The notes beneath the pieces were generated by a model. The model saw only the letters and a list, made by a program, of their open reading frames with translations, made no database searches and was not told where the DNA came from. A program made the translations under genes and the position numbers. Of a DNA stretch of 39,383 bases, positions 1 through 39,383 are shown piece after piece; within the stretch, counting starts at the first letter, position 1; each line of letters opens with the position of its first letter. The DNA comes from Syntrophaceae bacterium. Its GTDB lineage: Bacteria > Desulfobacterota > Syntrophia > Syntrophales > Smithellaceae. The DNA is taken from NCBI GenBank assembly GCA_003142535.1, contig PLMQ01000062.1, forward strand, positions 1 through 39,383. Direction: 5' to 3'.

Positions 1-78
1 GGCTCAAAGCGTCCGATAGGCGCGGCACTTGTGCTGTTGAATGTGATCCACCGCAAAGGGATTGAGGCTATTCTTTAG
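1..78 (+). CDS. 3' end of an unidentified protein gene (truncated by window edge)
   Basis: Frame 1 is open from the first base to a TAG at 76-78 and encodes 25 residues ending in RKGIEAIL. The fragment is too short to assign to a family. It could be the end of a mobile-element or cargo gene of the same island, but nothing in it decides this. Confidence 0.3.
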   Translation, partial: GSKRPIGAALVLLNVIHRKGIEAIL

Positions 79-368
79 ACAAAAGGAGACATTAAAAATG
101 TGTCTGACATCTATTGCCTCTTTGTGTAATATGATGCGGTATCAACTGAGCTACTATCCTTACTACTCTTGCCATGTATAATCATCCAAGGTTATTACGA
201 ATCCTGCCATGGGAATAATTGTACCTGTCCCGTTTATTTCTGAATTAAGTCCTCATCAGTTTTTAAAAAATTATCTACCATACAATACACAAAATGTTGT
301 GGAGTAATATTTTCTTAAAAAAAAGGAACTTCTTTCTGGGCTAGCGGGACGGTTACTTTAATTCAGGA
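79..368. other. AT-rich intergenic stretch
   Basis: About 290 bases without a credible gene. I looked here for a second copy of the tRNA-Ala 3' end, which would mark the far end of the island, and did not find one. No strong hairpin or promoter was seen. Confidence 0.5.
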
Positions 369-1331
369 TTATTTTATTAAATTGTTCTTGGCCCATTTTT
401 CTAACTCACGAATTGCTAGAAAATCACATAAATGTTCTGCAAGTTGAAACATTGAAGTGCCAGGAATACATTGAAAATGTACATGCGATATTGTTGTTAA
501 AATATTCCTTGAATCTGTTTCGTCACCTGCTGGAACGCCCCAAGAGTAATCAACTATCATACTCAATTCATGAATTATTTCTGAATTATATTTTCCAAAA
601 CTGTCTTGCACATGTTTTTCTAGTCGATATCTACGCTCCAGTCTTCTGGCATAATCACTTATAGGTCCGTCACCACTTCCTCCACCCCAATGAAACTCAA
701 GATAGGGATATTGAGAAGTTGCGTTATGATATGTTTCAGTATCAATATGATTCGTTACTATTCCATAATCTTTATACAGCCCTTCCGCAATCTCAATTGA
801 AACAGGAAAAGGATGATTTAAGTCAAAAATAACATCAGGATCATACCAAGGATCGTCATAGTTAACATCTCCAGATGATCTGGCACATGACAATCTTTCA
901 TTTACTCCAAGAGATATTTTCCCAATATTTTTTCTATACGTAACAAATCTTCTTACGATATAACCTAGCAAGGAAACTTCTTCATATTCAGTTAGAAGTG
1001 AATCGTCTATTCTAAGTAAAGGCAGATTTGCCTGCTCACATATACGATTTTTTCTTATATCTCGCTGTCGGTTCTTAAAGTGAGAGTGACACGGCCCATC
1101 GAATTCAATTACAAATTCAGGCCACAATTCTTTATTGTATATTACAAAGTCGAAAAAGGCGTTGTCGAGAGTATTTCGCTCTTCTTTGGTAATTCTCTCT
1201 CTTTTATCAGGTTCAATTACTTTTCCAATTTGCATTTCTGGGTGTAAATAAAATCCTTCACCTTCAAGAGATTTGCGAATTTCGTTAAAAGTTTTATATT
1301 CACTTGTATTGAATAACCTTTTCGTTTTCAT
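369..1331 (-). CDS. DUF2726-type PD-(D/E)XK nuclease-fold protein
   Basis: About 320 residues. The N-terminal third has the pattern of a DUF2726-type restriction-endonuclease fold: Asp63 in the segment FFDFVIYN, then Glu78 and Asp80 in FVIEFDGPCH, then RDIRKNRIC and LPLLRID (numbered from a GTG six bases upstream of the ATG used here). These match the D...ExD-G-H / rD..kn / lpllri signature of the family. The rest, about residues 125-322, is not recognised and has no membrane segment. The gene is last in a row of minus-strand defence genes, 182 bases after the RecB-helicase gene, so a role in DNA degradation or defence is an inference from fold and context. The ATG at 1331 is used; the GTG at 1337 is equally possible, and neither has a clear ribosome binding site. 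Confidence 0.6.
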   Translation of the reverse strand: MKTKRLFNTSEYKTFNEIRKSLEGEGFYLHPEMQIGKVIEPDKRERITKEERNTLDNAFFDFVIYNKELWPEFVIEFDGPCHSHFKNRQRDIRKNRICEQANLPLLRIDDSLLTEYEEVSLLGYIVRRFVTYRKNIGKISLGVNERLSCARSSGDVNYDDPWYDPDVIFDLNHPFPVSIEIAEGLYKDYGIVTNHIDTETYHNATSQYPYLEFHWGGGSGDGPISDYARRLERRYRLEKHVQDSFGKYNSEIIHELSMIVDYSWGVPAGDETDSRNILTTISHVHFQCIPGTSMFQLAEHLCDFLAIRELEKWAKNNLIK

Positions 1332-1519
1332 ATTCACGCTTCAGTAAACTAGTTTTATGGAATACCTTTAATTGATATAGGGGTACTCCCAATACTCGTG
1401 TAACTGGGGGCTATTTGTGTTGATGCCGTCCAGAAGCTGTCGCCTTAAGTGAGTTGTTATGGGCCACACTTTTCTTACCAATCCGACTTCTCGAAGAATC
1501 TACTATCTTGCCCCAAATC

Positions 1520-4500
1520 CTATAGAGGCAGAGTCATTTCCAAGTACCTACAAAACGCATTGGCCAGTTGCATTTGGCGTGGTGTCCTACAATCCGCTTC
1601 AAAAATGCCTGGTGATGCAATCAGGATGGCCATGCATTTGGCACGTGAAATAGCAACGTTAAAGCGATTTAAGCTGTATAGGAATTCCATTCCCCGAGGC
1701 GCATCTGCATGATTCGATGTCGCCATAGAATAGATCGCAATAGGAGCTTCCTGTCCTTGGAACTTGTCAACCGTACCCGCGCGCGCCCGAGGTAGCCGCT
1801 GTTGAATTTCAAAAACCTGAGCGTTGTAGGGCGTGATAATAAGAATATCTTCCATTGTGATGGGCGCAGTTAGCCCATCATCATTGGTCCATTGTGTGCC
1901 CTCGGCAAGGATGCGCTCGACAAGGGCTTTGACCGCGTCTGCCTCCTCAATTGATGAACTTGTGTTGCCAGTATGGTCGATTCGCAGATAGCGAAGGCCA
2001 GAACCAACAAGAAAGCCGTTGGAGCTGATTTCATGACGAGCACAACTTTCTACAGACATGAGTTTTGCATTGTAAAAAAGCTCCGAATTGAACGTGCAGA
2101 TACTTGGATGAAGCCGGAAAGTCTTCTCCAAAAATAATCCTTGTTCCTTTGTGATTGTCTGCTGCCCCCCAAGGATATGATCCAGCGCTGAAGCGTCCGT
2201 TCCGTCTGGATGCGAACCTTGGGTGGGCTGTTCAAGTTGTTGGGGATCGCCAAGTAAGATTAGTATAGGTGCCGCAGGCGAAATGGCCAGAACGTTCGCA
2301 AGGGACATCTGGGCTGCCTCATCAACAACTAAAACATCAAGTGTGTCACAAGCATCTTCGCGAGACCATAGGAAATGAGTTGCGCCTGCTACTTGTGCAG
2401 TTCCACCAGCAATAGCAGCAAAGACATCCTCATTCTTCTTCGCAAAAATTAGCGACGCCTGATTGGGCTCCATTTCCTTTGGTTTCTGTACGCAGTTCAC
2501 ACTGATCTGCATTTCACCAGCAGCTTTAATTACCTTATCAATCAGATTACGAATGACCTTATGGCTGTTCGCTGTAATTCCAACTTTTTTACCCTGTTGC
2601 ACAAGTAAGCAAATCATCCGCGCTCCCGTATATGATTTTCCAGTACCTGGTGGACCTTGAATGGGCAAAACCCCGGCATCAAGATGATGACAAATACGTA
2701 ATGCAGCTTCGAGGGTGCTCTCACCATCTACCTGAATCACTTGGCCTTGCAGATTGGGTGGCTCGCGCAATAGGAGTGCGCGAGCACTCTTAAATGCTCC
2801 CTCACCTTCGATGCCATTTTCGGCCACGTGTTCTCCCAACCGAAACAGCGAAGCCGCCTGTTCCTTGCTGTCGAAGACCGTGTGAGCGAAAATTGCTTCT
2901 GGATGAAGATCTTTAGTTTTTGCAGTTTTTCTTACGTCAATTGTGCGTGCATCAGTGGAGATATCAACTGCTTTGCCAAAATTTTCGCCACCGATTGATC
3001 TCAGGTCTTCGTCACCACGTAAATCAGTATCCTGTTGTTCAAAGTAATAACGATCGGTGGGAATACCCTTTGGACTAAGGCTGACTGTACCAATGAAGGA
3101 TAGACGCGATATAGCGGCTCGCTCACCGACCAATTCATCAGCGGTAAGGTCTCTTAGTCGGAAAAATTCCCACCAAAGGGCTTTATTTTCGCGGCGGTGC
3201 CATTCCAGAATGTGCGCAAGTATCCAACGTGCCTGTTGCTCATCGGTGCGAGCCTCAGGATCAACAGGTACATCGTGCGTTAGTCGCGTCACGAGTTCCT
3301 GAACACGACGGGCTTGTTCGTCTAATTCCTCGCTTGGCCCTTCTTGGCCTGGTGCCGGACGCGGAATATCTTGCCCTTGACTAACGAGTTGGGATCTCAG
3401 ATTTTCAAGCCATTCCCTGAGCGCTGCTGTCGCATAACAATCATCAGCATTGTAGTCCTGCACGATCGTTTTCGTATCATCTCCTATGGATGGAACATCA
3501 TTGAGTTCCAAACCCGCCGAAATCACTGTCAAAGCAATATTGGCTTCATGCAAAGAAACCTTGCGCTCAAAACCAAAGAACGGCTCCAGTCTTTTGAGAG
3601 AGTAACTTTCAACGCTTGCTCGCATTGCGTTGCGAACAACGCTGAGGAGATCAACAAAGACCAAGCCGCGTAGAAGGTTGTCGATCTCATTTTCGCGTGT
3701 CGCATACCGCCCCATCAGGCGTTTGAGTGCAGATTGCTCATAAGGGGCAAAGTGGTAAATGTGCATCTCTGGATTTGCTTCACGACGCTCAGTGATAAAA
3801 TCTACAAAACGCTCGAAAGCTGCTTTTTCCTCCTTACGACTAAAGGCCCACTCTCCCGTATAACGCATATCACCATGCTTATCCTTATATGCATATCCAA
3901 ACAGATATTCCAAGCCATGCTCACCCACAAACGGATCACTCTCAATATCAAAGAAAACATCAGCAGTTGATGGCTTTGGCAAGGCTGCTAGACCTGTCTT
4001 TTGTACGATGTCGAGAAGCTCATATCTAAGTTCTCCAGCTTCACGCGCTTGAACTTGAATTGATGCTTGCGCCTTAGCTTTCTCAATTGACACCAGCGAA
4101 CCCTTCCGAGGTACGAATGGTATTGGGATCGGCATGTCAGCAAGAGCTTGAGTCGTAGTTATACCATTGGCTTGCAGTTCGCATATCTGATTCTTTGTTA
4201 TATTTGCGACAAGACACAGATGATCATCATCACGACGTTGCTGATCACACTGAGTGCGCCATCTGCAAATTAAGCAGTAATCTTTGGGCTCTGGGTAGGT
4301 GGCGGAACTACTACTTAGATCGGCGGCTAATTCTGCCGCTCTTTTCACTTGACGGAAGTAGGCAGCATAGTCGGCAACTCGAAATACTTGTGGTACGTAA
4401 TCAGACCACGGTGCAACAACATAAACATTCTCAGGCTCAACACCTTGCATATGGGCAAGTAGATCGGCATACAAACTGAGTTGTAGAACTGTTCCGCCTT

Positions 4501-4921
4501 TTGTTTCGCGTGCAAGCTTTGTATCAATCACTTCGTATGACCAATCTCCGAACGCACTCGGAATCTCAACGCGCCTTAAAATGTCCGCACGACCACTCCA
4601 TCGGTTATAGCGCAATGCACCTTGGGTAATAATACTCTTTCCTTCTCGCATCGCCTCTATTGTAGCTTCCACTGCTTCTTCAGTAATGTCAAAGCCTTCT
4701 ATAACTGTAATTTCGCAGCCACAGTTTTGAAGATGTTCAATATAAGTTTGTTCGTGGCGATATCCCCGCTCCCTGAGAATTTCTAGTAACGGATCATAAT
4801 GATCAGGCTTAGCAAGCAAGCCTTTTGCCACTTGAACATCTAACGCACTCAAGTGGTTGCAGTTTAAATGACCTACTATATCCGAAGCACTCAGGTGAAT
4901 TGTTCCGTTTGATATTTTCAT
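1520..4921 (-). CDS. RecB-like nuclease / RNase H-like / SF1 helicase fusion (TM0106 type)
   Basis: A protein of about 1,133 residues with three enzymatic parts. Residues ~1-240 form a RecB/Cas4-like PD-(D/E)XK nuclease: GRAD near 110, EVIDTK near 130, and an N-terminal Cys near 21 plus a C-x2-C-x5-C set near 216-225, as in the Fe-S clusters of Cas4 and AddB. Residues ~320-510 look like a YprB-type RNase H-like exonuclease, starting with DVFFDIESD. Residues ~740-1130 are an SF1 helicase with GPPGTGKSY near 755, VVDEAAQM near 866 and the motif NRFNVAISRAK near 1085. TM0106-family proteins combining a RecB nuclease with a helicase are known. Its position after Gabija suggests a nucleic-acid-degrading defence role, which is inference. 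A TTG at 4957 would add 12 residues; the ATG at 4921 is preferred because homology-like sequence begins there. Confidence 0.8.
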   Translation of the reverse strand: MKISNGTIHLSASDIVGHLNCNHLSALDVQVAKGLLAKPDHYDPLLEILRERGYRHEQTYIEHLQNCGCEITVIEGFDITEEAVEATIEAMREGKSIITQGALRYNRWSGRADILRRVEIPSAFGDWSYEVIDTKLARETKGGTVLQLSLYADLLAHMQGVEPENVYVVAPWSDYVPQVFRVADYAAYFRQVKRAAELAADLSSSSATYPEPKDYCLICRWRTQCDQQRRDDDHLCLVANITKNQICELQANGITTTQALADMPIPIPFVPRKGSLVSIEKAKAQASIQVQAREAGELRYELLDIVQKTGLAALPKPSTADVFFDIESDPFVGEHGLEYLFGYAYKDKHGDMRYTGEWAFSRKEEKAAFERFVDFITERREANPEMHIYHFAPYEQSALKRLMGRYATRENEIDNLLRGLVFVDLLSVVRNAMRASVESYSLKRLEPFFGFERKVSLHEANIALTVISAGLELNDVPSIGDDTKTIVQDYNADDCYATAALREWLENLRSQLVSQGQDIPRPAPGQEGPSEELDEQARRVQELVTRLTHDVPVDPEARTDEQQARWILAHILEWHRRENKALWWEFFRLRDLTADELVGERAAISRLSFIGTVSLSPKGIPTDRYYFEQQDTDLRGDEDLRSIGGENFGKAVDISTDARTIDVRKTAKTKDLHPEAIFAHTVFDSKEQAASLFRLGEHVAENGIEGEGAFKSARALLLREPPNLQGQVIQVDGESTLEAALRICHHLDAGVLPIQGPPGTGKSYTGARMICLLVQQGKKVGITANSHKVIRNLIDKVIKAAGEMQISVNCVQKPKEMEPNQASLIFAKKNEDVFAAIAGGTAQVAGATHFLWSREDACDTLDVLVVDEAAQMSLANVLAISPAAPILILLGDPQQLEQPTQGSHPDGTDASALDHILGGQQTITKEQGLFLEKTFRLHPSICTFNSELFYNAKLMSVESCARHEISSNGFLVGSGLRYLRIDHTGNTSSSIEEADAVKALVERILAEGTQWTNDDGLTAPITMEDILIITPYNAQVFEIQQRLPRARAGTVDKFQGQEAPIAIYSMATSNHADAPRGMEFLYSLNRFNVAISRAKCMAILIASPGIFEADCRTPRQMQLANAFCRYLEMTLPL

Positions 4922-5092
4922 CGCAAATCCCAAATTACCTATTTTATGCCCACGCAAAGGAATGTGTGCAATCGAAGCCAGATGACTCAGTTATTATTGA
5001 ACTGGTAAGTGCTCAAAATTAAAATTGTCCGTTTCAGCCGACATCAAACGATTGTGTCCATAAATTCAGATACAACCTTTTTATAGCTTCAT

Positions 5093-6856
5093 TTATAAAT
5101 GTATTCCTGGTAATTTTAAAAAACAGCTAATATTTCTTTTTATAATATTATTTCTAGCATCTATTTGAGTTTTACTAGCAGAAAAATAAACCTGTTTACG
5201 AGCCCTAGTAACTGCAACATAAAATACACTTAGTTCTTCAAGAAATTTATTTTCAATTTTCTTTGTAACAACAAGATTGCAGTTTGAACCGCAGCCACAA
5301 ACTCCACAAAGTCCAAAGTAGTTGGGGAATGAAAATGCTTCCATATCAGGAATAATTACAAAATCCCATTCTAGTCCTTTAGAGCCGTGAACTGTTGAAA
5401 TAATAATTTTAGCATCAACAAATTCAACGTATTGTTTTAGTCCATTATGCTCAAATGTGTCTTTGATTAAAGAGATTTTATCTTCATTTGATAGAAAAGA
5501 AAAATCACTAAAAACCTTGGATAAAAAAATTTCTAAAAGATTAAATAAAGAAAGTGCTAATATATCTCGATTTGTAATTTTTGCTTTAATTTTGCTGATT
5601 AAATTAGATGCCATTTTTTTAGTTACTTGATCTTTTACTCTAAGCAACTCAATAAATTCAAATAAACATTCACGATTGAACTTTACGTAGTTTTGGTCAT
5701 CATCTGTAAAAAGGCCATAAAAAAAAGTCACAGTTTTTTTGTTGAATTCCTCCATTATGGCATTTATGTTGTTACCTCTTTGTTTAACCAATATTGCAAC
5801 TTTTGAGTCTGGAAAATCGTTAATGAGCTTAACGGATTTATTGATTAAGTATTCAGCTTCTGCTATTTGGTCGCCAAATAATGAAAATTCAATATTTGCA
5901 GTTTTTGAAATAGTAGGTGCAATTGCGTTTTCTGCATTCCTCCTAATGTTATTATCTAAAATAAGCATTTCTTTATTGTGCTGAAATCTGTAATTTTTAT
6001 CGAGTTGAATTTTCTCAAGTTTAAATATTTTTTCTGAAATGGAAAGTAAATTTGGAACAGCCCCTATAAAACCATAAATGCGTTGCAAAGTATCACCCAT
6101 CAAAATAATATTAGAGTTATCTGAAAATAAATAATTGAGAAGTTGATAGCTTAAGATATTGGTATCTTGATATTCGTCTACTAAAATAGTAGTGTATAAT
6201 TTCTGATAGAAATTGCGAATGACTGTATTGTCTTTTAATAATTTACAAGCTAGCGATAAGATTGCATTATACGGTATAATTTTTAAAGGTAATATCTCCG
6301 TAATTACTGTTCTATTGTAGGTCTCTATATTTTCCTTAACATATTTAATATTTACGATTTTTACTGCTGAATTGAAATTTGACAATATTTCTGCGTTTGC
6401 ATAACTTAGTTTGGAAATTGATTGCATTAAATTTTTGGTGTCGCTATCATCAATTGATTGTAATTTATCCATTTCTATCAAGCTGGCGTGAATGTTATAA
6501 CCATAACGTTTTAAAATTCTACGAGCAAAGCCGTGATAGTTGGATACCAACATTTTATCAGTAATACTGAAATCAGATTTTGTTCCGTCCAGAATACTGG
6601 GAATATTTTGAGTTACATCTTTTTTGATTTTGAAAGCTGCGTTCACACTAAATGTCAATGCAAGTAGTCGTTTGGGATAAGGAATCTGATTTGATGCCAG
6701 CATATAAGCAATCTTGCTTACCATTGTTTTGGTTTTACCATAGCCAGCAGGAGCTTCTATAAGCAATCTATTTGCTCGTGAGAAAATTATTTCTAATTGT
6801 TTCTTATCACCAAAGTGACTTTGCTTAAGTTTTTCTTCTATGGTGGGATTACTCAT
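5093..6856 (-). CDS. gajB: GajB-like UvrD/Rep-family helicase of a Gabija system
   Basis: A superfamily 1A helicase of 587 residues. Walker A is APAGYGKT (residues 35-42); ILVDEYQDT near 225 is the Walker B, GDTLQRIYG the following motif, and VAVTRARKQVY near 550 is motif VI. Its start codon shares one base with the stop of the upstream OLD nuclease gene (TAATG), so translation is very likely coupled. An OLD nuclease followed by a UvrD-like helicase is the definition of Gabija, where GajB is thought to support nicking by GajA. The protein is longer than the roughly 500 residues of the reference GajB. It carries a cysteine-rich insert, GLCGVCGCGSNC near residue 520, between motifs V and VI that could bind a metal. 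Confidence 0.85.
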   Translation of the reverse strand: MSNPTIEEKLKQSHFGDKKQLEIIFSRANRLLIEAPAGYGKTKTMVSKIAYMLASNQIPYPKRLLALTFSVNAAFKIKKDVTQNIPSILDGTKSDFSITDKMLVSNYHGFARRILKRYGYNIHASLIEMDKLQSIDDSDTKNLMQSISKLSYANAEILSNFNSAVKIVNIKYVKENIETYNRTVITEILPLKIIPYNAILSLACKLLKDNTVIRNFYQKLYTTILVDEYQDTNILSYQLLNYLFSDNSNIILMGDTLQRIYGFIGAVPNLLSISEKIFKLEKIQLDKNYRFQHNKEMLILDNNIRRNAENAIAPTISKTANIEFSLFGDQIAEAEYLINKSVKLINDFPDSKVAILVKQRGNNINAIMEEFNKKTVTFFYGLFTDDDQNYVKFNRECLFEFIELLRVKDQVTKKMASNLISKIKAKITNRDILALSLFNLLEIFLSKVFSDFSFLSNEDKISLIKDTFEHNGLKQYVEFVDAKIIISTVHGSKGLEWDFVIIPDMEAFSFPNYFGLCGVCGCGSNCNLVVTKKIENKFLEELSVFYVAVTRARKQVYFSASKTQIDARNNIIKRNISCFLKLPGIHL

Positions 6857-8574
6857 TATTTAGATAATTCTACTGCTTTTAAAATTGCTGTCTTGTAAAC
6901 AACTGGAATGTCTTCGACTACGATTTTCAGTCCAATTAATTTCCCTAATGGATATGATTTCTTTCCAGATAGCCAAGTCAGATAGAATGATTTCAATTTT
7001 ACGCTATCTGTTTTCACAATGTCTAATAATTTTAAATCTGCTGTAAAATTTGTTGCTGTAATTCCATATGCTTTAACCGCATATTTATTTAATGCACCTT
7101 CTTGAACCACTGCGTCAGCACCTTCATATTCTTTCACTAAATCATTTAAAAAGGTTTCTTTACCTGTATCAATTAATGAAACAAATTCTTCTTCAAAGTC
7201 TTTTTTAGTTGTTATATAGAGTGGCGCTGTTGTCGGTCCATTATTGTCTCTATCTCCAATACCAACAGATTGGATATCAAATTTCGCAACCAATTTCATT
7301 AGTATGTCAATCGTTTTAACCCCTCCTCCTCGTGATTGTATTATGCAAATGCCTAGGTCATCAAAATCGATCGCCATTTTTGTTGCGAAATGAGTGAAAC
7401 TTCCTTCTTCTGAAACTCCCTCTACAAATATTACACATCTTGAAAAAAAGGCTTCTTTAATAAATGGGAATTGCATATATAAATGCTTAGAATATTGTGG
7501 ATCTAAAACAATTTCAGAACCCGATTTAATTTTAATTCCTCCGCTATGTGGATAAAGTCTGATTATTTGTTTATAGTCATTTAATAAAATATTAGGTGAA
7601 TGAGTTGCAATAATTATTTGACCATTAAAACCATCAATATCAAATAACTCCTTTACTAATTGTTGAAACCCCGAGTTCTCATTTGAAATTATATTATTTA
7701 AATATTTAATTAAGGAACGTTGCATATAAGGGTGCAAATGAATTTCTGGTTCATCTAAACCCAAGATTAATGAAATGTGTTTTGTATGTTTTGTTTCATG
7801 TTCGAATATTCCTTTTTCTTTTCTCTGCTCTTTAATTGATTGAATACGCTCTAAAATAGATAATGTAATTAATATCAAAAATTGAACACCATAACCTGAT
7901 TTTGCAAGAGATTCACCCTTTTCATCTTTCAGAACAATAATTTTAGAAAGTAAACTTTCTAAGTCGCTTTCCGAATTCGCATTTATTTTAAAATCATTGA
8001 AAGTCTTTAGCTTTGAAATTATAGCATTAATATTTCCCAATAACTCATTTACCTTTCCTTCATTTATAAAGTCCGTATCTAATAATTTTTTTTCTTCTAA
8101 ATACTTCGCAACTATATTTGATAAAAAGCGCCCAACGCCTCTGCCTTTATCAAAATTGATTTCAGAGATAGGATTACGTAAAGAATCATAGTAAACATAA
8201 TTAATACACCTTATAACTGATGACTGAATAAAAGTATTCGTTTCTAAGTGATAAAATTCGATATTGTCTTCAATTGTTAGTTGTCTGCAAGCAATGTTTA
8301 TTAAATGATAATCATCTATATCAAATAGGTCTTCAAAGTGCCCAATTTCAATATCCTCTAATTTCAGTTGAAGAATAATTTCTATAGGCTTTAAAATATC
8401 TTTAAAGTCATCAAATTTGAAAGCTCTATTAGTAAATAGAATATGAAGCATAGAAAGTAGATTAGATTTGCCTAAATTGTTTTCACCAACAATGAAATTA
8501 CAACTGTCCGCAAATGAAATCTTTTGACCGTCTAAATTACGATAGTTATTTATTGTGAGTTTTTTAATTTGCAT
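6856..8574 (-). CDS. gajA: GajA-like OLD-family ATP-dependent endonuclease of a Gabija system
   Basis: An OLD-family nuclease of 572 residues, close to the ~578 of the reference GajA. The N-terminal ABC-type ATPase shows Walker A GENNLGKSN (30-38), GLDEPEIHLHP near 272 and the H-loop ATHSPNIL near 321. The C-terminal TOPRIM nuclease shows VEGVSEE near 381 and GIGDRDNNG near 441, supplying the metal-binding acidic residues, so both active sites look intact. It is followed with one-base overlap by gajB. In characterised Gabija the GajA tetramer nicks DNA and is restrained by nucleotides. The ribosome binding site is weak. The 334-bp gap upstream suggests a transcription unit separate from the type III genes. 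Confidence 0.87.
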   Translation of the reverse strand: MQIKKLTINNYRNLDGQKISFADSCNFIVGENNLGKSNLLSMLHILFTNRAFKFDDFKDILKPIEIILQLKLEDIEIGHFEDLFDIDDYHLINIACRQLTIEDNIEFYHLETNTFIQSSVIRCINYVYYDSLRNPISEINFDKGRGVGRFLSNIVAKYLEEKKLLDTDFINEGKVNELLGNINAIISKLKTFNDFKINANSESDLESLLSKIIVLKDEKGESLAKSGYGVQFLILITLSILERIQSIKEQRKEKGIFEHETKHTKHISLILGLDEPEIHLHPYMQRSLIKYLNNIISNENSGFQQLVKELFDIDGFNGQIIIATHSPNILLNDYKQIIRLYPHSGGIKIKSGSEIVLDPQYSKHLYMQFPFIKEAFFSRCVIFVEGVSEEGSFTHFATKMAIDFDDLGICIIQSRGGGVKTIDILMKLVAKFDIQSVGIGDRDNNGPTTAPLYITTKKDFEEEFVSLIDTGKETFLNDLVKEYEGADAVVQEGALNKYAVKAYGITATNFTADLKLLDIVKTDSVKLKSFYLTWLSGKKSYPLGKLIGLKIVVEDIPVVYKTAILKAVELSK

Positions 8575-8908
8575 TATCTAAATATTTTCTAGTTGAATTA
8601 TTTTACTATACGTTCGCAAAAAAGCTTCTTTGCTTTTAAGAAACTTTTTTTGATTGATATGATATTGCTTCTGGATTATTGGACTATAGGAATGTTAATC
8701 TTATATGTCAAGGGAATCTTAACTGCAAAATGTGGAGTATGTTCCCGATATCGGTTTTAGAGTGTGAATTGTGTTGGTCACAAATTGAAAGCACGTATGC
8801 ACATAGAATATTCTTGATGCTTTTTTCAGGATGAGTCTTGTAAAATCGTATTTTTATGAAAATATGCGATTTCTTAAAAATAGTCATTTCACTTAAAGGT
8901 TTACGTAT
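8575..8908. other. AT-rich gap between the type III and Gabija genes
   Basis: No gene seen. The gap probably holds the end of the type III operon and the gajA promoter. The sequence at 8619-8640 forms a weak hairpin that on the minus strand reads AAAAGC-AAAGAA-GCTTTTTT, and a -10-like TATAGT lies on the minus strand at about 8605-8610. Neither is strong enough to be called. Confidence 0.4.
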
Positions 8909-11737
8909 CTAGTCTAATAACCCTTGTATTGTGGAATGAATTGTAATTCTTTCTGTTGGAACAATCACATATCTCCAAAGTTTTACTATTCCAAACTTAC
9001 CGATATTTTTATTCACTATTTCACAATACTTTTCAGCAGTCTGTTTTTTAGCTTGAACACTTGGATCACTAATTTCACTTGCCGGTTTAACTTCTACCAT
9101 TATAATTTCATTATTTAGTTCAACAACAAAATCCGGTTCATACTTATGGTTAGCCTCGCCTTCTGCATCTCGCCAGAACAGACCTTCAAATTGATTGGGT
9201 GCTGGACGAAGCCAGTATTGTATCGCGTCATCGCGCTCAAAAATGTACGCTAGGCGCACTTCAAAAGATGAGCGATCAAAGCGATACATAGGATGACATG
9301 CTTTTAAAAAATGTCCATAAAGAAGTTTATGAGAAAATGTATCAACTTGAGATTCAAGCGACACTGGTTTTTCCCCCAGAGACAAAGAAATATTATACTG
9401 TTCTAAATAAGGTTTAGGCTCACGCAAATCAGAAAACTGGTAACCTTCAGATTTCAATTCCTTATGCATTAAAATCTGTTTATTAATATCGTCAGCAATT
9501 GAATGGGCATTACTTTCAATAATTAAAGCCAAATTATCTTCATCAATAGCTTTTTTGCGGTAGTGCACAACTGCTTGATCGGCCAACTTCAGGAGCAAAG
9601 GTTTTTGTGTCGGATCATCATAATCAATTAAAGGAAAATCAAGCAACGCGGCAATAATAGTGCTTTGCGGGGTTTGCCTGGCATGTGATCCAAAACTGCT
9701 TACTTTCGTAACCTCCGACATTCTGCGACCAGGAACATCTTCGCCAAATAAATTTTTCTCGTAATTATTTTGTAACTGCTCTTCTAAAATTGCTCTTTCA
9801 TTTGTGTAGGAACGCAGCAGACCTGTATCAAGATCAAAATCTTTTAAGATAAGTTCACTAAAATGCGGGGTAATCATTAAACGAGGTATCGGAATATTTC
9901 TTTTTTCCATTGTTTGGGCTGATTTTTGAGCAATCTTAGAAAGCTCACTTTTTGCTTCCAAACTAAAAGATCCAAAAAGAGTATCGGGTCCAAAGGATAC
10001 TTCTGCCGGTGCGGTTGTTGGTTGTCCGTGAAAGATAGAAAATGTATTGGGCTTGATTGTTTCTTCACTGAGAGCTTTAATCAATTCATCTTTTTTCGTT
10101 TCAACAATTTTATCCCGCACACCCGGCTCCATCTTTTCTATCTGAGGGAGCTTGGAAACCAGCTCTTCAACTTTTACCTGTACGGCCTGCATTACGACTT
10201 TATTTTGTTTGATTTCATCTGCAATATTTTGCAGGACAACAGGTTGAACTTCGGTAAAGTTTTTTATTTCTTTAGCTTCCTGTTCAGAAATCTGTTCTAC
10301 CTGACCTTGAATCAGCGGGGAATCTTTAGCGAGCGCTACGACTTTAGCAAACTGCTCATGCGCGACAAGGACTAACCTGTCTACCAAAGGCACACCCGTT
10401 CGCTCACCATAAGGCAAGCGTAAACCGCGTCCAATTGTTTGCTCGGTTAAAATAGCGGCAGCAGATTCCCGCAAAGGCGCGATGGTATAAACATTGGTCA
10501 CGTCCCAGCCTTCTTTCAGCATATTGACGTGGATAACAATCTCCACCGGATTATCGGGATGCTCCAGCGAAATCAATTTTTCGATATTTTCATCAGCTTC
10601 ATCACCGCGAAGTTTTGTATGGATTACAATGACCTTGCCTTTAAATTCGCCGCCCCGAAAATTATCACTATCCATTAATCCACGCAGTGCTTCGGCATGT
10701 TTTATATCTTTAGCAACTACAAGCAACACCGGCTTTACAGGCGGCTTCTTATTTATCAACGCATACTCTTTAAGCGCATTTTTGGCACGCTCATGAAAAA
10801 AGGCGGCTAATTGTAATTTGCGCGCGTCAGTCTCGATAGAATCAGGATCAAATTGCGTAAAATCAACATCCGCTTCAGTCCCCACCCAAGGGTCTTTGAC
10901 GAGCTTTCCGCGGATGGCATCGCCAAGGTTATAGGAATACAAAACATTTTTCATTCTGATTTGACGTGCTTTTTTGCCTGTGCCTTGAGTACCAAGATAG
11001 GGTGTGGCCGTCATTTCCAAACCAAAAAGCGGATCAAGTACATCCAAAGCGCCCAGCGCCGCATCGGCGTGATAGTGATGCGCTTCATCCAACATTACCA
11101 CTAAATCATCATGCGCTTGCAGATAATCAAAATATGATTCACCGGCAGTTTCCCAAGCCTTAGTAATGCCACGCTCACTTGTCATATCCTTTTGCGCAAA
11201 TTGCTGGATATTAAAAATATTGATTTCAATTTGATTGCCGAAAAGGGATTTCCCACGCTGATTGGCATAATTATCCGTCGTAATAACTTTAGCGGTATTG
11301 ATGTTGATTTCTTGAACACCTTTAAAAACATACTTGGGATTATTCGCTTTGCTGAAATCATCATAAAGTTTTCGATAGATAGTTAGATTTGGCGCCACGA
11401 TTAAAAAATGCTGAATATTATAAACCAAATATAAATAAGCCACGAAAGCGCCCATAAGTCTGGTTTTGCCCACGCCGGTAGCCAACGCAAAAGTGTAGGC
11501 AGGAAAAGATCTTTCAAATTCTTCAAGCTCGCGCGCTTCGGGAATAGAGCTAAAATATTCTTTGCTTTCAGTTAATATCTCTGGTGTATTGCCACGCGTT
11601 TCTTTTTTCATGCGCGCCAGTAATTTTTGCCCTGCTGGTGACTGCAAATAATCAGCAAAAAGCGCCAGGCTTTTAGCCTGTGGAATGTGCAAGCTCATCG
11701 CGTTGTTTAAGTATTTTATTGCCTCTTCTGATTTCAT
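8909..11737 (-). CDS. res: Type III restriction endonuclease subunit Res
   Basis: A protein of 942 residues, the normal size for Res of type III restriction-modification systems. It has an SF2 ATPase with Walker A ATGVGKTR (86-93) and VVMLDEAHHYH (DEAH box near 217). The C-terminal nuclease has the PD-(D/E)XK pattern, YEPDFVVELNN followed by MVEVKPA near residues 865-885. Res cuts DNA after ATP-driven communication between two unmethylated sites bound by Mod. Its ATG overlaps the mod stop by four bases (ATGA), so the two are translated together. All catalytic motifs appear intact, so the system is probably active. Confidence 0.92.
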   Translation of the reverse strand: MKSEEAIKYLNNAMSLHIPQAKSLALFADYLQSPAGQKLLARMKKETRGNTPEILTESKEYFSSIPEARELEEFERSFPAYTFALATGVGKTRLMGAFVAYLYLVYNIQHFLIVAPNLTIYRKLYDDFSKANNPKYVFKGVQEININTAKVITTDNYANQRGKSLFGNQIEINIFNIQQFAQKDMTSERGITKAWETAGESYFDYLQAHDDLVVMLDEAHHYHADAALGALDVLDPLFGLEMTATPYLGTQGTGKKARQIRMKNVLYSYNLGDAIRGKLVKDPWVGTEADVDFTQFDPDSIETDARKLQLAAFFHERAKNALKEYALINKKPPVKPVLLVVAKDIKHAEALRGLMDSDNFRGGEFKGKVIVIHTKLRGDEADENIEKLISLEHPDNPVEIVIHVNMLKEGWDVTNVYTIAPLRESAAAILTEQTIGRGLRLPYGERTGVPLVDRLVLVAHEQFAKVVALAKDSPLIQGQVEQISEQEAKEIKNFTEVQPVVLQNIADEIKQNKVVMQAVQVKVEELVSKLPQIEKMEPGVRDKIVETKKDELIKALSEETIKPNTFSIFHGQPTTAPAEVSFGPDTLFGSFSLEAKSELSKIAQKSAQTMEKRNIPIPRLMITPHFSELILKDFDLDTGLLRSYTNERAILEEQLQNNYEKNLFGEDVPGRRMSEVTKVSSFGSHARQTPQSTIIAALLDFPLIDYDDPTQKPLLLKLADQAVVHYRKKAIDEDNLALIIESNAHSIADDINKQILMHKELKSEGYQFSDLREPKPYLEQYNISLSLGEKPVSLESQVDTFSHKLLYGHFLKACHPMYRFDRSSFEVRLAYIFERDDAIQYWLRPAPNQFEGLFWRDAEGEANHKYEPDFVVELNNEIIMVEVKPASEISDPSVQAKKQTAEKYCEIVNKNIGKFGIVKLWRYVIVPTERITIHSTIQGLLD

Positions 11738-13512
11738 GACACGTCCTCATCTTCAATTTCCATCTCTTCCATGGCGGATTCTTTGATCGGGAGTAAATAT
11801 TCTTTTTTGCCGAAGTGACAAGCTTTCAAAACGGATTGCGGAATTTTTTTAATATTAACGCGGCTATCAATTTTGTCAGCACCCGGCTCAAATTTTTTCG
11901 GACAAATAATCAGCGATTCGCCTGCCGTAAGGTGGGCGGCAATCTGCTGAATCATTCCGCTGGTGAGAAGCTGAGTCGTCACATACAGATAATTTTTCCC
12001 TTGCCCGACACCGTGTTTCCAGTACTGGGTTTGGCTGGGCTGGAAAGTGAAGTTCATTAATTTACACATGGCTTTGATAAGCTTGGTGTCGTTATAGAAA
12101 CCATCAATTACCGGATTGCCGAATTCATCTTTCACAATAAAACTAGGTGCGAGTTCGTAAAACTTATACGCACCGCCGCCCTTCCAATCTACTATTTTAC
12201 TGATACCATTTTGATCTGTACCATTTATCACGTTATCCAAGCGCACCTTGCAATGCGTGTAGGCATGATCGTCCATTTCAATACCAATATATTTTATACC
12301 CATCTTGTGAGCTACTGCGGCAGTAGTGCCAGAACCAAGAAAAGAATCAAGGACTAGGTCATTTTTATCCGCAGACATTTTAAATATTCTCTGTACTAAC
12401 GATTCTGGTTTCTTTCCATTAGGGAAGAGTACATTACCCTCTTTGGTTACATTAATCCAACTAAAGCCATCCCAGTATGTACCAATCTTTTCTTTTTTAA
12501 ATATTTTTCCATTTTTCATTATAGCTGTATCTCTAAGCCAAATAACCAGAACTTTTTGCTTACCCATAAGAATTAAATCAATTTTTTTATTTTTGTTTTT
12601 ACCAGACTTCGGCGTATATGATGCTAAGTACATATTGTTTTCGCTATCTGTAGCCTCCCAAACCCTTGTCCTTATTGAGGTCTGAGCATTTGTTGTTGTC
12701 ATTATTTTGTCAAAATACTTATCATAAACTTCCTTCTCAGTAATATTTTCAAGTTGTGCTACCGATTTCACACTCTTAATCTCATATTCATTTACTGCAA
12801 ATATTTCAATGTCATCACCACTACCATCTTTTATTACTTTGTAAGGAGCAATATTCTTCATCTTGTAGAGTACGGATGTATACTTAAAACTTTTCGCATC
12901 ATCTTTCATTTTAGTTATATAACTCATTAGTTCAGTTTCTTTATATACTGATTCAAATGGTTGGAATAAATTTATTTCTTTACAAAATACTAAAATATAT
13001 TCGATATTCTTTTTTAGTTTTTTATCTTCACCACCACCACTGGCCCCTGCACTTACTTTTGTATTAACTGAAATTGAATTTATATAATTATTCCTTCCGA
13101 AAACCTCATCCATGAGAACTCGTAAATATGCTTGTTCAACATCATCAATTTGCACAAAAATAACCCCATCGTCTCTCAACAATATTCTCAGTAATTCCAA
13201 TCTTGGCTTCATAAGCGTGAGCCAAGTGCTATGTTCCACATTATCATCGTATGGAAAACCAAGATTACCGGTATTATATGGCGGATCAATATAAATACAT
13301 TTGACCTTGCCTTCGTATTCAGGAAGGAGCGCTTTGAGCGCAAGAAGATTATCACCGTGAATGATCATGTTTTCGGTATTCGGATCATTGGCACAATTGG
13401 AAAGCGCCGGGTTTTCTTCCAAAATACGCGGTTCAATATTGGCAATATCATACTCAGGATTATTCTTGCCGATCCAGGTAAGTTCCAATTTTTGTTTGTT
13501 ATTATTTGTCAT
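11734..13512 (-). CDS. mod: Type III site-specific DNA-methyltransferase Mod
   Basis: An adenine-specific methyltransferase of the beta class, 592 residues. The catalytic motif IDPPYNTGN (DPPY at 76-79) precedes the AdoMet-binding motif DSFLGSGTTAA near 389, the order typical of Mod. The part between them, where the target-recognition domain lies, is much more AT-rich than the ends: 12961-13020 has about 9 G+C of 60, against 32 of 60 at 11881-11940. That fits exchange of the recognition domain by recombination. The gene starts four bases after the SNF2 helicase stop and has a Shine-Dalgarno (AAGGTGAT). Mod sets sequence specificity for both methylation and restriction; the recognition site cannot be read from sequence. 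Confidence 0.92.
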   Translation of the reverse strand: MTNNNKQKLELTWIGKNNPEYDIANIEPRILEENPALSNCANDPNTENMIIHGDNLLALKALLPEYEGKVKCIYIDPPYNTGNLGFPYDDNVEHSTWLTLMKPRLELLRILLRDDGVIFVQIDDVEQAYLRVLMDEVFGRNNYINSISVNTKVSAGASGGGEDKKLKKNIEYILVFCKEINLFQPFESVYKETELMSYITKMKDDAKSFKYTSVLYKMKNIAPYKVIKDGSGDDIEIFAVNEYEIKSVKSVAQLENITEKEVYDKYFDKIMTTTNAQTSIRTRVWEATDSENNMYLASYTPKSGKNKNKKIDLILMGKQKVLVIWLRDTAIMKNGKIFKKEKIGTYWDGFSWINVTKEGNVLFPNGKKPESLVQRIFKMSADKNDLVLDSFLGSGTTAAVAHKMGIKYIGIEMDDHAYTHCKVRLDNVINGTDQNGISKIVDWKGGGAYKFYELAPSFIVKDEFGNPVIDGFYNDTKLIKAMCKLMNFTFQPSQTQYWKHGVGQGKNYLYVTTQLLTSGMIQQIAAHLTAGESLIICPKKFEPGADKIDSRVNIKKIPQSVLKACHFGKKEYLLPIKESAMEEMEIEDEDVS

Positions 13513-13516
13513 AATT

Positions 13517-16456
13517 TCATATCACCTTAAATCGTATTGTAAATAATTTTGTAAGCGTCGTTTTTTGCTTAAGCTGTGCTTCTACTCTTTCTAATAAGGT
13601 TTCTTTTTTTACATCTACCTCGTCTTGCGCAAGATAGAGTTTTTGCCGCATCTCATTGCGTTTCTTTTCCCAATCTTTTATTTCCCGTTGTAGTTTTACT
13701 TTCTGGGACAGATTCAATACTTTTTTTGCATTCGTCTTCATCGTTTTTATATCAATATCCAAACGCTTAAGTTCTATTTCTAAACTCTTTTTTACATCTT
13801 CCGCCCATTTGTCCAGTTTGTCCACTTCCTCATCAAAATAATCACTGTTGCGCTCAGCAATGCCCGCCGTGAGAATCTTTACTTTTTCCTGTTCTTTTTG
13901 CTGCAGTTCTTCGTTTATTATCGCTACTTTATTTTGACTTATTTCAGCGCACAGCATAAATAATTTTTTAGCAATACCTTCTTCAATGAGTTCACCATCA
14001 TCCAGCAAAGCGGTTAAAAGAAGAGCATCTTCGGTTTCAAAAGAATCAATCGTAAGCTCTGATAATTGCAAAATACCGGAAGAGCCAACCAATTTTTTAA
14101 TTGGTGAAATGATTGGTCCATAATTGGAATAATCAAAAACCAGTTTTGCACTTGGTAGGGTTTCTGATTTTATTTCTCGCAAAATACGCTCGGCAAGCGG
14201 ATGTCCAGGCCTGTAAATATGGGCATCATCAATATTTTTCCCGATTTTATATGGACCTTCATCTATATCTTCACCGGGGAATGGATTATGTTTAAGCATA
14301 AAAGAGTATTCATCATCGGCATAAACGGCATTATCACCCAAAAAGTACAGAGTGATGTCCCAGAGCCACTTCTCATATGTTTCTAAATACGCCTTGCTCT
14401 CACGTAAATTTATTTTCAATTTTTCATGCACGTCAGTATCAAAATTTTCCAAAAGCTTTTCTTTCGCGCCACGCATACCTTCTTGAATAGGTTCGTCCAT
14501 TTCTTTTTGCAAAGCATCAAAGGCAGAATTAATTTCGTCTTCAGTGCGGCACGATTGGTAAATGCCCGCGATCCTTTTTTCAAAATCAACGCCGGACTCA
14601 ATGCTGCCAAGCACTTCATCGCTTGCTCCAAATACACCTTTAAAAAGCTTGAATTTCTGATCTAAAAGTTCGTAAACACGCTGATCGGCAGCATTCTTGC
14701 GATTGACAAAATTGACCACCACCACATCATGCTTTTGACCATAACGATGACATCGGCCAATTCTCTGTTCAATCCTTTGCGGATTCCACGGAAGATCGTA
14801 ATTGATAACAAGAGAACAAAATTGCAGGTTAATCCCCTCAGCCGCCGCTTCGGTAGCAATCATAATTGCAGCATCTGACTTAAAATAGTCAACAAGTGCC
14901 GCTCGCAAATCAGCAGTTTTAGAACCAGTTATTTTATCACTATCTTTGTTATTCTTAAACCAATCGGCATAAATTTCTTTTGACTTCTGATCATTATTAG
15001 ACCCGTTAAATAAAAGAATTTTATCTTTGTATCCACTATCTGAAAGCAACTTCCAAAGATAGTCCTGTGTAATTCTTGATTCTGTAAAAATAACTGCTTT
15101 TTTCTGCGCGCCAAGCGTTGCAGTCATTTCAAACCCTTTTTCTAAAGCAATGAGTAGTGATTCTCCTTTAGAATTTTTGAAAATAGCTTTTGCCAAGTCC
15201 CTGAATTTTTCCAAGTCCTTTTTTTCCGTTTGAATATGCGGGATATCTTTGAGTGTATATTTTTTCTTTTCTATTAACTCTTCATCATCATCTTTTTCCT
15301 CATCATCAATCCATTCATCGACTGTATCTGTAAGCGCTTCATAGTTTTCTTCAAGCCCCGGAGGAAACTCGCCGTTGATGGCAACAGTTTCTTTTCTAAT
15401 CTCTTCTTCCAGTTTTTCCAGCTTATAGACAAGGCCGTTTAAAGTGCTGGCAATAGCAAATGAAGACGAGGCAAGAAGTTTACGTAAAATGAGTGTTATA
15501 AGTTGGCGCTGACTGAAAGGCAATGCGTATAACTTAGGCCGTTGCAGATATTCCGACATGCCGTCATAAAGCTCGATTTCTTGTTCGGTAGGGATATAGT
15601 CTTGTGTGATTGGTTTACGATCACGGTAATTAATATATTCCAAAACTTGCCTGCGAAGGGTGCGGATACATAAAGGCTTTAAGCGATTACGCAAATCAGC
15701 AAACATTTCTTGTCTGGGTTCTACTAAGCCAAGTTCACTTTCGTAAATATCCTGTTCGCGGGAAACCTTGGAATAATTCGCCTTAAAACTATTTAGATCG
15801 CCAAATATATGATCGTCAATAATACTCGTGAGCCCATATAGTTCAAGTAAGGAATTTTGAAGCGGCGTAGCTGTGAGTAGTAATTTTGGATATTCCTGAA
15901 TAGCGTCTTTTATTTCCCGGGCGATTTTATTGCTTGTTTTATAAACATTACGCAGGCGGTGCGCCTCATCTATAACCACTAAATCAAAAGGTGTCTGTTT
16001 GATATAAGGAGATTTAGCTTTAGCAAAATGATATGAGCAAATAACAATCGTATTTTCCTGATTAAATGGATTAAGATTCCCGTCTTTTATACTTTGATTA
16101 AATGATTTTGTTTCCAGGATTATTGATGGCAAAAAAAACTTTTCTTGAAGTTCTGCATTCCATTGCTTTCTGAGATTCGCCGGCAATATCAATAATATTT
16201 TTCGTTTACGCTCTGCCCATTTTTGAGAAAGCACCAATCCTGCTTCGATTGTTTTGCCAAGCCCAACCTCATCCGCCAAAATTGCACCTTTTGATAAAGG
16301 CGATTTGAAAGCAAAAAGGGCAGCTTCTATCTGATGCGGATTAAGATCAACTTGAGCATTAGAAAGCGTAGAAGATAATTTTTCTAAACTATCAGAAGAG
16401 CATCGCTTGGTTATCTCATGAGCAAAATATTTAGCGTGGTAAGGCGTCAAGTTCAT
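13517..16456 (-). CDS. SNF2/RapA-like helicase heading the type III operon
   Basis: An SF2 ATPase of the SNF2 family, 979 residues. Walker A is ILADEVGLGKTIEAG near residue 80, the DEAH box is VVIDEAHRLRN near 165, and the C-terminal RecA lobe ends with QRIGRCHRYGQ. Residues after ~830 are rich in Lys/Glu and look like a long coiled coil. The stop lies four bases before the mod start, so it is the first gene of a tight three-gene operon with mod and res. SNF2 helicases next to a methyltransferase also occur in class 1 DISARM (DrmD), but the other DISARM genes are absent here. It probably remodels or translocates on DNA for the restriction complex; this is inference. The ribosome binding site is weak. 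Confidence 0.82.
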   Translation of the reverse strand: MNLTPYHAKYFAHEITKRCSSDSLEKLSSTLSNAQVDLNPHQIEAALFAFKSPLSKGAILADEVGLGKTIEAGLVLSQKWAERKRKILLILPANLRKQWNAELQEKFFLPSIILETKSFNQSIKDGNLNPFNQENTIVICSYHFAKAKSPYIKQTPFDLVVIDEAHRLRNVYKTSNKIAREIKDAIQEYPKLLLTATPLQNSLLELYGLTSIIDDHIFGDLNSFKANYSKVSREQDIYESELGLVEPRQEMFADLRNRLKPLCIRTLRRQVLEYINYRDRKPITQDYIPTEQEIELYDGMSEYLQRPKLYALPFSQRQLITLILRKLLASSSFAIASTLNGLVYKLEKLEEEIRKETVAINGEFPPGLEENYEALTDTVDEWIDDEEKDDDEELIEKKKYTLKDIPHIQTEKKDLEKFRDLAKAIFKNSKGESLLIALEKGFEMTATLGAQKKAVIFTESRITQDYLWKLLSDSGYKDKILLFNGSNNDQKSKEIYADWFKNNKDSDKITGSKTADLRAALVDYFKSDAAIMIATEAAAEGINLQFCSLVINYDLPWNPQRIEQRIGRCHRYGQKHDVVVVNFVNRKNAADQRVYELLDQKFKLFKGVFGASDEVLGSIESGVDFEKRIAGIYQSCRTEDEINSAFDALQKEMDEPIQEGMRGAKEKLLENFDTDVHEKLKINLRESKAYLETYEKWLWDITLYFLGDNAVYADDEYSFMLKHNPFPGEDIDEGPYKIGKNIDDAHIYRPGHPLAERILREIKSETLPSAKLVFDYSNYGPIISPIKKLVGSSGILQLSELTIDSFETEDALLLTALLDDGELIEEGIAKKLFMLCAEISQNKVAIINEELQQKEQEKVKILTAGIAERNSDYFDEEVDKLDKWAEDVKKSLEIELKRLDIDIKTMKTNAKKVLNLSQKVKLQREIKDWEKKRNEMRQKLYLAQDEVDVKKETLLERVEAQLKQKTTLTKLFTIRFKVI

Positions 16457-16592
16457 AGAAGTGATTTTACGTTTCGCCTTTCAAGTTATTTGATGCTGAA
16501 AAACATAAACCAAAATAACGTATTGGAAATACACCTTAATCGATGATTTAGTTAATAAATATAAAATATCCTTTGTAACTTTTATTGTTCAT

Positions 16593-17447
16593 TTACAGCC
16601 TGTTTTTGCCTTCGAGAAACCTCTGTAATCTTATCCAATTGACATTATAATTGACTAATTCCTGTTTCGTTTCATATCTCGGTTTGGCTACAATCGCTTG
16701 GGGTGCAGGATTCAATAAAGCAGCTAGAGGAGATAACTGTTTTCTTGCCAAATTGAAATCTCCAATGCCAAAGTTATAATTAAAAGATGGCTTATTGGAT
16801 ATATATGCTGGAGTGTCATGAACTTCAACTAAGCTCTCAGAATAATTACCTGTTAGAAAAGTCTTTTTTTCTTCAGAAGAGAGTTTTGCCGCGAATTCCT
16901 TCGTTGCCAATCCATTATCCGGCTGCACGTTCTTTTCCAATTTTGCAACCACGTGTAAAGGCATGCCTATAGCCGTTAAATTATAATCACCCCATGGTCC
17001 AATATTCCCTAGTATCAATTTTCCATAATGCATTATTATTCGAGATTTAAAAGGAAAGTTTCCAAATGTTTGATCAAGTGATTTCATCTTCGTCATAGCA
17101 GTACGCGCGAAATAGGCTGCTTTTAAAACATTTAAAGCCATATCATAGTTATTTGGGAAATAGGCCATAACGCTATCACCTGCATACTCGACTTGCCTGG
17201 CATCAGATCCAAATGTGCGTGTAATGTCATCGATGGTTGACAGGAAAACATGGGCTATTTTGAAGTATGTTTGAGATGATCGCCGCAAAAAAAATAAGGT
17301 TGAATTACACAAGTCAATTTTCAGAATATAATAATCAGCTTCCGTACCTTCACCACGATTCAGTTCGGAAGGTGTTTTTTCATTTGATAATCCTTCAGCG
17401 GTTTCTGCATAATATTTATTTATAATTTCATCCACTGTCTTAGGCAT
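16593..17447 (-). CDS. Class III nucleotide cyclase, second cyclase of a Pycsar-like cluster
   Basis: A soluble class III cyclase domain of 284 residues. The two metal-binding aspartates are present: Asp45 in LKIDLCNST and Asp91 in EYAGDSVMAYF. Residues that define ordinary adenylate cyclases are changed. The position of the base-recognising Lys holds Glu87, the Asp of the D-Y-T-x-I-G motif is Asn156, and the transition-state Asn and Arg are replaced by His165 and Lys169 in AIGMPLHVVAKL. Such drift in base-recognition residues would fit a pyrimidine cyclase (PycC), which makes cCMP or cUMP on infection, but the product cannot be read from sequence. The gene follows the membrane-protein gene by 69 bases and has a good Shine-Dalgarno (AAGGAG). 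There is no sensory domain or membrane segment. Confidence 0.72.
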   Translation of the reverse strand: MPKTVDEIINKYYAETAEGLSNEKTPSELNRGEGTEADYYILKIDLCNSTLFFLRRSSQTYFKIAHVFLSTIDDITRTFGSDARQVEYAGDSVMAYFPNNYDMALNVLKAAYFARTAMTKMKSLDQTFGNFPFKSRIIMHYGKLILGNIGPWGDYNLTAIGMPLHVVAKLEKNVQPDNGLATKEFAAKLSSEEKKTFLTGNYSESLVEVHDTPAYISNKPSFNYNFGIGDFNLARKQLSPLAALLNPAPQAIVAKPRYETKQELVNYNVNWIRLQRFLEGKNRL

Positions 17448-17516
17448 TCAAGCCTTCTCCTTAAAATCAGAAATGATATAAGATAATTATTTTAATTATT
17501 ATTCTAAACAATAAAT

Positions 17517-18164
17517 CTATTTTGATACGGTACACAAAACATTCTTTACTTTGATAGCATAAATTATCAAACCCATGATCACCCAACACACCGTAAATCT
17601 GAATGCCCATAGTTGTCTAATTAATTTCATATCTCGTATATAGGCTAATTTCATTTTTTCAAAGATTAGCTCCTCGAATATTTCAATTTTTGTTGAAGGC
17701 ATGTCTTTACAGTATTCTGCGAACGCTTTCTCCGAGACGATTGATGATCTATTAAAAACAGCGTCAATAAGATTTCGGTTATATAACCCTCCTGAATAGA
17801 AAGTTCCCTTAGTTTGTTTATTCATTGCTTTGATATGACTTAGCGGATTATCTATTGCTGCAATACCTCTGTATGTACAAATACAAGCAAGCAACCAAAG
17901 TATTGCACACATGACAATGATGACCGCTTTTAAAATTTGAATTATACATCCATCATTCGTGCTCAAAATTAGAAATAACCCAGAGTATATTTTGCCTACA
18001 TTCGTAATAGGAATGATGTTCAAGATGAGAATAAATCCTAATTTGGTGTCGATTGATTTGATTGTTGCTTGCGTGTCACTAATGGACTGATACATAAACG
18101 TTAAGACATTTTCGTTCTTTTCTTTCAGATCAGTTATGGCTTTTTTAGCATTATCGTCTTTCAT
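17517..18164 (-). CDS. PycTM-like membrane effector of a Pycsar-like system
   Basis: A small membrane protein of 215 residues with hydrophobic helices at about 42-66, 76-96 and 186-206. The segment DTKLGFILILN (39-49) matches the conserved D-x-K start of the first helix in the Pycsar effector family. The late segment FEKMKLAYIRDMKLIRQ just before the last helix also fits. In known Pycsar systems PycTM binds cCMP or cUMP and damages the inner membrane, killing or arresting the infected cell. The gene lies between two cyclase genes (30 and 69 bases away), which strongly supports the assignment. The Shine-Dalgarno is good (AGGGGG seven bases before ATG). The match is by eye and remote. Confidence 0.68.
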   Translation of the reverse strand: MKDDNAKKAITDLKEKNENVLTFMYQSISDTQATIKSIDTKLGFILILNIIPITNVGKIYSGLFLILSTNDGCIIQILKAVIIVMCAILWLLACICTYRGIAAIDNPLSHIKAMNKQTKGTFYSGGLYNRNLIDAVFNRSSIVSEKAFAEYCKDMPSTKIEIFEELIFEKMKLAYIRDMKLIRQLWAFRFTVCWVIMGLIIYAIKVKNVLCTVSK

Positions 18165-18194
18165 CTATGCGCCCCCTGTGATGTAGACATCAAG

Positions 18195-18944
18195 TCATTC
18201 GTTCACAATATATCCTTTGAAATCTTTAAATGGTCTCATTGTAAATTTCAGTTTGCCATCTTTTGAAGAAGGCCATATCATCTCGAGATTTTCATGAACA
18301 ATAATTTCATTTCTTCCTTTAGAAAGCTGAGATGCTAGATAAATACATTCTCCGATCACTTTAATCTGCGTATCTGGATGTAATCCAAAGTGGGAGATAA
18401 TGGCATCGCTATATGCCAGCCCGATTCCTATTTCCAGTGAAGGCAAACCATATCTTTGGTACAAGATTGGATTGACGACTTCATTTAGACTATCCATGCA
18501 GCCTCTTGCTGCGGTTACTGTATTTTTTAGAATCTGATTTCTTTCGTCAATATTTCGAGAAGATTGAAATAATGCTAATAGTCCATCACCTAAATATTCG
18601 GTAACAGCGCCCTCATAATCTTGTATTAGTTTTGCCATCGCTGGCAATAAAGCAGACACCTCGTAGTAAACTCTTTGCATTTGACTTACTTTGGCAATGC
18701 GAGCGCTGATAGCTTGTCGCAGATGTTTCGTAGAATCTCTCATGTCCAGCATCAAACAAACGAACTCATCAGATTTATATTCGTTTTTATCCAAGTATGG
18801 GTGGCCAGGTATATGTGCATCAGAAAACGCGGCACGAAGAACCCGTTTTTCTTTACCGATGGTATTGTTCCAAAGCTCTTCACATCTATTAAGTGAAGTT
18901 TCGACTATTGAAGTAAGTTCTTTCCTTTTTGTGTCTGTGAGCAT
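18195..18944 (-). CDS. Class III nucleotide cyclase, first cyclase of a Pycsar-like cluster
   Basis: A soluble cyclase of 249 residues. Metal-binding aspartates are Asp67 in CLMLDMRDST and Asp120 in EYLGDGLLALF. As in the other cyclase, the base-recognising Lys position is Glu116 and the D-Y-T-x-I-G aspartate is replaced (Gln193). The usual Asn and Arg of the transition-state pair are Tyr202 and Gln206 in VIGECIYLASQL. The first 55 residues are a short helical extension, with no membrane segment. It is the first gene of the three-gene cluster and shares little obvious identity with the second cyclase beyond the E-Y-x-G-D motif. Class III domains work as dimers, so the two could form a heterodimer; that is a hypothesis. 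An ordinary cAMP-signalling cyclase is possible but unlikely in this setting. Confidence 0.72.
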   Translation of the reverse strand: MLTDTKRKELTSIVETSLNRCEELWNNTIGKEKRVLRAAFSDAHIPGHPYLDKNEYKSDEFVCLMLDMRDSTKHLRQAISARIAKVSQMQRVYYEVSALLPAMAKLIQDYEGAVTEYLGDGLLALFQSSRNIDERNQILKNTVTAARGCMDSLNEVVNPILYQRYGLPSLEIGIGLAYSDAIISHFGLHPDTQIKVIGECIYLASQLSKGRNEIIVHENLEMIWPSSKDGKLKFTMRPFKDFKGYIVNE

Positions 18945-19391
18945 TTGTATCTAGTATTCATTGAATAATAAAATTGCTATTTGTTAACCTCAGTTTATCG
19001 CATGCCGCTGTTAATGAATGTATCATGAAGTCTATACTTCATAATTGTTCATGTCAACTGAAGAGTACAGTGTAATTATATGTAATAAAAGCAGCTTACG
19101 CTAAATAAACTTCTTTATTCTTTGATTTTTTCTTCAACTAAACGGATAAGTGCCACCATGAAATTCCTAAGGCTTTGGCCAGTTGAAAGATTGTTATCAA
19201 TGAAAGTTATTTGGTGCCATAAAAAGACAGAAGTTGGAAAAACTCCTGCAACAAAATGTCTCATGCTGGCCGGAAAACTGTCATCGTATTATTAATAAAT
19301 CATCACCTCATTCATTTGTAGAAAACTAATCCAAGTTTCAAATCTCTTAAATGCTTTTACGTTATGTTTATTAGCCATAATTCATTCAGCT
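18945..19391. other. Gap upstream of the cyclase cluster
   Basis: About 450 bases separating the defence genes from the mobility genes. It should contain the promoter of the cyclase cluster, but no convincing -35/-10 pair was found. It holds a possible broken gene on the minus strand (listed separately). Confidence 0.4.
19115..19264 (-). pseudogene. Short ORF, probably the remnant of a decayed gene
   Basis: A 49-codon frame on the minus strand, ATG at 19264 to TAA at 19115. The frame is open for a few codons further upstream before hitting a stop. The residue mix (SLRNFMVALIRLVEEKIKE at the end, preceded by FPTSVFLWHQITF) looks like real protein rather than random translation. There is no ribosome binding site and the family is not recognised. 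It may be a fragment of an older cargo or mobile-element gene. Confidence 0.25.
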
Positions 19392-19718
19392 CTATATGGC
19401 GAGCTTTCCTGTTTTTTTATAATCTTCTAATATTTCCTTTGCGGTGTTGAATATCTTCACCCAAGCAGCCACACCCTTTTCTTGACGAATATTTTCAGCC
19501 ATAAAAGCACAATTCATTATAAGCAAATTCTTTAAAGATTTAATATCTCCTTCTATTTTTTTTAAATTTATAATTGTCTTTTCTGTCTTTTCCTGTTCAT
19601 AGGCAAATATTATTTTTTGCCGAATTAATTCGGACATTGAGCATTTTTTATCTGTTGCTTCCTGATCCATTCTTGCCCTTAGCTCACCCTTTATCCTGGT
19701 TCCAATAACCTTCTTCAT
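19392..19718 (-). CDS. Ribbon-helix-helix DNA-binding protein (MobC/CopG-like)
   Basis: A protein of 108 residues. Residues 3-40 fit a ribbon-helix-helix fold: a beta strand (KKVIGTRIKGELRARM), then two helices with SMSELIRQKI. Residues 45-65 form a short coiled coil. Such proteins act as plasmid or island repressors, antitoxins or relaxosome accessory factors (MobC); no partner relaxase or toxin is seen nearby, so a repressor or partition role is the safest reading. Palindromic GTTAAC sites lie upstream of the gene and could be its own operators. Confidence 0.6.
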   Translation of the reverse strand: MKKVIGTRIKGELRARMDQEATDKKCSMSELIRQKIIFAYEQEKTEKTIINLKKIEGDIKSLKNLLIMNCAFMAENIRQEKGVAAWVKIFNTAKEILEDYKKTGKLAI

Positions 19719-19777
19719 CTGTTAACCTCGTATACATATATTTTCATTACTAAATTGTCCTATTTTTTATTTGCTGT

Positions 19778-19856
19778 GTTAACAAATTGTTAACGCTTAA
19801 TATTTAATTATATCAGCTACTAATAATCGTTTTTTCATCCCGTTGTTAACGCTTGA
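19778..19856. promoter_or_regulatory. Repeated TTGTTAACGCTT sites and GTTAAC palindrome upstream of the RHH gene
   Basis: A 17-bp palindrome, GTTAACAAATTGTTAAC, lies at 19778-19794. Its right half continues as TTGTTAACGCTT (19788-19799), and the same 12 bases recur at 19843-19854, about 55 bp away. They lie in the 287-bp gap between the winged-helix gene and the ribbon-helix-helix gene, 60-140 bases upstream of the latter. The arrangement fits operators for a dimeric DNA-binding protein, plausibly that one. Confidence 0.45.
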
Positions 19857-20005
19857 GCAGAATTTTTCTGCGTAGGGTCTCCGGAAATAACCCGCGTACT
19901 CTTCCATTAACCTCTTACCTGAGTTCTTCACTCCATATTATCAAATATGAGATTATTAAATTGTGATTCGCTGAATATTTTTTTACAGGCTCTAAACATT
20001 ATCTC

Positions 20006-21313
20006 TTACAAAGAAACTTTTTTAAGGGCTTCTTTCATTGCCACTTTAAATCCTTCTCTTGTTCTATCATCCTTGAAGATGCCTGGTATTTCTTTGAAGC
20101 ACCTCTGATACAGTTCACCATTTTCATTGGCCATCATTTCTACATATCTTGATTGTAGCGTAGCTTCTTTATCCCTATTTTCGAGGTCGATTAATTCTTT
20201 GGCTATACGTTCTTTTTCTTCAACCTGCTTTTTTAAATCGGCCAGTCTTCTTTCTTCAAGTGTTAAGTACCCCTTGGGAATACGGTAGGCCTCATTCTTC
20301 TTGATACAACCATAAAAATAATCAATAGGTGACTTTCTTAGAACCAGGGCTTCATCGTTTAAAATATGGAAAGCGCATCTCGAAAGATAGAGTATCATAT
20401 CCTCCAGGGTCAGATCGAATTCCTGGAGCCATTTTAAGACGTCCTGCGGGGTTAAATGATTATCGGTCCAAAATAACAAATCCGGATGATAATCAAAATA
20501 TTCCTCGATTTCTCTTAGTAGTAGTGGTTCTTTATTATTAAGAAAACTACTACTACTGTTCTCGAATGGGTGATTCAATCGGTGTGCCAATGGGTGAACC
20601 ATGGGGTGAGGGTTATAGATATTTGATCTCTGGTTGTCGATGCACATGGAATCAAAATCAATACCTCTGAGTTTCCGATCCAGTTGAGTCCGGTCATCTC
20701 CGACAACCCGAATGGGACAGCCTGTAGCTTCCGCAGTAAATCCGTGCAGCCCCAGACAATTGCTTCGTCCATGATATAGAACGGCTCCCGTTTCTTTTAG
20801 CTTTTTCAAGGCTGATTTGAGTGTGTCCCGCGATATTCCGGTAGCTTTGCTGATCTTAACAAGATTGGTCAATCGGCCATTGATCTCTTCGATACAACGA
20901 TACAGATAATACTGGGTGTTATTCAGGACTATTTCTTTGGGAAAATTTTGTTCATTGTGATCATCACCCACCGTTTGACCTATCGATTCCGCTATCGGTT
21001 GAACAATCGATCCCTTCACCGCTTGAACAATAGGTGAAGCATTGGGTGAAGGAATGGGTATATCGATTGGTTCACCGGTTGATTCACCTAATGGTTGACC
21101 GATTGCATCACCCATTGAGTTATCGTTTCTATTACCGTTTGGTATATGGACAGCGGAAATTATATCTCTTATTTTTACCGGCGTGATTGTATTTCGGGTC
21201 TCAGGAATTGCTTTGTCTTTTAATACTGCCTTGTCATAAAACTCATCGGCCTTAGATTTCATCATCGCCTGGACATAATCGGCCAAATGAGATTTACTGT
21301 TTTTATCTTTCAT
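20006..21313 (-). CDS. ParA-linked winged-helix protein, putative replication/partition factor
   Basis: About 435 residues from the ATG at 21313, which overlaps the end of parA; an upstream ATG at 21334 would add seven residues. Residues ~140-190 look like a winged helix-turn-helix (LVKISKATGISRDTLKSALK, then GAVLYHGR). Before it, residues 74-125 are a run of 13 tetrapeptides of the type IGQP/LGES/IVQP, and a second short run (NPHP, MVHP, LAHR, LNHP) lies near 241-256. Both coincide with 12-bp DNA repeats (listed separately). The C-terminal part has charged helices. Its place after ParA and AlpA suggests a plasmid-like replication or segregation protein of the island, by inference. No catalytic motif is visible. 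Confidence 0.6.
   Translation of the reverse strand: MKDKNSKSHLADYVQAMMKSKADEFYDKAVLKDKAIPETRNTITPVKIRDIISAVHIPNGNRNDNSMGDAIGQPLGESTGEPIDIPIPSPNASPIVQAVKGSIVQPIAESIGQTVGDDHNEQNFPKEIVLNNTQYYLYRCIEEINGRLTNLVKISKATGISRDTLKSALKKLKETGAVLYHGRSNCLGLHGFTAEATGCPIRVVGDDRTQLDRKLRGIDFDSMCIDNQRSNIYNPHPMVHPLAHRLNHPFENSSSSFLNNKEPLLLREIEEYFDYHPDLLFWTDNHLTPQDVLKWLQEFDLTLEDMILYLSRCAFHILNDEALVLRKSPIDYFYGCIKKNEAYRIPKGYLTLEERRLADLKKQVEEKERIAKELIDLENRDKEATLQSRYVEMMANENGELYQRCFKEIPGIFKDDRTREGFKVAMKEALKKVSL
20565..20612. repeat. Second cluster of 12-bp repeats inside the winged-helix gene
   Basis: Four consecutive 12-mers: AATGGGTGATTC, AATCGGTGTGCC, AATGGGTGAACC and ATGGGGTGAGGG. They resemble the larger array at 20970-21125; the core TGGGTGAA occurs at 20591-20598 here and at 21043-21050 there. 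The gene reads the two cores in different codon phases. Confidence 0.65.
20970..21125. repeat. Main array of 12-bp iteron-like repeats inside the winged-helix gene
   Basis: Thirteen consecutive 12-mers without gaps, for example ATCGGTTGAACA (20994), ACCGCTTGAACA (21018), ATTGGTTCACCG (21066) and AATGGTTGACCG (21090). The common theme is AT-GGTT-A-C. Some units read better on the opposite strand (GGTGAA/TTCACC), so the unit is partly palindromic. On the coding strand they give a run of tetrapeptides. Confidence 0.75.
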
Positions 21314-22154
21314 TTGTTTTAGCATCCAGGACATTGATTATTTCACGAGCCACATCCATATAAGCCTTGGCACCAGAAGCAGAGCTATTATAATCAAATA
21401 TGGATTGGCCCAGGGTTTCGGCTTTCTGGAAATCAGTATTAACGGGAATTACTTGATTGAACACTTCTGAATTATCAAAAGATTGCCTTATAGCTTGAAT
21501 GATATTGTTGCAGATCGATGTTCGTTTATCGGCCATTGTCACGAGCAGTTTCAAAAATCTAATATCCGGGTTGTGGCTTGCTTTGATGTCATCGATAAAA
21601 GCTTTTGCCTTGATTAATCCATTAACAGAAAATTTGCTGCCCGCCATTGTTGGAATGATGACACAATCAGAGGCGATGAGCGCTGAAATCACAAATGCTT
21701 CCAGATTAGGTGGACAATCGATAATTGTTAAATCATAATTTGCCGCCGCATAAGATCGAAGGTATTTACGCAAGGTAAATAAACTGTCCACACCGTTGAT
21801 AATCATTTTGGGCCCGAGAATTGCCGATTCCGGGATGTTGGGTAAGATATCCAGTCCCAGCCATTGCGTGGAATATATGGCCTCTGATAAGACTACACCG
21901 AACTCAGGGTTCAGGATATCGCAAAGGCTGTTCTTAATGTGATGCTGCCGACTATTGAGTAAAATATCGGTGGCGTTGCATTGGCTGTCCATGTCCACGA
22001 CAAGCACTCGTTTGCCCAGTATCGAAAGTGCAACACTTGTGTTCACAGCGGTTGTGGTTTTTCCGACTCCGCCCTTATTGTTTATTATACTGATAATCAT
22101 AACGGTGTTTTGTGCTTCTTTCTTTTCGATGTGATCTTGTTTATCTCCTTTCAT
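21303..22154 (-). CDS. ParA-family partition ATPase
   Basis: A ParA/Soj-type ATPase of 283 residues. The deviant Walker A is KGGVGKTT (27-34), preceded by the typical MIISIINN. VLVVDMDSQCNATDILL and LTIIDCPPNLE follow as the A' and Walker B motifs. ParA proteins move DNA by ATP-driven patterning, and on integrated elements they support maintenance after excision. The start overlaps the alpA stop by four bases (ATGA), and its end overlaps the winged-helix gene, so the three form one operon. A second Met at residue 19 (22100) is an alternative start without a clear ribosome binding site. No ParB homologue is recognisable; the winged-helix protein may fill that role. Confidence 0.85.
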   Translation of the reverse strand: MKGDKQDHIEKKEAQNTVMIISIINNKGGVGKTTTAVNTSVALSILGKRVLVVDMDSQCNATDILLNSRQHHIKNSLCDILNPEFGVVLSEAIYSTQWLGLDILPNIPESAILGPKMIINGVDSLFTLRKYLRSYAAANYDLTIIDCPPNLEAFVISALIASDCVIIPTMAGSKFSVNGLIKAKAFIDDIKASHNPDIRFLKLLVTMADKRTSICNNIIQAIRQSFDNSEVFNQVIPVNTDFQKAETLGQSIFDYNSSASGAKAYMDVAREIINVLDAKTNER

Positions 22155-22363
22155 GGTTTGCGTACCCCATTATTGATGAGTGCTATAATATCTACAACTC
22201 TCCACGCTGTTGTTCTTCTCCCCAGTTTGACCGGTTGAGGAAAACGTCCTTCCTTTACTCCGGCCCACCAGCTGGATTTGGAAATGGGAATTATGGCCGG
22301 TCTTGTTTTGTCTCCGATAATTTGATTGATCCTTAAAAATCCGGTTTCCGGTAATCTGTTCAT
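22151..22363 (-). CDS. alpA: AlpA-like regulator/excisionase
   Basis: A protein of 70 residues of the AlpA family. It has the segment ISKSSWWAGVKEGRFPQPVK followed by LGRRTTAWRVVDI, which matches the winged-helix signature of AlpA/Xis-like proteins. AlpA proteins activate integrase expression or act as directionality factors for P4-type integrases, which fits the integrase about 1.2 kb away. A strong Shine-Dalgarno (AGGAGG, seven bases before ATG at 22363) decides the start; the longer open frame to 22474 lacks one. It overlaps parA by four bases. Confidence 0.82.
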   Translation of the reverse strand: MNRLPETGFLRINQIIGDKTRPAIIPISKSSWWAGVKEGRFPQPVKLGRRTTAWRVVDIIALINNGVRKP

Positions 22364-22585
22364 CTTGTTTCCTCCTGCACAAAATTGATTCGCTGTTTTT
22401 TGCCAATGTCCTTCAATAGTTTTTTTAAGTCTTTTTTCTATTGATTCTGGTTGGCTTTGTTTTGCTGCGGACAAAATAAAGCAAAGCCGCGTAGATGTCA
22501 GTCACCTCGAATCGACACGAGTGGGGAAATGTCTTAATAATTAAAGGCTTGACTTTAAAATAATATTTAATAAGAAGATGATGAT

Positions 22586-23464
22586 ATGGAAAAATACGGA
22601 TGGGACAGGTATAGAAAAGAAGGTTTACAAGAGCTTCGGCAGATCAAGGAATCTCCCCTGTTCGGCAATAAGAATGCCCAAAAATCATTTCTGGAAATTT
22701 ATTACCAAATCTACCACGACGAAAAAGAAGATCAAATCAAGGCAACAGTCTTTTATCCGGAAAGTATAAGTAATATTGTAGCACAACACAGAGCCAGGAC
22801 TGTAATTAAAGATTTGCGCAAGAGCATAGATAAATTTTATGAATTTGCAGAAGGAAAAGATGCAAAATTTGAAATTTATTTTATCGCTGAAAGTGGAGAT
22901 TATAAGTTAGGGATACGGCCTAAGAAAATAAATGCCCAATTGTTCTCTCCGGAAGAAGCTGTATCCTATAACGAGCATCAGCATTTTATTATCAGGCACA
23001 GGCCTGCCGCAATGAAAATGTTTAGGGGTTTGCTTTTATTAATAGCGCCTCTTCTTTTTTTGATTAGTTTGGTTATTCTTTATGTGGAGAGATTTCATTC
23101 CTCCTGGTTAATTTTTTTTGTTGGTTTAAGTGGTGTTATTTTAAGTCTGGGGATGGCCTATATTGTCATTGTATTGTTTAAATTCATGTTTCGTGAATTG
23201 GTGCATTTGTCATCAAAGTATTTTCTCAAAGACGCCATCGATCATATTGCTCTTGTCTCTTATTCGGCAAAATGCCCCGTTGCAGGATGTGGGGGAAATG
23301 TGTTTGTTTCCGACGAGTATGACGAGCGGGTAGAAGACAGCGGATATGTTGCTAAATGTTCAAGAGATCCCAAAGGGCATAAGTTTTCTATTGATGCCCA
23401 AACGCTTAAAGGAAAAAGAATCAAGATCAAAACCCGATTCCCATTGATGAATATTTTTCGTTAG
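22586..23464 (+). CDS. Hypothetical membrane protein with C-terminal zinc-binding-like motif
   Basis: A protein of 292 residues, the only large plus-strand gene in the island part. Residues 1-140 are soluble and charged. Two strong transmembrane helices lie at about 147-167 and 173-199. The C-terminal ~95 residues carry C-x4-C (220, 225) and Cys248 with His255, suggesting a small zinc ribbon. No family is recognised. It converges with the integrase gene (54 bases apart), opposite to all neighbours, and may be a separate cargo gene. The ribosome binding site is weak. Confidence 0.65.
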   Translation: MEKYGWDRYRKEGLQELRQIKESPLFGNKNAQKSFLEIYYQIYHDEKEDQIKATVFYPESISNIVAQHRARTVIKDLRKSIDKFYEFAEGKDAKFEIYFIAESGDYKLGIRPKKINAQLFSPEEAVSYNEHQHFIIRHRPAAMKMFRGLLLLIAPLLFLISLVILYVERFHSSWLIFFVGLSGVILSLGMAYIVIVLFKFMFRELVHLSSKYFLKDAIDHIALVSYSAKCPVAGCGGNVFVSDEYDERVEDSGYVAKCSRDPKGHKFSIDAQTLKGKRIKIKTRFPLMNIFR

Positions 23465-23518
23465 TTTACTTTGGCTTCTAAAATCTCGCATGGCAGCTCT
23501 GTCCACCGATAGTTAATT

Positions 23519-24748
23519 TTATACTGCTGCTTTCTTAAATGGCAGTACCTTAGCTTCTATTTTTAATCCGTCTAGATAATCAGCCCATGTCTGCATCATC
23601 TTCTTTCGTTCGGGTAAGTGCGATGTCCTGTTATAGGCTCTGCCTAATACGTCAAGAACTCTATGCGCTAATTGCGCCTCGATAAGATCAACCCGGACCT
23701 GTAATACTTCGTCCAGGATAGTTCTTGCCATTGCCCGAAAGCCATGCGGTGTCATTTGTTCCGCCGTGTAGCCCATATTCCGAAGTGCGGCCAAAATGGC
23801 GTTATTGCTCATCGGCCTGTTCGATGTCCTTCCATGAAACACGTAAACCCCATTACCTGTAAGCGGTTTGATTTCATTTAGTATCTCAAGAGATTGCTTT
23901 GATAGTGGAACAATATGCGGTTGTCGAAGTTTCATCTTGTGTGCGGGGATATGCCACTCGGTTTTTTCAAAATCGAGTTCGTCCCACTGCATGTGTCGGA
24001 GCTCTCCCGGCCTAACAAATACAAGCGGCGAAAGCCTAAGCGCGCATCGAACGATAAACGAACCATGATAACTATCAATTACCCTGAGAAGATTAGCCAC
24101 TTCATTCGGCTCTGTAATGGCCGCTAGGTGCCTTTTTTTTGCTGGTGACAATGAACCTATAAGGTCCTGCGCTAGATTGTGTTGAGCGCGTCCAGTGGCA
24201 GTGGCATATCTAAAGATCATGTTACAGATACCTCTCAATCTGTGTGCCGCGTCAACCGCCCCGCGTGATTCTGTCCGCCTCAATGCTGCCAATAATTCCG
24301 GTGCTGTAATATCCTTTATCGGCTTTGCGCCAATCCATGGGAAAAGGTCACGCTCCAAAGCCCGCATCATTTTAAGCGCGTGGCCTTCCGTCCATTTTGA
24401 TTTAAACTTGTCATGCCATTCTCTGGATATGACCTCAAAAGTTTCGGTCTCTTCGGTCTTAGCCTGCTTTTGTGCTTTACGAACTGCATCCGGATCAACA
24501 TCATTCGCCAGAAGTCGTCGGGCGTCGTCGCGACGTTGTCGCGCATCTTGCAAACTAATTTCTGGATATGATCCAAAAGCAAGTTTCTTCTCCTTATTGT
24601 TAAAGCGATATTTAAATCGCCACAACTTACCGCCGGAAGGCGTCACGAGCAGATATAAACCACCACCGTCAAATAAAGAAACTGGCTTGCTCTGTGGTTT
24701 TGCTTTTTGAACCTTCATGTCTGACAAGGGAATAATTCGTTTAGGCAT
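23519..24748 (-). CDS. P4-type tyrosine integrase
   Basis: A full-length tyrosine recombinase of 409 residues. The N-terminal DUF4102 domain (LFDGGGLYLLVTPSGGKLWR) is typical of P4-type island integrases. The catalytic set is present: Arg in VFVRPGELRHMQW, the His-x-x-Arg in TPHGFRAMAR, a second His in AHRVLDVLG and the Tyr nucleophile in RAYNRTSHL. The start (24748) has GAGG upstream. The gene begins 184 bases from the 3' end of tRNA-Ala, the usual target of this class, so it is the integrase of the island. Three GGGTACCC-type sites lie just upstream. Confidence 0.95.
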   Translation of the reverse strand: MPKRIIPLSDMKVQKAKPQSKPVSLFDGGGLYLLVTPSGGKLWRFKYRFNNKEKKLAFGSYPEISLQDARQRRDDARRLLANDVDPDAVRKAQKQAKTEETETFEVISREWHDKFKSKWTEGHALKMMRALERDLFPWIGAKPIKDITAPELLAALRRTESRGAVDAAHRLRGICNMIFRYATATGRAQHNLAQDLIGSLSPAKKRHLAAITEPNEVANLLRVIDSYHGSFIVRCALRLSPLVFVRPGELRHMQWDELDFEKTEWHIPAHKMKLRQPHIVPLSKQSLEILNEIKPLTGNGVYVFHGRTSNRPMSNNAILAALRNMGYTAEQMTPHGFRAMARTILDEVLQVRVDLIEAQLAHRVLDVLGRAYNRTSHLPERKKMMQTWADYLDGLKIEAKVLPFKKAAV

Positions 24749-24769
24749 GTTTTTACCTCATCTTTTTTT

Positions 24770-24818
24770 GGGTACCCATTAATTTCATTGGGTACCTTTT
24801 TTTCAAAATTGGGTACCC
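24770..24818. promoter_or_regulatory. Three evenly spaced GGGTACCC sites upstream of the integrase
   Basis: GGGTACCC at 24770-24777, GGGTACCT at 24790-24797 and GGGTACCC at 24811-24818 are spaced 20 and 21 bases apart, close to two helical turns. They lie 22-70 bases before the integrase start, between the gene and the tRNA. They fit integrase arm-type sites or operators for AlpA or an autoregulating integrase. Confidence 0.6.
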
Positions 24819-24874
24819 AAAATTACTGGACTCTGGTAAACATTAAAACACATCTTCGGACTTAAAACAAGAGG

Positions 24875-24898
24875 AAACACGCTACTTACAGCGTGTTT
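24875..24898. terminator. Hairpin between integrase and tRNA-Ala
   Basis: A perfect 9-bp stem, AAACACGCT / AGCGTGTTT, with a 6-base loop. On the plus strand it is followed by two more T residues; on the minus strand the tail is TTTCC. It may end the tRNA transcript before it reaches the integrase promoter region, or be part of the attachment region. Confidence 0.45.
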
Positions 24899-24931
24899 TT
24901 GGACTTCTTAGGATTGTATTGGATTAGGTTT

Positions 24932-25007
24932 TGGTGGAGATGAGGGGGATCGAACCCCTGGCCTCGGCGTTGCGAACGCCGCGCTCTCCCAGCTGAGCTA
25001 CATCCCC
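24932..25007 (-). tRNA. tRNA-Ala(CGC)
   Basis: A 76-nt cloverleaf on the minus strand. It begins GGGGATGTAGCTCAG, has the anticodon arm CGGCG-TTCGCAA-CGCCG with anticodon CGC, the T arm GGGGTTCGATCCCC, and ends TCTCCACCA with CCA encoded. Its 3' end faces the integrase, so it is the probable attachment gene of the island and was left intact by integration. Confidence 0.95.
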
Positions 25008-25058
25008 AATCTGGTAATTTAATTGACAGGGCTCTTAAAAGAAGTAACCCTCGTCTTT

Positions 25059-25192
25059 CGGCTGTTCAAAAATGCAAGGCGTGCAAGAGCTGAGTCATGA
25101 AGCATACTAACAAACGTATGTTGAATGACGCGGATCGCAGCACAACGCCACCTGAAGGTGGGAACCAGCAGATGGGTATTTTTCAACAGCCG
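25059..25192. repeat. MITE-like palindromic element
   Basis: 134 bp bounded by CGGCTGTTCAAAAAT (25059-25073) and its near-perfect inverted copy ATTTTTCAACAGCCG (25178-25192, one mismatch). The interior has AAGGCGTGCAA and GCATACTAACAAACGTATG, which resemble the interior of the element at 38966-39110. It lies in the 391-bp gap between tRNA-Ala and pilT and has no coding capacity. Confidence 0.7.
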
Positions 25193-25263
25193 ATTTGAAA
25201 ACGTGCGCGAGCATATATTATTGGCGAAGTCTATGTCAAGAAATTGTTAGTTCTATTCTTGTC

Positions 25264-25293
25264 TTGACAAAATCAGAACTATTTTCCTATACT
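25264..25293 (+). promoter_or_regulatory. Sigma-70 type promoter for the pilT genes
   Basis: TTGACA (25264-25269) and TATACT (25288-25293) with an 18-base spacer, about 100 bases before the pilT start. It is the best promoter match seen in the window. Confidence 0.65.
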
Positions 25294-25398
25294 CAATCAT
25301 AATCCGACAGCGGCGAGGTTAACGGTAATTTGTATTACTGTTAAAAAAGCTGCCGGCATTGAAAATTGAACAATTAATCCTCCCAGGGAGAAAAAAAC

Positions 25399-26481
25399 AT
25401 GGCAAAGATTGACGCTTTCTTCCAGCTTATGCATGAACAGGGCGCATCTGACCTTCATCTTGTTTCCGGCCAGCAGCCCGCTTTGCGAATCCGCGGTGAT
25501 ATTGAACGAATAAAATACGATGTTCTGAATAATGAATCGTTAAAAGTACTGCTCTACGAAATTACGCCGGAACATAAAATCAAACAGTTTGAAGAAACCG
25601 GCGACGTTGATTTCGCCTATGAAGTGCCGAATCTGGCCCGCTACAGAGCAAATTATTTTCAACAAAAATACGGAATGGGTGCCGTATTTCGCGAAATTCC
25701 AAACCAGATTATGACGTGCACGGAGTTGGGAATGCCTTCGGTTATTGCTAAACTCGCCACGTTACCGCGTGGTCTTGTTCTGGTAACCGGACCCACGGGC
25801 AGCGGTAAAACCACTACTCTGGCAGCAATTATTGATGAAGCCAACCGGCTACGCAAAGATCATATCATCACTATTGAAGACCCCATTGAATTTGTCCACA
25901 AGAGCCAAAATTGTATTATTAACCATCGCGAAGTAGGAATTCATACCAAAAGCTTTGCCGCAGCTCTGCGTGGTGCGCTACGTGAAGACCCCGATATCAT
26001 TCTGGTCGGTGAAATGCGCGATCTGGAAACCATATCTCTGGCTGTGGAAGCTGCCTCCACCGGCCACCTTGTCTTTGCTACCGTGCATACAATAGGTGCC
26101 GCCCAGACAGTGGAACGAGTAATTGAGGTTTTTCCTGATACCGAACAAAAGCAAATCCGCTCCATGCTGGCCGATGGCTTGCGGGCGGTTATCTCACAAG
26201 TTATTTTTAAAAGAATTGACGTAAGAAGCCGTTGCGTTGCTCTGGAAATATTAATTGCTACTTCCGCCGTTCGTAATCTGATCCGCGAATCGAAAACATT
26301 TCAAATTGCTTCGATGATTCAAACCGGTAAAAAGTACGGAATGCAGCTTCTGGATGACAGTATCCTGGATCTTTACAACCGCGGATGGATCAGCAGCGAA
26401 GATGCTTACATGAAGGCGAACGATAAAACCAGATTCCGTCCGCTTTTGAAATACCCGCCGACAGATTTTACGGAAGCATAA
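25399..26481 (+). CDS. pilT: PilT-family twitching motility ATPase
   Basis: A hexameric secretion-type ATPase of 360 residues, the usual PilT length. It opens with the typical ASDLHLVSGQQPALR. Walker A is GPTGSGKTT (131-139), ITIEDPIEF is the Asp box, DIILVGEMRD near 200 the Walker B, and ATGHLVFATVHT the His box. PilT powers retraction of type IV pili at the inner membrane. The Shine-Dalgarno (GGGAG) and a strong promoter lie upstream. It is followed after 19 bases by a second paralogue, so they are co-transcribed. Confidence 0.93.
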   Translation: MAKIDAFFQLMHEQGASDLHLVSGQQPALRIRGDIERIKYDVLNNESLKVLLYEITPEHKIKQFEETGDVDFAYEVPNLARYRANYFQQKYGMGAVFREIPNQIMTCTELGMPSVIAKLATLPRGLVLVTGPTGSGKTTTLAAIIDEANRLRKDHIITIEDPIEFVHKSQNCIINHREVGIHTKSFAAALRGALREDPDIILVGEMRDLETISLAVEAASTGHLVFATVHTIGAAQTVERVIEVFPDTEQKQIRSMLADGLRAVISQVIFKRIDVRSRCVALEILIATSAVRNLIRESKTFQIASMIQTGKKYGMQLLDDSILDLYNRGWISSEDAYMKANDKTRFRPLLKYPPTDFTEA

Positions 26482-26500
26482 ATTATTGCGAGGTTAGATT

Positions 26501-27682
26501 ATGAGAAAACCGGAAGTTGACCATATCTTGATGAAAATGCTGGAATCCAATGTCAACATATCCGACGTTATTCTGACCGTGGATAAACCATTTCAGGTGG
26601 AAGCTTCCGGTCAATTAGTAGGTGTTGATTTAGAACCGCATTTTGAAAAACTGACGCCTTTTCAAACGGAAACTTTTGCCTTAAACCTCATCAATCAGGA
26701 TCACCGTCTGATTGAAATGTTGATTACCGAAGGTTCGTGTGACTTATCTTATGAGCTGCCGGGTATGGCCCGTTTCCGCGTGAATATTTTCTCGCAGCGC
26801 GGCAATTACTCCATCGTTTTGCGAAAACTGGAAACAAAGATTCCAACCTGCACAGAGCTCGGCCTGCCCGATGCTTATAACCGTGTTGCCGTTGAAAAAA
26901 ACGGCATCGTTCTGGTAACGGGAGCGACTGGCAGTGGTAAAACTACGTCTCTTGCCGCCGTTATCAATGAAATTAATGAACAAAAATCTGTGCACATAAT
27001 TACTCTGGAAGACCCTGTGGAATATACACACGAGCAAAAAAAAGCCACCATCAATCAGCGGGAATTGGGTAAAGACTTTGACACTTTTGCCAATGGCCTG
27101 CGCGCCGCTCTGCGCCAAGCGCCAAAGGTTATTCTCGTTGGTGAAATGCGTGACCGCGATTCCGTGGAAATTGCTCTGAACGCGGCGGAAACAGGCCACC
27201 TTGTTTTAAGCACCCTGCATACCATTGATGCCGGCTCTACAATCAACCGTATCCTTGGTATGTTTGCGGTCGAAGAAGAAAATCAAATCCGCACGCGTCT
27301 TGCGGACTCTTTGCGCTGGATAATCTGCCAGCGCCTGATGCCAAAAGTCGGCGGCGGGCGTATTGCCGCCTTTGAGGCGTTGGGAACAAGCCTGCGTGTT
27401 AAAGATGTCATACTGCACGGCGAAAGCGAAGGCAAAACCTTCTTTGATATTGTCCAGCAGGGCAAAGCTTTCGGGATGATTACTTTTGATAGTTACATGG
27501 TTGATCTTTACGAGAAAGGTTTGATAACCGAAGATACGGCTAAGGCTTACGCCTCCAACAGATCTAATGTCAGCAGGGGTATTGATACCATCAGAAGCAC
27601 ACGCGGTGAAAAAACAGCCGATATGGGCAAGCTCGAAGTGGACAAATCGTATGGTAAGCCCAAAAGCGACCCCTGGAAATAG
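26501..27682 (+). CDS. Second PilT/PilU-like ATPase
   Basis: A PilT paralogue of 393 residues. Walker A is GATGSGKTT (141-149), the Asp box IITLEDPVEY, Walker B VILVGEMRDRDS and the His box ETGHLVLSTLHT. It differs from its neighbour in the N-terminal domain and has a charged tail of about 40 residues ending in PKSDPWK. In other bacteria the second ATPase (PilU) helps PilT retract against high load. GAGG lies seven bases before the ATG. No pilin or pilus-assembly genes are near. Confidence 0.88.
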   Translation: MRKPEVDHILMKMLESNVNISDVILTVDKPFQVEASGQLVGVDLEPHFEKLTPFQTETFALNLINQDHRLIEMLITEGSCDLSYELPGMARFRVNIFSQRGNYSIVLRKLETKIPTCTELGLPDAYNRVAVEKNGIVLVTGATGSGKTTSLAAVINEINEQKSVHIITLEDPVEYTHEQKKATINQRELGKDFDTFANGLRAALRQAPKVILVGEMRDRDSVEIALNAAETGHLVLSTLHTIDAGSTINRILGMFAVEEENQIRTRLADSLRWIICQRLMPKVGGGRIAAFEALGTSLRVKDVILHGESEGKTFFDIVQQGKAFGMITFDSYMVDLYEKGLITEDTAKAYASNRSNVSRGIDTIRSTRGEKTADMGKLEVDKSYGKPKSDPWK

Positions 27683-27712
27683 AACCCTTTTCCTGACGAA
27701 TATGAATCCTTA

Positions 27713-27893
27713 GCGCCGCGGGATAATTCGTCCTGCAAGCTTCAGCTTGTGACCTCTTGTGGCCTTTAGGTTACTTGTAACCTTCAGGTTATGCGCTTCG
27801 CTTTCGGAATTGGAGTTTCACAACCACCGCTTACGCGGGATAGTTCAACTTACCAATTTCAATGCACTACGTTTTTGAAATTGGAGTTTCACT
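27713..27893 (+). repeat. Covarying-hairpin repeat, composite copy upstream of the receiver-like gene
   Basis: A full hairpin copy: CCAATTTCAA (27853-27862) pairs with TTGAAATTGG (27875-27884) around the loop TGCACTACGTTT, followed by AGTTTCAC. In front of it lies a partial copy ending TCGGAATTGGAGTTTCAC, with units related to the 18-bp tandem repeat at 29792. The hairpin sits 15 bases before the Shine-Dalgarno of the next gene. Confidence 0.75.
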
Positions 27894-27910
27894 ATGAAAA
27901 GGAGATGGAG

Positions 27911-28420
27911 ATGACCGCAAAAAGAACAGTTATACCAGCAGCGCAGGAACTTGACTATAAAGAGCGGCCATTCGGCTATGTTGATCCGGATAGTGAAACG
28001 GCCATGGTTTGTGAACAAGACCCGGTAATTCGGGATAAAATCTGCAGTGAATTGAAGAAAATCGGCATGGAAGTGGTTCCTCCATCCACTTTTCAAGAAG
28101 CTCTCAAATATATGCGTTTTCATATTTTTGATGTCATTTTCATTAATGACGAGTTTGATACAGGAATCTGGGAAGTCAACAATGTTCTTAGATTTTTAGA
28201 AGGCCTGTCGATGATAGTGCGCAGACAGTCTTTTGTTGTTTTGATAAGTAACGTTTTTACGACAGGGGACAACCTGCATGCTTATAATAAAAGCGTTAAC
28301 CTGATTATTAATAAATCGGAATTAGACGAAACAGGGTTGATTTTGAAAAGAGCACTGGCGGAATATAAAGATTTCTACCATGTCTTTAAAGACAATATCC
28401 GTAAATACGGAAAAATTTGA
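27911..28420 (+). CDS. Degenerate receiver-domain (CheY-like) protein
   Basis: About 169 residues from the ATG at 27911, chosen because GGAG lies six bases upstream; an open frame extends further but runs through repeat sequence. The order of elements recalls a response-regulator receiver: acidic pair in MVCEQDP, a strand FDVIFINDEFD where the phospho-acceptor position appears to be Asn, then FVVLISN and NLIINKSEL in the places of the conserved Ser/Thr and Lys. So it probably keeps the fold but may not be phosphorylated in the usual way. There is no output domain. Its position after two pilT genes suggests a link to pilus control, which is inference. Confidence 0.55.
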   Translation: MTAKRTVIPAAQELDYKERPFGYVDPDSETAMVCEQDPVIRDKICSELKKIGMEVVPPSTFQEALKYMRFHIFDVIFINDEFDTGIWEVNNVLRFLEGLSMIVRRQSFVVLISNVFTTGDNLHAYNKSVNLIINKSELDETGLILKRALAEYKDFYHVFKDNIRKYGKI

Positions 28421-28506
28421 TTTAAGTTTAAATGAGTTCCCTTCCTGTGCTTTCTGGCACATTTTGATGTCCTGCGGTCTCTGCCGCAGGAGAGTTTACT
28501 TAATGT

Positions 28507-28653
28507 TATACCCATTTCTAAATCGAAGATGATATCGAGGCGGCAAAGAGGAGGCGACAAGGCGTATAACCTAAAGGTCACGCGTTGTACATACGTTGAG
28601 GATGCCGACAACGCAGCTAACAAAGATAGCGTTTTGATTTAGAAATGGTGTTA
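28507..28653. repeat. MITE-like element overlapping the end of the TPR gene
   Basis: Terminal inverted repeats CCATTTCTAAATC (28512-28524) and GATTTAGAAATGG (28636-28648), with partly matching outer bases (TTATA-C / G-TGTTA). The interior contains GAGGCGGCAAAGAGGAGGCG and ACGTTGAGGATGCCGACAAC, related to the elements at 37161 and 25059. The left part is noncoding; the right end runs into the TPR gene and supplies its last codons and stop. Confidence 0.7.
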
Positions 28654-29564
28654 TTTATCAGATTTAGTGTCTCCTGCGCCCTATCAGTTAATCCCATAGC
28701 ATTGTAAACAGAGGCCAAACTTAAATAATATTGTTGTAGGGCATCATGCTTTATGGCTTCCTGAAAAGCCTCGGCTGCTTGCGAAAATAACTTCGCCTTG
28801 ATAAGAGTGTTTCCCAGGCGGTTATAATAGGCACCGGCACGGGATTTATCATATTGAACGGCCATCTCGTATGATGCCCGAGCCTTTTCATACTGCCCCA
28901 GACCAATAAGAGCATCTCCTAAACAACAATGATAGACTGGCTTAGCCGGGCGCAACGCAATGCACCTTTCCAATATTCTTTTTGCTTCAGTATGATTATC
29001 AATTTTTGTAAATAGAGCGGCCAGCTTAAAATGATACCGGTCAGCCTGTTCCTGATCAAGGAGAGCTGCGTGCAAATAAGCGGCTTCACTTTCCTTCGTC
29101 CGGCCACAAGCGAACAACGTTTCACCCAGAAAGCAATGGTAGGCAGAATTATCTGCTTCCATACCAATCAGCTTTTTGTAAGCGCTTAACGCTTCTTTGG
29201 CTTTGCCCGCCTGAAAATAGGCGTTGCCCAATTCGGCCAGCAGTCCTAAATCTTCGGGTTGCGCAGCCACAGCCCTTTCGCAGATTTCCGTAAGCCCGGC
29301 GTAATTTTTCTCCTTCTTATATATGCGGACAAGTTCATCGTAAGCAAATCCGGTGAACACTTTCCTTTGTAGTTCGCGATCCAGCAATGTTTCCAGGCAC
29401 TCTATGGCTTGCTTGGTTGCACCGTTATCATAATGCGCCCAAGCCAACATCAGTAAAACCGACTCTTCTTCGGGATAAGACTGACGAACTTCTTCACAGA
29501 GCTTAATTGCTTCCTGATAACGCCCTTCTTTCAGGAGTTTTTCCGCACTTTCCAGTTTTTCCAT
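28617..29564 (-). CDS. TPR-repeat protein
   Basis: 315 residues made almost entirely of tetratricopeptide repeats, about eight, each with the W/L-G-Y-A-P pattern (for example LAELGNAYFQAGKAKEALSA and YHCCLGDALIGLGQYEKARA). No signal peptide or membrane helix, so it is probably cytoplasmic and acts as a protein-protein scaffold; the partner is unknown. The last dozen residues (NNTISKSKRYLC) are encoded by the inverted repeat of a MITE-like element, so the original C terminus has probably been replaced. It converges with the receiver-like gene. Confidence 0.8.
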   Translation of the reverse strand: MEKLESAEKLLKEGRYQEAIKLCEEVRQSYPEEESVLLMLAWAHYDNGATKQAIECLETLLDRELQRKVFTGFAYDELVRIYKKEKNYAGLTEICERAVAAQPEDLGLLAELGNAYFQAGKAKEALSAYKKLIGMEADNSAYHCFLGETLFACGRTKESEAAYLHAALLDQEQADRYHFKLAALFTKIDNHTEAKRILERCIALRPAKPVYHCCLGDALIGLGQYEKARASYEMAVQYDKSRAGAYYNRLGNTLIKAKLFSQAAEAFQEAIKHDALQQYYLSLASVYNAMGLTDRAQETLNLINNTISKSKRYLC

Positions 29565-29897
29565 TATTTGGCCTTAAGAAATTGTACTTGAAAAAGTAAA
29601 GGGGATAATCCCGCTCAGCTTCGTACGCGGGATTAATTCAGCTAACAGATATTACTTCACTACGTTTGCAATATCTGAGTTTCATTAATTCGACCAGCAA
29701 ACTTCAGCTTGTGACCTCTTGTCACCTTCAGGTGGTCAGGTTACGCACTTTGTTTCTGAAGTTTGGGTCTCATTACAACTTACCAATTCCTACTTGTGAC
29801 CTTTAGGTTACTTGTGACCTTTAGGTTACTTGTGACCTTTAGGTTATGCGCTTTGCTTTCGGAATTGGAGTTTCACGAATAATCTCCCCCCGAATCT
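29565..29897 (+). repeat. Cluster of three covarying-hairpin repeats
   Basis: This 333-base gap holds three hairpins in the same orientation. CAGATATT (29646) pairs with AATATCTG (29670); CAAACTTCAG (29698) with CTGAAGTTTG (29756); CCAATTCC (29783) with GGAATTGG (29861). The loop of the third contains three perfect tandem copies of ACTTGTGACCTTTAGGTT (29792, 29810, 29828). Each 18-bp unit contains a small hairpin of its own, GTGACC-TTTA-GGTTAC. No gene is seen in the gap. Confidence 0.75.
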
Positions 29898-30215
29898 TCA
29901 ACAGCTACTGCACGATGATCCGCATCCGCCTTCCGCCGGTGCAAGGCTGGAAGTCAATTTAAAACCGGAACCGCGTGCTGTTTCAATAAAATCAACATTA
30001 ATCTGTTTGGCCTGATTTAAAAGGTCTTTGTTAATTATGAATTTTGTCCCTTTTTCATCAAACACTTCATCTTCATTTTTCGGCTCATCCAGAGCCATGC
30101 CCAGTGCGGGCCCGGATCAGCCCCACGACATTGTAATCCGGATAGCAGAACTTTCATTTTTACCTTTGAGAAATTCTTTTATTACTTCTGATGCTTTATC
30201 TGTAACTGTCAACAT
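29898..30215 (-). CDS. HesB/IscA-like selenoprotein with in-frame UGA (Sec33)
   Basis: A 105-residue protein if the TGA at 30117-30119 (codon 33) is read as selenocysteine. Upstream of the TGA the frame gives MLTVTDKASEVIKEF and IRITMSWG; downstream it continues SGPALGMALDEPKNED without a break. U-S-G is where HesB/IscA proteins have the first conserved cysteine (G-C-S-G). HesB-like selenoproteins with Sec at this place are known from deltaproteobacteria. The C terminus GGCGSSCSSC supplies the other metal-binding cysteines. AAGGAG lies eight bases before the ATG at 30215. A-type proteins carry or deliver iron-sulfur clusters; the role of this subgroup is not settled. Reading only the part after the TGA would give a false 66-residue protein. 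A sequencing error (TGC to TGA) is the alternative. Confidence 0.85.
30088..30116 (-). promoter_or_regulatory. Putative bacterial SECIS hairpin after the UGA codon
   Basis: Immediately after the UGA the mRNA can fold with GCCC pairing to GGGC around the loop GCACU, on an outer stem UCC/GGA. The apical loop contains a G and lies within about 20 nt of the UGA, as expected for a SelB-recognised bacterial SECIS. Confidence 0.55.
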
Positions 30216-30525
30216 GAAAATTATCTCCTTCCCTTGATGGAAATTGTCCGTCGCTCTTCTAAAGAAGTTATCCACATTCAGTGTATTGTCAATTACATTT
30301 TTTAAAATATTACCGCAAGGAATTGATTATTCGAAGATTTGTTTCCATTGACATTAAAAGCAACTCTCGCTTATTATTCATTTTAAGGATTAAAATCACG
30401 GGTATAAACCCCACAGCAAGCTGCGGGATATTATACCCTCCGCTCATACGGGATTGTTCAACTAACCGATTCCGCCGCGCTTCGCTCGCTGAATCGGAGT
30501 TTCACTATAAAAAAGGAGCGTTTCT
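30216..30525. other. Divergent promoter region with repeat sequence
   Basis: A 310-base gap between the selenoprotein gene (minus) and the transglutaminase gene (plus). The left half should contain both promoters, but no clear -35/-10 pair was found. The right half (about 30397-30503) is a copy of the hairpin repeat with its leader (GGGTATAAACCCC...GCGGGATATTATACCC). Confidence 0.45.
30466..30497 (+). repeat. Covarying-hairpin repeat upstream of the transglutaminase-like gene
   Basis: CCGATTC (30466-30472) pairs with GAATCGG (30491-30497); the loop contains GCGCTTCGCT and AGTTTCACTA follows. Compared with the CCAATTCC copies, the third position of one arm and its partner in the other arm are both changed (A to G, T to C), so pairing is kept. 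The hairpin ends 14 bases before the gene's Shine-Dalgarno. Confidence 0.75.
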
Positions 30526-32223
30526 ATGAAAAAGTTCTTCAGCATAAGTCTAATGCTTTTTGCCACTGTAATTGTGGCGCCCTGTTTTGCCGAAAATTTT
30601 ACGGTGAAAGGCGATATGTCTTCCACGATTCATTACGAATTGCAGCATCAAATCACTGCCGGTGATGCTATGAGCAAACTATTTTTGAGCTTTGTCGTAC
30701 CCCAGAGCTTTGAATCCCCCACCTACAGGCAGCAGATAACCAATTTTAAAATGACCTTTTCACCGGAGCCGCAGGAAAGAGCAACTGCAACCGATGCGCG
30801 TGGCAATAAAACAATTCTGGCTACCTGGACGAGAGTCCCCGATAAAATTGACGCGATAGTTTCCTTTGACGCCGCAAATCTAACCGGATTAAAACTTATT
30901 GAAACAGACTCCCCTTTCCCGCTGGCCGCACTACCCGCATCAATGGCCGACTACCTGAAAGCCACCGAGCAGGTGCAGTCGGATAGTGCTGAAATCCGCA
31001 GGCTTGCTTTGCAACTGACCAAAGATGTCAAAACTCAGTTTGACGCCGTGCAGCAGGTGATTTCCTGGGTTGTGGATAATGTCCGCTATGTCAGTCCTCC
31101 TGTGCAATATGATGCCCTGTATGCGCTGACTTCAGGGAAAGGAAACTGCCAGAATTTTTCCCATCTCAGTGCAGCGCTTTTACGCTCCGTCGGAATTCCG
31201 GTACGCATAGTCAACGGCGTTACATTGAACCAGCCTTTTGATATCGTCTGGGAAAAGGGAACGCTGACTTTTAAGATGGGTCAGGGCAGGCATTCCTGGA
31301 TTGAGGTCTGGTTCCCGGATAAAGGGTGGGTGCCTTACGATGCGCAAAACATGCAGCTATTCGTCTCCAACCGTTTTGTCCGCATTGAGGTCGGCGTGGA
31401 TAATAATGAAACTAAAAACGATGGTTTAGTCCGTTGGGTACAAGCTACCGACGCCCGCACCAAACCGAGGTTACAGGAAACAATTGACGCCAATTTTACC
31501 TCCGACACCGTAAAATTCCGGGGATCCCGCCAGAACTACGGCCCGAAAAATTTGCTTTTAGGGCCTGATGTAAAAGCGGAATTCAAGAAAATTGAAATAA
31601 TAGCACCACCGCCGCCCGTCGTTATACCGGAAGAAGAAAAGAAGACTTTGCGCTTCATAGTGCCTTTTGTTTATGGGAATACGGAGTTCCCGGAAGATGT
31701 TGATTTTGCTTTTCCGCGGTCAACTAAAGCTTCCGGAGCTAATGCTTATGAGATGTCACGCAGTTTTCTGGTGGAAACCGCGGAATATGTAACTACCAAA
31801 GCAACACAGTATGCCCAGGTCGTTGTGCTGAAAAACCCGGTGAAACTGCAAAAAGTTGCTCTGGCTTTACATAAATTCGGGGGAGAAGGATGGCTGTGGG
31901 TTGATATTTTTCAGGATGATCAAGGCAAACCGGGCGCGCCTCTCTACACAAGTGAAATGCTAAACCTGGATCAGCTTTCGCTGAAGCCGGGCTACCGCTG
32001 GACAAATTTTAATTTTAAAAAGGATTCGCCTTTTTTGTTTCCCGGCTCTTACTGGATTGCCCTTGGCTTCTCCGGCAGCCCGATTATCAACTGGTTTTAT
32101 ACATACGGCAAACCGGTCGGCCCTGTTTATGGAACACGCTACAAAGGCGTCTTTTCGGATGACTGGAGCGGCGCTCTAAGCTATGAGTTTAATTACCGGG
32201 TAACGGGACTGACAGTGAAATAG
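30526..32223 (+). CDS. Secreted transglutaminase-like protein
   Basis: A protein of 565 residues. A Sec signal peptide is evident: MKKFFSISLMLFATVIVAP, with cleavage probably after CFA near residue 22. Residues ~160-290 are a transglutaminase-like (papain-fold) core: Cys in GKGNCQNFSH near 206, His in GRHSWIEVW near 255 and Asp in WVPYDAQN near 271. All three catalytic positions are kept, so it may be a protease or peptide-modifying enzyme rather than a true cross-linker. The C-terminal ~200 residues look like a beta-rich domain (GEGWLWVDIFQDDQGKPGAP), perhaps for binding. AAGGAG lies eight bases before the ATG. The substrate is unknown; the location is the periplasm or outside the cell. Confidence 0.8.
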   Translation: MKKFFSISLMLFATVIVAPCFAENFTVKGDMSSTIHYELQHQITAGDAMSKLFLSFVVPQSFESPTYRQQITNFKMTFSPEPQERATATDARGNKTILATWTRVPDKIDAIVSFDAANLTGLKLIETDSPFPLAALPASMADYLKATEQVQSDSAEIRRLALQLTKDVKTQFDAVQQVISWVVDNVRYVSPPVQYDALYALTSGKGNCQNFSHLSAALLRSVGIPVRIVNGVTLNQPFDIVWEKGTLTFKMGQGRHSWIEVWFPDKGWVPYDAQNMQLFVSNRFVRIEVGVDNNETKNDGLVRWVQATDARTKPRLQETIDANFTSDTVKFRGSRQNYGPKNLLLGPDVKAEFKKIEIIAPPPPVVIPEEEKKTLRFIVPFVYGNTEFPEDVDFAFPRSTKASGANAYEMSRSFLVETAEYVTTKATQYAQVVVLKNPVKLQKVALALHKFGGEGWLWVDIFQDDQGKPGAPLYTSEMLNLDQLSLKPGYRWTNFNFKKDSPFLFPGSYWIALGFSGSPIINWFYTYGKPVGPVYGTRYKGVFSDDWSGALSYEFNYRVTGLTVK

Positions 32224-32265
32224 TTACAGCCTTCTGCGGAAATTATTTAAATTATTCTTTACAGC

Positions 32266-32336
32266 GTTCTCGCCGTTTATCCGCTAAGCTTTTACAGCAA
32301 GCGTTTCTCGGATAATATACAAACGGCAGCAAGAAC
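32266..32336. terminator. Imperfect inverted repeat between convergent genes
   Basis: GTTCT-CGCCGTTT-ATCCG on the left is mirrored by CGGAT...AAACGGC...AAGAAC on the right, with small bulges and a ~25-base loop. It lies between the ends of the transglutaminase-like and HD-hydrolase genes and may serve as a bidirectional terminator, or be a decayed repeat of the kinds seen nearby. There is no U-tract. Confidence 0.4.
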
Positions 32337-32348
32337 AACCGTCACCTG

Positions 32349-32903
32349 CTAATCTTTTTCTAAAGCCAGTTTTTTCCGCGCCTCGATCAGTACTTCATCA
32401 AAATATTTTTCCAGCTTCAAATTTGCACCGCGCAAACCGTCAACAACGGCTTTGGCCCATTCCAGATAATCAATCCTTCTTTGCCACGACCATTTCAGCG
32501 GCGGGAAATTTGCAACATCACTGATATTGCAAATTTTATCGGCAAGTTTTAATTGCTTGGCCCGCCCGGAAAGAAATGGCGCACCCTTGATTTGATGAAG
32601 TTTTCTTTCCTGTTTAGACAGACTTTTATCATCACTGACTTCCAGAACCAGAGCCAGCACCTCTTCCCCAAAATTGGCAATGATTTCCTTATGGGTTGTG
32701 TTTGTATCTTCGATCGTATCGTGCAAAATCGCGCCCACAATGGTGGTAACATCATAGACATCGCCAATTGTCCATAAAACATTAGCAACTTCAATAGGAT
32801 GATTAATGTAAGGCGAGGCATTTTCGTCCTTGCGCCGCTGATGACGATGTTTTTCCGCGGAAAATTTCATCGCCTTGAGAAATAAGGAAAGACCGTTTTG
32901 CAA
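32349..32903 (-). CDS. HD-domain small alarmone hydrolase (MESH1/SpoT-hydrolase-like)
   Basis: An HD phosphohydrolase of about 184 residues. Key segments match the hydrolase half of RelA/SpoT and the MESH1 family: KHRHQRRKDENASPYINHP, the HD motif AILHDTIEDT, and LKLADKICNISD. These position the metal and the 3'-pyrophosphate of (p)ppGpp, so it probably removes the stringent-response alarmone. There is no synthetase domain. The start is uncertain: a TTG at 32903 has a good Shine-Dalgarno (GAAGGAG, seven bases) and gives the expected N terminus, whereas ATGs at 32951 and 32924 lack one. Single-domain hydrolases sometimes serve as antidotes to alarmone-synthetase toxins, but no synthetase is adjacent. 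Confidence 0.8.
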   Translation of the reverse strand: MQNGLSLFLKAMKFSAEKHRHQRRKDENASPYINHPIEVANVLWTIGDVYDVTTIVGAILHDTIEDTNTTHKEIIANFGEEVLALVLEVSDDKSLSKQERKLHQIKGAPFLSGRAKQLKLADKICNISDVANFPPLKWSWQRRIDYLEWAKAVVDGLRGANLKLEKYFDEVLIEARKKLALEKD

Positions 32904-32951
32904 TGCCTTGCTCCTTCCGCCCATGATAAATCTAACACAATTCGAATGCAT

Positions 32952-33217
32952 CTGTAAAGAGACTCACTTATTTACCATCGTCGGTAACATATGTTAACTT
33001 TTCGAACATTTTAATAATGGACTCGATCGTAAAAAGAATGGCTTTTATAAATAAAATAAATTTTGAAAAACCGGATATTGGTTTGCTGAAAATTGAATAT
33101 ACCTATCATGAATTACCCGGAGCTGCTGGAAAAAAATATGCGTTACAGCTACCGCTTTATCAACGCCAAATCCCGCATACTGAAAGAACGTCTGGGGCTC
33201 GGCTCGCGCAAATGTCT
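32952..33217. other. Gap without a supported gene
   Basis: About 270 bases between the HD-hydrolase gene and the terminator of the CoA-transferase fusion gene. A plus-strand frame from 33108 (MNYPELLEKNMRYSYRF...) looks protein-like for about 35 codons, but has no ribosome binding site and runs into the terminator hairpin, so at most it is a gene remnant. Confidence 0.35.
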
Positions 33218-33257
33218 CAAAAATACATTCCTCCGCCGGAAAAGCGGAGGAATGTAT
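33218..33257 (-). terminator. Rho-independent terminator of the CoA-transferase fusion gene
   Basis: On the minus strand, ATACATTCCTCCGC pairs perfectly with GCGGAGGAATGTAT around a 7-base loop and is followed by T residues. It begins 12 bases after the stop codon at 33270. Confidence 0.88.
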
Positions 33258-33269
33258 CAATTGATATCT

Positions 33270-35720
33270 TTATTCTTTCAGACGCAGCATACTCTTTTCC
33301 TGCATCCACTTGCCTTTGATTGCGCGCTGCAGCGCCAGGCTGGTCAGGCCGCGGTGATCCGTAGCACTGTAACTGATCGACGGCAGAAGGCCTCCTGTCC
33401 AATCTTTCAAGCTCTCCAGGGCGGCAACAAACCCCTTACGGGTTAGCTCCGGGCCAGCCTGTTTCAAACCCTCCACAACCAGTTGAGCTGCGGCATAGCC
33501 GATGACACTGTCTGTGCCGACAACGATATCGCCATATTCCCTTTGCATAAGCATACGGAACAAGCGCGGCCCGCGATGGTAAATCGGGCCGCGGGGATAA
33601 CAAATGGTTCTCACGCCGTGTGTCGCTTCATCACCGGCAAACCTGATCAATTCTTTGGTGGAAACAACGGAAGTACCTATCCATGACGGTTTAAAATTAA
33701 CGTCATGAGCTTTGGCCAGCAGTTCCGATGCCGGGACAATATAAGTGTAAAGCAATACCAAATCTGGCGAACACGCCTGCAAATCCTCCACCCACTTGAC
33801 AGGATCGCATTCGCCCGGCTGATGTTTGATTGTATGAACCTTCTTCAGACCTAGCTTGCTCATTTCTGCGGCAAATGAAGCCGCGCCTTCGTTGCCAAAA
33901 GGATCATCCACAGCAAAGACGGCAACTGATGACGGTTTCAGTTCATCCATAACATACTGCGCGATCAGTCTCCCTTCCATCAGGTAAGAAGGCTGCAGGG
34001 CGAAATAATTACTCTTCAGGGGCACCGACCATGCTGATGAACCGCTCACTGGCGCTATAACAGGAATGTTTTGTTCCACCAGATAATCCAGAACAGCTAA
34101 ATTCGTCGGTGTGCCTTGCGGGCTGACAATGGCAAATACTTGATCTTTGTTGATTAGTTTTTCCGCTGCCTTTTTGGTCCGGACAGGATTGAACCCGTCA
34201 TCTTCCATTACTACGTCAATGCGTCTTCCGCAAACTCCCGCCTGATTATTGATGTGGTTATAATAAGCCATAAAACCGCGCATCACGCCCATGCCTATAG
34301 CTGCATTGGGCCCGGAAAGATCGCAGAAAGTCCCCAGTTTGATGATCTTGGAGCTGACGCCAGGCGCTGTCGCTTTCAATTTCGGCACTATCAGATCAGC
34401 ACCGGCAAATGCCATATGAGGCACAATGCCCAGACGATGGGCTTCTTCCCGGATGAAATCGCGAAATTTGGGATGGGCAATTTTAATCAAAGCTTCCATG
34501 CGGTCTTTGACGCAAAGCCCCTTCAATTCGGCAACGCCATATTCCGTCACAATGGTATCCGTTTCGTGGCAGGGTACGGTAATTTCCGAACCATGGGATA
34601 AAATCGGGACGATCGTGGAAATTGTTTCATCCTTGGCTGTGGAACGAAGGGCAATGATGCCTCGCCCGCCATGGGAAAGCTGCGCTCCGCGATGGTAATC
34701 AAGCTGGCCGCCTGTCCCGCTGTAATGCTGCACACCAATACTTTGTGAACAAACCTGGCCGTTGATATCCACCTGCAGGGCGGTATTCACGCTGATCATC
34801 TTGTAATTCTGGCCGATAATCGCGGGATTATTCGTGTAGCGTCCGCGCTGAAATTCGACGCCTAAATTATTATTCACAAAATCATAAAGCTTCTTGCTGC
34901 CCAGGGCAAAGGCTCCGATCATTTTATCTTTATGCAGGGTCTTGTTTTTGCCGGTGATTACGCCGGCCTCATACAAATCAACCATGCCGTCCGTATACAT
35001 TTCCGTATGAACACCCAGGCCGCGCCTTTCCATCAAAAAAGGAGTGATGGCATTAGGAATGCCGCCGATACCCAGTTGGATTGTCGCCCCATCTTCAATC
35101 AACTCCGAGATATAACCGCCGATTGCTTTTTCCCAATCGGTTGAGGGAACAACGGGTAAGGCCGGAATGGCGATATGATTTTCGACTACATAATCAACAT
35201 CGGAAATGTGAACGTGGGTATCACCCAGCGTCCAGGGAAGGTTTTCATTTATTTCCAAAACAACCATGTCGGCTGCTTCCATAAAATCTTTTTCGACCAC
35301 GAGGCCGAGCGAAAGCGACATATAACCGCGTGAATCCGGTGGTGTAGCAGTTCCCCAGAATATATTTACATGGCCACCATTGGCTTTGAGCTTGTTCAGA
35401 CCGGCAGCGTGTAAATTTGCCGGAAGAAATGAATTACGTCCCTGCGAATGCGCAACGCGGTCCGGAGCGCCGAAAAACCAGTTTTCGGAAAAGAAGTGCC
35501 CCGACATTTCCGGCTTATTAATGTAGTCGTACATGCGCAACGGCAGACAAACCCAGACCGTTACATCTTCAACCCTGGTACAGTGTTTTCCTAATTCCGT
35601 CAGTAAGCCGGACGCTTCGGCAGCGGCGATTCCTGTGGCAATTTTTTGGTGTGATTGCACCAATGATACTGCTTCGGGAATAGAAATCAGCTTCTGTTTG
35701 TAAAGAATTTTGGGATCCAT
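33270..35720 (-). CDS. Fusion of an acetyl-CoA hydrolase/CoA-transferase with a type I periplasmic-binding (Leu/Ile/Val-type) domain
   Basis: A protein of 816 residues built of two normally separate proteins. Residues 1 to ~440 are a complete CoA-transferase of the acetyl-CoA hydrolase/4-hydroxybutyrate CoA-transferase family, with IQLGIGGIPNAI and the signature TEYGVAELKG followed by AHPKFRDFI. Residues ~460-816 are a complete branched-chain amino-acid type binding protein (IKLGTFCDLSGPNAAIG near 464, IVSPQGTPTN, VAVFAVDDPFGNEG). There is no signal peptide, so the binding domain should be in the cytoplasm, where it could sense a small acid or its CoA ester and control the transferase. This is inference. 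AAGGAG precedes the ATG. No frameshift or internal stop is seen and the linker is in frame. Confidence 0.88.
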   Translation of the reverse strand: MDPKILYKQKLISIPEAVSLVQSHQKIATGIAAAEASGLLTELGKHCTRVEDVTVWVCLPLRMYDYINKPEMSGHFFSENWFFGAPDRVAHSQGRNSFLPANLHAAGLNKLKANGGHVNIFWGTATPPDSRGYMSLSLGLVVEKDFMEAADMVVLEINENLPWTLGDTHVHISDVDYVVENHIAIPALPVVPSTDWEKAIGGYISELIEDGATIQLGIGGIPNAITPFLMERRGLGVHTEMYTDGMVDLYEAGVITGKNKTLHKDKMIGAFALGSKKLYDFVNNNLGVEFQRGRYTNNPAIIGQNYKMISVNTALQVDINGQVCSQSIGVQHYSGTGGQLDYHRGAQLSHGGRGIIALRSTAKDETISTIVPILSHGSEITVPCHETDTIVTEYGVAELKGLCVKDRMEALIKIAHPKFRDFIREEAHRLGIVPHMAFAGADLIVPKLKATAPGVSSKIIKLGTFCDLSGPNAAIGMGVMRGFMAYYNHINNQAGVCGRRIDVVMEDDGFNPVRTKKAAEKLINKDQVFAIVSPQGTPTNLAVLDYLVEQNIPVIAPVSGSSAWSVPLKSNYFALQPSYLMEGRLIAQYVMDELKPSSVAVFAVDDPFGNEGAASFAAEMSKLGLKKVHTIKHQPGECDPVKWVEDLQACSPDLVLLYTYIVPASELLAKAHDVNFKPSWIGTSVVSTKELIRFAGDEATHGVRTICYPRGPIYHRGPRLFRMLMQREYGDIVVGTDSVIGYAAAQLVVEGLKQAGPELTRKGFVAALESLKDWTGGLLPSISYSATDHRGLTSLALQRAIKGKWMQEKSMLRLKE

Positions 35721-35849
35721 AGACTTATCTCCTTATTTCGTTTATTATTATTTTAATCACGGGTATGAACCCCAAAGCAAGCTTCGGAAATATTTCGCGA
35801 GCTCTCTGCGGGGTATTATACCCTCCGCTGCGCGGGATTGTTCAACTTA

Positions 35850-35881
35850 CCAATTCCGATGCGCTACGTTTTCGGAATTGG
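35850..35881 (+). repeat. Covarying-hairpin repeat
   Basis: CCAATTCCGA (35850-35859) pairs with TCGGAATTGG (35872-35881). The loop is TGCGCTACGTTT, the leader GCGGGATTGTTCAACTTA and the follower AGTTTCACTA. This copy gives the clearest view of the family consensus. Confidence 0.8.
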
Positions 35882-35933
35882 AGTTTCACTAAGAAATGAA
35901 CAAAATTAATTTTCCCCCCACATTGAAACGTGC

Positions 35934-35962
35934 CTTTTATGGCACAATTATTATTTTGTCAA
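35934..35962 (-). promoter_or_regulatory. Promoter-like sequence for the CoA-transferase fusion gene, shared with the acyl-CoA synthetase gene
   Basis: On the minus strand TTGACAAAATAATAATT begins at 35962 with a perfect -35; the -10 (TAAAAG, 17-base spacer) is weak. The same 17 bases begin at 38908, upstream of the acyl-CoA synthetase gene. Confidence 0.5.
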
Positions 35963-36052
35963 TTCAAAAGCACTTGCCTCAGAAAATTTATTGACTTTTC
36001 TCAAAAATAATTTTTAGATGTATAAATTTTTAGATGAAAGGGGCATTTTATC

Positions 36053-37063
36053 ATGGCTAAAGCTAAGATTATTGGAACAGGTATGTATGTTCCAGGAACT
36101 CCAATACCAAATAAGGAATTGTGGAAATTAACAGGCGTAGAATTTGACGAAGAAAAACTGGAATTAGGGATAGGCATCAAGCAAAGACACATGGCAAAAC
36201 TCCGAGGAATTCCGGAGACGACTGCTGATTTCGCCACAAAAGCAGCACAGGCGGCAATTGCCGATGCGAAGATTGATCCAATGGATGTGAGCCTTTTCAT
36301 CCTGGGATCGGATACACCGGAATATATTTCTCCGGGTTCAGCAGTTCTTGTACAAGGACGAATTCAGGGCAAGCAAATGCTGACGGGTTGTTTTGATTTA
36401 AATTGTTCCTGTGCAGGATTCGCGACATCTTTTGATGTTGGCGCCCGAATGGTTGCTACCGATCCGTCAATTAAATATGCAGTGGTCATCGGTTGTTATA
36501 ACATGCCCGCTTTTATCAAAGATGGCGATGCTTTCGGCCTTGCCATATTTGCCGACGGCGCCGGCGCAGTCGTTCTGCAAAAAACAGACGATAACGATAT
36601 CTCCGGATATATCGGCGGGCAACTGATGTCCGACGGAACACAATGGGATTTCATTGGCGTATACGCCGGCGGCACTAAAAAACCCATTACTCATGAAATA
36701 CTGGACAAAGGTGAATATGGTTTCCAGAATTTGAAACCTTTACCCGGAGACCGCAATTTAAAACTTTGGCCGCCGTTAACTCAGCAGGTACTGGAAAAAT
36801 GCCATCTAACTATCAATGATGTTGACCATATTATCTTTACCCAGATTAACAAATCGGTCATCGTTAAAGTCATGGGCATACTGGGGTTGCCTATGGAAAA
36901 AACAACCACGATTATGGATAAATACGGTTATACCGGATCCGGCTGTATTCCGATGGCTTTTCATCATGCCTTAAAGGAAGGCAAAGTAAAGAGAGGCGAT
37001 ACCTGCGTCTTTATCGCTTCCGGATCAGGATTCTATGTTGGCAGTAATGTATTCAACTATTAA
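36053..37063 (+). CDS. KAS III (FabH)-like condensing-enzyme homologue with altered active site
   Basis: A thiolase-fold protein of 336 residues, the usual size of 3-oxoacyl-ACP synthase III. The N terminus KIIGTGMYVPGTPIPNKEL and the nucleophile region DLNCSCAGFATS (Cys120) are typical. The other two catalytic residues are not: where FabH has His in H-Q-A-N, this protein has Thr263 in FTQINKS, and where FabH has Asn in G-N-T-S, it has Tyr293 in YGYTGSG. The reaction is therefore uncertain; it may be an acyl transfer rather than a decarboxylative condensation. Its neighbours are a CoA-transferase fusion and an acyl-CoA synthetase, suggesting acyl-CoA metabolism. AAAGGGG lies nine bases before the ATG. 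It ends in a strong hairpin terminator. Confidence 0.8.
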   Translation: MAKAKIIGTGMYVPGTPIPNKELWKLTGVEFDEEKLELGIGIKQRHMAKLRGIPETTADFATKAAQAAIADAKIDPMDVSLFILGSDTPEYISPGSAVLVQGRIQGKQMLTGCFDLNCSCAGFATSFDVGARMVATDPSIKYAVVIGCYNMPAFIKDGDAFGLAIFADGAGAVVLQKTDDNDISGYIGGQLMSDGTQWDFIGVYAGGTKKPITHEILDKGEYGFQNLKPLPGDRNLKLWPPLTQQVLEKCHLTINDVDHIIFTQINKSVIVKVMGILGLPMEKTTTIMDKYGYTGSGCIPMAFHHALKEGKVKRGDTCVFIASGSGFYVGSNVFNY

Positions 37064-37113
37064 ACCGGAGACGATACAAGTTCAGTTCCGTCAAATGAAT
37101 TATTTCATTATAA

Positions 37114-37144
37114 AATAGGCCTGCAAATTTTTGCAGGCCTATTA
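37114..37144. terminator. Strong hairpin terminator after the KAS III-like gene
   Basis: AATAGGCCTGCAAA pairs with TTTGCAGGCCTATT around a 3-base loop, a 14-bp perfect stem about 50 bases after the stop codon. The flanking A and T runs would let it work on both strands and also stop the convergent acyl-CoA synthetase transcript. Confidence 0.8.
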
Positions 37145-37160
37145 AATTAATCTCTACAGG

Positions 37161-37251
37161 ATTAATACCAATTCGCTTTCTTTGGCTAACTTTGTTGGCG
37201 GAGCCTCCTCCTTGCCGCATCTGATTCTTTGAAAGCAAAGTGGTATTAATT
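37161..37251. repeat. Short MITE-like element abutting the acyl-CoA synthetase stop
   Basis: About 90 bp bounded by TTAATACCAATTCGCTTTC (from 37162) and GAAAGCAAAGTGGTATTAA (to 37249), inverted with a 4-base mismatched patch. On the minus strand its interior reads ATGCGGCAAGGAGGAGGC, related to the element at 28507. The right end touches the TAA of the acyl-CoA synthetase gene. Confidence 0.65.
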
Positions 37252-38782
37252 AAATTTTAATGCTTGCTTTCACCACTTTTTTATCAATCTTACCGGCACC
37301 TGTTTTTGGTATTTCTTTAACAAATTTAAAATATTTTGGTATTTTGTATTTTGCCAATCTTTCCAGACAGTGTTTCTTGATTATTTCTTCATTAAGTTGC
37401 GGATCCTTGGGAACGATTACGGCACATCCTACTTCTCCCCATTTGGGGTCAGGAACACCGAATACTGTTACTTCGGCCACACCTTCATGGCCGAATATCG
37501 CGCTTTCAATTTCCGCCGGATAAATATTCTCGCCGCCGGAAATAATCATGTCTTTCAACCGGTCAACTATTTTGAAGTAACCTTCTTCATCCTTCATACC
37601 TAAATCACCGGTGTGCAACCAGCCATCAACAATTGTATTTTGGGTTGCTTCCCAATTATTCCAGTAACCGGAACAGACATGGTCACCTCTGATAATTATT
37701 TCGCCGATTTCGTTGGGGCCAACTTCCTTGCCTTCTTCGTCAACAAGCTTAACATCAATGTGGAATAAAGGAATCCCGACAAAACCCGGTTTCCGGCGAA
37801 CATCCGCTTTCGGCAGCCAGAATGTATTCGGGCCGGCTTCGGTTAATCCGTAACCGGTTTTAAAATCAATGCCCCTGGCCCAGAATCTTTCAAAAACATC
37901 AATGGGCGCTGGAGCTCCTCCGTTGATAACAAGCTTACACCGGGAGAAATCAACTTTATCCCAATCCTTGTGCTGTTGCATAGTAATGAACATAGTGGGC
38001 ACACCAAAAAATAACGTCACGTTCGAGTTGTTAATTAGATCAAATGTCTGGTCAACGCTGAAGCTCTTGCACAAGATACTCGTACCACCGGCTTGAACCA
38101 GCGGAGCCGTAAAAACATTTAATCCGCCAGTATGGAAAAGGGGAGCGTTTAATATGGCAACATCATTACAATCCAATCCCCAGGACATGACAGTATTTAT
38201 AGCATTAGTGTTAATTGCCCGAAAGGTGAGCAAGGCGCCTTTCGGCATGCCGGTAGTCCCTCCCGTGTAACAGATAACCCAGGGGTCATCCTGATCTATT
38301 TCCACTTTGGGGAATGACGCTGTCGGGAATTTGCTTTTATCAGAAAAAGATATATCTGCCGGAAGGGCTTTTTTGCCCAGAGCGACCCAATTGCTGACAC
38401 AACTGATGTTTTTCTGAAGGCCGGCAACGACTTCGCTGAAATCACTGGAATAGACTAAAACCTTTGGCGTAGCATAATCAATAATGCCTTTTAACTCCAT
38501 TGGAGCTAATCGCCAGTTTAAGCTCTGCATAATCGCTCCCAGCTTGTTGCAGGAAAACCATATATCCAGATATTCTTGACAGTTAGTAGACAGTACGGCA
38601 ATACGATCGCCTTTTTTGATCCCCAGAGACTGTAAATAATAAGCTGTCTGATTAGCGTTTTTATTCCATTGAGCATAAGTTAATTTTTCTTTTGTATCTG
38701 CATTTATCAGGGCCACTTTATCCGGTGATAACTGCGCTCTTTTCTCCAACCAGTCTGGAACATAACTTGTAGCATTTGACAT
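37250..38782 (-). CDS. Acyl-CoA synthetase (AMP-forming)
   Basis: An ANL-superfamily ligase of 510 residues, a normal length. The AMP-binding loop is YTGGTTGMPKG near residue 173. GYGLTEAG near 300, GWLHTGDLG near 390 and DRLKDMIISGGENIYP near 410 follow, and GAGKIDKKVVK at the end carries the catalytic lysine. The enzyme activates a carboxylic acid with ATP and CoA; it resembles medium/long-chain FadD-type synthetases, but the substrate is unknown. The Shine-Dalgarno is GGGAGG seven bases before the ATG. The upstream region shares a promoter-like sequence with the CoA-transferase fusion gene. Confidence 0.9.
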   Translation of the reverse strand: MSNATSYVPDWLEKRAQLSPDKVALINADTKEKLTYAQWNKNANQTAYYLQSLGIKKGDRIAVLSTNCQEYLDIWFSCNKLGAIMQSLNWRLAPMELKGIIDYATPKVLVYSSDFSEVVAGLQKNISCVSNWVALGKKALPADISFSDKSKFPTASFPKVEIDQDDPWVICYTGGTTGMPKGALLTFRAINTNAINTVMSWGLDCNDVAILNAPLFHTGGLNVFTAPLVQAGGTSILCKSFSVDQTFDLINNSNVTLFFGVPTMFITMQQHKDWDKVDFSRCKLVINGGAPAPIDVFERFWARGIDFKTGYGLTEAGPNTFWLPKADVRRKPGFVGIPLFHIDVKLVDEEGKEVGPNEIGEIIIRGDHVCSGYWNNWEATQNTIVDGWLHTGDLGMKDEEGYFKIVDRLKDMIISGGENIYPAEIESAIFGHEGVAEVTVFGVPDPKWGEVGCAVIVPKDPQLNEEIIKKHCLERLAKYKIPKYFKFVKEIPKTGAGKIDKKVVKASIKI

Positions 38783-38879
38783 AATCCGCCTCCCTATAGT
38801 GAAATATTTTTATGTTATGTATAAGCTCATTTCATTTATTAAAATTTTTTTAATTTCTTAACGATATTTTTAGCATAGC

Positions 38880-38908
38880 CTACTAAGATAGAATTATTAT
38901 TTTGTCAA
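38880..38908 (-). promoter_or_regulatory. Promoter-like sequence for the acyl-CoA synthetase gene
   Basis: On the minus strand TTGACAAAATAATAATT begins at 38908, with a perfect -35 and a weak -10 (TAGTAG, 17-base spacer), about 100 bases before the start codon. It is identical over 17 bases to the one at 35962. Confidence 0.5.
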
Positions 38909-38965
38909 CTCAAAAGGATTGAATATTAATGAACCCGTAAAAAGTCGAAAAATGCGGCAATTTCG

Positions 38966-39110
38966 GACGACCTTGTAAAAAGGCCGCAGGCAAGGCGCAC
39001 AAAGCCAGAGGAGTAAGGCATACTTAGCGTACGTCGCAATAAGCCTGCCCCGGCGAAGGCCGGGGAGGGATGATGCGCAACGCCGCATCCGGACTTTTTA
39101 CGAGGTCGTC
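38966..39110. repeat. MITE-like element with 17-bp terminal inverted repeats
   Basis: 145 bp bounded by GACGACCTTGTAAAAAG (38966-38982) and CTTTTTACGAGGTCGTC (39094-39110), one mismatch. The interior contains CAAGGCGCACAAAGCC and AAGGCATACTTAGCGTACG, matching the layout of the element at 25059, and a GC-rich hairpin CCCCGGC-GAAG-GCCGGGG. A partial extra copy of the inner repeat (GTAAAAAGTC...GCGGC) lies just outside at 38938-38958. Part of a ~600-base stretch (38783-39383) with no gene. Confidence 0.75.
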
Positions 39111-39169
39111 AATATTAATTGATAAATAATCAGCCATCTGTATTTGTACGCAAATAAATATCCGGGGGC

Positions 39170-39383
39170 CGTATAATGAAGATTAAGTCGCCCTTCGCGA
39201 TCACGGGATTGTTTTATTGCCCCGCTAAGCTTTGCACGCGGGATTAATTCAACTTGCCAATTCCGCTGCGCTTCGCCCAGCATCCGCCAAACTTCGCTTT
39301 CGGAATTGGAGTTTCACGACCGCCGCTTATGCGGGATTGTTCAACTTACCAATTTCCCTGCACTTCGTTATGGAAATTGGAGT
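39170..39383 (+). repeat. Two covarying-hairpin repeats at the window end
   Basis: CCAATTCCG (39257-39265) pairs with CGGAATTGG (39301-39309) around a 35-base loop. CCAATTTCC (39349-39357) pairs with GGAAATTGG (39372-39380) around CTGCACTTCGTTAT. Each has the leader GCGGGATT..TTCAACTT and is followed by GGAGT. The second is cut by the window edge. Confidence 0.78.

What the first reader, a model, noticed from the sequence alone, without database searches (positions are those of the whole stretch)
33270..35720. CoA-transferase fused to a cytoplasmic type I periplasmic-binding domain
A complete acetyl-CoA hydrolase/CoA-transferase runs in frame into a complete Leu/Ile/Val-type binding protein with no signal peptide. 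This places a small-molecule binding domain on a metabolic enzyme, suggesting allosteric control by an acid or amino acid, or substrate delivery to the active site. The gene has its own Shine-Dalgarno and a strong terminator and no sign of decay.
Basis: partly seen in the sequence, partly recalled or inferred. Interest (0 to 1): 0.72.

Follow-up and report, generated by a model that had tools for sequence, protein, structure and literature searches.

The report
CoA-transferase fused to cytoplasmic binding domain
An enzyme that moves coenzyme A between organic acids carries, as a permanent second half, a nutrient-binding protein of the kind bacteria normally keep outside the cell; the same fused gene occurs in seven genomes of two distant lineages and is under strong selection, so the enzyme is probably switched or fed by a small molecule that this domain binds inside the cell.

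Summary
Window 33270-35720 (minus strand) is one intact 816-codon gene: a complete Cat1-type CoA-transferase (about 1-430) joined by a roughly 25-residue linker to a complete type I solute-binding domain (about 458-816) with no signal peptide. It is neither an assembly error nor a one-off. Six other genomes carry the same full-length protein (64-85% identity): one relative in the same family and five Chloroflexota. The junction has the same length in all seven. Two further Chloroflexota encode the halves separately; in one they are adjacent genes with no signal peptide on the binding protein, and in the other they lie at two contig ends. The nearest outgroup binding proteins are ordinary lipoproteins beside Liv-type ABC genes. 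Hence a periplasmic binding protein lost its signal peptide, became a cytoplasmic partner of the CoA-transferase and was then fused to it; the gene probably reached the window's lineage from Chloroflexota. Both halves are under purifying selection and catalytic Glu240 is kept. The amino-group ligand of amino-acid binders (LivJ Glu226) is replaced, so a carboxylic acid without an alpha-amino group is the likelier ligand. Best reading: a ligand-sensing (allosteric) domain; substrate capture is the main rival. No binding or kinetic data exist.

The parts
34431..35720 (-). Cat1-family (family I) CoA-transferase domain, residues 1-430; catalytic Glu240 (aligned to Glu238 of 3GK7), QLGIG loop Q215-G219
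   Evidence: Pfam; phmmer alignment to 3gk7 and 3eh7; motif positions; AF2 pLDDT mostly above 85 over 1-430
34350..34430 (-). Linker, residues 431-457, same length in all seven fusions; its end (ATAPGV) resembles the start of the mature domain of the periplasmic relatives
   Evidence: alignment; dN/dS 0.28 against 0.04-0.06 in the domains
33273..34349 (-). Type I solute-binding (Peripla_BP_6, LIV-BP-like) domain, residues 458-816, no signal peptide
   Evidence: Pfam; domain-only AF2 model pLDDT 91.7, pTM 0.90; best solved matches 4n03, 4kv7, 3td9; hydropathy
33217..33260 (-). Intrinsic terminator-like hairpin with U tract directly downstream of the gene
   Evidence: RNA fold -28.5 kcal/mol, z -6.65
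36053..37063 (+). Divergent KAS III-like (thiolase-fold) protein, the recurrent neighbour of this CoA-transferase subfamily
   Evidence: Pfam and NCBIfam; same kind of neighbour in L009 and in Chloroflexota/Bacillota clusters
37250..38782 (-). AMP-forming acyl-CoA ligase; a gene of the same family lies beside the fusion in L134
   Evidence: Pfam; neighbourhood

Best explanation
The gene makes a cytoplasmic CoA-transferase with a built-in small-molecule sensor. The enzyme half uses the standard family I mechanism (Glu240 as the catalytic glutamate). The other half is a former ABC-transporter solute-binding protein that lost its signal peptide and now closes like a clam shell around an intracellular carboxylic acid, probably a substrate or product of the local acyl-CoA pathway; closure then changes the activity or assembly of the transferase. 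Shown here: the fusion, its conservation, intact catalytic motifs, lack of export signal, common descent from a periplasmic HAAT-type binding protein, and an unfused co-encoded form. Inferred: that a ligand is bound, that it is a non-amino carboxylic acid, and that binding controls the enzyme.
For: Seven full-length fusions: the window; L009, which is the same genome as G004; L109; L134-L137. In G543 the two halves are adjacent genes with a 29-nt gap and a signal-less binding protein; in G556 they lie at two contig ends. The nearest outgroup keeps a lipoprotein signal and sits near Liv genes. Related CoA-transferases of Bacillota and Chloroflexota lie in clusters that also encode a Liv transporter and its own periplasmic binding protein, so the ancestral partners plausibly belonged to one acid-handling pathway. 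Purifying selection on both halves. Complete, confidently predicted binding fold, with AmiC, a known sensor of this fold, among the matches (Z 37.4). The carboxylate-contacting hydroxyl position is kept (Thr for Ser79) and the amine ligand Glu226 is lost; several close structural matches bind plain carboxylic acids such as 4-hydroxybenzoate, 3-hydroxybenzoate, p-coumarate and phenylpyruvate.
Against: No ligand, binding or kinetic evidence. The full-length model has low overall confidence (pTM 0.57) and gives no reliable docking of the two halves. The linker is the least constrained part of the gene, which suits a loose tether as well as a coupled switch. Pocket residues differ inside the clade (for example position 226 is Ser in the window and Tyr in L109), so the ligand may differ. 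Several close CoA-transferases (L113, L010, L114-L117) show no such domain and manage without it.
Confidence: 0.5

Rival explanations
1. Substrate capture or channelling: the binding domain collects the acid at low concentration inside the cell and delivers it to the adjacent transferase active site, raising effective affinity without allostery.
For: Tether of constant length but variable sequence; the domain descends from a protein whose job is scavenging substrate for an importer; carboxylate-type pocket; co-encoded as a separate soluble protein in G543.
Against: No predicted docking of the pocket to the active site; binding proteins of this fold release ligand slowly when closed (general knowledge), which is awkward for delivery without an ATP-driven partner.
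Confidence: 0.22
2. Scaffold or localisation: the domain no longer binds a ligand and serves as an interaction module that holds the transferase to another protein (for example the KAS III-like partner, or a PHA granule in Chloroflexota).
For: Recurrent neighbours KAS III-like, SDR, AMP ligase and, in L109 and L134, PHA synthase genes; pocket residues diverge between lineages.
Against: Clade-wide conservation of cleft-region motifs (GTxTxLAV, GxSxW, FALQPxY, YPxGP) and dN/dS of about 0.06 over the whole domain.
Confidence: 0.15
3. Sensor for something other than the enzyme itself: the fused binding domain reports acid levels to a separate regulator, in the way AmiC does to AmiR, and the fusion only keeps enzyme and sensor co-expressed.
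For: AmiC is a sensor of this fold; large LuxR/MalT-like ATPase regulators seem to lie next to several of these clusters (reading, not checked against families).
Against: No such regulator lies beside the window gene or L009; fusion to the enzyme is not needed for this.
Confidence: 0.08

Closest known systems
Family I (Cat1) CoA-transferases: 4-hydroxybutyrate CoA-transferase (PDB 3GK7) and relatives
   Same: Full-length homology (best solved match E 5e-95 to 3EH7), catalytic Glu and QXGhG loop aligned (residue roles from PMC11659651)
   Different: Carries an extra 370-residue solute-binding domain; scores far below the butyryl-CoA:acetate equivalog cut-off (286 of 674.8 bits); substrates unknown
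HAAT/LIV-type ABC solute-binding proteins (LivJ, LivK, 4n03, 4kv7)
   Same: Same fold over the whole domain (Z 44.9 to 4n03, rmsd 2.0 over 360 residues) and sequence homology
   Different: No signal peptide or lipobox, no Liv transporter next to the window gene, amino-group ligand Glu226 replaced
AmiC, amide sensor of Pseudomonas aeruginosa
   Same: A solute-binding-protein fold that acts as a sensor and releases a partner after binding a small ligand (PMC5259723; fold match 1pea); the best 'works like' precedent. That AmiC is cytoplasmic is from general knowledge
   Different: AmiC is a free protein acting on the antiterminator AmiR; here the domain is covalently part of an enzyme
CoA-transferase-GNAT fusions
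   Same: CoA-transferase paralogues of the same genome and a relative (L003, L024) also carry a C-terminal add-on domain
   Different: The add-on is a GNAT acetyltransferase, not a binding protein

Membership tests
Family I (Cat1) CoA-transferase | Both AcetylCoA_hydro domains present and complete | tested here: met
   PF02550 7-182 and PF13336 274-427 full profile
Family I (Cat1) CoA-transferase | Catalytic glutamate and QXGhG loop | tested here: met
   Glu240 aligns with Glu238 of 3GK7, Q215-L-G-I-G219 (residue roles)
Family I (Cat1) CoA-transferase | CoA-transfer activity between carboxylates | not testable with these tools
   needs enzyme assay
Butyryl-CoA:acetate CoA-transferase (TIGR03948) | Score above the curated equivalog cut-off | tested here: not met
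   286.4 bits against 674.8
HAAT/LIV-type ABC solute-binding protein | Type I solute-binding fold | tested here: met
   Peripla_BP_6 5e-56; Z up to 44.9
HAAT/LIV-type ABC solute-binding protein | Signal peptide or lipoprotein anchor | tested here: not met
   no hydrophobic segment; domain follows an enzyme in frame
HAAT/LIV-type ABC solute-binding protein | Encoded with Liv permease and ATPase genes | tested here: not met
   none seen in the window or around L009; present beside L109, where a second, exported binding protein is encoded
Amino-acid-specific LivJ/LivK type | Alpha-amino-acid ligands Ser79, Thr102, Glu226 | tested here: not met
   Thr, Gly, Ser at the aligned positions; residue roles from general knowledge
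AmiC-type cytoplasmic sensor | Ligand-controlled interaction with an ANTAR partner (AmiR) | not tested
   no ANTAR gene was looked for specifically; membership is not claimed

The most novel reading that the evidence does not exclude
An ABC-transporter binding protein was captured by a metabolic enzyme as an intracellular allosteric subunit, first as a separate signal-less protein and then by fusion, giving a CoA-transferase switched directly by the level of a pathway acid (perhaps a hydroxyalkanoate, since two Chloroflexota relatives lie beside PHA synthase genes).
Probability: 0.35. Interest if true: 0.75.

Novelty: new variant of a known kind. Interest (0 to 1): 0.6.

Why it matters
Both halves are familiar but the combination is not described in the open-access papers searched. 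If the domain controls the enzyme, CoA-transferases, usually treated as unregulated equilibrium enzymes (general knowledge), would have a direct ligand switch, and binding proteins of ABC importers would have a documented route into intracellular regulation: loss of the signal peptide, co-encoding with the enzyme, fusion, and transfer between phyla. The unfused pair in G543 gives a ready natural comparison.

Tried and rejected
Assembly or frameshift artefact: rejected, since six other genomes show the same junction. Decay: rejected on dN/dS. A periplasmic CoA-transferase: rejected, no signal. Amino-acid ligand: disfavoured. Docking of the two domains from the full-length model: uninformative, since with 49 mixed sequences the binding half was poorly modelled; the domain-only model was good. 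Monophyly of fusions: with three fusions the first tree split them but did not reject one clade (p-AU 0.16); with seven they form one clade in the CoA-transferase tree, not strongly supported (78/98), and the binding-domain tree leaves their order open. Plasmid search: no full-length match. Bacillota phylum sample (398 genomes): no fusion seen. Genome searches scored only the best few candidates per genome at strict thresholds, so counts of fusions are lower bounds. The substrate of the pathway could not be identified from neighbours.

Full report
The finding is correct in its anatomy. The minus strand of window 33270-35720 holds one open frame of 816 codons. Pfam places a complete acetyl-CoA hydrolase/transferase pair at 7-427 and a complete Peripla_BP_6 domain at 460-802. 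The nearest solved relatives of the first half are 4-hydroxybutyrate CoA-transferases (E down to 5e-95); those of the second half are LIV-type binding proteins. Glu240 falls on Glu238 of 3GK7 and the QLGIG loop is present, both discussed as active-site features of this family in PMC11659651. A hairpin with a U run follows the stop codon (z -6.7).

It is not an artefact. L009 (MAG RA.bin115, the same genome as G004, same family as the window's genome) has the gene at 84-85% identity. A sample of 350 genomes of the phylum of L011 (a Chloroflexi MAG) gave one full-length fusion at 66% (L109), and 396 genomes of that MAG's class gave four more (L134-L137, 64-67%). In all seven the linker has the same length and ends in the ATAPGV or TAPGV motif. 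In the class of the window only two of 155 genomes gave a full-length match.

Two further Chloroflexota show how it may have arisen. In G543 the CoA-transferase stops, 29 nt follow with a Shine-Dalgarno-like stretch, and a signal-less binding protein starts. In G556 the same two genes sit at two contig ends. Trees put these nine binding domains together with full support, next to a lipoprotein binding protein (43% identical) that lies near Liv transporter genes. The lipoprotein reads ...PRVPGVTADTIRLG where a fusion (L136) reads ...ATAPGVTADAIRLG, so the fusion point sits where the exported protein's signal and tether would end. The CoA-transferase tree places the window gene inside a Chloroflexota clade (100/99), which suggests horizontal transfer into the window's lineage; the seven fusions form one clade there with moderate support.

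Both halves are under purifying selection between the window and L009 (dN/dS 0.04 and 0.06) while the linker is looser (0.28) (synonymous sites are near saturation, so the ratios are approximate). The binding half alone folds confidently (pLDDT 91.7) and matches many solute-binding proteins, including several holding plain carboxylic acids, and the sensor AmiC. Against LivJ/LivK the window has Thr at Ser79, Gly at Thr102 and Ser at Glu226: the amine ligand is gone, a carboxylate contact may remain. This alignment is at about 20% identity, so individual positions carry some risk.

Context: relatives of this CoA-transferase in Bacillota and Chloroflexota lie in clusters with a KAS III-like protein, SDR, MaoC or thiolase genes, alpha/beta hydrolases and a full Liv importer with its own exported binding protein (several of these names rest on reading the translations). 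L109 and L134 also have PHA synthase genes nearby. The window keeps only the divergent KAS III-like gene and an AMP ligase. The clusters point to acid uptake and acyl-CoA metabolism; the substrate remains unknown.

The most likely working model is a CoA-transferase whose activity answers to an intracellular acid bound by the fused domain. That ligand binding occurs, and that it alters catalysis, are inferences. Substrate capture is the main rival, then a scaffold role. I found no paper describing this architecture in five searches of the open-access library, which does not cover most subscription journals.

Noticed in passing
window 36053-37063 (+); also L009, L010, L112-L114, L117: The KAS III-like neighbour keeps the FabH cysteine but has Thr at His244 and Tyr at Asn274; the Bacillota neighbours have Ile/Leu and His. 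This suggests chemistry other than the usual decarboxylative condensation.
   Followed up: partly
window 27834-27899, 29627-29692, 30447-30512, 35831-35896: A 66-nt palindromic intergenic element recurs, with three further copies at 61-89% identity to the first, one of them in the divergent promoter region of the fusion.
   Followed up: no
L003, L024 (Pfam); L004, L026, L040, L045 (by similarity of the tail): Many CoA-transferase paralogues in the window's genome and relatives carry a C-terminal GNAT domain instead.
   Followed up: partly
L109 1081-2172 and 6592-8367; L134 5269-6894 and 7299-8414: PHA synthase-like genes lie in the fusion clusters of Chloroflexota, hinting at a link with hydroxyalkanoate metabolism.
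   Followed up: partly
window 5093-24748: Reading of the translations suggests a restriction/helicase and methyltransferase group, two cyclase-like proteins, a ParA-like protein and a tyrosine integrase, possibly a mobile island; not checked against families.
   Followed up: no
L009 fusion, about residue 731: The RA.bin115 copy lacks six residues (VGTDS region) that the other fusions keep, in the binding domain.
   Followed up: no
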